From NCBI GenBank assembly GCA_016869765.1, contig VGES01000025.1, positions 1 through 51,497 on the forward strand: a stretch of 51,497 bases of DNA, read 5' to 3'. Below are positions 1 to 51,497 of the stretch, piece after piece (position 1 is the first letter of the stretch; the number at the start of each line of letters is the position of its first letter). Origin of the DNA: Alphaproteobacteria bacterium. Lineage in GTDB: Bacteria > Pseudomonadota > Alphaproteobacteria > SHVP01. The notes beneath the pieces are model-generated. The model did no database searches, was not told where the DNA came from, and worked only from the letters and a program-made list of their open reading frames with translations. The translations under genes and the position numbers were made by a program.

Positions 1-765
1 CGTCATGGCGTGGTACCACGAACGGCGTTCGCCACCCGCCTGGCGATAGGCTTCGCCGGAGTGGGTGATCCCGAGCGCCAGCGTCATCTCGGCCGCCTTG
101 TAGCCGGTCGTGGCCGGGTTGAGGACCGGAACCTTGGCCCGGGCGGCGATGCCCTTGGCGGCCGGGCACATACAGGTGCACCCGAGCACGATCGTGTCGG
201 CGCCATCCTCGGCCACGGCGCGCTCGATGTGGCGCACGATGCGGTCTTCCTGGGTCGGCTCGCTCCGTCGCATCGCGGTGACGAAGTTTTCGTCCTTGCT
301 CAGCGTGTCGAGTTCCTCGTCCTCGCTGACGCAACGGATCGAGACGCAACGTTCCTCCATACGATAGAGCTTGAGCAGGCCGGTGTAGATGTAGCGCAGT
401 TGTTCCGGCCAGATCGTGACGATCGAGAACTTCTCGCCGAGTTGGCAGGCCGCGTGCATCGACGCTTGCCCGGCGCCGATCACCGGAATCCGCACGGCCG
501 AGCGCAGCGCGGATAGCCCGTAATCGCCCACGGTGTTGATGAAGATCGCATCGAAGCCCTCGGCTTCGGCGCGCAGACCGGCCTCGATGTCGGCGATCTC
601 GCTCAGATTGCGATTGATCTCGCTGATCGGGAAGGCCGGCATGCGGGTTTCGATCAGCACCGGCTCGAAGCCAGGCGAAGCGATATCCTGAATCTCCTGA
701 GGCGGAACCGCGTTGCCGTTCTTGCGAAAACCGCTGCCGATGACGGCGATCCGTTTCTTGACCAT
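1..765 (-). CDS. Asp/Glu/hydantoin racemase family protein (3' end outside window)
   Basis: The open frame starts at an ATG whose first base is 765 and runs to base 1 without a stop, so only the first 255 residues are seen. The N-terminus MVKKRIAVIGSG and the segments INTVGDYGLSALR (about residues 76-88) and VLGCTCMCPAAKGI (about 194-207) are typical of the Asp/Glu racemase superfamily, which includes hydantoin racemase and related cofactor-free enzymes using two cysteines. The second cysteine region (GCTCMC) is present. The first site reads NTVGD rather than the usual cysteine-containing motif, so true racemase chemistry is doubtful; related families include maleate isomerase-like proteins. 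The substrate cannot be called. It lies downstream of the ADP-ribosylglycohydrolase gene on the same strand with an 81-bp gap. Confidence 0.8.
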   Translation of the reverse strand, partial: MVKKRIAVIGSGFRKNGNAVPPQEIQDIASPGFEPVLIETRMPAFPISEINRNLSEIADIEAGLRAEAEGFDAIFINTVGDYGLSALRSAVRIPVIGAGQASMHAACQLGEKFSIVTIWPEQLRYIYTGLLKLYRMEERCVSIRCVSEDEELDTLSKDENFVTAMRRSEPTQEDRIVRHIERAVAEDGADTIVLGCTCMCPAAKGIAARAKVPVLNPATTGYKAAEMTLALGITHSGEAYRQAGGERRSWYHAMT

Positions 766-846
766 GGGCATTCCCCTGGCTGGCGCTCACCTAGAGAGGT
801 CCATCGTAGCAGCCGGTCGGACCGGTGTCAGGGCCAGAGGCGGTGG

Positions 847-1770
847 TCAGTCGACCGGTAGGCGGGCCAAGCGCTCGGCCAGAGCCTCGAGGTGGTCGCG
901 GTTTTCGATCCGCTCCTGCCAGTCGAGAGGGATGGCATCGATGCCGAGGTAGGCCCCCGACATGGCCCCGGCCATGGCGCCCAGCGTGTCTTCGTCCCCG
1001 CCGTTGAGGATCGCCGTGAACAGGCACTCCTGGAACGAATTGGGATGGCGGAGGAAGGCATAGATCGAGAAGGGGAGCGACTCGTGGACCTTCTGCGACA
1101 ACTTGAGCGCGACGGCCGCTTCGGCGGGCGGCGCCTTCTTTGCGATCAGTTCGACGACCTGGGCGAGCTTCAGTCGCATTTCCTTGGTCTGGGCGAACCC
1201 GATCATGCCCATGACGATGTCGGCAAAAGGGAACTTGCCGTTGGCCTTGGCGGCCTGCGCCACCATCCACGCCATGATCGCGGCACCGTCGATTCCGATC
1301 GGGTGGGCGTGGGTGACACGGGCCGAAGCTTCAGCGGCCTCCCGCAGTTTGGCCGAGTGACGATACAGTACGCCGAGCGGGGCGATTCGCATCGCGGCGC
1401 CGTTGCCGAACGACCCTTCGCCGCCGTGCAGGCGTTGTGCCGCCTCGGCGAAGGAAATTTCGTGGCGTCGGGCGGTTGCGAACACGGCCGGTGTCGAAGA
1501 GCTGTAGTCGCGCCAGGGTTCCTTGCCGTAGTTGCGCTTGAAGGTTTCGCCGATCACCTGTTGGTCGACGCCGCTGGCGCTCGACATCGCCTCGGCCAAT
1601 CCGATCGCCATCGCCGTGTCGTCGGTATAGCGGAGCATGTCGCCTTCATCGAGCCAATCGAGCAACGACTGCCGATCGTTATGCACACCGGCGAGTTCGC
1701 CAATGGCGTCGCCGACAGCGCTACCGATCAGTGCGCCGCGAAATCGCGCGAGTGCTCCAGCCTCCGGCAC
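847..1770 (-). CDS. ADP-ribosylglycohydrolase family protein
   Basis: A 307-residue protein that should remove ADP-ribose from a modified target or split an ADP-ribosyl bond, as in the DraG/ARH family. The N-terminal GSAVGDAIG (16-24), the metal-binding YTDDTAMA (48-55), the AHPIGIDGA segment (155-163) and the C-terminal GGDEDTLGAMAGAMSGAYLG (258-277) match the family in the expected order. The last motif is usually GGDTDT; here the middle Thr is Glu (260), while the likely ligands Asp259, Asp261 and Thr262 remain. No dinitrogenase reductase or DraT gene is nearby, so a DraG role in nitrogen fixation is not supported. The real target is unknown. The gene is probably cotranscribed with the racemase-like gene that follows. 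Confidence 0.85.
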   Translation of the reverse strand: MPEAGALARFRGALIGSAVGDAIGELAGVHNDRQSLLDWLDEGDMLRYTDDTAMAIGLAEAMSSASGVDQQVIGETFKRNYGKEPWRDYSSSTPAVFATARRHEISFAEAAQRLHGGEGSFGNGAAMRIAPLGVLYRHSAKLREAAEASARVTHAHPIGIDGAAIMAWMVAQAAKANGKFPFADIVMGMIGFAQTKEMRLKLAQVVELIAKKAPPAEAAVALKLSQKVHESLPFSIYAFLRHPNSFQECLFTAILNGGDEDTLGAMAGAMSGAYLGIDAIPLDWQERIENRDHLEALAERLARLPVD

Positions 1771-1878
1771 GGGTCCCTCTCAGCCGTATCCAGTATTCCT
1801 GGAGTCATATCGCAGTGGCCCTCGCCTTGCCACCGCCCTGCGCTGGAGGGCGACCGGGCGCTGGGCTAGGCTGCCCCC

Positions 1879-2169
1879 ATGACGGGGGAAGGGGCGCGGC
1901 CGCGGCCGACCCACGCGCAACGCAGCTATCTCGAACGTGGGCTCGAGCAGCCCGGCGGAAAGCTGCCGCTGTTCGACCGCGACGGGCAGCAGATCAGCGT
2001 GCAAACGATTCGCGCCTGCATCGAACACGGTTGGGCGGAGCCGTGGTTTCGCAACCCGATCAAGCAAGATTGGCTGGTTTGCCGGCTGACCGAGCGGGGG
2101 CGAGACATCTTGGCCCGTTCGGGACCGGCCTCGTCGATACCGCCGGAAACCGACGAAGGAGACACGTAA
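1879..2169 (+). CDS. Small conserved-type hypothetical protein
   Basis: A 96-residue protein I cannot assign to a named family. It contains a compact block (about residues 36-80: QTIRACIEHGWAEPWF, then DWLVCRLTERGRDIL) that looks like a winged-helix or MarR-like C-terminal half, where the end of one helix is followed by a beta wing and a final helix. That is only a resemblance. Its stop codon overlaps the ATG of the NnrU gene by one base (TAATG), so the two are translationally coupled. The ATG at 1879 has no clear Shine-Dalgarno sequence. Coding is supported by the coupled downstream gene and by third-position GC bias. Confidence 0.6.
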   Translation: MTGEGARPRPTHAQRSYLERGLEQPGGKLPLFDRDGQQISVQTIRACIEHGWAEPWFRNPIKQDWLVCRLTERGRDILARSGPASSIPPETDEGDT

Positions 2170-2858
2170 TGGATGCGACGCACGTCGTTCTTCTGGTCGC
2201 GGTTGCGTTTTTTCTCGCCATACACTTCCTGGTTTCAGGCACGAGGTTGAGGGGCATATTGGTCGGCGCGTTAGGCGAAGGCGTGTACTTGGGGCTGTTC
2301 TCGCTGGCCTCGGCCGCGGGGCTTGCTTGGGTCGTTTGGGCCTACGGCGCGGCGACGACGCAGCCGCTTTGGAACAGCGTGGGCTTTAGGCATCTGGCGC
2401 TCGTGCTGATGGCTTTGGCCGTCCCGCTGGCGGTCGGTGGACTCACGGCCAAGAACCCCACCGCCGCACGTCAAGAAAAGGCGGTCGGGGCCGCGGCGGC
2501 CAAAGGCTTCGTCGCCATCACCCGACACCCCCTTATGACCGCCATCGGCCTTTGGGCGCTCGCCCACCTGTTGGCCCTTGGCACCGTCGATGGTTTGGTG
2601 TTCTTCGGTGGCCTTCTCGTTTTGGCATGGCTCGGACCGTTGTTGATCGATGCCAAGCGGCGCCGGCAAGACCCCGCGCGTTGGGGTGAGTTCGCCGCCA
2701 GAACGTCATATGCGCCCTTCGTGGCGCTTCTTCAGGGGCGCAATCGCCTATCGATGAAGGACTTGGGGTGGTGGCGTCTCGGCCTGTCCGTTGCTCTTTT
2801 TGCCGTTTTCGTGTGGCTCCACCCAGAGGTCATCGGACCCACGGTCTGGCCCGGTTAA
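2169..2858 (+). CDS. NnrU family integral membrane protein
   Basis: A 229-residue hydrophobic protein with six or so membrane segments. The pattern LVSGTRLRGILVGALGE, then KGFVAITRHPLMTAIGLWALAH, then a C-terminal WGEFAARTSYAPF identifies the NnrU family, named for genes near nitric-oxide and nitrite reductase clusters in alphaproteobacteria; the biochemical role is not established. The start at 2169 was chosen because it overlaps the upstream stop (TAATG), although the frame stays open upstream to 1731. No nir or nor gene is visible in the window, so a denitrification link is only family history. The two inverted repeats that follow (2859-2877 and 2941-2974) may end or regulate transcription here. 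Confidence 0.85.
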   Translation: MDATHVVLLVAVAFFLAIHFLVSGTRLRGILVGALGEGVYLGLFSLASAAGLAWVVWAYGAATTQPLWNSVGFRHLALVLMALAVPLAVGGLTAKNPTAARQEKAVGAAAAKGFVAITRHPLMTAIGLWALAHLLALGTVDGLVFFGGLLVLAWLGPLLIDAKRRRQDPARWGEFAARTSYAPFVALLQGRNRLSMKDLGWWRLGLSVALFAVFVWLHPEVIGPTVWPG

Positions 2859-2877
2859 AGGTCACGATTACTGACCT
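2859..2877. repeat. Inverted repeat AGGTCA-N7-TGACCT
   Basis: Immediately after the NnrU stop lies a perfect 6-bp inverted repeat, AGGTCA and TGACCT, separated by seven bases. It is not followed by a T-run on the plus strand, so it is a weak terminator at best; an operator for the downstream MBL gene is the other option. Seen directly; function is not known. Confidence 0.35.
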
Positions 2878-2940
2878 AAATCCACAGGGGGGTGGGCCGG
2901 CGGAGAATCCCCTTTGGCGCGGCGCTAGAAGCCCTTATCA

Positions 2941-2974
2941 CTAACGCCGGTCCGGAGGGACCACGGGGCGTTAG
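2941..2974 (+). promoter_or_regulatory. Stem-loop in the leader of the MBL-fold gene
   Basis: An 8-bp stem (CTAACGCC with GGCGTTAG) encloses a second 5-bp stem (GGTCC with GGACC) with a GGAG loop and a four-base bulge. It ends 18 bases before the ATG of the MBL gene at 2993, which itself has no clear Shine-Dalgarno sequence. It could be a leader structure or a remnant terminator without T-run. Confidence 0.35.
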
Positions 2975-2992
2975 GGGTTCACTGGGCCTGCG

Positions 2993-3814
2993 ATGAGTTT
3001 CAAGGTCAAGTTTTGGGGGGTACGCGGCAGCATCGCGTGCCCGTCGCCACGCCACGTGGCGTTTGGTGGAAACACAAGCTGCGTCGAGGTCGCGGCGGGT
3101 AACCGCATCGTATTCGATGCTGGCACGGGCATCCGTAACCTCGGGCACTGGCTGCAGCGCAAGGAGATTCCGCGCGCGACCATTCTCATGTCCCATACCC
3201 ACTGGGACCATATTGCCGGCTTTCCGTTCTTTTCGCCGGCGTTTTCCAAGAAAAACGAATTCGTGATCATGGCGGGGCACCTGAAAGCCCAGGGTGGGAT
3301 CGAAAAGATCCTCGCCGGAACGATGGCGCAGCCGACGTTTCCCGTGCCGCTCGAGTTGATGGGCGCCAAGATTCGCTTCGAGGACTTCGATGCCGGCGAC
3401 ACATTCCAGACCGCCGAGGGCATCCGCATACGCACAGCTGCGCTCAATCATCCCAATGGTGCCACGGGCTATCGCGTCGAATACGCCGGCAAGGCCGTTT
3501 GCTACGTCACCGACACCGAACATGTCATCGGTTCGCCCGACCAGAACGTCCTCGGCCTGATCGAGGGGGCCGATCTGGTCATCTACGATTCGACCTACAC
3601 CGACCGCGAGTTCAACGGTCGTGTCGGCTGGGGCCATTCGACGTGGGAAGAGGGGGTCCGCCTCTGCCGGGTCGCGGGGGTGAAGACACTCGCGATCTTC
3701 CATCACGACCCCGACCACGAAGACGGTTTCATGGAGCAGGTCGAGGCGGACGCCCGGAACATGTGGTCCGGCGCGATCGTCGCGCGCGAAAACATGCGGT
3801 TCAACTTGGTATAG
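2993..3814 (+). CDS. MBL-fold metallohydrolase
   Basis: A 273-residue metallo-beta-lactamase-fold protein. The start region FWGVRGSIACP, GGNTSC (25-30), FDAGTGIRNLG (41-51) and the metal motif SHTHWDH (67-73) are clear. Further expected ligand regions are ALNHPNG, YVTDTEH, a YDSTYTDREF aspartate segment and a late HHDPDHED histidine. This layout is that of the small cytosolic cyclic-nucleotide-phosphodiesterase-like or RNase-Z-like branch rather than a beta-lactamase. No signal peptide is seen. The ATG at 2993 precedes MSFKVKFWG and gives the normal N-terminus of the fold. It may be cotranscribed with the ferredoxin-NADP reductase gene 43 bp downstream. Substrate not determinable. Confidence 0.85.
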   Translation: MSFKVKFWGVRGSIACPSPRHVAFGGNTSCVEVAAGNRIVFDAGTGIRNLGHWLQRKEIPRATILMSHTHWDHIAGFPFFSPAFSKKNEFVIMAGHLKAQGGIEKILAGTMAQPTFPVPLELMGAKIRFEDFDAGDTFQTAEGIRIRTAALNHPNGATGYRVEYAGKAVCYVTDTEHVIGSPDQNVLGLIEGADLVIYDSTYTDREFNGRVGWGHSTWEEGVRLCRVAGVKTLAIFHHDPDHEDGFMEQVEADARNMWSGAIVARENMRFNLV

Positions 3815-3857
3815 GCGGCGTGTTGCACCGTCACGCCCACGGGAGGGCGCGCGAGGG

Positions 3858-5159
3858 ATGACACTCAATGTAGCGGTCGTTGGGACTGGTCCGGCGGGCT
3901 TCTATGCCGCGGACGCCGTTCTCAAACGAATCCCCGATTGCCGGGTCGACCTGATCGATCGGCTGCCCACGCCATTCGGCCTCATTCGGTTCGGCGTGGC
4001 TCCGGATCATCAAACCACGAAGAAGATCATGCGCGCTTTCGACAAGACGGCGCGTGAGGCGCAGTGTCGCTTTTTCGGCAACGTCGAGTTGGGGCGCGAT
4101 GTCTCGCTGGACGAACTGCGGGCGAACTACGACGCCGTGATCATTGCGGTGGGCGCCGGCAATGACCGCGCCGCCGGCGTGCCGGGCGAGAACAAGAAGG
4201 GCGTCATCGGGTCGGCGACGTTCGTCGGTTGGTACAACGCCCATCCCGATTTCCGTGATCTGAACCCGCCGCTCGACACCAAGAACGTGGTCGTCATCGG
4301 TAACGGCAACGTCGCCATCGATGTGGCACGTGTGCTCGTCAAGACTCGCGCCGAGATGGCCGAGGCCGATCTGCCGGAGCACGTGCAGGCGGCGATCGAG
4401 CGCTCGCCGATCACGGACGTTTATCTCGTCGGGCGCCGCGGCCCGATGGAGGCCAAATTCACCAACGTCGAACTGCGGGAGATGGGAGAATTGACCCACG
4501 CCGCGGCGGTGGTCGATCCGCGCCAGCTTCCCGAGGCCGTGGGCGAGGTCGAGGACGAACGCGATCGCAGACTGAAGCAGAAGAACCTGAGCACGCTGAA
4601 GGAGTTCGTCGAACACGGCGCGGCCGCTAAATCGAAGCGCGTGCACTTCGTGTTCTTCGCGGCCCCGGTCGAGATCAAGGGGGGCGATCGCGCCGAAGCC
4701 GTTCGTTTCGAGCGGGCGCGGGTCGAGAACGGGCGCGCAGTCGGCACGGGCGAATTCTTCGAGATCCCGTGCGGGCTCGTGATCACGGCGATCGGTTATC
4801 GCTCGTTGCCGGTGGCGGGGTTGCCGTTCGATGCGCGCAACCACATCGTCCCCAGCCGCGAGGGGTGCGTCTCCGACGGGCTCTACGTCGTGGGCTGGAT
4901 TAAGCGTGGCCCGAGTGGGGTTATTTCGACCAACCGCCCCGATGGGGCGGAGGCGGCCGAGCACATTGTCGCCAACGTCAAACCGGCGGGCAAGGCTGGT
5001 CGCGATGCGCTCGCGCGTTTGCTGGCCGAGCGCAAGGTGCGCGTCGTGTCCTATGCCGATTGGCAGAAGATCGAGGCGGCCGAAATTGCCGCGGCGGTCA
5101 AGCCGTCGCCGCGCCGGAAGTTCACGACCATCCCCGAGATGCTCGCCGCCCTCACCTGA
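3858..5159 (+). CDS. Ferredoxin/adrenodoxin-type NADP+ reductase (FprA-like)
   Basis: A 433-residue flavoprotein of the adrenodoxin reductase family. It has the N-terminal FAD motif GTGPAGFYAAD (9-19), the typical PFGLIRFGVAPDHQTTK segment (39-55), an NADP-binding GNGNVAIDVARVL (148-160) and a C-terminal YVVGWIKRGPSGVISTNRPD segment. Such enzymes pass electrons between NADPH and ferredoxin. The position just before korAB fits well: korAB reduces ferredoxin while oxidising a 2-oxoacid, and this enzyme would connect that ferredoxin pool to NADP(H). The linkage is inferred from adjacency. No ferredoxin gene is in the window. The start ATG at 3858 immediately precedes the FAD beta-strand. Confidence 0.88.
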   Translation: MTLNVAVVGTGPAGFYAADAVLKRIPDCRVDLIDRLPTPFGLIRFGVAPDHQTTKKIMRAFDKTAREAQCRFFGNVELGRDVSLDELRANYDAVIIAVGAGNDRAAGVPGENKKGVIGSATFVGWYNAHPDFRDLNPPLDTKNVVVIGNGNVAIDVARVLVKTRAEMAEADLPEHVQAAIERSPITDVYLVGRRGPMEAKFTNVELREMGELTHAAAVVDPRQLPEAVGEVEDERDRRLKQKNLSTLKEFVEHGAAAKSKRVHFVFFAAPVEIKGGDRAEAVRFERARVENGRAVGTGEFFEIPCGLVITAIGYRSLPVAGLPFDARNHIVPSREGCVSDGLYVVGWIKRGPSGVISTNRPDGAEAAEHIVANVKPAGKAGRDALARLLAERKVRVVSYADWQKIEAAEIAAAVKPSPRRKFTTIPEMLAALT

Positions 5160-5238
5160 AACCCCGCGACCCTTGCACCGCGATTTCGTGCGACCTAATG
5201 TCGCGACGATCGCAGTGGTTTACGGAGAACACCGCCCC

Positions 5239-7110
5239 ATGGTTCCACCAACCGCCGTCGCCGAGGCCAGCCGCCCGCGCCACGAAATCGACTCCGTCGT
5301 CGTCCGGTTTGCCGGCGACTCGGGCGACGGCATGCAGGTCACGGGCAGCCAGTTCACGCTGACCTCCGCCCTGGCCGGAAACGACTTCGCGACCTTCCCG
5401 GATTTTCCGGCCGAAATCCGTGCCCCGGTGGGAACCACGTTCGGGGTCTCGTCGTTTCAGATCAATTTCGGGTCGCAGCGCATCGAGACCGCCGGCGACT
5501 CGCTCGACGTGCTGGTGGCGATGAACCCGGCCGCGCTCAAGGTCGAACTCAAGAACCTGCGCGTCGGCGGCACGATCATCGCCGATGTCGGTCAGTTCAA
5601 CGATCGCAACGTCAAGAAGGCCGGCTTTGTGGCCAATCCGCTCGAGGACGGTAGCCTCGAAAAGTACCGCGTCATCAAAATCGATATTTCCGCGCTGACC
5701 ATGGAGGCGGTGAAGAACAGCGGTCTTTCGAAGCGCGACGGGTTGCGGTGCAAGAACTTCTGGACGCTCGGCCTCATCTATTGGATGTACGGCCGCGACC
5801 GTGCTCCGACCGTCGAATGGCTCAACAAGCGCTTTGGTGCGAAGCGGCCAGAACTGGCCACGGCCAACATCGCCGCCATGAATGCCGGTCATGCCTTCGG
5901 CGAAACCGCCGAGATGTCGGGCGAGATGACGGCCTTTACCGTTCGCCCGGCAGAGATCGCAGCCGGGGTGTACCGCACGATTTCGGGCGGCGAAGCCTTG
6001 GCCTATGGGCTGGTCGCCGGATCGCAACTGGCTGGCCTCAACATCATGTTCGGGTCCTACCCGATTACGCCGGCATCTCCCCTGCTGCACATCTTGGCCG
6101 GGCTCAAGCAGTTCGGCGTGACCACATTCCAGGCCGAGGACGAAATCGCCGCGGTGTGCGCCGCGATCGGCGGCTCCTATGCCGGACAGCTCGGCATCAC
6201 CTCGAGTTCCGGCCCCGGGATCGCGCTCAAGATGGAGGCGATCGGACTCGCGATCAGCACCGAACTGCCGCTCGTGATCGTCAACTCGCAACGGGCCGGG
6301 CCTTCGACCGGCATGCCGACCAAGACCGAGCAATCGGACCTCTATCAGGCCGTGTTCGGCCGCAACGCCGACGCGCCGCTCGTCGTCCTCGCCTCGCGCT
6401 CACCCTCCGATTGTTTCGAGACGGCCGTCGAGGCCGTGCGCTTGGCGACCAAGTACATGACGCCGGTGATGTTACTCACCGATGGCTACATCGCCAATGC
6501 CGCCGAGCCGTGGCTGATACCGGATCTCGCCAAGCTGAAGCCGTTTCGGGTCCGCTTCCGTACCGAGGCCGAGGGGTTCCATCCGTTCCTGCGCGACCCA
6601 AAGACGCTCGCCCGGGTCTGGGCGACGCCGGGCACGCCGGGCCTGCAGCACCGCATCGGCGGTATCGAGAAGGCCTACGACTCGGGTCACATCTCCTACG
6701 AGGCGGGCAACCACCAGAAGATGACGGACACGCGCAAGGCCAAGATCGACGGCATCGGCAACGACATCCCGGAACAGGGTATCGAGGAGGGCGAGCGCAC
6801 CGGCGATCTCGCCGTGGTCGGCTGGGGATCGACCTACGGTCCGATCAATCGCGCCGTCTACACGATGCGACAGAAGGGACTGAAGGTCTCGCATATCCAT
6901 TTGCGCCACATCTGGCCGCTGCCGCGAAACCTCGGCGATTTGCTCAAAGGCTTCCGCCGGGTTCTGGTTCCAGAGATGAACACCGGGCAGCTCGTCACGG
7001 TGCTGCGCAGCCAATACCTCGTCGCCGCCGAGGGCCTCAACAAGGTCAACGGTCAACCGTTCAAGATCAGCGAGATCGAGCACGCGATCCGCACACGCCT
7101 GGAGCACTGA
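5239..7110 (+). CDS. korA: 2-oxoacid:ferredoxin oxidoreductase, fused gamma-alpha subunit
   Basis: A 623-residue KorA-type subunit. The first part (about residues 18-200: VVRFAGDSGDGMQ, PDFPAEIRAP, then a Rossmann-like region) is the gamma domain. The rest (from about 225, ISGGEALAYGLVAGSQLAG, FGSYPITPASPLLH, ITSSSGPG, then a long C-terminal domain) is the alpha domain. With KorB it would oxidise 2-oxoglutarate or another 2-oxoacid to the acyl-CoA and CO2 while reducing ferredoxin. The frame is open from 4831, but the ATG at 5239 is chosen because earlier residues overlap the reductase gene, and a GGAG lies upstream. The stop is one base from the korB ATG, so the two are coupled. Substrate choice (2-oxoglutarate versus pyruvate) rests on subunit architecture and is not proven. 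Confidence 0.88.
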   Translation: MVPPTAVAEASRPRHEIDSVVVRFAGDSGDGMQVTGSQFTLTSALAGNDFATFPDFPAEIRAPVGTTFGVSSFQINFGSQRIETAGDSLDVLVAMNPAALKVELKNLRVGGTIIADVGQFNDRNVKKAGFVANPLEDGSLEKYRVIKIDISALTMEAVKNSGLSKRDGLRCKNFWTLGLIYWMYGRDRAPTVEWLNKRFGAKRPELATANIAAMNAGHAFGETAEMSGEMTAFTVRPAEIAAGVYRTISGGEALAYGLVAGSQLAGLNIMFGSYPITPASPLLHILAGLKQFGVTTFQAEDEIAAVCAAIGGSYAGQLGITSSSGPGIALKMEAIGLAISTELPLVIVNSQRAGPSTGMPTKTEQSDLYQAVFGRNADAPLVVLASRSPSDCFETAVEAVRLATKYMTPVMLLTDGYIANAAEPWLIPDLAKLKPFRVRFRTEAEGFHPFLRDPKTLARVWATPGTPGLQHRIGGIEKAYDSGHISYEAGNHQKMTDTRKAKIDGIGNDIPEQGIEEGERTGDLAVVGWGSTYGPINRAVYTMRQKGLKVSHIHLRHIWPLPRNLGDLLKGFRRVLVPEMNTGQLVTVLRSQYLVAAEGLNKVNGQPFKISEIEHAIRTRLEH

Positions 7111-7111
7111 G

Positions 7112-8128
7112 ATGAACGTCGTTCCCGAGCGTCTCACCGCCAAGGACTACGCCACCGATCAGGAAGTCCGCTGGTGCCCCGGTTGCGGGGACTACGCCAT
7201 CCTCAAGGCCGTCCAGAAGACGATGGCCGATCTGCAGGCATCGCGCGACCGTACGGTGTTCGTCTCCGGCATCGGCTGCGCGGCCCGGTTCCCTTACTAC
7301 ATGGAGACCTACGGGTTTCACACGATCCACGGTCGGGCGCCCGCGATTGCGACCGGCATCAAGCTCGCCAACCCCTCGCTCGATGTGTGGGTGGTCGGCG
7401 GCGACGGCGACATGTTGTCCATCGGCGGCAATCACCTGTTGCACGCGTTGCGCCGCAACGTCGATCTGCAGATTCTGATCTTCAACAACGAGATCTACGG
7501 CCTCACCAAGGGTCAGTACTCGCCCACCTCGCGGGTGGGCACGCGCTCGCCGTCGACACCACAGGGCTCCGTCGACCTTCCGGTCTCGGCGCTCGCATTC
7601 GCGTTGGGCTGTGGTGCGCGATTCATCGGCCGCTCGATCGATACCGAGCAGAAGCATCTGCCGGAGGTGCTCAAGCGGGCGCACGGCTACCGCGGTGCAG
7701 CGCTGGTCGAGATCTTGCAGAACTGCATCGTCTACAACGACGGCGTGTTCGCCGATATCACGGAATCGGATGTCGCCGATGACCGTCAGCTCTACCTCGA
7801 ACCCGGTCAGCCGATGCTGTTCGGCAAGAACAGGGAAAAGGGCATTCGCCTCAACCGCGAGACCCTTTCGCTCGAGGTCGTGACGGTCGGTCAGAACGGC
7901 ATCACGGCGGCTGATGTTCTCGTGCACGACGAGAAGAACAAGATGATCGCGCACATGTTGGCCCTGATGGAGCCGCCCGAATTTCCGGTCGCGCTCGGCG
8001 TTATTTACTGCGCGCCCGAGGTCCAGTCCTATGAAACCGGGCTGCTGGCGCAGGTCACCGAGGCCAAGGCGAAGGGGGCCGCGGACCTCAACAAGATCTT
8101 GCGCAGCGGCCACACCTGGAAGGTCTGA
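7112..8128 (+). CDS. korB: 2-oxoacid:ferredoxin oxidoreductase, beta subunit
   Basis: A 338-residue thiamine-diphosphate subunit partnering KorA. WCPGCGDYAIL (21-31) carries cysteines that help bind an iron-sulfur cluster. VGGDGDMLSIGGNHLL (95-110) and NNEIYGLTKGQYSPTS (125-140) form the thiamine-diphosphate/magnesium site. The C-terminal part is the extra segment typical of this branch. One base separates it from korA, so both are made from one message. The KorAB type is found in aerobes and microaerobes as well as anaerobes, so it does not by itself show an anaerobic lifestyle. No separate delta (ferredoxin-like) subunit follows. Confidence 0.9.
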   Translation: MNVVPERLTAKDYATDQEVRWCPGCGDYAILKAVQKTMADLQASRDRTVFVSGIGCAARFPYYMETYGFHTIHGRAPAIATGIKLANPSLDVWVVGGDGDMLSIGGNHLLHALRRNVDLQILIFNNEIYGLTKGQYSPTSRVGTRSPSTPQGSVDLPVSALAFALGCGARFIGRSIDTEQKHLPEVLKRAHGYRGAALVEILQNCIVYNDGVFADITESDVADDRQLYLEPGQPMLFGKNREKGIRLNRETLSLEVVTVGQNGITAADVLVHDEKNKMIAHMLALMEPPEFPVALGVIYCAPEVQSYETGLLAQVTEAKAKGAADLNKILRSGHTWKV

Positions 8129-8161
8129 ACCAGACCGACGACGCGCGACAACGCGGCCGGG

Positions 8162-8181
8162 AAGGGTTGTTGACAACCTTT
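8162..8181 (+). promoter_or_regulatory. Putative operator overlapping a TTGACA -35 element
   Basis: GGTTGT-TG-ACAACC forms a perfect 6-bp dyad with two flanking A/T pairs. It overlaps a consensus TTGACA (8170-8175). The only AT-rich candidate at -10 distance is TAATCC, which is weak. The dyad has the GntR-like TTGT-N2-ACAA form. It lies 61 bp before the cysteine-hydrolase start and could control that operon. Confidence 0.4.
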
Positions 8182-8242
8182 CGTCCGGCCCTAATCCTTG
8201 ACCCAACCAACGTCAAAACCAAGCCTAGGGAGGCGTCGCGCC

Positions 8243-8923
8243 ATGGAGAGCTCCAACCTCACGCCGCGTCAGTATTACGCGCAGATCAAGGCGACCCCGA
8301 ACCGTGCCAAGTTCGGGTTCGGTCGCAAGCCGATCCTGGTCAACATCGATCTGCAGAAGGCCTACACCCGCGTCGACAAGTTCCCGAAGACGGCCTACGA
8401 GACCGACCCGCGTCAGCTCGAATACGTCAACGCACTCGCGAAAGTCTGCCGCTCCAAGGGAATTCCCGTGGTGTGGACGCGTGTCGGTTACATGGACTCG
8501 GGCGAGGACGCCGGCGTATGGGGCACGCGGACCAACACGCCCGATTCGCTCCAGAACATCAAGATCGGGTCGGAGCGCCACGAATTCGACGATCGTCTCG
8601 AAATCGATTTCAAGCGCGATGCCGTCTACAACAAGTTGATGCCCTCGGTGTTCCACGAGACGCCGTTGCGCTCGCTCCTGGTATGGCATCGGGCCGACAC
8701 GGTGATCATCACCGGGGGATCGACCTCGGGCTGTGTGCGCGCGACCTGCGTCGACTCGCTTGCCAGCGGCTATCGTACGATCATCGTCGAGGAGGGAGTC
8801 GCCGACAAGCACGAGATCCCGCACTTCGCCAACCTGTGCGACATGCAGCTGAAGTACGCCGATATCGAGTCTTACGCGACGGTGCGCAAGTATCTCGAGG
8901 ACTACAAGCCCGCCAACGTCTGA
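8243..8923 (+). CDS. Cysteine hydrolase (isochorismatase fold)
   Basis: A 226-residue member of the isochorismatase-like amidohydrolases (nicotinamidase, N-carbamoylsarcosine amidase, RutB). The catalytic triad is visible: Asp36 in ILVNIDLQKAY, Lys131 in YNKLMPSVF and Cys164 in GGSTSGCVRATCVDSL. The ATG at 8243 follows a strong AGGGAGG; the frame is open upstream but lacks a comparable site. The next two genes are PuuE-like deacetylases on the same strand with short gaps, so the three probably act together, for example in degrading a carbamoylated or cyclic amide compound. That pathway is inference: RutB plus allantoinase-like proteins occur in purine and pyrimidine catabolism, but no diagnostic enzyme of either is in the window. 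Confidence 0.85.
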   Translation: MESSNLTPRQYYAQIKATPNRAKFGFGRKPILVNIDLQKAYTRVDKFPKTAYETDPRQLEYVNALAKVCRSKGIPVVWTRVGYMDSGEDAGVWGTRTNTPDSLQNIKIGSERHEFDDRLEIDFKRDAVYNKLMPSVFHETPLRSLLVWHRADTVIITGGSTSGCVRATCVDSLASGYRTIIVEEGVADKHEIPHFANLCDMQLKYADIESYATVRKYLEDYKPANV

Positions 8924-8994
8924 CGGACGTCGTCGGCGGTTGAACGAAATTCCGGCGCCGTCCTGGCGCCGCACCGCATCTGAGGTCGAAAGCC

Positions 8995-9921
8995 GTGAAA
9001 CCTGATCTTGGTCTCTACGATTACCTGCCGTGGACCGAACGCCCGGCGATCCGCTGGCCGAACAACGCCAAAGTGGCGTTCTGGGTGGCGCCCAACATCG
9101 AGTTCTACGAACTCGATCCGCCGCACAACCCGTCCCGGACGTTGTGGGCGCGGCCGGTACCCGACGTGCTCGCCTATTCCGAGCGCGACCACGGCAACCG
9201 CGTCGGCCACTGGCGGCTCATGGAGGTCATGGACAAGTACGGCGTGCGCGGGTCGATCTCGCTGTCGGTCGCGTTGCTCGATCACCACCCCGAGATCATC
9301 GAGGCGTGCAAGCAGCGCAACTGGGAGTTCTACTCGCACGGCATCTACAACACGCGGTTCCTCTACAACGCCAGCGAGGCCCAGGAGCGTTCGATCCTCG
9401 AGGATTCGATCGCCAGCGTGAAGAAGCACACCGGGCAGCAGATCGCCGGCTACCTGGCGCCGGCGCTCACCCACACCGAGCGCACCATGGACATCATGGC
9501 CGAGCTCGGGCTGCTCTACACCTGCGACCTGTTCATCGACGACCAGCCGTTTCCGGTCAACGTCAAGAAGGGGCGATTGATCTCGATCCCGTACTCGCTC
9601 GAGATGAACGACATCATCGTTTACAACACGCACAACGTCGCGCCGCGTCGCTATGCCGATATGCTCAAGGCCAACTTCGACCGCCTGCGCGAGGAGGGCA
9701 AGCGCACCGGCACCGTCATGTGCATCCCGTTGCACGCCTACGCCGTGTCGCAAGGCCACCGCCTGAAGGCCTTCGACGAAGCGTTGGCCTACATCACCGG
9801 CCACGATGACGTGTGGGTGACGACGGGGCGCGAGATCGCCCAGTACTACTACGCGAACTACTACGACGAGTTCGTCGAAGCGATCAAACGCTTCAAGACC
9901 AAGTATCCGCCGCGGGCCTAA
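8995..9921 (+). CDS. Polysaccharide deacetylase / PuuE-like protein, copy 1
   Basis: A 308-residue NodB-homology protein of the PuuE (ureide-type) branch rather than a secreted chitin deacetylase, since no signal peptide or TFDDG motif is present. The N-terminal RWPNNAKVAFWVAPNIEFYEL, the SHGIYN segment, YLAPALTHTERTMD and the late HAYAVSQGHR histidine motif fit the family. Proteins of this branch include metal-independent allantoinase and other amide hydrolases. GTG at 8995 is the start, with GAGG upstream. It is a paralogue of the next gene, which shares length and motif order. Substrate unknown; association with the cysteine hydrolase suggests a nitrogen compound. Confidence 0.8.
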   Translation: MKPDLGLYDYLPWTERPAIRWPNNAKVAFWVAPNIEFYELDPPHNPSRTLWARPVPDVLAYSERDHGNRVGHWRLMEVMDKYGVRGSISLSVALLDHHPEIIEACKQRNWEFYSHGIYNTRFLYNASEAQERSILEDSIASVKKHTGQQIAGYLAPALTHTERTMDIMAELGLLYTCDLFIDDQPFPVNVKKGRLISIPYSLEMNDIIVYNTHNVAPRRYADMLKANFDRLREEGKRTGTVMCIPLHAYAVSQGHRLKAFDEALAYITGHDDVWVTTGREIAQYYYANYYDEFVEAIKRFKTKYPPRA

Positions 9922-9950
9922 CGCCGCATCGCCGATCAAAGGAGCCTACC

Positions 9951-10880
9951 GTGGCCGAGCTACCCGAAAGCTACTTCAAGTATCCGTTGCGCCGTTACGG
10001 CATGGACCACGACCGCTACGACTGGTCGCTTTTGGTTCGCCGCAAACCGGTGAGTTGGCCGAACAACGCCCGCATCGCGCTGTGGATCGTACCGGCGCTC
10101 GAGTTCTTCCCGCTCGACATGCCGGCCAAGCCGTTCCGCGCGCCCGGCGGCATGCAGCTTCCCTATCCCGACCTGCGGCACTTCACGTTGCGCGAGTACG
10201 GCAACCGGGTCGGCGTGTTCCGCGTCATGGACGTGTTCGATCGCCACGGCATCCAGCGGGTGTCGGTGGCGATGAACTCTAAAGTGGCCGAGCGCACGCC
10301 TTACCTGGTCGAGCAGATCAAGCGCCGCAACTGGGAAGTGATCGCGCACGGCGTCGACATGGGCAGGCTGCACTACGGCGGTCAGGCCGAAGCCGAGGAG
10401 AAGGCGCTGGTGACCGAATCGATCACCACGTTGCGTAACCTGACGGACCAGAAGGTGCGCGGCTGGTTCTCGCCGGCGCGCAGCGAGTCGGCGAATACGC
10501 CGGACCTGATCGCCGGCGCCGGCATCGAGTACTTCTGCGACTGGGTCAACGACGATATGCCCTATGCGTTCCGAACGAAGAACGGCGTCATCACGGCGAT
10601 GCCGCATCAGCATTGGCTGTCCGACGCGACGATCTGGTTCGGCTACAAGCAGTCGGGCGAGGATTTCATCGATCAGGTCCAGGACCACTTCGACGTGCTC
10701 TACGACGAGGCGGGCAAGCAGGGCGGGCGCATCTTCGCGCTCACCATCCATCCCTGGATGTCGGGCCAGCCGCACCGCATCGAATTTCTCGAGCGTGCGT
10801 TGGCCAAGATCGCCCATCGCAAGGGCATCTGGCAGGCGACGGGCGCCGAGATCTTCGATTGCTGGAAGGCGCAACAATAG
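9951..10880 (+). CDS. Polysaccharide deacetylase / PuuE-like protein, copy 2
   Basis: A 309-residue paralogue of the preceding gene. Shared features in the same order are the SWPNNARIALWIVPALEFFPL opening, YGNRVGVFRVMDVFDRHGI, the AHGVDMG histidine, WFSPARSES and a late IHPWMSGQPHR histidine motif. The two copies differ throughout and are not a recent duplication. The GTG at 9951 has GGAG eight bases upstream; the frame is open from 9813 but that would overlap copy 1. The pair may form a heteromer or act on different substrates of one pathway; neither can be settled here. No metal-binding Asp-Asp pair of classical NodB enzymes is seen. Confidence 0.8.
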   Translation: MAELPESYFKYPLRRYGMDHDRYDWSLLVRRKPVSWPNNARIALWIVPALEFFPLDMPAKPFRAPGGMQLPYPDLRHFTLREYGNRVGVFRVMDVFDRHGIQRVSVAMNSKVAERTPYLVEQIKRRNWEVIAHGVDMGRLHYGGQAEAEEKALVTESITTLRNLTDQKVRGWFSPARSESANTPDLIAGAGIEYFCDWVNDDMPYAFRTKNGVITAMPHQHWLSDATIWFGYKQSGEDFIDQVQDHFDVLYDEAGKQGGRIFALTIHPWMSGQPHRIEFLERALAKIAHRKGIWQATGAEIFDCWKAQQ

Positions 10881-10934
10881 CTGCGTTCCGGGCCGGAATC
10901 CCGCGGCAGGGGCCCGGCCGGTACGGTGGGCCGT

Positions 10935-11693
10935 ATGGCGCGCCGGCGTGACCCCCTACGCGAGGTCGAGGCGGCGATCACGCCCCTGGCGCGACGCCAC
11001 GACGAAGCCCGCCGGACTTTCCTGGGCGGATACTTCTCGACCCGCCTCGTCGTGCGTGGGCTGACCGTTCCCGAACAGCGTCGTCTGTCGCGACGCGGGT
11101 TTTCGTTCTCGAGCAGGGCGGCGGCGGCGCAGTTTGCCTGCTGGCAGGACGTCTGGCGTCGCGGGCGATCGATGGAGGCGTTGGCCCAGCCTCTGTTCTG
11201 GCTCGAACGCCAGTCCGTCGACGATTTGGCGGCCTGGTGGCCCCGACTGCAACGCTGGGTCGGTCGCATCGACAATTGGGCCCATTCGGACCAGCTCTCG
11301 AACATCTACGCCCGCATCCTGGAGCACGATCCGACCGCCTATGCCGTATTTCGGCGCTGGAACCGCTCGCCCAACGCCTGGGCGCGGCGTCAGTCCGTGG
11401 TGGCCCTGCTGTATTTTGCCCGCCAACGACGTCGACCGCTCCCGGCGAACAAGATTCTCCCGCTCGTCGAGCGCCTGCTGGGCGACCAGGACCCCTTCGT
11501 TCAAAAGGGTGTGGGTTGGTGTCTCCGTGAGGCGGGAACGCTCTACCCGGGGGCGGTCCGGGCCTTCATCACGGCTCAGCTCGGCCGGCTTTCGGCGGCG
11601 GCTTTCGCGACGGCGAGCGAAAAGACCCCGACCGCCTTGCGCCAGCGCTGGAAACGCCGCCGCACCGCGCTTCGCCGATCTGCGAAGCGCTGA
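10935..11693 (+). CDS. DNA alkylation repair (AlkD-like) HEAT-repeat protein
   Basis: A 252-residue, Trp- and Arg-rich helical protein. The segments NWAHSDQLSNIYARIL, WARRQSVVALLYFAR and DPFVQKGVGWCLREAG resemble the HEAT-like repeats of the AlkD family, which excise 3- and 7-alkylated bases from DNA. The pattern W-A-R-R followed by K-G-V-G-W-C-L-R-E is the strongest match. The basic C-terminus (RWKRRRTALRRSAKR) fits DNA binding. The start is the ATG at 10935; an in-frame GTG at 10926 is also possible, and neither has a good Shine-Dalgarno sequence. It follows the deacetylase pair by about 50 bp but has no evident functional link with it. Confidence 0.65.
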   Translation: MARRRDPLREVEAAITPLARRHDEARRTFLGGYFSTRLVVRGLTVPEQRRLSRRGFSFSSRAAAAQFACWQDVWRRGRSMEALAQPLFWLERQSVDDLAAWWPRLQRWVGRIDNWAHSDQLSNIYARILEHDPTAYAVFRRWNRSPNAWARRQSVVALLYFARQRRRPLPANKILPLVERLLGDQDPFVQKGVGWCLREAGTLYPGAVRAFITAQLGRLSAAAFATASEKTPTALRQRWKRRRTALRRSAKR

Positions 11694-11728
11694 ACGTCTC
11701 GCGTACCATGGGGCCAGGAGAACTTGCC

Positions 11729-12685
11729 GTGGCCCAACGACGCTCCCGCCCCCTGGTCGCCGCGATCGCGATGGTGATGCTCGTTCCCGCTTGTGGCCAG
11801 CCCGTGGGGTCGCTCGCCGACCTCGACGGGGCCGTCGGCATCGTCGGGACGGTGCGCGATCTCGCGCCCGTGCGCATCAACGGCTTGGTGGTGGCGACGG
11901 ATGCGGCAATGCGAATCGAAGCCGACCACGGTCCGGCCGCGCTTCGCACGGGCCAGGTCGTCAGCCTCGAGGCGCGGCAGGTTGGCGGTACCCTTACGGC
12001 GATTGCCGTCAGAGTTCGCTTCGAGGTTTCGGGGCCGATCGAGGACATCGCCGCGGACGGCCGATCCTTGCGTGTCCTCGGGCAATCGGTCGTCATCGAT
12101 CCCGATCGTCTGATCGGCGGTTCGACCGCGTTGCGCCCGAGCGCATTGACCGTGGGCCAGTGGCTGCACGTGAGCGGTCTACGAGACGCGGGGGGCACGA
12201 TCATTGCGTCGCGACTGGACGAACGCCCTGTGGGCGGCGAGGTTTCGGTGCGGGGTCTGATCGAAGAACGTTCGGGGCCGAACGTTCGCATCGGCGACTT
12301 GACCGTCAGCGGCACCGACCTGACCGACCAACCGCTGGCCGAAGCTCGTATCGTCGGAAGCCGACGAAGTGATGGCGTCCTGGAAGCGCGCACGGTCGAG
12401 TTCGAGCCGCGAATGCCGTTCCGTGGCCGGTTCGAAACGGTGTCGTTGGAGGGCTTCGTCCGCGGCGCCCTGCTGCGTCAGGGCTTCACCATCGGCGCGC
12501 GCGAGGTCCGTTACGCGGCGGCCGGCGTCGGGCGCGGACTGGCGTTGGTTCCAGGCCAGCGCGTCCACGCGCTGGGACGACCGGCCGCGGACGGCGGCGT
12601 GATCGCGATTCAGGTATCGGAGGCGGACCCCGCACTGCCGCGACCGCCCGTCACGACGCGTCGCGAACCGGCCGCGACCGAATAG
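11729..12685 (+). CDS. DUF5666 domain lipoprotein
   Basis: A 318-residue exported protein. The N-terminus has a basic stretch (QRRSRP), a hydrophobic core and the lipobox LVPAC, so it is predicted to be lipidated at the cysteine. The rest is a run of short beta-rich repeats: GTVRDLAPVRINGLVV, GPIEDIAADGRSLRVLGQSV, VGQWLHVSGLRDAGGTIIASRL and RGLIEERSGPNVRIGDLTV. These are characteristic of DUF5666 OB-like repeats. GTG at 11729 is preferred over ATG at 11708 because AGGAG lies eight bases before the GTG and inside the longer version. The function of DUF5666 is not known. It ends at the terminator at 12695. Confidence 0.75.
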   Translation: MAQRRSRPLVAAIAMVMLVPACGQPVGSLADLDGAVGIVGTVRDLAPVRINGLVVATDAAMRIEADHGPAALRTGQVVSLEARQVGGTLTAIAVRVRFEVSGPIEDIAADGRSLRVLGQSVVIDPDRLIGGSTALRPSALTVGQWLHVSGLRDAGGTIIASRLDERPVGGEVSVRGLIEERSGPNVRIGDLTVSGTDLTDQPLAEARIVGSRRSDGVLEARTVEFEPRMPFRGRFETVSLEGFVRGALLRQGFTIGAREVRYAAAGVGRGLALVPGQRVHALGRPAADGGVIAIQVSEADPALPRPPVTTRREPAATE

Positions 12686-12694
12686 CCCAAGAAA

Positions 12695-12720
12695 AAAAGG
12701 GCGCCCCACGGCGCCCTTTT
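12695..12720. terminator. Bidirectional intrinsic terminator
   Basis: A perfect 11-bp inverted repeat, AAAAGGGCGCC and GGCGCCCTTTT, with a CCAC loop and A/T runs on both sides. It separates the convergent lipoprotein gene (plus) and the last methyltransferase gene (minus, ends at 12742) and should stop transcription from both directions. Confidence 0.9.
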
Positions 12721-12741
12721 CCTTCGCGAGGAACGTGAGGC

Positions 12742-13902
12742 TCAGCGTTTCCAGGCGCCGAACATGAACCACTGGCCCTGGCCGAGGGCGTACTTGTCCT
12801 TCTCGGTCGGCGTCACCAGCGGCGCGAATGTCATCAACACGTCGTCCTTCTTGAACCCGCCTTTGACCGCCACGTCCTTCAGGTCCATGTCGTGCATTGG
12901 GCCCCAGAACGGCTCGTTGTTGTTGTGGGTGTCCCAGTCGCGCATCAGGGCATCGAACGGCGAGGGCGCCAAAGCGAACGGCGGCTGCTCGACGTGCAGC
13001 ATCAGGCCGCCCTTGCGCAGCAGCCGGTGCGCCTCTTTGACGATGTTGTGCACCGCCTTGTAGCTCGTCTCGTGCAGGAACATGGTCGAGACGATCAGGT
13101 CGAACGAGCCATCGGCGTATTTCGTGCTTTCGGCGTTCTGCTGGGCAAACGTCACGGGCACGCCCAGGCTCTCGGCGCGACGGTGGCCGTAGCGCAGCAC
13201 CGGCGCCCCGATGTCGATGCCGATGACCTCGGCGCTCGGCCAAGCTTCTTTGAACGGCAGCGTGTTGTGCCCGACGGTGCAGCCCTCATCGAGGATGCGC
13301 CTGGGCTGGAAGTTCGGATGCTGCTCGCGCAGCCAGCGGATCACCGCCCGCGCGGCGCCATCGTTGCGCTTGCCGAGCATGCCGTGGGTGGAGATGTATA
13401 GGCCGCCCATGTCGTACATCGCTCCGCCGGCGACGTCGCCGGGGACGAACTCCGTGAAGTAGCTGCCCGGCATCCAATGCATGTCGAGCGGCTGCTGGTA
13501 GCGTGGCACCGCGAACTTGGGGTCGATTTCGAGGGCGCCCTTGTCGCCGGCCTTCGTCTTGGCGCGATCGACCAGATTGTCCAACTGCCGGTCGACGATG
13601 CGGCTGCGTTCGTAATAGGTGTTCTCCTGCGCGAAGATTCGCAGGTGGCTCCAGTACCGGAAGTAGGAGTCCTTGAGCATCTCCTTGCGCACCTCGTGGC
13701 GATCCTTGGGCTTGCGCTTGTGCTCGCGGACGAACTTGGGTTCGACCCGTTTCTCGTATACCTCGCGGTGCCCGGGCGCGATCTGCGTCCCGAGGTGCCG
13801 GAAGAAATTGATCATGAAGTCGAGCCGCGCGCCCTCATCGTGCGTGGTGTCGACCAGCATCTCGTGTCGGCCGAAGTTGCGCCAAACGACCTGTTCACCC
13901 AT
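12742..13902 (-). CDS. SAM-dependent methyltransferase, tandem copy 1 (operon-distal)
   Basis: A 386-residue protein with an N-terminal region of about 195 residues rich in Trp, Tyr and Arg and a C-terminal Rossmann methyltransferase domain. Motif I is RILDEGCTVGHNT (202-214), followed by EVIGIDIGAPVLRYGH and VSTMFLHETSYKAVHN, then LLRKGGLMLHVEQPPF. The nearest recognisable type is a class I methyltransferase (Methyltransf_11 or 25); the N-terminal region is not one I can name and may bind the acceptor. The start follows CTGGAGGA by a short spacer; the frame also stays open upstream through a hairpin, where it would read MGAQGAPI. It is the third gene of a tandem array and the most diverged of the three. 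Confidence 0.85.
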   Translation of the reverse strand: MGEQVVWRNFGRHEMLVDTTHDEGARLDFMINFFRHLGTQIAPGHREVYEKRVEPKFVREHKRKPKDRHEVRKEMLKDSYFRYWSHLRIFAQENTYYERSRIVDRQLDNLVDRAKTKAGDKGALEIDPKFAVPRYQQPLDMHWMPGSYFTEFVPGDVAGGAMYDMGGLYISTHGMLGKRNDGAARAVIRWLREQHPNFQPRRILDEGCTVGHNTLPFKEAWPSAEVIGIDIGAPVLRYGHRRAESLGVPVTFAQQNAESTKYADGSFDLIVSTMFLHETSYKAVHNIVKEAHRLLRKGGLMLHVEQPPFALAPSPFDALMRDWDTHNNNEPFWGPMHDMDLKDVAVKGGFKKDDVLMTFAPLVTPTEKDKYALGQGQWFMFGAWKR

Positions 13903-13919
13903 GGAGTCCTCCAGAAATA

Positions 13920-13946
13920 CGATGGGCGCCCCTTGGGCGCCCATCG
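13920..13946 (-). terminator. Hairpin between methyltransferase copies 2 and 1
   Basis: A 12-bp perfect stem (CGATGGGCGCCC with GGGCGCCCATCG) and a three-base loop, 25 bases after the stop of copy 2. On the minus strand it is followed by TATTTC and then the ribosome site of copy 1. The weak T-run suggests an attenuator or partial terminator. Its core repeats in the hairpins at 15154 and 12695. Confidence 0.65.
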
Positions 13947-13971
13947 CTCGTCCGCCTGTGGAGGGCGCAGT

Positions 13972-15135
13972 CTAGCGTTTCCGCGCTCCGAAGATAAACC
14001 ACTGACCGTTGCCCACCCGGAGCTTGTCCTGGTCGGTCGGGGTCACGACCGGGGCCATCTCCATGATCACGTCTTTGGCCAGGAAGCCGGCCTTCTTGGC
14101 CACGTCCTCCAGGTTCATGTCATGCATGGCCCCCCAGAAGGGCTCATTGTTGTTGTGGGTATCCCAGTCCTTCAGGAGTTGGTCGAACGCCGAATTCGCC
14201 CAGGTGAAGGGCGGCTGCTCGACATGGACCATGAGCCCGCCCTTCTTGAGGATGCGGTAGTTGTCTTTGACGATGTTGTAGACCGCCTTGTAGCTGGTCT
14301 CGTGCAGCAACATCGTCGACACGACGAAGTCGAAGCTTTCGTCAGGGTACTTCGAACGTTCGGCGTTCTGCTGGGTGAACGTGACCGGCACGCCGAGACT
14401 CTCGGCGCGGCGATGGGCGTAGCGCAGCACGGGCGCCCCGATGTCCATGCCGATGACCTCGGCCTTGGGCCACTGCTTCTTGAAGGGCAGGGTATTGTGG
14501 CCGACGGTGCAGCCCTCGTCGAGGATCCGCGTCGGGTCGAACTCGGGGAAGCGGTCGAGCACCCAGCGGATCACCGACCAGCCGGCGCCGTCGTTGAAAC
14601 GGCCATTCTTGCCGTGGGTCGTGATGTAGAGCCCGCCCAGGTCGTACATCGCGCCACCCGCGATGTCGCTTTCGACGAACTCGGTGAAAAAACTTCCGGG
14701 CATCCAGTGCATGTCGAAGGGGGCCTGGTACGGCGGCACCTTGAAGTCGGGATCGATCTCAAGGCCGCCCTTGTCCGACGCGCGCGGCTTGGCTTTGGCC
14801 ACCATCTTGTCCCACTGGCGCTCGACGATGCGGCTGCGCTCCCAGTAGGTGTTGTCCTGGGCGAACAGCCGCAGGTGGCTCCAATATTGGAAGTAGGGTT
14901 CGCGCAGCATCGCCTTGCGCACCTCGTGGCGATCCTTGGGCGGCCGACCGTGTTGCTTGACGAACTTCGGCTCGGCGACCTTTTCGTAGACGGCGCGATG
15001 ACCCGGCATGACGTTGGCCGACAGGTAGCGCTGCAAGTTGATGGCGAAATCGAGTCGCGAGCCGTCATCGTGCGTCGTGTCGGCGAGCATCTCGTGGCGT
15101 CCGTAGCGGTGCCAAACGATCGGCAAATCACCCAT
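13972..15135 (-). CDS. SAM-dependent methyltransferase, tandem copy 2
   Basis: A 387-residue paralogue of the genes on both sides, colinear over its whole length with copy 3 and clearly more similar to it than to copy 1. It keeps the same N-terminal block (YGRHEMLADTTHDDG, FQYWSHLRLFAQDNTYWERSR, FDMHWMPGSFFTEF) and the methyltransferase motif RILDEGCTVGHNTLPF. The run DWDTHNNNEPFWGAMHDM occurs in almost the same form in all three copies and is a candidate active-site segment. ATG at 15135 follows TTGGAGA. The longer open frame upstream runs through the preceding hairpin and part of copy 3 and is not favoured. The role is unknown; see the FNR box at 16447. Confidence 0.87.
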   Translation of the reverse strand: MGDLPIVWHRYGRHEMLADTTHDDGSRLDFAINLQRYLSANVMPGHRAVYEKVAEPKFVKQHGRPPKDRHEVRKAMLREPYFQYWSHLRLFAQDNTYWERSRIVERQWDKMVAKAKPRASDKGGLEIDPDFKVPPYQAPFDMHWMPGSFFTEFVESDIAGGAMYDLGGLYITTHGKNGRFNDGAGWSVIRWVLDRFPEFDPTRILDEGCTVGHNTLPFKKQWPKAEVIGMDIGAPVLRYAHRRAESLGVPVTFTQQNAERSKYPDESFDFVVSTMLLHETSYKAVYNIVKDNYRILKKGGLMVHVEQPPFTWANSAFDQLLKDWDTHNNNEPFWGAMHDMNLEDVAKKAGFLAKDVIMEMAPVVTPTDQDKLRVGNGQWFIFGARKR

Positions 15136-15153
15136 GGTGTTCTCCAAAAATGC

Positions 15154-15178
15154 GATGGGCGCCCCTTGGGCGCCCATC
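15154..15178 (-). terminator. Hairpin between methyltransferase copies 3 and 2
   Basis: An 11-bp perfect stem (GATGGGCGCCC with GGGCGCCCATC) and a three-base loop, 22 bases after the stop of copy 3. On the minus strand it is followed by GCATTTTTGGAGA, that is, a T5 run leading straight into the ribosome site of copy 2. It looks like a partial intrinsic terminator that lets some transcripts pass. Confidence 0.7.
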
Positions 15179-15200
15179 AGCCTCCGGTTTCCCGGGTATC

Positions 15201-16367
15201 TTAGCGCTTCCAGGCCGCCAGCACATACCATTGCTGACCCGCGCCTAGCCTCATTTTGTCCTCTTCGGTCGGGGTCACGACCGGGGTCATGGTCTGGACG
15301 ATATCCTGTTTGCGGAAGCCCGCCTTCATCGCGACGTCCTCCAGGTCCATGTCGTGCATCGCGCCCCAGAAGGGCTCGTTGTTGTTGTGCGTGTCCCAGT
15401 CCTTCATCAATTGATCGAACGGGCTCTTGGCCCACTTGAACGGCGGCTGCTCGACATGGAGCATCAGTCCGCCCTTCTTGAGCAGCCGGTAGTTGTCCTT
15501 GGCGATGTTGTAGACCGCTTTGTATGACGTCTCGTGCAGCAACAACGTCGACAACACGAAATCGAAGGACTCGTCTTCGTATTTCGTGTGTTCGGCATTC
15601 TGCAGCGAGAACGTGACGGGCACGCCGAGGCTTTCGGCGCGCGCATGGGCGTAGCGCAGTATCGGGGCCCCGATGTCGATGCCGATGACCTCGGCGTCGG
15701 GCCAGGTCTCCTTGAGCGGCAGGGTGTTGTGGCCGACCGTGCAGCCTTCATCCAGGATCCGCTTCGGGCTGAAGTTGGGGAAGTGCTCCTTGACGTAGCG
15801 GATCACCGACCAGGCGGCCCCATCGTTGAAGCGGCCGTTTATGCCGTGAGTCGTGATGTAGAGACCGCCGAGGTCGTACATCGCACCGCCCGCGACGTCG
15901 TCCTTCACGAAATCGGTGAAGAAGCTGCCCGGCATCCAGTGCATATCGAACGGCAGTTGGTAGGGCGGTACCTTGAACTTGGGATCGAGCTCGAGCTTGC
16001 CCTTGTCCGAGGAACGCGGCTTGGCCTTGGCGACCAGTTCGGGAAGCTGGCGATCGACGATGCGGCTGCGCTCCCAGTAGGTGTTCTCTTGCGCGAACAG
16101 CCGCAGGTGGCTCCAGTACTGGAAGTAGGGCTCGCGCAGCATCGCCTTGCGAACCTCGTAGCGATTCTTGGGCTTGCGCCCGTTCTGCTTGACGAACTTG
16201 GGCTCGGCGACCTTGTCGTAGACCGTGCGATGGCCCGGCCACATCTGGGTGGCCAGGTAGCGCTGCAGGTTGATGGCGAAGTCGATCCGCGACCCTTCGT
16301 CGGCGGTGGTTTCCGCCAACATGCCGTGGCGGCCGTAATTGTGCCAAGTGATCGGAAGCTGACCCAC
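15201..16367 (-). CDS. SAM-dependent methyltransferase, tandem copy 3 (promoter-proximal)
   Basis: A 388-residue protein, first gene of the three-copy array. The N-terminal block includes YGRHGMLAETTADEG and FQYWSHLRLFAQENTYWERSR, with FDMHWMPGSFFTDF further on; the methyltransferase motif is RILDEGCTVGHNTLPL. The start is the GTG at 16367, preceded by AGGAG. It aligns exactly with the N-termini of copies 1 and 2 (MGxx..W..YGRH), which supports those starts too. It lies 80 bp downstream of a perfect FNR/FixK-type box with a -10-like TAGAGT in between, so its expression is probably tied to low oxygen or nitric oxide. The methyl acceptor is unknown; the molybdoenzyme gene upstream may belong to the same process. 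Confidence 0.87.
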   Translation of the reverse strand: MGQLPITWHNYGRHGMLAETTADEGSRIDFAINLQRYLATQMWPGHRTVYDKVAEPKFVKQNGRKPKNRYEVRKAMLREPYFQYWSHLRLFAQENTYWERSRIVDRQLPELVAKAKPRSSDKGKLELDPKFKVPPYQLPFDMHWMPGSFFTDFVKDDVAGGAMYDLGGLYITTHGINGRFNDGAAWSVIRYVKEHFPNFSPKRILDEGCTVGHNTLPLKETWPDAEVIGIDIGAPILRYAHARAESLGVPVTFSLQNAEHTKYEDESFDFVLSTLLLHETSYKAVYNIAKDNYRLLKKGGLMLHVEQPPFKWAKSPFDQLMKDWDTHNNNEPFWGAMHDMDLEDVAMKAGFRKQDIVQTMTPVVTPTEEDKMRLGAGQQWYVLAAWKR

Positions 16368-16419
16368 GACCCTGCTCCTGTGTTGATGGCCGGCGTGGAT
16401 GACCGGCCCGCTGCCGAAA

Positions 16420-16460
16420 ACTCTAGGAGCGTGAGGCCACGGCCTATTGATCTGGATCAA
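16420..16460 (-). promoter_or_regulatory. FNR/FixK/Dnr-type box and -10 element for the methyltransferase array
   Basis: TTGAT-CTGG-ATCAA (16447-16460) is a perfect match to the Crp/Fnr-family consensus TTGAT-N4-ATCAA. Reading the minus strand, TAGAGT (16425-16420) lies 21 bp after it, the spacing expected for a class II activated promoter with the site centred near -42. The start codon of methyltransferase copy 3 is about 53 bp further. The position and consensus are seen; the regulator is inferred from the family. Confidence 0.7.
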
Positions 16461-16486
16461 CGGCTGGCCCCCTGCGACATCGCGAC

Positions 16487-18805
16487 CTAGGGGTACAGGA
16501 TGGCCGGCGGATCGAAGGCGCGCACCGGCGGTACGTCGCCCACGAAGCGTTCGACCTCGACGAGCGCGCTCATCGCGCTCGGGCCCTGGGACAGCTTCGA
16601 CGTGCCCCGGTCGTAGGTCAGCACATTGGGATTGCCGTGGACGCACAGGCTGCCGATCCGTCCTGGTTCCAGCGGGTCGTACCAGGCGCCGGTGGCCAAA
16701 CGCACCACACCAGGCCGAATGCCCTCGGTCAGCACCGCGCCAGCGAGACAGGCGCCGCGATCGTTGAACACGCGGACGACGTCGCCGGCGCGGATGCCTC
16801 GCTTCGTGGCATCCTCAGGGTTGAGCCAAATCGGCTCACGCCCCGCCACCTTGCTGTCGCGGCTCACCTTGCCGTGGTCGAACTGGCTGTGAAGGCGACC
16901 GTCGGGTTGATTGGAGATGAGGTGCAGGGGGAAGCGCCGGGCGAGGCCACTGCCCAACCACTCCGCGGGTTCGAGCCACGTCGCATGGCCCGGACAATCG
17001 TCGTAGCCGAACTTGGCAACGGTTTTCGAAAAAAGCTCGATCTTGCCCGAGGGCGTGCTCAGCGGGTGAGCCTGGGGATCGCGGCGCAAGCCATCGTAGA
17101 GAACCTGGCGGCGCTCACGCCGCGGGATGGCGAAGTGCCCGGCGGACCAGAACTCATCGAACGTCGGGGTATCGACGCCATCCGACGCAGCGCGTTGGCG
17201 GTACGTCGAGTACAGATGTCGCAACCACTGTTCTTCGTTGCGGCCTTCGGTGAAGGCCTCGCCAACGCCGAGGCGCTCGGCGATCGGGGCAAAGATGTCG
17301 TAGTCGCTCTTCGCTTGGCCGACCGGGTCGACGGCTTTTTTCATGGCAAAGAACACGCTGTCCTGACCCCGGCAGCCGATGTCGTTGCGCTCGAAGGGCG
17401 TGGTCACCGGCAAGACGATATCGGCGTGGCGCGAGTGCGCATTCCAGAACGGCTCGTGCACGATGATGGTGTCAGGCTTGCGCCACGCCCGCAGCATGCG
17501 GTTCAAGTCCTGGTGGTGGTGGAACGGATTGCCGCCCGCCCAATAAACAAGCCGGATGTCGGGATAGACTAGGCGATGGCCGTCGTAGTCGATGGTGGTT
17601 CCGGGTGCCAGCAAGGCATCGGCGATACGGGCGACCGGGATATAGGTTTTCACCCGGTTTTCGCCCTGCGGCAGCACCGGCCCCCGAATCGTCCGGGTCG
17701 GGTCGCCGATCAGGTTCATCGCGCCGTAGCCGAGTCCGAATCCGCCGCCGGGTAGCCCGATTTCCCCAAGCACCGCCGCGAGCGCGATCGCGGCCGAGAA
17801 CACCTGCTCGCCATGGTCGGCGCGTTGCAGCGAGAAGGCGACGTTGATCATGGTCCGGGTAGCCGCCATCTCTCGCGCGAGGCTGCGGATTCGCTCGGCC
17901 GGAATCGCGGTGATCGCCGCCGCCCACTCGGCGGTCTTGGCGATGCCGTCCGGAACCCCCATCACGTAGTCGCGAAACGTCTCGAAGCCCGTGCAGCAGC
18001 GAGCGAGAAAGTCGGGGTCGTGGAGCCCTTCGCTCACCAAGGTATGGGCCAGCGCCAGCATCAACGCGACATCGGTGTTGGGCCGGATCGCCAACCACTC
18101 GGCTTCGAGTTCCGGGTTGGCGTCATCGCGCAGTGGGCTCACGTTGACAAAGCGAGTGCCCTGGGCGCGGCACCGCTTCAACCAGACACTATTGGTGTGT
18201 TCCGGGGCGCCGCCGCCCACGACTTGGCCGTTCTTGTCAGGGGCGCCACCGAACATGACCATGAGGCGGGTGTGTTCGGCGATCACCGGCCAGCTCGTCA
18301 TCTGGGCGCGGTAGGTATAGATCGAGCCGCCGAGGACGCGCGACACGGCCACGTCACCGGCGGCCAGGCTGTAAGTATTCACCTGGTAGACGTAGCCGCC
18401 GAGCAGGTTCAAGAAGCGATGAATCTGGCTCTGCGCGTGATGGAACCTTCCGGCGCTGGCCCAGCCGTAGCTGCCGCCGAAAACCGCCTCGTTGCCGAAC
18501 TGACGACGTACGCGTTCGAGTTCGGCCGCGACAAGATCGTAGGCGCGATCCCAGGAGACGGCGACGAACGGCTCAGCGCCACGCTTCTCGCGATTGCCGC
18601 CGGGCCCGTGGTCGAGCCAGCCCTGGCGTACCATCGGCTCGCGGACACGCGCCGGCACGTCGAGGGCGCCCGGAATCGAAGCGCCCATCGGCGAGGGATC
18701 GGGGTCGCCGGCAAACGGGTGCAACGCGACGATCTTGCCGCCGCGTACTTCGGCCTCGTAGGCGCCCCAGTGGGTGCTGGTCTGAAATCGCACGCTGCTG
18801 GTCAT
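16487..18805 (-). CDS. Cytoplasmic BisC/TorA-like molybdopterin oxidoreductase
   Basis: A 772-residue DMSO-reductase-family enzyme. GGSYGWASAGRFHHAQ (111-126) gives Ser112 as the expected molybdenum ligand, as in TMAO, DMSO and biotin sulfoxide reductases. FGGAPDKNGQVVGGG, AGGNPFHHHQDLN, PFERNDIGCRGQD and a C-terminal LISNQPDGRLHSQFDHG segment fit the bis-MGD binding subdomains. There is no N-terminal [4Fe-4S] cysteine motif and no Tat signal, which points to the cytoplasmic BisC type. ATG at 18805 is chosen; an open frame upstream lacks features. No cytochrome or membrane anchor gene adjoins it, so the electron donor is unknown. Likely substrates are S-oxides or N-oxides. It is followed by the FNR-box promoter of the methyltransferases, 119 bp of intergenic DNA. 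Confidence 0.83.
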   Translation of the reverse strand: MTSSVRFQTSTHWGAYEAEVRGGKIVALHPFAGDPDPSPMGASIPGALDVPARVREPMVRQGWLDHGPGGNREKRGAEPFVAVSWDRAYDLVAAELERVRRQFGNEAVFGGSYGWASAGRFHHAQSQIHRFLNLLGGYVYQVNTYSLAAGDVAVSRVLGGSIYTYRAQMTSWPVIAEHTRLMVMFGGAPDKNGQVVGGGAPEHTNSVWLKRCRAQGTRFVNVSPLRDDANPELEAEWLAIRPNTDVALMLALAHTLVSEGLHDPDFLARCCTGFETFRDYVMGVPDGIAKTAEWAAAITAIPAERIRSLAREMAATRTMINVAFSLQRADHGEQVFSAAIALAAVLGEIGLPGGGFGLGYGAMNLIGDPTRTIRGPVLPQGENRVKTYIPVARIADALLAPGTTIDYDGHRLVYPDIRLVYWAGGNPFHHHQDLNRMLRAWRKPDTIIVHEPFWNAHSRHADIVLPVTTPFERNDIGCRGQDSVFFAMKKAVDPVGQAKSDYDIFAPIAERLGVGEAFTEGRNEEQWLRHLYSTYRQRAASDGVDTPTFDEFWSAGHFAIPRRERRQVLYDGLRRDPQAHPLSTPSGKIELFSKTVAKFGYDDCPGHATWLEPAEWLGSGLARRFPLHLISNQPDGRLHSQFDHGKVSRDSKVAGREPIWLNPEDATKRGIRAGDVVRVFNDRGACLAGAVLTEGIRPGVVRLATGAWYDPLEPGRIGSLCVHGNPNVLTYDRGTSKLSQGPSAMSALVEVERFVGDVPPVRAFDPPAILYP

Positions 18806-18856
18806 GGTGTGGCTACCCTGTTGTCTGCGAACTCTAGACCAACGCACGTCCCCGCG

Positions 18857-18928
18857 CTCACCCCTCGTCGCGCTCGGCACCTCTCCCCGTGCACGGGGAG
18901 ACGAGGGGCCCACCGCGGAAGCGGTGAG
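18857..18928. repeat. Complex palindromic intergenic repeat
   Basis: The core CTCCCCGTGCACGGGGAG (18883-18900) is a perfect 18-bp palindrome. Outer arms CCCCTCGT (18861-18868) and ACGAGGGG (18901-18908) pair around it, and CTCAC/GTGAG pair further out, so the whole unit can form a cruciform. Intergenic palindromes of this kind are usually dispersed REP-like repeats in alphaproteobacterial genomes. It occupies the gap between the CoA transferase and molybdoenzyme genes; only one copy is in the window. Confidence 0.65.
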
Positions 18929-18935
18929 GGCACGT

Positions 18936-20141
18936 CTAAGCCAACCGCGAGCGTTCCGCGGGCACGACGCCTTCGGCGATCAGTGCGTCGATGGCGGTCT
19001 CCGAGTATCCCACCTCACGCAGGATGTCGCGACTGTGGGCGCCGAACGCCGGGGGCTCGCTGCGCGGGCCGCCTGGCGTGCGCGCGAACTTGATCGGCGT
19101 CCCGGTACCGCGGAAGCGGCCCATTTCGGCCACCATGTCGCGGTGCTTGGTGTGGGGGTGGCTGAGCACGTCCGGCACTTCGAGCGCAGCGCCCGCGGGC
19201 ACACCCAGCCGCATCAGTCGCTCGGCGAACTCGGCACCGTCGACGCCCGCCATCAGTTCTTCGAGCGCGGCGCGCAACGTGACCCGGTTGGCGACGCGAT
19301 CGGCGTTCGTCCGATAACGCGGGTCGTCGGCGAGTTCGGGGCGACCCAGTTCGGTGCAGAGCCGGGCGAACTGCCGGTCGTTGCCGATCGCCAGGAACAC
19401 GCGATGGCCTTTGGTCTTGAACAGGTCATAGGGCGATATGTTGGGGCTCGAGTTGCCCATGCGCTTGGGCTTCTGGCCCGACATCAGCCAGTTGTGCGCG
19501 TAGGGCAGCAGGAGGGTGATCGCCGAATCGTAGAGCGTCACTTCGAAGAATTGGCCCTGCCCCGACTTGCGCCGTTCTTCGAGCGCGGCCAGGACACCGA
19601 TCGTCGTGTAAAGCCCGGTTACCTGGTCGACCACCGAGAAGCCCACCCGCACCGGATCCTCCTCGGCGCCGCCGTTCATGCTGACGAGCCCGGCCCAAGC
19701 CTGTACGGCGCCGTCGTAGCCCGGCAGGCCGCCGAATGGGCCGTCGGCGCCGAAGCCCGAGACGCGGGCATGAATCAACTTCGGAAAACGAGCGCGCAGC
19801 GCATCGGGGCCGATGCCCCATTTCTCCATCGTGCCGGTGCGGAAGTTCTCGACCAGCACGTCGGCATCCTCGAGCAGCCGCAAACAAACATTGCGACCTT
19901 TGTCCTTGGTGAGATCGAGCGCCAGGCTTCGCTTGTTGCGATTGAGCCCGGCGAAGTAGGCGGCGATGCCGTGGGCGAACGGTGGGCCGTAGTCGCGGGT
20001 TTCGTCGCCGGTCGGCGGCTCCACTTTGATCACCGTGGCGCCGTGGTCGCTCAGGATTTGCGTCGAGGCCGGTCCCCCCAGGACGCGGGAGAGATCGACG
20101 ATCTTGAGGCCGGCCAAAGCCCCTTCACTCAACGGACGCAT
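18936..20141 (-). CDS. Class III (CaiB/BaiF family) CoA transferase
   Basis: A 401-residue family III acyl-CoA transferase. LSRVLGGPASTQILSDHGA (17-35), KVEPPTGDETRDYGPPF, NRNKRSLALDL, DVLVENFRTGTMEKWG and SGFGADGPF are canonical, and Asp143 in PGYDGAVQAWAGL matches the position of the catalytic aspartate that carries the CoA-bound anhydride. It would move CoA between two carboxylic acids, for instance from succinyl-CoA to a catabolic acid. It is transcribed with, and 11 bp after, the class I CoA transferase pair, so this stretch is rich in CoA activation chemistry. Its specific acid is not predictable. The large palindrome at 18857 follows the gene. Confidence 0.88.
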   Translation of the reverse strand: MRPLSEGALAGLKIVDLSRVLGGPASTQILSDHGATVIKVEPPTGDETRDYGPPFAHGIAAYFAGLNRNKRSLALDLTKDKGRNVCLRLLEDADVLVENFRTGTMEKWGIGPDALRARFPKLIHARVSGFGADGPFGGLPGYDGAVQAWAGLVSMNGGAEEDPVRVGFSVVDQVTGLYTTIGVLAALEERRKSGQGQFFEVTLYDSAITLLLPYAHNWLMSGQKPKRMGNSSPNISPYDLFKTKGHRVFLAIGNDRQFARLCTELGRPELADDPRYRTNADRVANRVTLRAALEELMAGVDGAEFAERLMRLGVPAGAALEVPDVLSHPHTKHRDMVAEMGRFRGTGTPIKFARTPGGPRSEPPAFGAHSRDILREVGYSETAIDALIAEGVVPAERSRLA

Positions 20142-20152
20142 GGATGGTTTCC

Positions 20153-20881
20153 TCAGTTCGACGTTAGTTGCGTGGCGAAGCGCGGGTAGGGGCGGGCAAT
20201 CTCCTGACGGATCGGGCCGCGGATCAGCGCCAGGGTTTCGGCATCCGGTGGCGTCGTCGTCGGGATCGTGGTCGGTTCGCCGAAATCGAAACCGGTCTTG
20301 CGCCGGATGGCCGCGACATCGTTTCCAGGGTGAACCGATTCGAGCCGAAAACCGCCGCGCGCTCGATCGAAGGAGAACCGTGCGCTCCCCGTGACCAGGG
20401 CCGCTGGACCACCGGGCCGGTACACATTCGGCGGGCTCGTGCCCGCGGCGCTGATGAAATCCACCTTCGGCACGAAAACGCGAGGGCTGTGATCGGGGCG
20501 GAACAGAATCACCTTGGGCACCAGGTGATAGAGGTAGGCCGCCCCGAACGAGCCCGATAACCGCGGGCGCGAGCGCGGGTAATCGCCGATTCCGACCAGA
20601 TTGACGTTGGCTTGGCCGTCAATCTGGGCACCCGAGAGGAAGAACGCGTCGATGCGGCCCTGGGCGGCGCAGTCGAACAGCTCCTTGCCGCCGTCGGACC
20701 AGAACGTGTTTTCCGGATCGCCCAGGATCGAGACCCGCATCGCCCCGCCGCTGCGGTGACGCGCCAGGAGGGCGGCTGAACCCGGGATCGGCGAGGCCAT
20801 GCCGACGGCCACGTGCCGGCATCCCGCGAGCAGGTCGGCGATCACCGCGATCAGCAGCTCTTCCGCCCGATAGGCCGTCAT
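20153..20881 (-). CDS. Class I CoA transferase-like beta subunit (GctB/IpdB type)
   Basis: A 242-residue beta subunit. QGRIDAFFLSGAQIDGQANVNLVGIGDY (about residues 75-102) is the hallmark of the GctB/IpdB branch of family I CoA transferases. I do not see the usual SENG-type catalytic glutamate motif; the corresponding segment reads ILGDPENTFWSDGGKELFD. That hints at an IpdAB-like ring-opening hydrolase or an unusual transferase rather than a standard enzyme. The ATG at 20881 overlaps the stop of the alpha-subunit gene (ATGA), which fixes the start despite an open frame upstream. The two subunits should form a heteromer. Confidence 0.8.
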   Translation of the reverse strand: MTAYRAEELLIAVIADLLAGCRHVAVGMASPIPGSAALLARHRSGGAMRVSILGDPENTFWSDGGKELFDCAAQGRIDAFFLSGAQIDGQANVNLVGIGDYPRSRPRLSGSFGAAYLYHLVPKVILFRPDHSPRVFVPKVDFISAAGTSPPNVYRPGGPAALVTGSARFSFDRARGGFRLESVHPGNDVAAIRRKTGFDFGEPTTIPTTTPPDAETLALIRGPIRQEIARPYPRFATQLTSN

Positions 20882-21708
20882 TGGGCGGCTGCTCGGGTGG
20901 CAAAGACGAATTCGTCGAGGTAGCGGCGAAATCCCTCGGGCGTCGCAGCGGCGCTCGCGTAGCGCGTTAGGTGTTCGGCATCCTCGGCATAACAACCGTG
21001 GAGGCCGAGCGGCCAAGCCCCACGTGGGGCTTCCGCAACAGCTTCGACATAGAACGACGACAGCGTGCCTGCCGCGTAGGCCGGATCGTGCATCAGGTCG
21101 ACATCGACGATCTGTTCGGCCGTGATTAGCGTCCGCCGGGACGCATGGGCCATGGTCACGAGGTCGCGTTCGCGGCCGACGAAGACGTTGCCGTGGCGAT
21201 CAGCCCGGGCGACGTGGAACAACGCGATATCGGGCTGCACGGCGGCGACCAAGACGATCGGGTCGCTCCCCGCTTCGAACGGGTTGTCGATGACGCGCCA
21301 ATCGGGTCGGAACTTTAGGACATCGGTGCCGAGAATCCCGCGCAGCGGAAGGAAAGGAACGCCCTTCTCGCTCGCCTGCAGACCGGCGTGAACGGCGGGG
21401 CAGGTGGCATCACGAATGACGATCGTCCCCTCGCTCACCGCCGCCCCGAAACGTGGCGCCGGGCCATACTCCGAGAGCGAGACGCCGGAGGTCTCGACTT
21501 CGGCCACGCATCCCGCGCCGATGAGCAGATCGGACTGCATTCCGCTGGTCGGGACGGTGAGGATCCGGAGCCCCTGGGCGCGACGTCGGATCAGGGCGCG
21601 GGTCGCCGCCAGGGCGACTCCGTTGCGATCCGCGGGCAGCGCCAGGAGGGCGCCATCGGGGATGCGGTTGGCCAAGTTTTCCACGTCGATGAGTTCGGTG
21701 CGCGGCAT
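20878..21708 (-). CDS. Class I CoA transferase-like alpha subunit (GctA/IpdA type)
   Basis: A 276-residue alpha subunit of a family I CoA transferase. LLIGAGCVAEVETSGVSLSEYG, FLPLRGILGTDVLKF and ALFHVARADRHGNVFVGRERDL match the GctA/IpdA group, which includes glutaconate CoA-transferase and the steroid ring-opening hydrolase IpdA. Its stop overlaps the ATG of the beta subunit by four bases, so both are made in stoichiometric amounts. An inverted repeat GGTAGA-N9-TCTACC lies 15 bp before the start. With the class III CoA transferase immediately downstream, the three genes form one operon. The acid handled is unknown. Confidence 0.83.
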   Translation of the reverse strand: MPRTELIDVENLANRIPDGALLALPADRNGVALAATRALIRRRAQGLRILTVPTSGMQSDLLIGAGCVAEVETSGVSLSEYGPAPRFGAAVSEGTIVIRDATCPAVHAGLQASEKGVPFLPLRGILGTDVLKFRPDWRVIDNPFEAGSDPIVLVAAVQPDIALFHVARADRHGNVFVGRERDLVTMAHASRRTLITAEQIVDVDLMHDPAYAAGTLSSFYVEAVAEAPRGAWPLGLHGCYAEDAEHLTRYASAAATPEGFRRYLDEFVFATRAAAQ

Positions 21709-21822
21709 TGCGCCAGTCTAACGGTAGAAAGTGGCTGTCTACCAACGCCGGGGTCGCCCCCCGTGGCGCCGCGGCACCAGAGGCCCGCACCGCGCCCCGC
21801 TGCACCCCGTTCGCAGCGCGGG

Positions 21823-23385
21823 TCAGAGGCCGAGCGATCCCGGGTTCATCAGGCCCTTGGGATCGACCCAGGCCTTCACCGCCTGCAAAAGGGCGTAGGT
21901 CTCCGGCGCTCGGGTTTCGCGGTAAGGATACATCTTGGCGATCTGGAAATGTGCGCCGCCGAAGCGTTGACTCATCCGCCCGATGTCGATCCGGATCTGC
22001 CGCACGGCGTCGTGAACCTCGGGCCGTCGTGGGTGACGTCGAAGCTTGCCGCGATACTCCTCGTCGAAGAACGACAGGCGCAGCACGTTGGCCTCGTCGG
22101 GGAAGAACAGACAGGGCTCGACCCGTAGGGCTTGCGCCGTCGCGGGAGCGAGGAAGTTGCCCCACTCGATGCCCAGGCGATCGAGGTCATCGGCTCGCGC
22201 CGCCATGTACTCCTCGACCGCCTCGATCAGGGGCACGACGCGCGAGTGCGGCACGATCACGTGCACCGGAATCCACTGCTTGCCGTCCGCATTGAACAGC
22301 AACGTGGGCTCGGGGAACGGTCCGGCGCGAACGATGCGCGGGACGGAGGGTTCGAGTTCCCTGCCCCCCGCCCCGCGGCAGATGGCTTTGGCCGCCGCGA
22401 GCGCGCTCGCCGCATCGGCTTGATCGCGGCCCTCGATCGTGAAGTGAACGCTATAGGCCGCGCCCCGCAAACCACGTCGTCCCGCAAGAGCGATTCGGGC
22501 GGCGGCGCCGAGGCCGTCGTGGCGGGCCACGGCCGCGAGCCGTTCCACGTCTTCGCTCAGGCTGCGGCGTTGGATCATGTAGGCGACCGCCGTCGAATCG
22601 TAGCCCGACATCTCCGAGGGCAGGGCCGAGCGCGCGAGCTCGGCCATGGCGGCGATCGTGCCGCGATGGTCGGGAAACTCGAAGGACCCGTAGTCGAGCA
22701 CCGGCGCCCGTCGGATCAGCCGCAACGTTGCCCGGGCCTTGACGCCGAGCGCGCCAGTGTCGGACAGGAACAGGCCGGTGAGGTCCGGTCCGTAGTGACG
22801 AAAGAACGGCGTAGGACGGTACGGCGTCGCCGCCGAACCGGTGACCAGCACGCGCCCGTCGGCCAGCACGACCTCGAGCCCGAGGCAGGACTCGGAGGCC
22901 GGTCCGTAACGTCCTGATCCGTAGTTGATGGCGTTCTGCGACAGCCCGCCTCCGATCGTGGCATAGCGTCCGGAGCCCGTGCCCCAGAACGGCGTCCGCA
23001 CGCCGTGCGGCGCCAGGGCCGCGTCGAGTTCGAGCCAGGAGATCCCGCACTCGGCGGTGACGTACATGTCGGTCGTGTTCACCTCGACGACCCGGTTGAG
23101 CCGTTTGGTGTCGATGACCATCGCGGCCGTGCGGTCGGGCAGGTAGCCGTCGGTGTAAGACATCCCGCCACCGCGGGCGAGCACGGCCAGGCCTGAATCG
23201 GTCGCGATCCGCACTGCCTCGGCAAGCTCTTCGACCGTGCCCGGGCGCACGGCGACACAGGCGATTTCCCGGGTCCGGAAGATGTCGGTGGAGAAAAAGC
23301 GGCGGCTGGGTTCGTCGACCAACACGTGCTCGGCGCCGAGCACCTGTTGGAGCCTCGGGATTGCGGGGCTCGCGGGCGTGTCCAT
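21823..23385 (-). CDS. FAD-binding (PCMH-type) oxidoreductase
   Basis: A 520-residue flavoprotein of the vanillyl-alcohol-oxidase superfamily, like glycolate oxidase GlcD, D-lactate dehydrogenase or 4-cresol dehydrogenase. The FAD domain covers about residues 38-230, with VRPGTVEELAEAVRIAT, RGGGMSYTDGY, GTGSGRYATIGGGLSQNAINYGSGRYG and GLEVVLADGRVLVTG. The C-terminus ends in VKAWVDPKGLMNPGSLGL, the usual closing motif of the family. No signal peptide is seen. It is transcribed divergently from the DadA-like gene with 80 bp between the starts, so they may share a control region. Substrate class: an alpha-hydroxy acid or phenolic compound, not distinguishable here. No cytochrome partner is adjacent. 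Confidence 0.83.
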   Translation of the reverse strand: MDTPASPAIPRLQQVLGAEHVLVDEPSRRFFSTDIFRTREIACVAVRPGTVEELAEAVRIATDSGLAVLARGGGMSYTDGYLPDRTAAMVIDTKRLNRVVEVNTTDMYVTAECGISWLELDAALAPHGVRTPFWGTGSGRYATIGGGLSQNAINYGSGRYGPASESCLGLEVVLADGRVLVTGSAATPYRPTPFFRHYGPDLTGLFLSDTGALGVKARATLRLIRRAPVLDYGSFEFPDHRGTIAAMAELARSALPSEMSGYDSTAVAYMIQRRSLSEDVERLAAVARHDGLGAAARIALAGRRGLRGAAYSVHFTIEGRDQADAASALAAAKAICRGAGGRELEPSVPRIVRAGPFPEPTLLFNADGKQWIPVHVIVPHSRVVPLIEAVEEYMAARADDLDRLGIEWGNFLAPATAQALRVEPCLFFPDEANVLRLSFFDEEYRGKLRRHPRRPEVHDAVRQIRIDIGRMSQRFGGAHFQIAKMYPYRETRAPETYALLQAVKAWVDPKGLMNPGSLGL

Positions 23386-23465
23386 GACGATATACTAGCG
23401 TGAGCTATGGTTCTGGTCGGTATTTCCCTCTTCGCCACGGGTCGGCGTCGGCGAGCGTACGAGCG

Positions 23466-24671
23466 ATGAGAGTCGTCGTCATCGGCGGCGGCGTCATCGG
23501 GGTGACCAGTGCCTACTTCCTCGCCCGCGCGGGCCACTCGGTCACCCTGGTCGAGCGCCAACCCGAACTCGCGGCGGAATGTTCGTTCGCCAACGGCGGG
23601 CAGATCTCGGCGGGCCATGCCGTGCCGTGGTCGAGTCCGGCGGCGCCGGGTCAGGCCCTGCGCTGGGTCGGGCGCCGAAACGCACCGTTCGCCCTGCGTC
23701 TGACCGCCGATCCGGCGCAGTGGCGCTGGGGCCTCGCATTTCTCCGCCAGTGCGCGCCACAGCAATATCGGCGGAACGCCAAGGCCCTGTTGGCGATGGC
23801 CCATCGCAGTCGCGTCGCATTCGACCGCCTGCTCACCGACAGCGGCATCGCCTGGCAGGACTCGCGCACGGGGATTCTCACGATCTATCGCAGTCGCTCG
23901 GCGTTCGATGCGGCGATCGCGGACCTCGATCTGCTGCACGCCTCGGGGTTTCAACCGGAGATCTGCGATCACGAGCGGTGTCGGGCCGTGGAGCCGGCCC
24001 TGCCCCTGGATGGGCAGGCGATCGCCGGCGGCATCTACATTCGCGATGACCGATCGGGGGACGCCCATAGCTTCAGTCTGGCGCTGGCTGATGCCTGTCG
24101 TGATCGCGGCGTCGCCATCGTTCGAGGGACCGAAGCGCGCCTCGTGATCCAAAATGGTCGTGTCGTGGCTGTGGCTGGTGGGGGCGGGGAGTGGCGATGC
24201 GACGCCGTGGTGCTCGCCGCCGGAGTCGACTCTCGGATTCTCGCGGCGCAAGCCGGTATTCGTCTGCCGATCTGGCCGATCAAGGGCTATTCCGTGACGG
24301 TGCCAATTGCCGACGAGCGGGCAGCGCCGCGAGTGAGCATTACCGATGAGGCACGGCGCGTGGTCATCAGCCGTCTAGGGTCGAATTTGCGGGCGGCGGG
24401 GATCGCGGAACTCGGGCGCAACGACTCGGCGATCGAGCCGCACCGGGCCCAACCCGTACTGGACGCGCTCGGTGCGCTGTTCCCGCGGGCGGTCGGCGAT
24501 GGAGCGCCCTCCTTCTGGGCGTGCCTCCGCCCAATGACGCCGGATGCCCAGCCCCTGGTCGGCGCGACCCGGGTACCCGGTCTCTATGTCAACACGGGTC
24601 ATGGCCATCTCGGCTGGACGCTTGCGGCGGCGTCCGGAGAAAGCCTCGCGTCCCGGCTAACCACCGGTTAG
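23466..24671 (+). CDS. D-amino acid dehydrogenase (DadA-like)
   Basis: A 401-residue FAD-dependent oxidoreductase. The N-terminal nucleotide-binding fold is RVVVIGGGVIGVTSAYFLARAGHSVTLVERQ. The family signature FANGGQISAGHAVPWSSPAAP follows (about residues 42-62), and the C-terminal region has LRPMTPDAQPLVGATRVPGLYVNTGHGHLGWTLA. DadA oxidises D-amino acids at the inner membrane face and passes electrons to quinone. The ATG at 23466 sits directly before the FAD strand; the frame is open from 23400 but that would only add residues divergent from the family. No dadX or Lrp gene is adjacent, and many DadA homologues oxidise other amines, so the specific substrate is uncertain. Confidence 0.82.
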   Translation: MRVVVIGGGVIGVTSAYFLARAGHSVTLVERQPELAAECSFANGGQISAGHAVPWSSPAAPGQALRWVGRRNAPFALRLTADPAQWRWGLAFLRQCAPQQYRRNAKALLAMAHRSRVAFDRLLTDSGIAWQDSRTGILTIYRSRSAFDAAIADLDLLHASGFQPEICDHERCRAVEPALPLDGQAIAGGIYIRDDRSGDAHSFSLALADACRDRGVAIVRGTEARLVIQNGRVVAVAGGGGEWRCDAVVLAAGVDSRILAAQAGIRLPIWPIKGYSVTVPIADERAAPRVSITDEARRVVISRLGSNLRAAGIAELGRNDSAIEPHRAQPVLDALGALFPRAVGDGAPSFWACLRPMTPDAQPLVGATRVPGLYVNTGHGHLGWTLAAASGESLASRLTTG

Positions 24672-24841
24672 CCAACGCATCACTTTGCGGTGCGCGGGAC
24701 GGATGAATTGCGGCGGCCTCCGGGTCTCGCGCCCCACGGGTGTGGAGCGGCCTCGCGCCCTATCTGATCAAACGCTAAGATGACTGCGCTCAACCATCCC
24801 ATTTGGTGGAGAGGTCGAGAGCAGAAAATACGGGGAGCGAC

Positions 24842-26380
24842 ATGGTTACCAGGGGACGAGGCGGTGCTTGCATCGCCGGTTTGGCGCTGCTGATCGGCGG
24901 CGCCGTAGGGACAATCGACGCGGCGCCGGTGTCTGCGCAAGAGACCTTGCGGGTCGGAACCTGGGCGATGCCCGGCGGCCGCGGCAATCCGTTTACGGCG
25001 CGCGGCACGCCCAGCGTGTTCACGTGGTCGCCGATGTTCGACAAGTTGACCGCCATCTCCAAGGAGGGTGATGTCGTACGCGAGTTCGCCGAGGGATGGG
25101 AGAACGTCAATCCGACGACATGGCGATTCAAAATTCCCGCCAACGTGAAATTCTCGAATGGCGAAGCGCTCGATGCCGCAGCAATCAAAGCCGTCCTCGA
25201 GTGGCTGCAAACCGATGCGGGAAAGACGACGCCGGTGGGACAGTGGATCGGCGAGCTCGACAAGGCCAACGTGGTCGATGCGACGACGCTCGATATGGTG
25301 ACCAAGGCGCCGTCGCCGATTTGGCCCAAACGCCTGGCGGTCGTCATGCTGCCGGCGCCGAAAGCTTGGGCCGATATGGGGCCGGCCAATTTCGCGGCCG
25401 CGCCGATCGGCTCGGGCCCGTACAAGTTGACCCGCCTAGCCCCGGAGTCCGCGAGCTTCGAGGCGAACGAAACGTCGTGGAAGAAGCGCGCCAACATATC
25501 CAAGCTGGAACTGATCGCACTCAGTGAGGCGGCGGCACGCAACCAGGCGCTGTTGTCGGGCCAGATCGATATCGATACCGACGTTTCGGCCGACAACTTC
25601 GCCACGCTGAGGGCCCAGAACTTCACGGTCGATTCGGTGTCGGCCGTCAATACCCACGGCATCACCTTCATCCAGAACAAGGAAGGATCGCCCTGGCGTG
25701 ACAAGCGGCTGCGTCAAGCCGCCAACTACGCGATCGACAAAGAATCGATCATCAAGAACGTGTATGGCGGGCTCGGTGCACCGGCATCGCAACACGCGCC
25801 GCCAATCGCCTTCGGCTACAACAAGGACCTCAAGCCCTATCCGTTCGATCAGGCGCAAGCCAGGAAGCTGTTGGCGGAGGCCGGCTTCCCCAATGGCGTC
25901 GACTTGGTGATCCAAGGCGTGCAGGTCGGCCTAACGTTGTCGAACATGTATCAGGCCTTGGCCCAGCAACTGACGGCGGTCGGTATCCGCACGCGGGTCC
26001 AGATCGTGCCGGTGACCGAGTTCATCCAGCACTTCCTGAGCGGCCAGTTCCCGCCCGATGTGCAGGCGTTCGGGTCGGCGTCCGACTTCGCCGGCCATCT
26101 CGACACCGGCGTCGGCTTCTCGTCGTTCTACTCGTGTGCCAAGCGGGGCCCGGTGTATTGCGAAGAGGCCGAGATGCCGCTGGTCAAGGCGGCCGAAACC
26201 GAGTTCGACACCGCCAAGCGGCGCAAGATCCTGAGTGACTTGCTGGCCATGAACCGGGACAACGCTTCGCTCATCTTCGTGGCCGAGCAGACCAACAACA
26301 TGGCTCATGCGGCCAAGGTGAAGAACTTCCGCAACGCGGCGTTCATCCTCAATCACCACGAGATGCGGATCGAGCGCTAG
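24842..26380 (+). CDS. Solute-binding protein of an ABC transporter (SBP_bac_5 family), orphan
   Basis: A 512-residue periplasmic binding protein. A signal peptide is visible (TRGRGGACIAGLALLIGG, then cleavage after APVSA, before QETLRVG). FEAGWENVNPTTWRFKIP-like and VKFSNGEALDAAAIKAVLE segments, IGSGPYKLTRLAPES and the LRQAANYAIDKESI region are diagnostic of the peptide/nickel/opine-binding family. The ATG at 24842 has GGGGAG upstream; the longer frame from 24803 lacks a signal. No permease or ATPase gene of an ABC transporter is within the window, so the partners are elsewhere. Ligand unknown: such proteins bind peptides, nickel, opines and many amphiphilic molecules. The hairpin at 26410 ends the transcript. 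Confidence 0.85.
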   Translation: MVTRGRGGACIAGLALLIGGAVGTIDAAPVSAQETLRVGTWAMPGGRGNPFTARGTPSVFTWSPMFDKLTAISKEGDVVREFAEGWENVNPTTWRFKIPANVKFSNGEALDAAAIKAVLEWLQTDAGKTTPVGQWIGELDKANVVDATTLDMVTKAPSPIWPKRLAVVMLPAPKAWADMGPANFAAAPIGSGPYKLTRLAPESASFEANETSWKKRANISKLELIALSEAAARNQALLSGQIDIDTDVSADNFATLRAQNFTVDSVSAVNTHGITFIQNKEGSPWRDKRLRQAANYAIDKESIIKNVYGGLGAPASQHAPPIAFGYNKDLKPYPFDQAQARKLLAEAGFPNGVDLVIQGVQVGLTLSNMYQALAQQLTAVGIRTRVQIVPVTEFIQHFLSGQFPPDVQAFGSASDFAGHLDTGVGFSSFYSCAKRGPVYCEEAEMPLVKAAETEFDTAKRRKILSDLLAMNRDNASLIFVAEQTNNMAHAAKVKNFRNAAFILNHHEMRIER

Positions 26381-26409
26381 GATTCGGTCGCCAGCGACCC
26401 GAGGCGATA

Positions 26410-26438
26410 AAGGGGTGCGTAGAAACAACGCACCCCTT
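26410..26438 (+). terminator. Intrinsic terminator after the solute-binding protein gene
   Basis: AAGGGGTGCGT and ACGCACCCCTT form a perfect 11-bp stem with a seven-base AGAAACA loop, followed by CTTTTC. It lies 29 bases after the stop codon and should end that transcript, so the LLM gene needs its own promoter. Confidence 0.9.
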
Positions 26439-26498
26439 CTTTTCCCATCGCGACTATCGTCGGGTGACCGGGACCGGTGACGCCCACGGAGGAGAACG

Positions 26499-27617
26499 AT
26501 GCAGTTCAGCTATTTCCATCTCATGCCTTACACCGCGACGCGTACGGTCCCGCATGACTGGCCCGTTTCGAACAAGGATTTCGACCCTAAGGTGGGCGCG
26601 AACCTCTATCGCGGCTATCTCGACAACCTGACGCTGGCCGAGGAATGCGGCTTCGACTGGATCGGGTGCAACGAACACCACATGAGCCCGTACGGCCTCA
26701 TGTCGAACCCAAACATCATCGGAGCGGCGCTGATCGAACGGACCAAACGGGCCAAGATTGCGATCGTCGGGAGCCTGGTGCCGCTGCTCAATCCCATTCG
26801 CATTGCCGAAGAGTACGCCATGCTCGACGTGATGAGCGGCGGCCGGCTCATCGCTGGCTTGCTCCGCGGCATTCCGCATGAGTACGTGGCCTACAACGTA
26901 CCGCCCGATGAATCGTACGGCCGGTTGATCGAAGCGATCCACCTGATCAAGAAAGCGTGGACCGCGCAGGAGCCGTTCGGGTGGGAAGGCAAGTACTATC
27001 AGTTCCGGGCGATCTCGATCTGGCCAAAGCCCTACCAGCAACCGCACCCCCGCATCCTGATGTCGGGCTCGACGGAGAGCTCGGCCAAGCTGGCGGCCCG
27101 CGAAGGGGCGATGCTCGGTCTGGTGCAGATCACCGACGTCGAGGCGACGAAGAAGATGATCCGGGTCTACCGCGACGAAGCCAAAGAGTGTGGCTGGAAC
27201 CCGGGACCCGAAGACATCCTGATCGGCTGTTCGTGCCTCATCGCCGATTCGTTCAAGGAGGCCAAGGAGACCCTCGAGGAGGGTCGCAACTTCCTGGCCG
27301 ACATCCTGGGCGGCGGCATGCGCACGGCTCAGCAGCTGGTCTTGCAGAAGAGCCGCTACTACGACGACGATTCGAAGAAGAAGTTCATGGACATGCGCAA
27401 GATCATGCGCGTGCCGATCGAAGACCTGCTCGCCAAGAAAGCGATCATGTGCGGCACCGCCGAGATGGTCACCGAGTCGATTCACCACCTGCACAAGGAG
27501 TTCGGACACGGTTGCATGAGCCTGTCGATGAAGATCGGCAACGTGCCCGATGAAGTGACGGCCAAGTCGCTGCGCCTGTTCCGCGACAAGGTGCGGCCGC
27601 ACGTCCACAATCTCTAG
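26499..27617 (+). CDS. LLM-class flavin-dependent oxidoreductase
   Basis: A 372-residue luciferase-like monooxygenase (FMN- or F420-dependent). The family is shown by FDWIGCNEHHMSPYG (about residues 49-63), GSLVPLLNPIRIAEEYAMLDVMSGGRLIAG and LIEAIHLIKKAW. The start has the strong site GGAGGAGAACG. The gene is nine bases from the alpha/beta hydrolase downstream, so the two are an operon. LLM enzymes often oxidise organosulfur, nitrilotriacetate or heterocyclic compounds, and a hydrolase would process the product. The specific substrate is not predictable. No flavin reductase gene is adjacent. Confidence 0.85.
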   Translation: MQFSYFHLMPYTATRTVPHDWPVSNKDFDPKVGANLYRGYLDNLTLAEECGFDWIGCNEHHMSPYGLMSNPNIIGAALIERTKRAKIAIVGSLVPLLNPIRIAEEYAMLDVMSGGRLIAGLLRGIPHEYVAYNVPPDESYGRLIEAIHLIKKAWTAQEPFGWEGKYYQFRAISIWPKPYQQPHPRILMSGSTESSAKLAAREGAMLGLVQITDVEATKKMIRVYRDEAKECGWNPGPEDILIGCSCLIADSFKEAKETLEEGRNFLADILGGGMRTAQQLVLQKSRYYDDDSKKKFMDMRKIMRVPIEDLLAKKAIMCGTAEMVTESIHHLHKEFGHGCMSLSMKIGNVPDEVTAKSLRLFRDKVRPHVHNL

Positions 27618-27626
27618 GGGTCTGTT

Positions 27627-28421
27627 ATGGCTTACACACGTCACGACGTCACGTTGCCCACCGGCCCGCTCAGCTACTACAAGGCCGGCAGCGGCCGTCC
27701 CGTCCTCTACCTGCACTCGGGAACCGGCGTTCGGTTCACCGAGCCGCTCGACAAGCTGGCCGAGCATTTCACGGTCTACATGCCGATCTTCCCCGGCTAC
27801 GACGGCACCAAGCTCCACGCCGGGGTCAAAGGCGGCAAAGCGCTGGCGCAAGTGTTCCTCGCGTTCGTCGACACCGTCATCAAGGAAAAGACCGACGTGA
27901 TCGGCCATTCGATCGGCGGCTACATTGCGGCGTGGTTGGCGGTGATGGCCGGGGACAAGATCGACCAGTTGGTGCTCGTCGGCACGGGCGGACTACGGCC
28001 CAAGGGTTCCCCGCCGATGCCCACCGATCCGAAGGAGATGCTCAAGCGGGCCTATGTGCACCCCGAGAACATCAAACCCGACAACCGCACACCCGAGGTT
28101 TCGGCCAAGAACCGCGAAACCGCGCAGCACTATTCGGCCGTGTTCGACGAGGAATTGGCCGGAAAGCTCAAGGAGATCACGGCGATCACCTTGATCATCC
28201 ACGGCGAAAAGGAAGGCATCATCCCGGAGGAGACCTCGGTGTTGCTGCGTTCCAGGATCAAGACCTCGTACATGATCTATTTGTACGACGCAGCGCACGT
28301 GCCAGAGGTCGATCAGCCCCAGCGGTTCTTCAACCTGGTGGGCGATTTCCTGACCCGCGGACAGGCGTTCCTGGTGAACAAGGGCGATCGCCCGCCGGCC
28401 GGTGTCCCGCTCCCGAGCTGA
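27627..28421 (+). CDS. Alpha/beta hydrolase with canonical serine nucleophile
   Basis: A 264-residue alpha/beta-hydrolase fold protein. The oxyanion region is YLHSGTG, the nucleophile elbow is VIGHSIGGYIAAWL with Ser in G-H-S-I-G, the acid region is IIHGEKEGIIPEE and the late histidine lies in DAAHVPEVDQP. All three catalytic positions are plausible, unlike the double hydrolases further right. It is cotranscribed with the LLM monooxygenase gene nine bases upstream. It probably hydrolyses a product of that enzyme, such as an ester or lactone; that is inference. The C-terminal 30 residues are polar and likely extend beyond the fold. Confidence 0.85.
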   Translation: MAYTRHDVTLPTGPLSYYKAGSGRPVLYLHSGTGVRFTEPLDKLAEHFTVYMPIFPGYDGTKLHAGVKGGKALAQVFLAFVDTVIKEKTDVIGHSIGGYIAAWLAVMAGDKIDQLVLVGTGGLRPKGSPPMPTDPKEMLKRAYVHPENIKPDNRTPEVSAKNRETAQHYSAVFDEELAGKLKEITAITLIIHGEKEGIIPEETSVLLRSRIKTSYMIYLYDAAHVPEVDQPQRFFNLVGDFLTRGQAFLVNKGDRPPAGVPLPS

Positions 28422-28471
28422 GCACGGCGCTCATGACGCGGTGCGATGCACACACCGTGTCCCATTGACGA

Positions 28472-29359
28472 TCAGCGGAAGTGCTCCGCGTCGTAGCGCG
28501 TCCCGTCCGCTAGGATCGCCTCGGTTCCCAGCAACTGGTTCAGTTGCTTGAAATCGTACGTTCGTTCCCGGAACGCATCGGCACTGCCATCGCGCTTGAG
28601 AGCGGCGAGGTACTCGGTCGCGAGAAAGCTATAGGCGCGGAACAGGCCGCCGGGGAAGATGACGATGCCGTAGCCGAGCGCCTCGAGTTCCGTGGCGCTC
28701 CGGAGCGGCGTGGCGCCACCCTCGACCATGTTGGCGATCAATGGAGCGCGACCCTTGAATCTCGCGCACATGTCCCGCTGCTGCTGCTCGGTCTCCGGGG
28801 CCTCGAGGAACAACACATCGGCCCCGGCCTCGACGTAGCGTTCGGCGCGCTCGATGGTCGCCGCATAGCCCTCGACCCCGATGGCATCCGATCGGGCGAC
28901 GATCAGGGTGTCGGCGGACCGCCGGGCGTCACAGGCAGCCTTGATCTTGCCCACCATCTCGCCCGTCGGCACGACCGTCTTACCCTTGAGGTGGCCACAG
29001 CGCTTGGGAAAGGTCTGGTCCTCGAGCTGAACGGCCGCGGCGCCGGAAGCCTCGAACAGTCGCACGGTGCGGCGCACGTTGAGGGCATTGCCGTAGCCCG
29101 TGTCGGCATCGACGATGAGCGGCACGTCGTTTCGCTCGGCGATCAGCGAAATCGCCGTCGCCACCTCGTTCATGCTGACGAGGCCGATGTCGGGCATCCC
29201 GTGTTTGGTGTAGGCGATCGAGCCACCGCTGACGTAGGCCGCCTCGAACCCGGCGCGTACGATCATCCACGCCGAGAACGCGTCGAAACACCCCGGTGCA
29301 ACCAGGATACCGGATCCGTCCAATCGTCGGCGGAGCCGCGCGGAGGGAGAACTATTCAT
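28472..29359 (-). CDS. ICL/PEP-mutase family lyase, paralogue B
   Basis: A 295-residue isocitrate lyase/PEP mutase-superfamily enzyme. PLIVDADTGYGNALNVRRTV (with Asp84 and Asp86 as metal ligands), VQLEDQTFPKRCGHLKGK (Glu113, Asp114, and KRCGH with Cys121) and a late EALGYGIVIFPGGLFRA are present. The KRCGH cysteine is the general base seen in C-C lyases such as methylisocitrate lyase, 2,3-dimethylmalate lyase and oxaloacetate decarboxylase-like enzymes, and is absent from true PEP mutases. It begins with zero spacing after the stop of paralogue A (TAG directly followed by ATG) and is closely similar to it. The acid cleaved is unknown. Confidence 0.86.
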   Translation of the reverse strand: MNSSPSARLRRRLDGSGILVAPGCFDAFSAWMIVRAGFEAAYVSGGSIAYTKHGMPDIGLVSMNEVATAISLIAERNDVPLIVDADTGYGNALNVRRTVRLFEASGAAAVQLEDQTFPKRCGHLKGKTVVPTGEMVGKIKAACDARRSADTLIVARSDAIGVEGYAATIERAERYVEAGADVLFLEAPETEQQQRDMCARFKGRAPLIANMVEGGATPLRSATELEALGYGIVIFPGGLFRAYSFLATEYLAALKRDGSADAFRERTYDFKQLNQLLGTEAILADGTRYDAEHFR

Positions 29360-30253
29360 CTAGGAAAAGTTCTTGGCGTCGTACTGGCCGCCTTGGGCGA
29401 GGACCTTGTCGGTCTCGAGCAACTCGTTGATCTGCTTGAAGTCATACATGCGGTTGCGGAACGCGTTGGTCGTGCCGTCGCGCTTGAGCGTCGCGAAATA
29501 CTCCGTCGCCATGTGGCTATAGGCGCGGAACAGGCCGCCCGGGAAGATGACCAGGCCGTAGCCCAGGGACTGCAACTCCTTCGCGTTCTTGAGCGGCGTC
29601 GCGCCGCCTTCGACCATGTTGGCGAGCAGTGGGGCGCGCCCTTTAAAGCGGGCGCACATGTCGCGCTGCTGCTGTTCGCTCTCGGGGGCCTCGATGAACA
29701 GGACATCGGCCCCCGCGGCGACGAAGCGTTCAGCGCGCTCGATGGCATCGTCGTAACCGTTGACCGCGATTGCGTCGGTTCGCGCCACGACGAGGAAATC
29801 GCTCGATCGCCGAGCGTCGCACGCCGCTTTGATCTTGCCGACCATTTCGCCGGTTGGCACCACGGACTTGCCCTTGAGGTGGCCACAGCGTTTCGGGAAG
29901 GTCTGATCTTCGAGTTGGATAGCGGCAGCGCCCGAGGCCTCGAACAGTCGCACGGTGCGGCGCACGTTGAGGGCATTGCCATAGCCGGTATCGCCGTCGA
30001 CGATGAGCGGGATCTCGACGCGTTCGGCGATCAACGAGACGGTCTGGGCGACCTCGTTCATGCTGACGAGGCCGATGTCGGGCATGCCCAACCGCGTGTA
30101 CGCAATCGAGGCCCCCGTCACGTAGGCGGTCGAAAAGCCCGCCCGCGCGACCATCATCGCCGAGAAGGCGTCGAAACACCCCGGGGCGACGACGATGTCG
30201 GGGCCGCGCAGTTGCTGCTTGAGGGGCGTGTAACCGTTTCTCTGGGCGCTCAT
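29360..30253 (-). CDS. ICL/PEP-mutase family lyase, paralogue A
   Basis: A 297-residue paralogue of the next gene, with the same motif order: PLIVDGDTGYGNALN (Asp86 and Asp88; the middle Ala of paralogue B is Gly here), IQLEDQTFPKRCGH (Cys123) and SLGYGLVIFPGGLFRA. Residues are mostly shared with paralogue B from APGCFDAFSA to the C-terminus. A 44-bp stretch of DNA is identical between the two genes (29049-29092 and 29937-29980 approximately), which implies a recent duplication or gene conversion. As a pair they may form a heteromer or handle two related 2-alkylmalates. The start ATG at 30253 is the first clear one; the frame stays open further upstream without a match. Confidence 0.87.
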   Translation of the reverse strand: MSAQRNGYTPLKQQLRGPDIVVAPGCFDAFSAMMVARAGFSTAYVTGASIAYTRLGMPDIGLVSMNEVAQTVSLIAERVEIPLIVDGDTGYGNALNVRRTVRLFEASGAAAIQLEDQTFPKRCGHLKGKSVVPTGEMVGKIKAACDARRSSDFLVVARTDAIAVNGYDDAIERAERFVAAGADVLFIEAPESEQQQRDMCARFKGRAPLLANMVEGGATPLKNAKELQSLGYGLVIFPGGLFRAYSHMATEYFATLKRDGTTNAFRNRMYDFKQINELLETDKVLAQGGQYDAKNFS

Positions 30254-30363
30254 GTCCTGGCCTCTGACCGATGGGCTGATGATCCGGATTCGGCAGGACG
30301 TCGCGAGGATCTCGGCCGCCTGCCGGGCGGGCGGATGCTACCATAGGGCGGTTCGGCCAACGG

Positions 30364-30624
30364 ATGGAAATGTCGATGAACGAGCGCTTGCCGATGCCCA
30401 AGCCGGTGCTGATCGCGATTGCGGTGGCGACGCTGGCGACCTTGCTGATCGCGCTCGGCGGAATCGCGTGGTGGAGCGTCGACGGCCTCGCTTGGTTCCA
30501 GCACCAGGGCATGACGGTCTTGAGCGTGCCGCTGTTTGCGGCCTTCATCGTGCTCCTCGGCCTGATCTGGTATCGGCTGTTCAGCGCCATCCTGGACCTG
30601 ATCGCCGGCCGCCAACGGGACTGA
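30364..30624 (+). CDS. Small two-helix membrane protein
   Basis: An 86-residue protein with two predicted membrane segments, VLIAIAVATLATLLIALGGIAWW and LSVPLFAAFIVLLGLIWYRLF, and a polar C-terminus. Starts at 30364, 30370 or 30376 are all possible; none has a strong Shine-Dalgarno sequence. It lies between the divergent lyase gene and the SnoaL-like gene. I do not recognise a family, and function is unknown. Confidence 0.5.
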   Translation: MEMSMNERLPMPKPVLIAIAVATLATLLIALGGIAWWSVDGLAWFQHQGMTVLSVPLFAAFIVLLGLIWYRLFSAILDLIAGRQRD

Positions 30625-30673
30625 CGCCGGGCCTCACTCCTGGTAGCCTTGCGCGCTGAACGTGGAGGGAATC

Positions 30674-31546
30674 ATGGCGAACCTTGCCGAAGACCTGTCT
30701 TCCGCCGAGAGCCTGGCGCGCGGTGCGGCCTCGCAGCGGGTGTTGTCGTTTCTGCGCACGATGGAGAAGCGCGACCTGGCGACGGCGCGCACCTACTTCG
30801 CGCCGGGCTTCTTCATGGTGTTTCCCGGCACCGGCCGGATGAACGCGCTCGAAGAGCTGCTCGCCTACAGCGCCGGACGTCAACGCAACAGTTGGAAGAC
30901 CTTCGTCGGGTTCGACGAATGTCGGTCGCCCGACGGGACGGTCGTCTATTGCTACGGAACGCTCAACGGCGAACGCATCGACACCGGCGCCAAATACTCG
31001 GGCATTCGCTTTCTCGATCGCTTCACGGTCGGCGCCGATGGCCGCTTCGTCGACCAACGGGTGTGGAACGATCAAGGCGAATACGGCATCGGCAAGGGCA
31101 ACCTCGCGGTGCCTGGGCCCGACCTCGGGCAGCCCGACGACCGCTCGGCCATGGGGGAGGCGTCCAAGTTCTGTTTGCGTTATCTGCGGCTGATGGAGGA
31201 ATCGAAATACGACGCCGCCAAGGCCATGCTGGCGTCCGACTTCTGGACGGTATTCCCCGGCGATCGCCGGTTCACCAACATCGATGAACTCCTCGACTCG
31301 ATGCTCAAGCGTTATCCCTATCCGCTCAAGACGTTCCACCGTTTCGACGAAGCCCCGGCACCGGCCGGCGGCACGATCGTCTATTGCTATGGAACGTTGC
31401 GTGGCAAGACGCTCGATGGTCGTGAGTACGCCGGGATCCGTTTCATCGATCGGATGACCGTCCGCGGCGGCAAGGTGCTCGATCAAATGGTGTGGAACGA
31501 CCGCGGCGAATACGGCGGATTCGCGAAGAGCCGGGCCGCGGGTTAG
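30674..31546 (+). CDS. Internally duplicated SnoaL-like (NTF2 fold) protein
   Basis: A 290-residue protein with two tandem NTF2/SnoaL-like domains (about 20-140 and 155-285). The repeats are easily aligned: TVVYCYGTLNGERIDTGAKYSGIRFLDRFTV with TIVYCYGTLRGKTLDGREYAGIRFIDRMTV, and VWNDQGEYG with VWNDRGEYG. The start is the ATG at 30674 rather than the upstream GTG at 30662, because GGAGGG sits five bases before it. SnoaL-like domains bind small hydrophobic molecules and sometimes catalyse isomerisation, aldol or hydration steps, but the conserved histidine or aspartate of polyketide cyclases cannot be confirmed. A fused pair could make one internal dimer. Function unknown. Confidence 0.72.
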   Translation: MANLAEDLSSAESLARGAASQRVLSFLRTMEKRDLATARTYFAPGFFMVFPGTGRMNALEELLAYSAGRQRNSWKTFVGFDECRSPDGTVVYCYGTLNGERIDTGAKYSGIRFLDRFTVGADGRFVDQRVWNDQGEYGIGKGNLAVPGPDLGQPDDRSAMGEASKFCLRYLRLMEESKYDAAKAMLASDFWTVFPGDRRFTNIDELLDSMLKRYPYPLKTFHRFDEAPAPAGGTIVYCYGTLRGKTLDGREYAGIRFIDRMTVRGGKVLDQMVWNDRGEYGGFAKSRAAG

Positions 31547-31693
31547 GCGAACAGGGCCTGGGCCGCGGCCGACAGGCCGTCGGCAGAAAACGGGCTGCGC
31601 ACGACGATATCGCCCACCCGGGTGGGGCGGGCTGCGAGAGGGTCGGAAAATAGCCGTTTTGCCAAGATCGAGCGGCCGGCGTATGTAGGCCGG

Positions 31694-32290
31694 ATGCGAT
31701 TGGTCCTCGCCATCACGGGCGCCAGCGGCGCGATCTTCGGCGTACGCCTGCTCGAAGCGCTGAAAGCGCTGGACGTCGAGACTCACCTCGTCGTGTCCAA
31801 GTGGGGGCAGCAGACCTTAGAGCACGAGACCGGGAGGACACTCGGCGAAATTCGGGGCCTCGCGGCGGCGACTTACGCGGCCGGCGAGATGGGAGCAGCA
31901 ATCTCGTCGGGATCGTTCAAGACCGATGGAATGGTCGTCGTGCCCGCCTCGATGCGTACGGTCGCCGCGATTGCCCATGGGTTCGGCGACAATCTCGTGC
32001 ATCGTGCGGCCGAGGTGGTGCTCAAAGAGCGCCGCCGCCTGGTGATCGTCCCCCGGGAGACGCCGCTCACCGAAATTCACCTCGAAAACCTGCTCAAGTT
32101 GGCGCGCCTCGGGGTGACGGTGCTGCCGCCGGATCCGGCATTTTACCATCGCCCGCAAACCGTTGGCGAAATCGTCGACCACGTCGTGGCACGGATTCTC
32201 GATCAGTTCGGTCTCGAAGCGCCGTTCGCCAAGCGCTGGGACGGCGATATGCGGCGAGACGACGTCGTGGCGTTACGACCGAAGTCCTAG
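31694..32290 (+). CDS. ubiX: UbiX-family flavin prenyltransferase
   Basis: A 198-residue UbiX-like enzyme that attaches a dimethylallyl group to FMN to make the prenyl-FMN cofactor of UbiD-type decarboxylases. The signature LAITGASGAIFGVRLLE (about 4-20), VVPASMRTVAAIAHGFGDNLVHRAAEVVLKERRRLVIVPRETPL and a C-terminal HRPQTVGEIVDHVVAR are canonical. ATG at 31694 places LVLAITGASG at the N-terminus; the open frame from 31622 adds residues unlike the family. No ubiD is in the window, so the partner lies outside it. The last four bases overlap the convergent NTF2-like gene. Confidence 0.9.
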   Translation: MRLVLAITGASGAIFGVRLLEALKALDVETHLVVSKWGQQTLEHETGRTLGEIRGLAAATYAAGEMGAAISSGSFKTDGMVVVPASMRTVAAIAHGFGDNLVHRAAEVVLKERRRLVIVPRETPLTEIHLENLLKLARLGVTVLPPDPAFYHRPQTVGEIVDHVVARILDQFGLEAPFAKRWDGDMRRDDVVALRPKS

Positions 32291-32751
32291 CGTCGCGGGC
32301 GTCGCGTCGTTTTCGCTGGCTTCCGGCGATGGACGCTGTCGGGCACCGCCTGTCCCAACCAAAACCGCACGCGGATGAAGCGCCCGTCGCGACCGATCTC
32401 GAAGAGGTTGCAGTTCAGCATCTCCAAGCGCTCGCCGCCCGGCCGCCGATTGATATTGACGAGGGTGGTGGCGACGCGCCGATTGGTTGTATCGACGACG
32501 AAATCGGCGGCGCGGTGGACCATTCCGCGCGAATTCGCCATCATCCGTCGAAAGAAGGCACGGAGTTCGTCATGCCCTTTGGGGCGGATACCGAGCCCGT
32601 CGCAGAGGAGTTGTCCGTCGGCCTGGAACAATTCGACGGTGCCCTCGATGTCGCCGCGATCCATGCGTTGGAAATACCGCCTGACCAGTGACACGTAGTA
32701 CGCGCGGGGTCGGCTCGACGCGGTCGTCCGGCGTTGGGGCCGCCTAGTCAT
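32287..32751 (-). CDS. SnoaL-like (NTF2 fold) protein
   Basis: A 154-residue protein of the SnoaL/NTF2 class. The core reads YYVSLVRRYFQRMDRGDIEGTVELFQADGQL, then MVHRAADFVVDT and GERLEMLNCNLFEIGRDGRFIRVRFWLG, and the two ends are Arg-rich. Such small open barrels bind or transform hydrophobic ligands, but no specific reaction is implied. Its 3' end overlaps the ubiX gene by four bases and its 5' end overlaps the small lipoprotein gene by eight bases, so it is cotranscribed with that gene on the minus strand. Confidence 0.7.
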   Translation of the reverse strand: MTRRPQRRTTASSRPRAYYVSLVRRYFQRMDRGDIEGTVELFQADGQLLCDGLGIRPKGHDELRAFFRRMMANSRGMVHRAADFVVDTTNRRVATTLVNINRRPGGERLEMLNCNLFEIGRDGRFIRVRFWLGQAVPDSVHRRKPAKTTRRPRR

Positions 32752-32944
32752 CGCGGATCGTCGAGTTGCTGTTTTCCGAACGTTCGGCCTTGCGCCGGAG
32801 CATTTCGGCCGAGCGATACTCTTCCTCGACGCAACGCTGGTACGAGGTCACCGACAGAATATTGGCGCGCGCGCAGCGCTCAGTGATCGGCGCACACGAA
32901 GCGATGGCGAGCACGCTCCCTGTGACGAGCATCCCGGTCAGCAA
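32744..32944 (-). CDS. Small predicted lipoprotein
   Basis: A 66-residue protein with a short hydrophobic N-terminus and the lipobox-like LAIASCAP, so it is predicted to be lipidated at Cys17 and exported. The mature part has two cysteines (ERCARANILSVTSYQRCVEEEY), which could form a disulfide, and a charged, disordered tail. It overlaps the next gene by eight bases, implying translational coupling. The short length and a lack of family make function unassignable, though the lipobox supports coding. Confidence 0.55.
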   Translation of the reverse strand: MLTGMLVTGSVLAIASCAPITERCARANILSVTSYQRCVEEEYRSAEMLRRKAERSENSNSTIRDD

Positions 32945-32986
32945 CGGATGGAGGCTCGTCCGTACTCGAGGAATGTTGCGGATCGA

Positions 32987-33565
32987 CTACTCCGCCGCTT
33001 GTTGCCGGGCGGGCACAACCGGGCAGTTGGCTTCCTTCTCGACCAGGTCGTACACGAAGATGAACTTGGCCATGCCGGTGAGAATGCCGGCCACCATGCC
33101 GAGTTCGAAGATCTGCGCGTCGTCGAAGTGGGCGCGAAGCTCGTTGTAGAGGCCGCGGTCCAGGTCGCCCATCATGTTGGTCATCGAGATCTGGTCGGCG
33201 ACCTTCAGGACGGCGCGGTCCTTGGCGCTGAAGCAGGCGTGATTCTCGTTCATCACGTTGGTGATCTGATCCTCGGTCACGCCGGACTTGCGTGCCGCCA
33301 CCCGATTGCCCTGGTTGCAGAAGGCGCAGCCATGCGTCATCGACAGGCGATAGCGCAGCAGTTCCTTGGAGCGCACGTCGACCCGGCCACTGTAGAACAA
33401 CTTGGCGTAGAAGCTGTCCTTGTACCACTCCATGAGCTCGGGCGCGTTGGCGCTGACCTCGAACATCGTGGCGTCGTCGCGGATCTCAAGCGCCGCGTCG
33501 TAGTCGTTGCGCATCCGCTCGGTCATTTCGGCGCGTGGCACGCGCCGCAGCATCGGGTTTGGCAT
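32987..33565 (-). CDS. Carboxymuconolactone decarboxylase (CMD/AhpD-like) family protein
   Basis: A 192-residue all-helical CMD-family protein. The C-x-x-C motif is present in MTHGCAFCNQGNRVA (Cys80 and Cys83) with the following histidine-containing helix replaced by AARKSGV. The conserved GDLDRGLYNELRAHFDDAQIFELGMVAGILTGMAKF segment is typical of CMD proteins. The CxxC pair suggests an AhpD-like thiol peroxidase or reductase activity rather than lactone decarboxylation. The ATG at 33565 is preceded by GGAGAAC. The gene is on the same strand as the class II aldolase and may belong to the same small catabolic unit. Confidence 0.85.
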   Translation of the reverse strand: MPNPMLRRVPRAEMTERMRNDYDAALEIRDDATMFEVSANAPELMEWYKDSFYAKLFYSGRVDVRSKELLRYRLSMTHGCAFCNQGNRVAARKSGVTEDQITNVMNENHACFSAKDRAVLKVADQISMTNMMGDLDRGLYNELRAHFDDAQIFELGMVAGILTGMAKFIFVYDLVEKEANCPVVPARQQAAE

Positions 33566-33615
33566 GGGTGTTCTCCTATGGCGGGTATTGTGGCGTCTTC
33601 AAGCGCTTTTGCAAG

Positions 33616-34374
33616 TCAGGTCTGGGGGCCGAGCGTTTTCGCCAGATCCGGCCGCTCGCGCAGGACGCATCGGCTGAAATATTCGAAACGCCAGTCGAAG
33701 AACTCCTTCTTCGACAGGAACGACTTGGATTGCCGCAGGGCCTCGACCGGCATGGGATCGAGAGCGCCAGCGGCCATGGCCTTGATCTGCACCGCCGCGG
33801 CCGTTTCGAGGATGATCGCGGCGACGGCCGCCTCGCGCACGCTTTCGCCAACGACGACGATGCCATGATTCTTGAGGATCATGGCTCGCTGACGGCCGAG
33901 CGCGGCGGCCACCGCCTGCGCCTCTCCCTGGCCATCGATGAACACGCCGTGGTGTTCGTCGAAGAACCCGATGTCGTCCCAGAAGATCGAGGCCTGCTGA
34001 TCGATCGGCGCCAACCGCGCACCGATGGCGCTGAGCGCGACGCCATTGACGGGATGCGAATGGACCACCGCGTTGACGTCTGGCCGGCGCCGGTAGATTT
34101 CGGTGTGCAGCGTCAGGGCCGGGCTGATCATTCCGTTTCCCGAGCGCACCTGGAGATCGAGATCGGCTTCGTGCAGTTCGTCGAGCGTGGCCTCGTCGAA
34201 CCCGAGGCGAAAACGGTTGGTCCAGAACGAGTCGGCCCCGGGCAGGCGCGCGGTGACGTGTCCGGCGATGTCGCTGCCGTGCCCTTGGCTCGCCAGCACA
34301 TGGTAGGCCAGCACGAGGTCGCGCCGCAGTCGCGAGAGCGGGGTCGAGGTGTGGAGCGGAATGACATCGGTCAT
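33616..34374 (-). CDS. Class II aldolase/adducin family protein
   Basis: A 252-residue zinc-dependent class II aldolase-fold protein. The zinc site HSHPV follows VNAVVHSHPVNGVAL (about residues 96-110), and ILKNHGIVVVGES supplies another ligand. An early GHGSDIAGHVTARLPG segment fits the substrate loop. Members cleave sugar phosphates (L-fuculose-type) or decarboxylate related acids; this one has no features that fix the substrate. It is followed 50 bp later by the CMD gene on the same strand and preceded by the O-antigen ligase gene, with which it shares no obvious role. Confidence 0.85.
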   Translation of the reverse strand: MTDVIPLHTSTPLSRLRRDLVLAYHVLASQGHGSDIAGHVTARLPGADSFWTNRFRLGFDEATLDELHEADLDLQVRSGNGMISPALTLHTEIYRRRPDVNAVVHSHPVNGVALSAIGARLAPIDQQASIFWDDIGFFDEHHGVFIDGQGEAQAVAAALGRQRAMILKNHGIVVVGESVREAAVAAIILETAAAVQIKAMAAGALDPMPVEALRQSKSFLSKKEFFDWRFEYFSRCVLRERPDLAKTLGPQT

Positions 34375-34404
34375 GACGGTGCCTTCTGGTCGGCGGGAAG
34401 TGTA

Positions 34405-35586
34405 CTACGTGGCGCGTTGCGGGCGTGTTGGCTCCGCAATCGCCCGCCAGAATGCTGCGGCGATCCAAGGAACCGCCAGCCACCAGTTCTGCCAGAACCC
34501 GAACGAAAGTTCGGCGATCACGAACCAGGCCGTGACGCTGGCGGCCATCGCCGCCCGCGCCTGCCGTTCGGTGTGGAGGAGGCGAATGCGGGTCAGGAAG
34601 AAGCTCACGATCGTGCCGGCCAGGACGGCCCCCACGACGCCCAATTCGACCCAAAGCTGGATGGCGGCATTGTGCGGGTGGAGCGGCAGGTAGGGTGCGT
34701 GGCCGTTGAGTTGCGGGATTTGGGCCGTGCCGCCGGGCAGGGCCCGAGCCCCATCGAGGCCCCAGCCGAAGATGGGCGCCTCGGCAAAGCGCTCCATGGC
34801 AAAGCGCCACATGTGCACGCGATGCAACCAGTTCTCCGGAATGCCCGTCGCCGCGTAGCTGAGGCCGCTGGTGTCGATCAGGAGCAGGCCCGGGGGGACG
34901 AGCAGGACGGCCGCCAATATGCCGAGATGAAGGGCGCCCCAACCGACGCGCGGCCATCCCCATAGGGCGGCGCCGACCAGCACCGCCGCCATGACCGCGA
35001 CCACCGCCGCCATCATGGGCAGCGCTACGACGATCCCGATCAGGGCGAAGAGGAATGCTCCTGCAGCCGGGACCCCGCCCCGACGCCAAGCCGCGACCGC
35101 GATGGGAAACACCATGATCGCCAGAATGGCGCTGCCCCGGCTCATGACTTCCACGAGCGTGGACCCGCGCACCAATCCCGTCAGCCACCGTCCGCTGGCG
35201 AGTTCGATCGTTGCGAGGACGCCAAACAGCACGCCGGCGACGAGGAGCCCTTGGGCCACCCGACCTGGGGCGTTGTTGGCGGCGGTGCGTCCGGCGGCGA
35301 GCAGAATTGTGCCGGCAACGGTGATCGCAGCAAGGCTTCCCCACACGCCGAGCGCGCGGTCGGTGTCGGGGGACCAGAAGGTCGTTGCGAGCGGCCAGAC
35401 GAGCGCGATCGCGAGCACGATGCCGAAGGGGGAGATCAGCAGGTCCCGTGCATGAACACGCGTCTCGCGGTCGCGCAACGCCGCGATCGCAGCGAGGGCT
35501 CCGATCACCACGGTTCCCCGTGGCGCGAACAGCGCTACCGGCGGCAGGACGACCGCTAACGTGAACAAGGTGTTGGCCGACCACAT
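34405..35586 (-). CDS. O-antigen ligase/polymerase (Wzy/WaaL-like) membrane protein
   Basis: A 393-residue polytopic membrane protein with about ten hydrophobic segments. The loop VHMWRFAMERFAEAPIFGWGLDGARALPG followed by LPLHPHNAAIQLWVELGVVGAVL is the characteristic O-antigen ligase (Wzy_C) periplasmic region, with the H-P-H-N-A motif. Members join or polymerise glycans at the periplasmic face of the inner membrane. The ATG at 35586, two bases after the glycosyltransferase stop, is preferred over a TTG at 35601 that would overlap it. With the family 9 glycosyltransferase it forms a small surface-polysaccharide operon. Confidence 0.87.
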   Translation of the reverse strand: MWSANTLFTLAVVLPPVALFAPRGTVVIGALAAIAALRDRETRVHARDLLISPFGIVLAIALVWPLATTFWSPDTDRALGVWGSLAAITVAGTILLAAGRTAANNAPGRVAQGLLVAGVLFGVLATIELASGRWLTGLVRGSTLVEVMSRGSAILAIMVFPIAVAAWRRGGVPAAGAFLFALIGIVVALPMMAAVVAVMAAVLVGAALWGWPRVGWGALHLGILAAVLLVPPGLLLIDTSGLSYAATGIPENWLHRVHMWRFAMERFAEAPIFGWGLDGARALPGGTAQIPQLNGHAPYLPLHPHNAAIQLWVELGVVGAVLAGTIVSFFLTRIRLLHTERQARAAMAASVTAWFVIAELSFGFWQNWWLAVPWIAAAFWRAIAEPTRPQRAT

Positions 35587-35588
35587 GC

Positions 35589-36527
35589 TCAGGGCCCCCA
35601 AGCCGATTGAGCGACCTCGGCAATCGCCGCGTTGACCGCCGCGAGGGGTAGGGTCGCAAGGTCCTCCACCTGCCGGATCGTCACGGAAGGGCCGCGCGGG
35701 GCCGTGCGGGTGGGATTCGATTCGGCCGAGAACAGCACGACGCTCGGGCAGCCGGTGATCGCCAGGATGTGCATGGGGCCGGTGTCGTTGCCGACCCCGA
35801 ACACGGCGCCGCGTGCGAGGGCCGCAATGTCGGCGAGCGAGGTCTGGCCACCGAGATCGCGGACGCGTGATTCGCGGCGGCGGATCTCGTCCAGGACCTC
35901 GTGTTCACTTCGCGTGCCGATCAGGACAGGCGCTATGGCGCGTTCCAGCAACATCGCCGCCAACTCCGCGTAACGGTACGCGGGCCACCGCTTGGCCGGG
36001 CGATGCGGTGCGCCGCCGGGGACGAGAAGCGCATAGCGCGCGGGGAGGCCGAAGCGGGTGACGTCGGCCGTGAGCCAGCCCAGGTCGGGGGCCGGCGTCG
36101 GACCGACACCGGCCAGCGCGAGTTGTTCGGCGAGGCGGTCGATGGTGTGCAACCGGCCGCGGTGGGGCGTCGCGTGTGGGTGCGAGCAACCGCGTACGAT
36201 GCCCGACCATGTCGGCTTGGGCGACGGCAGCAAACGGAAATACATGCCGGTTCGATCGCTCGTCTGGAGGTCGTACACGCGCTTGAGGCCGAGCGCGACC
36301 AGTTGCCGGCGCAAGGCCAGCACCCGGCCGAGCTGCCAGAACCCCGGCCGTTCGTCGACCAGCACCTCGTCGAACAGGTTGCTCGATCGCCCAAGGTCGG
36401 CGAAAGCCGTCGTGGTCAGCAGGGCCACACGATCCCCGGCGTGATGAGCGCGGATCGCAGCGAAAGCTCCGGTGGCCATGACGAAGTCGCCGAGGGCGCC
36501 GTGCTTGATGACGAGGACGTTCGCCAT
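35589..36527 (-). CDS. Glycosyltransferase family 9 (heptosyltransferase-like)
   Basis: A 312-residue GT9 protein, the family of LPS core heptosyltransferases (WaaC, WaaF, WaaQ). NVLVIKHGALGDFVMATGAFAAIRAHH (3-29) is the hallmark N-terminus. ALLVPGGAPHRPAKRWPAYRYAELA is the nucleotide-sugar binding start of the second Rossmann half and GVGNDTGPMHILAITGCPSVVLFSAESNP is the conserved late motif. It would add a sugar, probably from an ADP-heptose-type donor, to a lipopolysaccharide or related glycan on the cytoplasmic side. The O-antigen ligase gene follows two bases after its stop, so the two are cotranscribed. Confidence 0.9.
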   Translation of the reverse strand: MANVLVIKHGALGDFVMATGAFAAIRAHHAGDRVALLTTTAFADLGRSSNLFDEVLVDERPGFWQLGRVLALRRQLVALGLKRVYDLQTSDRTGMYFRLLPSPKPTWSGIVRGCSHPHATPHRGRLHTIDRLAEQLALAGVGPTPAPDLGWLTADVTRFGLPARYALLVPGGAPHRPAKRWPAYRYAELAAMLLERAIAPVLIGTRSEHEVLDEIRRRESRVRDLGGQTSLADIAALARGAVFGVGNDTGPMHILAITGCPSVVLFSAESNPTRTAPRGPSVTIRQVEDLATLPLAAVNAAIAEVAQSAWGP

Positions 36528-36617
36528 GGGTTGCTGCCCGCATTCTTAGCCGCCACATCGCCCGAGCGAAAGCCGAGCTTGACCCGGCGATGACATTGCC
36601 GCCAGTCTCCCGGCGCC

Positions 36618-37454
36618 ATGACCCTCCGTCGACCCGCCGAGTCCCGCTTCGTCGCGCTTCGTCGCCTGCGCATGCACTACCTCGATTGGCCCGGGGAGGC
36701 GCCGGCGGTCGTGCTGTTGCACCCCAACCGAACCAATGCGCGGGTGTGGGACTTCGTCGTCGATGCCTCGCGACGGGCGACCCGTTTCATCGCCCCCGAC
36801 CAGCGCGGGCATGGGCTGTCGGAGTACCCGGAACAGGGTTACGAACTCGACGACTACGTCGAAGACACGATCGAACTGTTCGACGCTCTGAAACTCGAGA
36901 AGGTCGTCCTGGTCGGCGCCGCGACTGGCGGCAATATCGCGCTGTTGATCGGCTCGCGCGTGCCCGAGCGTGTCGCCGCCCTGGTCTGCGCCGATGCCGG
37001 CCTGTCGCTCGATCCGTCGATCAACGCCCGTGTCCAGAAGGAGATCAAGCACGCTTTTCGCTTTCCGAATTTGGCGACAGCCAAGGCCCAGATGCCGTTC
37101 AGCGCCCTGTGGTCGCCGGCGATGCGCGATCACTACGCCCGGTACAGCTTCAAGGAACTGCCGTCAGGCGAGGTCGAGTGGCGCTACCATGTGCCCGGCG
37201 CCAGCCACACCGAACATCGCCTCGAAGAAGACATGTGGCACCGCATCACGGTGCGTTGTCCGACGCTGATCCTACGTGGCGACCGCTCGGCGGTGTTTCC
37301 ACCCAAGAACGCGGCCAAGCTGCAGGGCCTGATACCGGGTTCGGAGACCGGCGAGGTCGCCGACTGCGACCACCGGATCAGCCAGGATCAGCCCCAGGCC
37401 TTTGCCGCGCGCATCGACGACTTCCTCGCCCGGCGCCTCGATCGTTCTAGCTGA
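36618..37454 (+). CDS. Alpha/beta hydrolase-fold protein lacking the usual serine
   Basis: A 278-residue alpha/beta-hydrolase fold protein. FIAPDQRGHGLSEYP and VLVGAATGGNIALLIG are family positions, but the nucleophile elbow reads G-A-A-T-G with Ala where the catalytic serine should be. The acid region (LILRGDRSAVFPP) and late histidine (DCDHRISQDQP) are kept. It may have lost hydrolysis, or the neighbouring Thr may act; neither is certain. The N-terminal loop is LLHPNRTN, different from the H-x-S-P loop of the double hydrolases beside it. Convergent with the first double-hydrolase gene and overlapping it by eight bases. Confidence 0.83.
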   Translation: MTLRRPAESRFVALRRLRMHYLDWPGEAPAVVLLHPNRTNARVWDFVVDASRRATRFIAPDQRGHGLSEYPEQGYELDDYVEDTIELFDALKLEKVVLVGAATGGNIALLIGSRVPERVAALVCADAGLSLDPSINARVQKEIKHAFRFPNLATAKAQMPFSALWSPAMRDHYARYSFKELPSGEVEWRYHVPGASHTEHRLEEDMWHRITVRCPTLILRGDRSAVFPPKNAAKLQGLIPGSETGEVADCDHRISQDQPQAFAARIDDFLARRLDRSS

Positions 37455-39123
37455 GGTAGCGCGCGATGAGCGCTGCCTTGGCCTCCGGGGGCTCGGGCAG
37501 CATGACGGTCTTGGCCCCGGTCACGGCGGCTCCCGCGGCGTCAACGCACCCCACGAACGGATCGCTCGGTGTCGCGCCGATCACCATCGGCGGCTTCACG
37601 CGCGCAAGTCGGGATAGCAGGGGGTAGGACAGGAGCGTCCGCGCCATCGGGGCGAAGTTTCGGTATTGCTTCAGGATGCCGACGGTACGCAGGGTCAACT
37701 GGTCGGTGTCGAATTGCGGTTCAATTTCACGAACGGCTGAGCGCTGGGTGTTGTACCAGGGCCAGTAGAGCTGTTCGTAGCGCAGGGCTTCCCAGAGGGC
37801 CGTGAGATGACGGCCATCCGCGGCGAGTTCGATCGGGCGGGCGTAATGGGGCGCAATGGCGTGCCGCGTCGCGTCATCGAGGGCGGGTGGGCCCTCCAGG
37901 AACAAAGTCCGCACCCGCTCCGGCTCCGCGAGGGCCACGGCGGTCGCGATCGCGGTCCCTCCGCCGGCCGCATAGAGGTCGAACGCCGCGATCTTCAGCC
38001 GGTCGGCCAGGGCCAAGGTTGCCGTGGCTTGGGCTTCGACGCTTGCGACAGCGGCCGAATCGGAGTCGCCGACACCCGGAGGATCGAAGGCGATTACCCG
38101 GCGTGAGGCGGACAGCGCACCGATCAGCGGGTTCATCAGGTCGCTCGCGCTCGGGGCCGCCGGCAGCATCAGCAGTGGAACCGCGGAGGCCGCACCCGCT
38201 TGGCGAAGCAGAATCTCGTGGCCGCCGGCTCGGACATAGTCCCGCGTCACGCCGGCCCCGCGAGCGGCGGCGGCGCGTGGCCGACGCGTGGGCGTGAGCG
38301 CCTTCAGGTGTTTCTTGATGATCGGGACGTAGGACTGGGCCGCAGCATGGTCATCCTTGGGGAACACCTCGGTCCAGCTTCCCGCCGGTAGATCGCCGAG
38401 TTCCTTCAGGGTGCGGATGAGCGAGTCCTCCTCGCGACCGACGAAGCAGGCGGGTCGCTTGAGTTGCTTGAAGGCCGAGGTGCAGGGATAGCGGAACACC
38501 GCGGCATAACCCTTGGCATAACCACGGCCGGCGAGCAGTCCGGCCATGACGATGGCATGCGTGCGATCGAGCGGCCAGGTGCCGGCGATCGCGCGATGGG
38601 CACGATCGCGCTTGTACCAGGGCCAGAAGATGCTCATCTCGCGGTAACGCAACCAGAAATCGGTGAGGTGCGTTCCGTTCCACGTCGGCTCGAACGGCGG
38701 GATGTAGTGCGCGAGGTTGTCGCGGCGTTCCTGCGTCGGAAAGGCGGGGTAGCCGTCGAACAGGGCAAGCGCCACGCGGCCGGGGTAACGGAGCGTGAAG
38801 TCGCAAGCAATCGTGGCGCCGGTGTGCGTGCCGAAAAGGATACAGCGCTTGATGCCCAGAGCGTCGAGCGCCTCGGCGACGGCGCGGGCGTAGTCGCGGA
38901 TCTGTGGCGCGCGCGCCGGCAGCGGATCCGATAGGCCGAAACCGGGGGTGTCGAGCGCAATTGCGGTGACGTGATCGCCGAACACCTTGATGAACGGCGT
39001 CAGGGCCAGGGAGGACGACGGCGATGCGTGCAGGAGAACCACCGCGGGGCCCTTGCCGGCTCGGCGGTAGTGAACCTGTCGGCCGCCGTTGATGGTGACG
39101 AAGTGTCGTGTGATAGCGGCCAT
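37447..39123 (-). CDS. Double alpha/beta-hydrolase protein, pair 1, second gene
   Basis: A 558-residue fusion of two alpha/beta-hydrolase domains. The N-domain has LLHASPSSS (oxyanion loop), ALDTPGFGLSD and the elbow FGTHTGATIA with His100 in place of serine, and a cap motif KGYAAVFRYP. The C-domain is more degenerate: LPAAPSASD, FDPPGVGDSD and YAAGGGTAIA, with Ala at the nucleophile position and no recognisable late histidine. ATG at 39123 (GAGGTG upstream) is preferred; a GTG at 39129 overlaps the upstream stop. The frame is open through the neighbouring gene to 39759 but that region is not part of this product. It is cotranscribed with the gene before it. Function unknown. Confidence 0.85.
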   Translation of the reverse strand: MAAITRHFVTINGGRQVHYRRAGKGPAVVLLHASPSSSLALTPFIKVFGDHVTAIALDTPGFGLSDPLPARAPQIRDYARAVAEALDALGIKRCILFGTHTGATIACDFTLRYPGRVALALFDGYPAFPTQERRDNLAHYIPPFEPTWNGTHLTDFWLRYREMSIFWPWYKRDRAHRAIAGTWPLDRTHAIVMAGLLAGRGYAKGYAAVFRYPCTSAFKQLKRPACFVGREEDSLIRTLKELGDLPAGSWTEVFPKDDHAAAQSYVPIIKKHLKALTPTRRPRAAAARGAGVTRDYVRAGGHEILLRQAGAASAVPLLMLPAAPSASDLMNPLIGALSASRRVIAFDPPGVGDSDSAAVASVEAQATATLALADRLKIAAFDLYAAGGGTAIATAVALAEPERVRTLFLEGPPALDDATRHAIAPHYARPIELAADGRHLTALWEALRYEQLYWPWYNTQRSAVREIEPQFDTDQLTLRTVGILKQYRNFAPMARTLLSYPLLSRLARVKPPMVIGATPSDPFVGCVDAAGAAVTGAKTVMLPEPPEAKAALIARYLS

Positions 39124-39125
39124 GT

Positions 39126-40811
39126 TCACCTCGTCAGGAAACGCTCGACGCTCGCGACCAGGGAGGCCGTCGAACCATCGCCGCCCGAGAACAAGGCGCC
39201 CGGAATTTGGCGCGCCGCCGACCGAGCAAAGCGGTCGAACACGTCGTGTTCGGCGCTGGTGACCAGCGTCGGCGTCTTGATCGCCGGAAGGGTGCATTCG
39301 ATGGCGTAGCCGAACAACGCCTGATAGACCGGCGCGTAGTTGCGGTATTGCTTGAGGACGGCGACCAGCCGACGCATGAGGTGGCGTGGCTCGATTCGTG
39401 GCTCGATGTCGCGGATCGTCTCGACCGATTCGTTGTACCACGGCCAGAACAGCTGCTCGTTGCGGAGTGCGAACCACAGCTGGAGCAGATGACCACCATC
39501 CCAGCGTGGCACGATCGGTTCGGCGTAAGCCGGGCCGAGCGCAAGCCGCGTCGCCGTCGGCAGGAACATCGGTGCGAACAGCACGAGCTTGCGCACGCGT
39601 TCGGGCGTTTTCTTGACGAACTCCGCGGCGACCAGCGCAGCCCCGTTCCACGCCATGAGGTCGGCGCGCTTGATCGAAAGCGCCGCGAAAATCTGCTCGA
39701 GCGCCGAGGCCAACGCGGCGACCGACGGGGCTTCGGCGAGGCCATCGGAATCGCCGCACCCCGGGAGGTCGATCGCGATCACCGGCCGGCGGCGACCGAG
39801 AGCGAGCAATTCCTTTTCATGGAGGTCGCCCGATCCCGGCATCGTCGGCAGCACCACGAGCGGGACGCCGGTGCTGCCGCCGGCGCGGCGCACCATGACT
39901 TGGCCGAAGGGGAGCGAAAGGAAGTCGCCCGTAAGCTTGCCCGGGATCGTGCTCGGGCGTGGCGCGGGTGAGGCCGGCACCTTGGCCGGGAACGGCTTCA
40001 AGATGCGTGCATACTTCTTGGCTGCTGCGGTCAGGTCGCGCGGCATCTTCTGGGTCCAACAGTTCTTCGGCAGGTTGGTGAAGAGATTGAAGGACTTCAT
40101 CAAGGAATCGCCATGCCGCGCAGCGAAACACGTGGGCACCCGAAGTTCGGCGATCGGCTCGATCCCGCGATAGCGGAACACGGCGGAGTAGCCGACGTTG
40201 TAGTTCTCCCCGGTCATCAAGCGCGGGAGGATGTTGTCCTGAACGAACTCCGGACTCGGCGGCGCGGCGTTGGTGCGGTTGGCGCGGTTTGGCCGGAACA
40301 GGGGCGAGAACAGGAACTGCTCGCGGAACTTGTGCCAGGTGGTCACGAGATGGGCGCCGTCCCACTTGGGCTCCATGGGCGGCAGGTAGTGCTTGAGCAT
40401 GTCCGCGCGGTAGTCGTCGGTGTAGCCGGGATAGCCGTCGAACACGCAGGCCGTCACACGCGTCGGGTAGCGGCGGATGAACTCCATGCTGATCGTGGCC
40501 CCGGTGTGCGAGCCGAACAGCCCGCACTGTTCGATCCCGAGTGCATCGAGGGTCTCCCGCAAAGCGTCGGCAAAGTCGCCGATCTCCGGTTGCTGGATCG
40601 GCAACAGGTCCGACATGCCGTAGCCCGGGGTATCGAGGGCAATGGCCGTGAAGTCGGCCTCGGCATAGGCGCTGGTGAAAGGATCGAGGCTCTTCGACCA
40701 GTTGGGCGACATGTGCAACAGCACCACCGGCGGGCCGGAACCCGCCCGGCGATAGTGCACCTGGCGCCGCCCCACCGTGACGAAATGGCGGGTGATCGCG
40801 ATATCGGGCAA
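39126..40811 (-). CDS. Double alpha/beta-hydrolase protein, pair 1, first gene
   Basis: A 561-residue fusion of two alpha/beta-hydrolase domains. The N-domain has LLHMSPNWSK, ALDTPGYGMSD and the elbow LFGSHTGATI (Gly100-Ser101-His102), so histidine sits at the nucleophile position; the cap has NVGYSAVFRY. The C-domain keeps the fold (VLPTMPGSG, AIDLPGCGDSDG) but its elbow reads LMAWNGAAL and the late histidine is lost, so it is probably a pseudo-domain that helps assembly or substrate binding. The first and second genes of the pair align colinearly. The ATG at 40811 begins MPDIAITRHF, matched by MAAITRHF in its partner. It runs divergently from the small genes at 40883. Confidence 0.86.
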   Translation of the reverse strand: MPDIAITRHFVTVGRRQVHYRRAGSGPPVVLLHMSPNWSKSLDPFTSAYAEADFTAIALDTPGYGMSDLLPIQQPEIGDFADALRETLDALGIEQCGLFGSHTGATISMEFIRRYPTRVTACVFDGYPGYTDDYRADMLKHYLPPMEPKWDGAHLVTTWHKFREQFLFSPLFRPNRANRTNAAPPSPEFVQDNILPRLMTGENYNVGYSAVFRYRGIEPIAELRVPTCFAARHGDSLMKSFNLFTNLPKNCWTQKMPRDLTAAAKKYARILKPFPAKVPASPAPRPSTIPGKLTGDFLSLPFGQVMVRRAGGSTGVPLVVLPTMPGSGDLHEKELLALGRRRPVIAIDLPGCGDSDGLAEAPSVAALASALEQIFAALSIKRADLMAWNGAALVAAEFVKKTPERVRKLVLFAPMFLPTATRLALGPAYAEPIVPRWDGGHLLQLWFALRNEQLFWPWYNESVETIRDIEPRIEPRHLMRRLVAVLKQYRNYAPVYQALFGYAIECTLPAIKTPTLVTSAEHDVFDRFARSAARQIPGALFSGGDGSTASLVASVERFLTR

Positions 40812-40882
40812 AGACCTCTCCCCCTATGGCGTCGTCGGGCGCGATCCTACACTAGCTGAAGGGGAATTCGCGGGAGGATGAG

Positions 40883-40990
40883 ATGTCGACCATGACCTTT
40901 GAAACCGTGGTTCGCTCCTCGGGCGAGCGAACGCGAACTTTTACGCGCGGACCGTCGGTCACCACTCCACAGCGACGGGTGATGCCATGA
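40883..40990 (+). CDS. Short leader-like ORF (35 aa) coupled to the next gene
   Basis: An ATG at 40883 follows the strong site GGGAGGATGAG. It encodes 35 residues (MSTMTFETVVRSSGERTRTF then a short Arg- and Thr-rich tail), ending in TGA at 40988-40990, which overlaps the ATG of the next gene (ATGA). It may be a translated leader that drives the downstream start by coupling, or a small protein. No family is recognisable and length alone is weak support; the ribosome site and the exact overlap are the evidence. Confidence 0.5.
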   Translation: MSTMTFETVVRSSGERTRTFTRGPSVTTPQRRVMP

Positions 40991-41433
40991 ACGTGGTGCG
41001 TCGCGAAATCCCGCTACTCGCGCGCCATGCGGGGGCGTGGACGGGAACCTACTCGTATTGGGATGCGCAGGGAACCTTGGTCGATCGCCATCGCGTCGAC
41101 ATCACGGTCGAATTGCCGGAACACGGGCTCTATCCCTATCGCCAGCTGAACCGCTACACGTGGCCCGACGGGCGGGTCAGCGAAACGCCTTTCAATGGCG
41201 CCTGCCACGACAAGCGTCTGTGGTTCGACCACGAGAAACTCAAGGGCAGTTGCTGGCCGGTGGACGACCGGCTTTTGATGCTCGTGTTCGAATACCGGCA
41301 CCTCTCCGGATCCTACGTCTACGAGACGATCCAGATCAGCTATGACGGTCAGACCCGCAGCCGTAGCGCGCAGGTGTTCGTGGACGACCGCCTACACCGC
41401 TTGACGCTGATCCAGGAAACCCGAGTGCACTAG
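40987..41433 (+). CDS. DUF3598-like lipocalin-type protein
   Basis: A 148-residue, beta-rich protein. HAGAWTGTYSYWDAQGTLVDRHRVDITVELPEHGLYPYRQLNRYTWPDGR resembles the small lipocalin-like DUF3598 proteins, which start with a G-x-W-x-G-x-Y motif as here (GAWTGTY). The remaining strands (LWFDHEKLKGSCWPVDDRLLMLVFEY, YVYETIQISYDG) fit a beta barrel. The role is unknown; such proteins may bind a hydrophobic ligand. Its ATG lies within the stop of the short upstream ORF, so translation is coupled. It is convergent with htpX and ends four bases before that gene's stop. Confidence 0.6.
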   Translation: MNVVRREIPLLARHAGAWTGTYSYWDAQGTLVDRHRVDITVELPEHGLYPYRQLNRYTWPDGRVSETPFNGACHDKRLWFDHEKLKGSCWPVDDRLLMLVFEYRHLSGSYVYETIQISYDGQTRSRSAQVFVDDRLHRLTLIQETRVH

Positions 41434-41437
41434 GCGT

Positions 41438-42382
41438 TCAGTTCCACGGGCGTCGCCGCCGCTGCGGCACGGCACCAGGTAGATGGCCGGTCGGGCCGCT
41501 GGGATCGTCCTGCGAACCGGTGGCCGGTAACGCGTCTCCGCGCATCTCACGCAACCGGCGGACGCGGTTCTCGGTCGACGGATGGGTCGAGAACAGGTTG
41601 TCGGCACCGCGCCCGTTCAACGGATTGACGATGAACAAATGGGCGGTTGCCGGGTTTCGCTCGGCCGCTTCGTTGGGAATCTGACGCGCCCCGTTGTGCA
41701 GGTTGATGAGCGCCGAAGCGAGCGCGTTGGGGTTGCCCGTGATCTCGGCTCCGACGCTATCGGCCTCATACTCGCGGCTGCGACTGATCGCCGACTGGAC
41801 CAACATTGCGCCGAGCGGCGCCAAGATCATCACGAGAATGCCGCCGATGGCGCCCAGCGGGTTGCTATTGTTGCTCTCGCGATTGTGGCCCATGAACATG
41901 GCGAAGTTGGCGATCATGCTGAGCGCCCCGGCGAGGGTCGCCGTGATCGTCATGATCAGCGTGTCGCGGTTCTTGATGTGGGCCAACTCGTGGGCGATCA
42001 CCCCGGCCACCTCGTCGTGGGTGAGGTTGCGCAGCAGCGCGGTGCTGAAGGCGACGGCGGCGTTCTCCGGATTGCGGCCGGTCGCAAAGGCGTTCGGCTG
42101 CGGGCTATCGATGATGTAGACGCGCGGCATCGGCAGGCCGGCGCGCTGGGCCAGCTGCGTGACCGTGTCGACCAGCACCGGTGCGTCCTGGCGAGTGACC
42201 GGCTGCGCACCGTAGGCGGCGAGCGCCACGCGGTCGGAGAACCAATACGCGAAGAAGTTCATCCCGCCGGCGAACACCAGCGCGATCAGCATGCCCTGTT
42301 GGCCGCCGACCAAATGCCCGAGTGCCATGAACACGGCGGTCAGGCCGGCAAGGAGCAGGGCGGTCTTGAAATATCCCGACAT
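41438..42382 (-). CDS. htpX: Heat-shock membrane zinc metalloprotease HtpX
   Basis: A 314-residue M48-family integral membrane protease that degrades misfolded membrane proteins. The zinc motif HELAH is at 131-135 ([19 protein letters not shown]), and [16 protein letters not shown] supplies the third ligand region. Hydrophobic segments lie at the N-terminus ([16 protein letters not shown]) and before and after the zinc motif, giving four membrane spans with the active site in the cytoplasm. ATG at 42382 follows the expected N-terminus [14 protein letters not shown] heat-shock sigma-32-like promoter is visible upstream (42420-42447), which agrees with the usual control of htpX. Confidence 0.95.
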
Positions 42383-42419
42383 CGTCAGTTCGCGCCTTCG
42401 TTGGTTCAGGCCACCGTTG

Positions 42420-42447
42420 ATATGGCCTTGCGCCGGGTGGGTTCAAG
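42420..42447 (-). promoter_or_regulatory. RpoH (sigma-32)-like promoter of htpX
   Basis: On the minus strand CTTGAA (42447-42442) is followed after 16 bases by CCATAT (42425-42420), close to the alphaproteobacterial RpoH pattern of CTTGAA and a C-Y-T-A-T-type -10. It lies 38 bases before the htpX ATG. Seen directly; assignment follows known regulation of htpX. Confidence 0.6.
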
Positions 42448-42496
42448 ACCAAACGAAGGGGCTGCGGTGGAGCGTGCGGTCCCCTAGAGTAGGGGC

Positions 42497-42718
42497 ATGG
42501 CGCCCCCCAAGAAACCCGTCGGGATCGATGTCGCGTTCAACGTCTGCCTCATCCTGGGCGTGGCCCTGGTCGCGTTCGTGCAATCGGCGGGATACCTGCA
42601 GACCGACAACATCGTTGTCCTGGGCGTGGCCTACCTGATCGGGGTGCTGATCGGGCTGGCGGTCTACCGGATTTACCGCCTGATCCGTTACGGCGAACGG
42701 TCGCTGTTCGGCGACTAG
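42497..42718 (+). CDS. Small two-helix membrane protein
   Basis: A 73-residue protein with two hydrophobic segments (VAFNVCLILGVALVAFVQ and NIVVLGVAYLIGVLIGLAVYRIY) and a basic, charged C-terminus (RLIRYGERSLFGD). It starts at an ATG between htpX and the double-hydrolase pair and is read divergently from htpX. Its stop codon overlaps the stop of the double-hydrolase gene on the other strand (42715-42718). No family is recognised; the ribosome site is not obvious. Confidence 0.5.
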   Translation: MAPPKKPVGIDVAFNVCLILGVALVAFVQSAGYLQTDNIVVLGVAYLIGVLIGLAVYRIYRLIRYGERSLFGD

Positions 42719-44412
42719 CCGTCGAGGAATCCCCGCATCAGAGCCGCGATCTCCGGCGCCCGCGTGTCCATCATGCCGTGGCCGAATCCTGGCAACGGGT
42801 GGACGCGTCCGTTTTTTAGCAAGGGTGCCGCACGCTTGGTGTGTTCGTGGATATCGTCCTCGGGGTTGAGGACGAGGATCGGATTCTCGAGTTGTCCCAG
42901 CCGCGTTGCGAACGGATGACGAAACACCGCCGCATGGCCCCAGGAATACATCGGTCCCCAGCGCAGCGTTTCGGCGAACTGGTTGGCGTACATCCACACG
43001 GTCTGCCCTGGGCCGCGCCAACGCCAGAACGACTGCCAACGCTTGACGTTGTGCATGCCGTCTTCGGTGAAGGCGACGGGGGTGTAGTGCTCGCGGAACT
43101 CGGCCAACTCCGGTTCGGAGAACACGGGCGCCGAGTACAGCACCAATCGGTTGACCAGGCCGGGGACGCGCAGCGCGATCTCCACCGCGAGCAGGCTGCC
43201 GGTATGAAAACCGAACAGGTCGACGTCGGTGTGCCCTCGCTTCAAGATGAAGTCGCTCAGGACCTCGGCGTAGTCCGCGATCTCGACGGGCGTCGGTGGC
43301 GGGTCGGACTCGCCGAAGCCCGCGGTGTCGGGCGCGAGCACGACTCGGTCCTGCGCCAGGAGCGGCATGATCGTCGCGAAGGATTTCCCGGACAGCGGGC
43401 TGGCGTGGAGGCAGATCAACGGCCGTTTCGTCGGACGGAGGGGCTCGCAGCTTCGGTAGTGGAGTTGGCCCCAGCGCTGGTCGGCGAACGCGCGCCGGAC
43501 GAATCCCGGAGCGCGCGCCGGCGAGGCGATCAATTGGCGTAATGCGGCGCTCGGATCGGCGATCGCCGGCGCCACGGGGTCGTCGAGGAACGGGCGAACG
43601 ATGTCGACGATCGCCGCGGTGTCGGCATCGAGCATGCCGTGACCAAACCGATCGGCCGGGAGCTCAACGATGCGTCCGTCGCGCATGTAGTCCTTGGCGC
43701 GTCGGGTCTGGACGACGAGATCGTCCTCGGTGTTGAGCACTAGGACCTTCTTGTCGAGGTTCTTGATTCTATCGCCGAAGGGGTAGTTGAACGCCGCCCG
43801 GTGGCCCCAGGTGTAGCGCTCGCCGGCCCGCACGCTCTCGGCCATTTCGCGTTGCAGCAGGTCGGTGTCCATGTGCGGCCCGCGGTAGCGGACGTACATG
43901 TCCCAGCGCCCCTTGTAGAAACTGCCGTCCTCGACCATGGGCACGCCGCCGTACTCGTGGCGGAACGTGGCCAATTCCTCGGCCGTGAACACGGGGGCGG
44001 CGATCAGCACTAGGCGCCGCACCCGGTCGGGGCGCTGGTTGGCGACTTCGACGGCGACCTTGGATCCGGTGTGCATCCCCATGAGATCGACGGTCGTGAG
44101 CCCGAGCGCGTCGAGCAGGTCGACCATGGCGGCCGCGAAATCCTCGACCTCCTTCGGTTCGGGCGGGGGATCGGACTCGCCGAATCCGATGGTGTCGGCC
44201 GCGAGCGCCAACCGGTCCGTGCCCATCGCCGCGAGGAAGCGCGCGAACATGCGGCTCGAACCCGGGCTTTGGTGAAAGCACAGGAGCGGCGCCCGCGTCG
44301 GCCTGGCCGGGCGGGCGATGCGGTAGTGCAATTGCCCATGGCGGCCGTCGATGAAGTCGCGCCGCACGCCGGGAGGCGATCGCCAATAGGGGTAGGCGTG
44401 CGGTTCGCTCAT
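42715..44412 (-). CDS. Double alpha/beta-hydrolase protein, pair 2, second gene
   Basis: A 565-residue fusion of two alpha/beta-hydrolase domains, both with intact motifs apart from the nucleophile. The N-domain has CFHQSPGSSR, the elbow LMGMHTGSKV (His114), an acid pair in NTEDDLVV, the late FGHGMLD and the cap motif WGHRAAFNYPF. The C-domain has CLHASPLSGK, LFGFHTGSLL (His403), NPEDDIHE, FGHGMMD and WGHAAVFRHPF. So histidine replaces serine in both halves while acid and histidine remain. The ATG at 44412 overlaps the upstream stop (ATGA). The open frame further upstream belongs to the other gene's opposite phase and is not used. Function unknown. Confidence 0.87.
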   Translation of the reverse strand: MSEPHAYPYWRSPPGVRRDFIDGRHGQLHYRIARPARPTRAPLLCFHQSPGSSRMFARFLAAMGTDRLALAADTIGFGESDPPPEPKEVEDFAAAMVDLLDALGLTTVDLMGMHTGSKVAVEVANQRPDRVRRLVLIAAPVFTAEELATFRHEYGGVPMVEDGSFYKGRWDMYVRYRGPHMDTDLLQREMAESVRAGERYTWGHRAAFNYPFGDRIKNLDKKVLVLNTEDDLVVQTRRAKDYMRDGRIVELPADRFGHGMLDADTAAIVDIVRPFLDDPVAPAIADPSAALRQLIASPARAPGFVRRAFADQRWGQLHYRSCEPLRPTKRPLICLHASPLSGKSFATIMPLLAQDRVVLAPDTAGFGESDPPPTPVEIADYAEVLSDFILKRGHTDVDLFGFHTGSLLAVEIALRVPGLVNRLVLYSAPVFSEPELAEFREHYTPVAFTEDGMHNVKRWQSFWRWRGPGQTVWMYANQFAETLRWGPMYSWGHAAVFRHPFATRLGQLENPILVLNPEDDIHEHTKRAAPLLKNGRVHPLPGFGHGMMDTRAPEIAALMRGFLDG

Positions 44413-46139
44413 CGCTTGGCTGGTGGCGGCACCGACGGGGCGTCGAGGAAGCCGCGCAGCACCGCCGCGAACTCGTCGGTGATCGTGTCGATGAAGCCGT
44501 GGGCGTGGTGTTCGAAATTGTGCATGCGGCCGTTCTGCATCAGCGGCAGCCCGCGCGGCGACTGTACGACCAGGTCGTCGTTCGGGTTGATGATCAGGAT
44601 CGGCTGCGTCACTTTGGGCAGGTGGACGCGAAGGTCGTAGCGAAACGCGGCGCGGTGTCCCCACCACGAGGCCGGTCCACCGCGCAGCCCTTCGGCATAA
44701 TTCCGGGCCAACACCTCGCGGGGCACGTTCCGACCATAGAAGTTGAACTGATTGACCCAACGCGCCGCCAGGTGCGACCCGTCGTCGTGAATAGCGGGCG
44801 GGGCGTATTTGGCGCGGAATTGCACGAGCTCTTCGTCGGTGAACACCGGCGAAGAGATCTGCACCACCCGGCGCACCAGGTCGGGCCGCAACAGAGCGAG
44901 CGCGATGCACGTGATCGAGCCGGTGTGATAGCCCATGATGTCGACCTGCTTCAGCCCCTGCGCGTCGATGAACTTGGCCATGGTCGCGGCGAAGTCCTCG
45001 ATCTCGATCGGGTTGCGCGGCGCCTCGGATTCCCCGAAGCCGGGGGTGTCGGGGGCGAGGGCGATGCGGTCTTTGCTCATGTCGCGGATGATTGCCTCGT
45101 AGATCCGGCCCGAATTCGGGCTCATGTGGAACATAACGAGGGGTGTCGCTTTGGGTTTCGTCGGCGCCGCGCGACGGTGGTGGAGCTGTCCGTAGGGCCC
45201 GTCCCAGAACTCGCGACGGATCGACTCGGCTTGTTTGGCGGGCGCTGGCGGAATCGGCTTGCGAACGGTCTTGCCCGGACGGTCGTCGGCGGGCCCATCC
45301 AGGAAGTCGCGTACGATCGTCGCGACATGCGCGGTGTGGACGTCGAGGAACCCGTGGGCGTACTCGGTCAGTTCGACGAACTTGCCGTTCTTCAGGTGCT
45401 GGCGCGCCCGTTGCGTCGGCGTCCATAGGTCGTCCTTCGGGCACAGGATCATCACCGGCTGCTCGACCTTGGGCAGCTCGCGGGAATGTTGGAACCGGAA
45501 CGCGGCGTGGTGGCCCCACCAGGCGGTGGCGCCGCCCCGCAGCGCCTCGCACACTTCGCGATGGACGAAGATCGGCGGCGCCTTCTTGTCCTTCCAGCGC
45601 CAGTGGCCCTTCCATTTCTTGACGATGTGCGAACCGTCCTCCGAGGTGTCGTCGGCGGCCGGCGTACCCATCGATTGGTACTGGATCCTGAGTTCCTCTT
45701 CCGAGTACGCGGGCGCCGAAATCAGGATCACGCGGCGCACCTGATCGGGACGCTGCTGGGCGATCTCGACACAGGTGCGTGAGCCCGTGTGATAGCCGAT
45801 GACATCGAACTGCTTGATGCCGAGCGAATCGACGAGTTCCCCCATGGCGGCGGCATAGTCCGAAATCGAGGGTTCGCTGTAGGGCGGACTCGATTCGCCG
45901 AACCCTGGAGTATCGGGGGCGATCGCGATGCGATCCTTGCCCATCTCGGCGATGAAGTTGGCGTAGACCCGACCCGAGTTGGGGCTCAGGTGGAAGCAGA
46001 GGAGCGGGACCTTGTCCGGTTTCGGCGGCTGGCAGATGCGGTAGTGCAGTTGGCCGAAACGGTAATCCATGAAGTGCCGACGCACGCCCTCCGGCGTTCG
46101 CCAGAAGCGCATGTCGTAGATCGTCTGGATGTCATCCAT
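44409..46139 (-). CDS. Double alpha/beta-hydrolase protein, pair 2, first gene
   Basis: A 576-residue fusion of two alpha/beta-hydrolase domains separated by a proline-rich linker (about 285-305). The N-domain has CFHLSPNSGR (48-57), elbow IGYHTGSRT with His117, acid pair CPKDDLW (Asp236, Asp237), late YAHGFLD (His262) and WGHHAAFRF. The C-domain has MFHMSPNSGR, elbow MGYHTGSIT with His405, NPNDDLVVQ, HHAHGFID and WGHRAAFRY. The two halves are clearly duplicates. ATG at 46139 follows GGGGAGGA by seven bases. The stop overlaps the next gene (ATGA), so the two are cotranslated. The substrate is unknown; a strict serine hydrolase mechanism is not possible as drawn. Confidence 0.88.
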   Translation of the reverse strand: MDDIQTIYDMRFWRTPEGVRRHFMDYRFGQLHYRICQPPKPDKVPLLCFHLSPNSGRVYANFIAEMGKDRIAIAPDTPGFGESSPPYSEPSISDYAAAMGELVDSLGIKQFDVIGYHTGSRTCVEIAQQRPDQVRRVILISAPAYSEEELRIQYQSMGTPAADDTSEDGSHIVKKWKGHWRWKDKKAPPIFVHREVCEALRGGATAWWGHHAAFRFQHSRELPKVEQPVMILCPKDDLWTPTQRARQHLKNGKFVELTEYAHGFLDVHTAHVATIVRDFLDGPADDRPGKTVRKPIPPAPAKQAESIRREFWDGPYGQLHHRRAAPTKPKATPLVMFHMSPNSGRIYEAIIRDMSKDRIALAPDTPGFGESEAPRNPIEIEDFAATMAKFIDAQGLKQVDIMGYHTGSITCIALALLRPDLVRRVVQISSPVFTDEELVQFRAKYAPPAIHDDGSHLAARWVNQFNFYGRNVPREVLARNYAEGLRGGPASWWGHRAAFRYDLRVHLPKVTQPILIINPNDDLVVQSPRGLPLMQNGRMHNFEHHAHGFIDTITDEFAAVLRGFLDAPSVPPPAKR

Positions 46140-46261
46140 GCTCTGGTCCTCCCCGCCGGCAATTGAGCCCGAGAATCGCGGGCCCGGCAATCGTCGCCTC
46201 GCAGGAACCGCCCTTGACCCGATCCCAGGGCTGGTGAAACTGCGCGCTCGGGGGAGGGCTC

Positions 46262-46933
46262 ATGGAAATCTGGACCACGTTTTTCGTGTTCTTTCACGTC
46301 CTGTTGATGGCGTTCTGGCTCGGCGCCGACATGGGGACGTACTACGCGGCGATCTTGATCCTGAAGAAGGACTATTCGCCGCAGCAACGCGCTGTGCTCG
46401 CGCGGGTGCTTCAGGGCGTCGACATTTTCCCGCGCATTGCCATGTGCCTGATCCTGCCCTCCGGATTGACGATCGCCGCGCACCGTGGCTGGTCGCCCAT
46501 CGACGGCGGTTGGCTCTACCTCGCGTGGGTCATCGGACTCGTGTGGGCGTGGGGCGTCTGGAACATCCACCGGCCGACGGCGCCGGCATGGGGCAAGAAA
46601 CTGCACGGCATCGAGGACGTGTGGAACTACGTGGCGCTCGGATTGGTGGCCGCCGGAGTGATCTGGGCGTTGGCGGGCGAGGATTTCCTGCCCGCCAATT
46701 GGCTCGTGCTCAAGCTTGCGCTCTATGGAGCGACGATCTTCATTCTGATCGTCGTCAACATCATGTTCAAACCGTTCGGTCCGGCGTTCGGCCGGCTATT
46801 GAGTGAAGGCTCGACGCCGGAGGTCGAAGGGATCATCAGCGGACTGATCAATCGCGGAAAGCCGTGGATTTGGGCGATCTGGGCGATCGTCGTGCTCAAC
46901 ACCGCGCTCGCGCAATTCAAGCCCGATTTCTAG
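46262..46933 (+). CDS. Hypothetical multi-pass membrane protein
   Basis: A 223-residue membrane protein with about five hydrophobic segments. It begins WTTFFVFFHVLLMAFWLGADMGTYYAAILIL, continues with VDIFPRIAMCLILPSGLTIA, LYLAWVIGLVWAWGVWNI, NYVALGLVAAGVIWALAG and LKLALYGATIFILIVVNIMF, and ends with WIWAIWAIVVLNTALAQF. The H-V-L-L-M-A-F-W-L-G-A-D motif in the first helix and the paired H-R-G-W loop recall heme- or copper-associated membrane proteins of the DUF2269/CopD type, but I cannot assign a family with confidence. It is three bases from the hydrolase lipoprotein gene, so they are cotranscribed. The start has GGGGGAGGG upstream. Confidence 0.72.
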   Translation: MEIWTTFFVFFHVLLMAFWLGADMGTYYAAILILKKDYSPQQRAVLARVLQGVDIFPRIAMCLILPSGLTIAAHRGWSPIDGGWLYLAWVIGLVWAWGVWNIHRPTAPAWGKKLHGIEDVWNYVALGLVAAGVIWALAGEDFLPANWLVLKLALYGATIFILIVVNIMFKPFGPAFGRLLSEGSTPEVEGIISGLINRGKPWIWAIWAIVVLNTALAQFKPDF

Positions 46934-46936
46934 GCC

Positions 46937-47785
46937 ATGTCGCGCCGCTGGCTCGCAAGCCTCGCGGCGCTCCTGCTCGTGGCGTGCGCGGCCGCCGAGC
47001 GCAGCGGCTTCTTGCCCAGAACGATCGGGGCCGAGTCGACCCACCGAGGTTTCTTCATCCGCGATGCGGCGCGCGCTGCGGTCATCATCTGGAACAACGG
47101 TTGGCTCGAATCGGGGGCCCACCACCTCTGTGACCCGCTGAGCGACGATGCGCTGGCCGGCCCTCCCGCAGCGGTGAAAACGCTTTCCCGAAGTTCCGCG
47201 GAAGAACCGCGCGTACTGCTCTACGTCGTTTGCACCGACTACGCGCTCGACTGGTCTTCCCTCGCGGCCTGGCGCGAGGAGGAAACGCGCGTTGCCGAGC
47301 GCCTCGAGGCGCTGGTCGCACAGTTCGTCGCAGCGGGCGTTCGACCAGAGCGCATCGTGTTGGCCGGCCAGTCGTTGGGCGGCTGGATGGGTCTGGTCGT
47401 GGCAGCGCGCCGGCGCGTCGAGGTGGGCGGGGTGCTCGCGTTCGCGCCGGGCTTCGCGCCGGCGCACGCGACGCGTCCAGCGGCGTGGTGGGGGTTCATG
47501 GCGGAACGCGGGTCGGCGATCGCGTCGCGTCTCGACGTTCCGGCGCTGGTCTATGCCTACCCCGATGACCCCTGGGACCTGCCCCAACACTTGGCGTTCC
47601 TCGCCCGGTTTCCCGGCGTCGAGTTCGTCAGTCTCGATCTTCGAGGTCGTTGTGCGCTGACGATGGGCGTCCACCTCACCGCGTACGCGCCATGCTTCGA
47701 GGCGGCCGAACGGGTGCGACTGGCCGCGTTCCTCGCCCGGGTCTTCGCTCAGCGGGCTTCGACGAGTGGCCCCAGCAGCCAGTAG
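46937..47785 (+). CDS. Alpha/beta hydrolase-like lipoprotein
   Basis: A 282-residue exported protein with the lipobox LLVACA (Cys17), so the hydrolase domain would sit at the membrane. The nucleophile elbow VLAGQSLGGWMGLV has a canonical Ser, and the acid region is YAYPDDPWDLP, both in order after EERVAERLEALVAQFVAAGVRP-like helices. A typical late histidine may be His in MGVHLTAY. The family is serine esterase or dienelactone hydrolase-like; substrate unknown. The last 20 residues lie inside the 76-bp direct repeat; the same bases recur at 48509-48584, so the C-terminus was present before the NUDIX insertion. Confidence 0.8.
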   Translation: MSRRWLASLAALLLVACAAAERSGFLPRTIGAESTHRGFFIRDAARAAVIIWNNGWLESGAHHLCDPLSDDALAGPPAAVKTLSRSSAEEPRVLLYVVCTDYALDWSSLAAWREEETRVAERLEALVAQFVAAGVRPERIVLAGQSLGGWMGLVVAARRRVEVGGVLAFAPGFAPAHATRPAAWWGFMAERGSAIASRLDVPALVYAYPDDPWDLPQHLAFLARFPGVEFVSLDLRGRCALTMGVHLTAYAPCFEAAERVRLAAFLARVFAQRASTSGPSSQ

Positions 47786-47802
47786 GGCCGGCCGTCGAGA
47801 AC
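47727..47802 (+). repeat. 76-bp direct repeat, left copy (flanks NUDIX insertion)
   Basis: Bases 47727-47802 match 48509-48584 with a single mismatch (C at 47793 versus T at 48575), 75 of 76 identical. The left copy covers the end of the hydrolase lipoprotein gene. The right copy covers the 3' end of the convergent nitrilase gene, so the two genes originally overlapped here. Confidence 0.9.
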
Positions 47803-47816
47803 ATCCAGGCGGTCGC

Positions 47817-48293
47817 CTAGCGGTCAGTTCGGTAGATGGGTCCACCTACGACGCGCTCGATCAACACTCGATCGGGCTCAAATAGAGCAAGGCCCAGTGC
47901 ATCCCGGGGAGACCACCAGCCCCAGTTTTTCTTCTTGTCAGGCTCCATGACCCGTGGCGTGCCCCGCGCAAGCACGCCCTCGAAGCCCGCTACGACATAC
48001 CACGCCTTCTTCTCGGTATTTTCGAATTCGTGTACCGAAACAAGGTTCATGAGACTTGCATCCACGTCGGCCTCTTCACGCAACTCGCGCAACGCTGCGT
48101 CGACCAAGCGTTCATAGTTTTCGACGTGACCACCTGGCAGCGCGTAGATTGATTCGCGTGAACTGTGACCTTCCCCAAGAAGGAACATGGTTTTCTCGGT
48201 GGTTCGCCACAGCACCAAGGCGACTCCAACCCGCGGACCTCGTTGACCGTTGCCTAGGACCTCCGCGATGCGTTCTCTTCCCTTACCCTTCAT
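47817..48293 (-). CDS. NUDIX hydrolase, horizontally acquired-looking
   Basis: A 158-residue NUDIX protein. The box G-x5-E-x7-R-E-U-x-E-E-x-G-U is read as GHVENYERLVDAALRELREEADV (Gly55 to Val77), correct except that the last Gly is Asp (76). NUDIX enzymes remove nucleoside diphosphates linked to another group. The ATG at 48293 is used; an in-frame start at 48344 (MMSTPSLHQR) is possible and none has a clear ribosome site. It lies inside a 706-bp segment of lower GC (about half in 48301-48420, counted by eye) bounded by a 76-bp direct repeat. That is evidence for insertion between two genes that once overlapped. The substrate is unknown. Confidence 0.85.
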   Translation of the reverse strand: MKGKGRERIAEVLGNGQRGPRVGVALVLWRTTEKTMFLLGEGHSSRESIYALPGGHVENYERLVDAALRELREEADVDASLMNLVSVHEFENTEKKAWYVVAGFEGVLARGTPRVMEPDKKKNWGWWSPRDALGLALFEPDRVLIERVVGGPIYRTDR

Positions 48294-48344
48294 GGTCGAC
48301 TCATTTGCGAGATTTCGTTGATGTAGTGACGGCGTGCTCATCAT

Positions 48345-48508
48345 GCGTGAACAGCTAAGCTGAACAAGATGCCGCGAGTGTCTATGCGGCAAGCACCCGC
48401 CGTCGATACCCAAGAAAATAGTGCACGTCCGGACACCACTCAATGCGGCCAAGCGTGCCGACGCTGGTCAACGCATACCTGGTTCCTGGGATCGGCTCGA
48501 ACGTATGT
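48345..48508. other. Low-GC segment between NUDIX start and right repeat: no gene seen
   Basis: This 164-bp part of the inserted segment shows about 50 per cent G+C and no convincing coding frame, hairpin or terminal inverted repeat. It should contain the NUDIX promoter; I cannot point to a clear one. Confidence 0.5.
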
Positions 48509-48584
48509 CGTTCCTCGCCCGGGTCTTCGCTCAGCGGGCTTCGACGAGTGGCCCCAGCAGCCAGTAGGGCCGGCTGTCGAGAAC
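48509..48584 (+). repeat. 76-bp direct repeat, right copy
   Basis: The right copy of the 76-bp repeat, in the same orientation, starting at the 3' end of the nitrilase gene. It includes the stop codon of that gene (48531-48533) and would also have carried the original C-terminus of the lipoprotein. Confidence 0.9.
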
Positions 48585-50249
48585 GTCGGTCTTGAGTGTG
48601 ACTTGGCGGTTGCCCGCGGTCGACGGATCGATCACTGCGGTGGTGACGCCGGGGCCCGCCAGGGCCTGCGTCACGTTGGGGCAATTGATGTTGCCGTCGA
48701 AGGGCCGCGTCCACTGCGTCCACAACGTGAAATCGCGATCCGGCGCGATGATCCGGCTTGTGCCGGCGGCTGACGGTAGGGTTGCCATGACGATGGTCAT
48801 GCGGTTCTCGGCCGAGCGCTCGACCAACCCGACCTCGACCTCCCAACGCTCGAGGATCGTCGTCGGAACGGCGACCACCTCCACGTCCTGGAGTGCCGCC
48901 AGACGAAAGGTCTCCGGATAGATCGCATCATTGCCGACGACGACGGCGATGCGGCCCCAGGAAAGGTCGGCCGTGGCGACGTGATTGCCGTACGTCGTGA
49001 TCCAGCCGGCATGGCGCTGGGCGCGGTGAAGCTGAGTCTGGCGCAACACGACGCCCGTCGCGCTGACGACTACCCCGTCGTGGCGAAAGCCGTTGGCGGC
49101 CGCCGCGACGGCGGAGAACGCCACCACGGCTTCGGTCCCCTGGAGGGCGTGGGACAGCGCGAGTTCGACCTCGCCCGAGCGGCGAAGCGCGTCCTTGGGG
49201 TCGCGCACCTGCCCGCCATCGAGGAAAAAAAGTTCCGGCAAGACGATGAATTGGGCGCCACCGAGCGCCGCTTCGGCAACGCGACGGGCCGCTTCGACGG
49301 CGGCGGCGGGCCCAGACGCTGCAAGTTGTACGACCGCAGCCGTCACGCGGGTCGCCCGCGCCTGGTAGGCGCGCGGACGGGGCGCCTCGGCGATCGGGCC
49401 GTAGATCTCCGGTCGGCGCGATGCGAAGAGGTCGGTTCCGTCCGGCCGCCGCTTGTCGTCCGCGGCCGCGACATCGATATCGGCAATGACCACGGCTTCC
49501 CCGAAAATCGGGCCGCGCGCCAGCACCCGGCCGTCTGGCGCGACGATCTGGCTCTCCCCAGCGCCGTGGAGGCGCTCCGGCGCGATCTTCAGCTTATCGG
49601 CGACGACTTGGGTCATGGCCGCCGGAACCAAGGGGCCCGACTTGTTGGCGGCGACGACGAAGGTCTTGTTCTCCGCGGCGCGAACCGGGATGTGCAGGCT
49701 CGCCTCGTCGTTGGCGAAAGAGTTCAGCGTGTTGCACAGCACCTGGGCGCCGCGCAGCGCGAGCACGCGCGGGGGTTCGTTGATGACGCCGTCCATGCAC
49801 GAGTACATGCCGAGGCGACCCAAAGGCGTGAGTACGATCGGGGAGAGTTCCTGGGCGCGTTCGAGAAAATTGTTCTCGTTGCCCATCAGAACCTGTTTGT
49901 CCGACGTGGCGAGGAGCGCTCCGGTCGGCCCGAACAGGATGTTGGTGCCGGTCACGGCGTTGTTGCGGCGGCGCACCGTGCAGTTGACCACGATGTGGCA
50001 ACGATGTTGGCGCGCCCGCGCCGCGATCGCCGCGAGGAAGGGGCCATCGAGCGGCACGGCGACGCGGTAGCAGTGTTCGGCGTCCTGGTACCACGAGCAG
50101 TGGTTGACGAACTCGGGTGTGACCATGAGTTGAGCGCCCTTGGCGGCGGCTTCGTCGATCAACCGGAGGCAGGTCGTTAGGTTCGCGTCGATGTCTTCGC
50201 CGGCGCTGAACTGGAGCGCGGCGACGCGAATCGTATGGGTGCTTGGCAT
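48531..50249 (-). CDS. Tandem nitrilase-superfamily protein with degenerate second half
   Basis: A 572-residue protein with two consecutive carbon-nitrogen hydrolase domains. The N-terminal half keeps the triad: Glu46 (LMVTPEFVNH), Lys118 (LLATSDKQVLMG) and Cys151 (GMYSCMDGVINEP). The second half keeps Glu339 (VLPELFFLDGG) but has Asn440 (VVVGNDAIYPE) instead of the catalytic cysteine and no clear lysine. So only the first half is likely to cut amides or nitriles; the second may be for dimerisation. ATG at 50249 follows GGGGAGGG by four bases; an open frame upstream is not supported. Convergent with the lipoprotein gene, and interrupted by the NUDIX insertion at its 3' side. Substrate unknown. 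Confidence 0.86.
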   Translation of the reverse strand: MPSTHTIRVAALQFSAGEDIDANLTTCLRLIDEAAAKGAQLMVTPEFVNHCSWYQDAEHCYRVAVPLDGPFLAAIAARARQHRCHIVVNCTVRRRNNAVTGTNILFGPTGALLATSDKQVLMGNENNFLERAQELSPIVLTPLGRLGMYSCMDGVINEPPRVLALRGAQVLCNTLNSFANDEASLHIPVRAAENKTFVVAANKSGPLVPAAMTQVVADKLKIAPERLHGAGESQIVAPDGRVLARGPIFGEAVVIADIDVAAADDKRRPDGTDLFASRRPEIYGPIAEAPRPRAYQARATRVTAAVVQLAASGPAAAVEAARRVAEAALGGAQFIVLPELFFLDGGQVRDPKDALRRSGEVELALSHALQGTEAVVAFSAVAAAANGFRHDGVVVSATGVVLRQTQLHRAQRHAGWITTYGNHVATADLSWGRIAVVVGNDAIYPETFRLAALQDVEVVAVPTTILERWEVEVGLVERSAENRMTIVMATLPSAAGTSRIIAPDRDFTLWTQWTRPFDGNINCPNVTQALAGPGVTTAVIDPSTAGNRQVTLKTDVLDSRPYWLLGPLVEAR

Positions 50250-50382
50250 GGGCCCTCCCCGATCGGGAGATGCTAGCAGCCTCGACCGCGATGGGCTCGT
50301 CCGCACGCGGTTCCGCCCATGGGGCGGTCGCTGCGTGGAGGGGCTTGCGCTAAGCTCCTCCGCGGTTTCATCGGGGGGGCAG

Positions 50383-51291
50383 ATGTTCGATCGCGGCAAC
50401 CTGGGGCCGATCATTCTTTGCACGGTGGCGGTTCGCCGCTGCGAGGAGGCGGTCGCCGTCTACCAGAAGACGTTCGGGCTGTCGCCCGCCGGAGGCGGTG
50501 TCGTTTCGCCCGCCCTGGCATCGGCGTGGGGGGCCCCGGCCATGGCCGGGCGGCGCTATGCGGTGGCAAAGCCCGAGTCGGGAGAGCCCGGGTGGCTGCG
50601 CTTCGTCGAAACCGATATTCCCGATGCTTACCGGCCGCTCGCCTCGACCGGCTGGGCGGCGATCGAGATCCTCGTCGCTCACACGCCTTCGGTGCGTCAG
50701 CGCGTCGCCTCGGCCCCCTTCAAGGTCATCGGTGAACCGCACGGCCTGCGCAGCTACCCCGAGATCATCGCGATGCAGGCGATTGGACCCAATGGCGAGG
50801 TGCTCTACCTCACCAACGTTCCGGCCAAAGGGGGACGGCACGATCTTCCGAACGTTCGCAGTTTCGTCGACCGTGTGTTCATCGCCGTCCTCGGGGTTCC
50901 GGACTACGACGCAACGCTCGCCGCCTATAAGCAACGCTTCGGCTTGAAGCAGGTCTCCGATCACGCGCGGGGCACCAACTTCATTGGCGAGACCTACGGC
51001 ATCGCCGCGCCCGAGTGGCCGTTGCGCATGGGCACGTTGCAGCTCTCGGGCCAAAGCGTGATTCAGGTCGACGAATACACCAAGGGTGCCGGGCCACGCC
51101 CGACGGCCCCGGGGTCGATCCCGGCTGGCTATTCGATCACATCGATGATCGTACCGTCGCTCGATCCCCATCGCCGGGACCTCGTCGGCCCGGTGGTCAA
51201 TCCCGGCGAGCCTCCCTACAACGGGCGGGCCATGGGCGTCTGGAGGGCGCCCGGTGGCGAGTTGATCGAACTGGTCGAGGCCGGAAACTAG
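50383..51291 (+). CDS. Two-domain VOC (glyoxalase/dioxygenase fold) family protein
   Basis: A 302-residue protein with two tandem VOC-like halves of about 150 residues. The first opens ILCTVAVRRCEEAVAVYQKTFGL, and the second opens RVFIAVLGVPDYDATLAAYKQRFGL, both typical beta-alpha-beta-beta-beta starts where a substrate pairs with a metal. A later GEVLYLTNVP and GELIELVEA end each half. The ATG at 50383 follows GGGGGGGC; an open frame from 50140 overlaps the nitrilase start and is rejected. VOC proteins include lactoylglutathione lyases, extradiol dioxygenases and resistance proteins. Metal ligands are not obvious, so function stays open. Confidence 0.78.
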   Translation: MFDRGNLGPIILCTVAVRRCEEAVAVYQKTFGLSPAGGGVVSPALASAWGAPAMAGRRYAVAKPESGEPGWLRFVETDIPDAYRPLASTGWAAIEILVAHTPSVRQRVASAPFKVIGEPHGLRSYPEIIAMQAIGPNGEVLYLTNVPAKGGRHDLPNVRSFVDRVFIAVLGVPDYDATLAAYKQRFGLKQVSDHARGTNFIGETYGIAAPEWPLRMGTLQLSGQSVIQVDEYTKGAGPRPTAPGSIPAGYSITSMIVPSLDPHRRDLVGPVVNPGEPPYNGRAMGVWRAPGGELIELVEAGN

Positions 51292-51399
51292 AGCGCGGGC
51301 GATCCTTCAGCCTTGGCCCACGGCTCCGATGTCGGTGTAGCCACAGCGTCCGGCGGCCTAGGCCTCGATTTTGCAAATCGCCGGGCGCTTCCGAAGGAC

Positions 51400-51497
51400 C
51401 TAGAGCGCGTTTCTGAAAGGTTGAATCGGCGGGGATTCCCTTGGTCGGGGATTCGTGATTCAAGATGCTGGCTGGATTGGAGGCCAGCAGCGATGGC
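51400..51497 (+). mobile_element. Possible left end of an insertion sequence (cut by window edge)
   Basis: After the VOC gene there is a 206-bp stretch without a complete gene. Its last 98 bases (from TAGAGCGCGTTTCTGAAAGG to an ATG at 51493) look like the left end and short leader of an IS5-type transposase gene in style: a terminus with a TGAAAGGTTGAATC-like motif and several ATTC repeats before the start codon. No transposase sequence is visible, so this is a guess from resemblance. The 108 bp before it hold nothing recognisable. Confidence 0.3.

Follow-up and report, generated by a model that had tools for sequence, protein, structure and literature searches.

Tandem two-domain methyltransferases in a catabolic gene region and the expansion of their family in one marine alphaproteobacterial lineage

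The methyltransferase triplet and its two domains

The window analyzed in this work, i.e. the whole stretch of 51,497 nucleotides, contains three intact genes, c1 (positions 12742-13902, 386 residues), c2 (13972-15135, 387 residues) and c3 (15201-16367, 388 residues, with a GTG start), which lie head to tail on the minus strand as the first-pass annotation had described them (386-388 residues). Their products share an unchanged RILDEGCTVGHNT motif, and the WDTHNNNEPFWG run that had also been assigned to all three, although as near-identical, is in fact fully identical in them. In agreement with the earlier description, c2 and c3 are the closest pair (78% identity), whereas c1 shows 70% identity to either. 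The dN/dS ratios (NG86) were about 0.28 for c1-c2, about 0.24 for c2-c3, and about 0.11 for c3 and an 86%-identical homolog that is found as a lone gene elsewhere in the relative G002, and these values of about 0.1-0.3 indicate purifying selection on the three genes. The spacers upstream of c1 and c2 each carry, on the minus strand, the same 25-base hairpin GATGGGCGCCCAAGGGGCGCCCATC (13921-13945 and 15154-15178, respectively), and the folded spacers gave z-scores of -3.7 and -4.7. A genome-wide repeat was rejected as an explanation because these are the only two copies in the genome. The presence of an identical hairpin before c1 and c2 alone agrees with a tandem duplication that copied a gene together with its leader, and the triplet arose by local tandem duplication.

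The C-terminal half of the three proteins is, as judged by its sequence, a class I SAM methyltransferase with a Rossmann domain and a Gly-rich motif I. It matches Pfam Methyltransf_25 with 63-70 bits (cut-off 27), and the class I SAM positions D206 (or Glu), G208, and G212 are conserved, D231 being present in 62 of the 63 paralogs of the same genome. No equivalog model of NCBIfam reached its own cut-off when c1-c3 were scanned. A role in anti-phage defence was rejected, the mad2 match spanning the generic methyltransferase domain alone.

Preceding the catalytic half there is a domain of about 195 residues (residues 1-196 of c2, 14548-15135), which has its counterparts at 13318-13902 in c1 and at 15780-16367 in c3, all on the minus strand. 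This region had been regarded as lying outside recognized families, and single-sequence scans did indeed yield no Pfam, NCBIfam, or PDB sequence match. Profile searches with the N-terminal region alone did not retrieve a known acceptor-binding domain from Pfam or PDB; a profile built from 75 N-domains had zero sequence matches in PDB, and a Pfam scan of the 75 aligned N-domains one by one gave scattered weak matches, each in at most two members. Two of these, DUF3014 (one divergent member) and DUF6082 (2 of the 75 members), were discarded as the identity of the domain because they are sporadic. A Foldseek search of PDB with the AlphaFold2 model of the N-domain alone gave no match either (best E 0.87). 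The N-domain is a protein family absent from Pfam, and it has no known relatives in sequence or fold.

The AlphaFold2 models had a mean pLDDT of 95 for the whole c2 protein and of 87 for its isolated N-domain. In the latter region, helices at residues 22-42, 45-62, 69-76, 80-106, and 108-115 are followed by an extended loop that contains the invariant residues P134, H143, and G147. The stretch of this loop around residues 141-150, which holds the invariant His143, was modelled with a confidence of 86 in the whole protein versus 59 in the isolated N-domain, which suggests that this stretch probably lies against the catalytic domain.

Gene neighborhood of the triplet and its counterpart on sphingomonad plasmids

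An orthologous locus is present in six other assemblies (G006, G004, G008, G003, MarineAlpha2_Bin1, and NAT392; loci L065, L067, L080, L081, L084, and L086), and in all of them it contains a single methyltransferase whose nearest copy in the window is c1. Two PuuE-like hydrolase genes adjoin these single-copy loci, most of which also have an isochorismatase gene and KorAB, and those of genus g4 keep CoA-transferases and an FAD oxidase as well. The equivalent genes of the window are, on the plus strand, an isochorismatase-fold hydrolase (8243-8923), whose nearest PDB entry is N-carbamoylsarcosine amidohydrolase and which is a conserved neighbor of the methyltransferase in relatives, and two conserved PuuE-allantoinase-like hydrolases (8995-9921 and 9951-10880). 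On the minus strand there are a family III CoA-transferase (18936-20141), which adjoins the single methyltransferase in the g4 relatives, two CoA-transferase subunits (20153-21708) conserved with it in that genus, and a FAD_binding_4 oxidase (21823-23385) that is a recurrent neighbor of the family also in other bacteria. A ferredoxin-NADP-reductase-like gene followed by a two-subunit 2-oxoacid:ferredoxin oxidoreductase (3858-8128) is kept near the methyltransferase locus in several relatives. The region between the PuuE-like hydrolases and c1 (10926-12685) encodes an AlkD-like DNA alkylation repair protein with HEAT repeats and a 325-residue protein without match in an NCBIfam scan; AlkD homologs lie near the orthologous locus also in MarineAlpha2_Bin1 and NAT392.

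The tie to the upstream molybdoenzyme that the first-pass annotation had proposed for a co-occurrence check was not supported. This BisC/DMSO-reductase-type gene (16487-18913, minus strand, start probably at 18805) is absent from the six orthologous loci and from five of eight relatives of the same family, all of which have methyltransferases. A partnership was therefore rejected, with homologs in only four of the nine lineage genomes searched (own included) and none at orthologous loci, and the molybdoenzyme is considered a neighbor rather than a conserved partner. Two genomes, G003 and G006, do have a homolog at a distance of about 2.3 kb from another methyltransferase, an observation too weak to count.

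Homologs of seventeen window genes are found in a catabolic island of plasmid pJE1 from Sphingomonas sp. JE1, where the isochorismatase-PDA-PDA order is kept (63, 56, and 42% identity for the isochorismatase-fold hydrolase and the two PuuE-like hydrolases, respectively), and the same island is found in pTomTYG65b from Sphingobium sp. TomTYG65. Like the window, both plasmids hold a CaiB CoA-transferase, an FAD oxidase, and a methyltransferase in one region, but they carry one methyltransferase with a small partner protein instead of three without it, and their LeuCD and HMG-CoA lyase have no match in the window. A literature search on pJE1 found no paper. The parts of the window that resemble the island are 1-771, 8243-10880, 18936-23385, 28475-30253, 37450-46139, and 50383-51288; that at 37450-46139 consists of two tandem gene pairs for proteins of about 560 residues with alpha/beta-hydrolase homology, which recur beside methyltransferases at further loci. 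Much of the window is a marine counterpart of the sphingomonad plasmid island. The island hydrolases are similar to PuuE allantoinase and to N-carbamoylsarcosine amidohydrolase, and PrpB-like lyases are encoded at 28475-30253. As a lead to the substrate of the local island, these enzymes would suit a putative cyclic ureide or imide whose ring is opened to give a substituted dicarboxylate, although the lead does not point to the intermediate that is methylated.

Expansion, retention, and pairing within the methyltransferase family

The genome that contains the window (3.99 Mb, 99.6% complete) yielded 66 matches to the methyltransferase family, i.e. 58 close paralogs, 5 divergent members, and 3 fragments or generic methyltransferases. 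Copy numbers in nine further genomes of this GTDB family run from 8 to at least 47; for the GTDB family as a whole, whose related MAGs include MarineAlpha2_Bin1, the range is 8 to about 60 copies per genome. In a class-wide sample of 288 genomes, 284 of them from outside this GTDB family, only 9 of the 284 had a match, with 1-3 copies each. A search with the family alignment also found MarineAlpha2_Bin1, casp150-mb.32, and further MAGs, as well as single copies in Binatia, Nostocales, Gammaproteobacteria, sphingomonads, and one Bacteroidota MAG. Megaplasmid pSA1 (NZ_CP017076.1) of Novosphingobium resinovorum SA1 carries six members. MarineAlpha2 is placed in the GTDB order GCA-2701885, which has been reported from oxygenated sea water (PMC8879329). 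Judging by the matches above, the window probably comes from this order as well. Most of the about 60 copies of the genome are single, and tandem arrays of 2-4 exist at further loci besides the triplet. The triplet is part of a lineage-specific expansion to about 60 diverged copies in one marine lineage. The methyltransferase family was not described in any paper retrieved by literature searches on it, on pJE1, or on the GTDB order.

Most of the paralogs that were tested are retained between genera. In a tree of 165 family members, in which the genome was compared with G006, an assembly of a different genus, 33 small clades unite copies of both genomes, most of them with support above 0.9. The mean identity of orthologs is 61-76% versus 29-55% for paralogs, depending on the region. 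Of 37 ortholog pairs, 28 have in common at least one homologous neighbor within four genes, whereas shuffles (n = 200) gave a mean of 6.6 and a maximum of 12. The neighbors are catabolic and varied, and they include SBP_bac_5 solute-binding proteins, alpha/beta hydrolases, SDRs, FAD enzymes, hydantoinase B, amidase, and MmgE/PrpD. At L057:6646-12623, methyltransferase and hydantoinase-B genes alternate twice in a close-packed array on one strand. A single pathway common to all copies was rejected, since the 142 neighbors analyzed belong to as many as 125 Pfam families. In G006, homologs of the pJE1 island account for 47 of 372 genes near methyltransferases (among the 47 are 2 genes that resemble the methyltransferase but score under the family threshold, and 3 small partners) versus 6 of 234 genes in arbitrary stretches (Fisher p 6e-6); a separate enrichment, for families that were originally delimited in the own genome, is less independent than this one.

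Outside the lineage, a protein of about 110 residues is encoded near the methyltransferase in 48 loci, usually as the next gene. Its pairing with the methyltransferase is close to 1:1, with 24 partners for 25 methyltransferases, nearly all adjacent, in 18 genomes of several phyla, and it is seen in Binatia, Nostocales, Gammaproteobacteria, sphingomonads, and one Bacteroidota MAG. This partner (e.g. L105:7153-7482, alignment A5; pattern AKGKRPxFF...MALAGEVSVxRERLDTxERLLExKG) is predicted from its sequence to be helical, and neither a Pfam family nor a convincing PDB relative was found for it. The genome of the window has only 8 partners versus 63 methyltransferases, 7 of these partners beside a family member and 1 near a contig end, and c1-c3, like most expanded copies, have no adjacent partner gene. 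W379 is kept in all 50 outside members and in 7 of the 8 partner-linked copies of the genome, versus 43% of its remaining copies, a distribution that is only suggestive of a partner-contact residue; W334 falls inside a retrieval pattern for the outside members. Taken as a whole, the methyltransferases constitute a new family within a known superfamily, for whose N-domain and partner protein no relatives are known.

Proposed function and comparison with known systems

H143, D269, H278, E279, and E331 are identical in the 63 paralogs of the genome and in the 50 outside members, and all of these proteins carry Glu or Asp at position 306. Since the patterns used to retrieve the outside members span ILD-GC-VG and EPFWG, the figures of the own genome are the unbiased ones for those stretches. 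When the family was aligned with PF00891 at profile level (probability 98.5), H278 matched the LH[D] histidine and E306 a Glu located 28 residues later; a histidine at the place equivalent to H278 is also common in generic Methyltransf_11 domains. Caffeate O-methyltransferase uses His269 as catalytic base, with Glu297 and a second Glu, Glu329, that orients the histidine (PMC12013660). The alignment at Glu329 is not exact, and the invariant E331 may play the part of this residue. The positions that are conserved among orthologs and variable among paralogs include 144-145, 274-276, 307-312, 319-325, and 334, and 12 of the top 30 lie within 6 residues of 143, 278, 306, or 331 (hypergeometric p 1.4e-4), as measured by linear sequence distance, which is a crude measure. 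This pattern agrees with an acceptor pocket that has diversified around a constant catalytic centre.

From these features we infer methyl transfer by a general base to diverse acceptors. The C-terminal Rossmann domain would bind SAM, and the N-terminal helical domain with its long conserved loop would pack on it and probably close the acceptor pocket. We propose that His278, beside Glu279, serves as the general base for the acceptor with the help of Glu/Asp306 and perhaps of Glu331 and His143 of the N-domain, a role modelled on His269, Glu297, and Glu329 of caffeate O-methyltransferase. Since the about 60 copies sit, many of them, in different catabolic clusters and diverge at pocket positions, each of them most likely has an intermediate or substrate of its own to methylate, and the three copies of the window represent a tandem duplication inside one such cluster. 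We thus favor, with a probability of roughly 0.6, the interpretation that the family consists of acceptor-specific small-molecule SAM methyltransferases with two domains and His278 as base, whose copies serve different catabolic clusters. The frequency of such a histidine in generic Methyltransf_11 domains and the great diversity of the neighbors weigh against it.

The first-pass annotation had offered either three linked specificities or a hetero-oligomer acting on one substrate. The former was reasonable in kind but understated the scale, as there are about 60 diverged copies, many with orthologs in another genus. The latter, that c1-c3 form a single hetero-oligomeric enzyme, might be suggested by the head-to-tail order, short spacers, common domain layout, and purifying selection of the three genes, and by the arrays of 2-4 at further loci; nevertheless, it is improbable because the orthologous locus is single-copy in six other assemblies, and the lone gene of G002 that is the closest homolog of c3, together with the prevalence of single copies among the about 60, also argues against it. 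Redundancy or dosage amplification with little functional difference would agree with the tandem nature of the triplet and with the hairpin copied along, but is very hard to reconcile with the low identity of paralogs compared with that of orthologs and with the persistence of orthologs between genera together with their neighbors.

Two other readings concern the reaction itself. Some enzymes with the methyltransferase fold, such as RdmB and SpnF, use SAM without transferring its methyl group. An equivalent use of SAM here, with a structural or electrostatic role of this cofactor in catabolic hydrolysis, decarboxylation, or ring chemistry, would suit the catabolic surroundings, the presence of SpnF among the fold matches of the c2 model, and an invariant His/Glu cluster that could bind metal; we consider it unlikely, as the SAM-binding positions are conserved throughout. 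Somewhat less probable still is that the family methylates a protein or a signalling molecule, or modifies it in another way; the small helical protein would then be its scaffold or target, and the expansion would regulate each catabolic cluster. The strict pairing outside the lineage and the occurrence of one copy per diverse cluster speak for it, but the scarcity of partners in the own genome, the absence of a recurring paired regulator, and the divergence of paralogs at pocket-near positions, which points to different small acceptors, do not.

Methylation is normally biosynthetic, regulatory, or detoxifying; dozens of orthologously retained methyltransferases amid catabolic genes are unexpected. 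The acceptor-specific methyltransferase reading leads to a broader and more tentative proposal, which we regard as possible rather than probable, that this marine lineage possesses a toolkit of about 60 methyltransferases with a new acceptor-binding domain, for which methylation would be a regular step in the breakdown of many dissolved organic compounds, and that the small helical protein would be an ancestral partner subunit. The family could point to routes by which marine organic matter that contains nitrogen is broken down, and its invariant pocket, variable surrounding positions, and conserved neighbors provide a ready set for linking sequence to acceptor. In addition, the N-domain and the partner of about 110 residues represent two protein families missing from Pfam.

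Among known systems, the best NCBIfam scores of c1-c3 correspond to CpaM, a corrinoid-protein-associated methyltransferase (44-47 bits, cut-off 180), BioC, the malonyl-ACP O-methyltransferase (41-46 bits, cut-off 184.95), and UbiE; with a maximum of 47 bits versus cut-offs of 158-185, the proteins fall outside these families, and the likeness is that of a generic class I domain, the match spanning the C-terminal half alone. Foldseek matches of the whole c2 model were likewise confined to the Rossmann half of many methyltransferases. The best fold match in PDB, Rv2258c of Mycobacterium tuberculosis (5f8e), is alike in its SAM-binding domain and overall size, but along the whole chain (TM about 0.44, rmsd 17.5 A) agreement is restricted to the Rossmann half. 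The plant-type O-methyltransferases of PF00891, i.e. caffeate O-methyltransferase and its kin, share with c1-c3 the two-domain layout and the C-terminal alignment at profile level; however, the Pfam score of c2 (15.6 bits) is below the cut-off of 22.3, c1 and c3 have no listed match, full-length superposition on the AlphaFold2 model is poor (rmsd 16-20 A), and the N-domain is not of the PF00891 type. No PF00891 O-methyltransferase was found in the own genome at E <= 1e-12. The small partner protein differs from Trm112-type activators in having no Pfam or convincing PDB relative. Nevertheless, Bud23-Trm112 (4qtu) is present in the fold list for the c2 model, and the genomic pairing of about 1:1 suggests that the partner might be a subunit that works similarly to these small activators.
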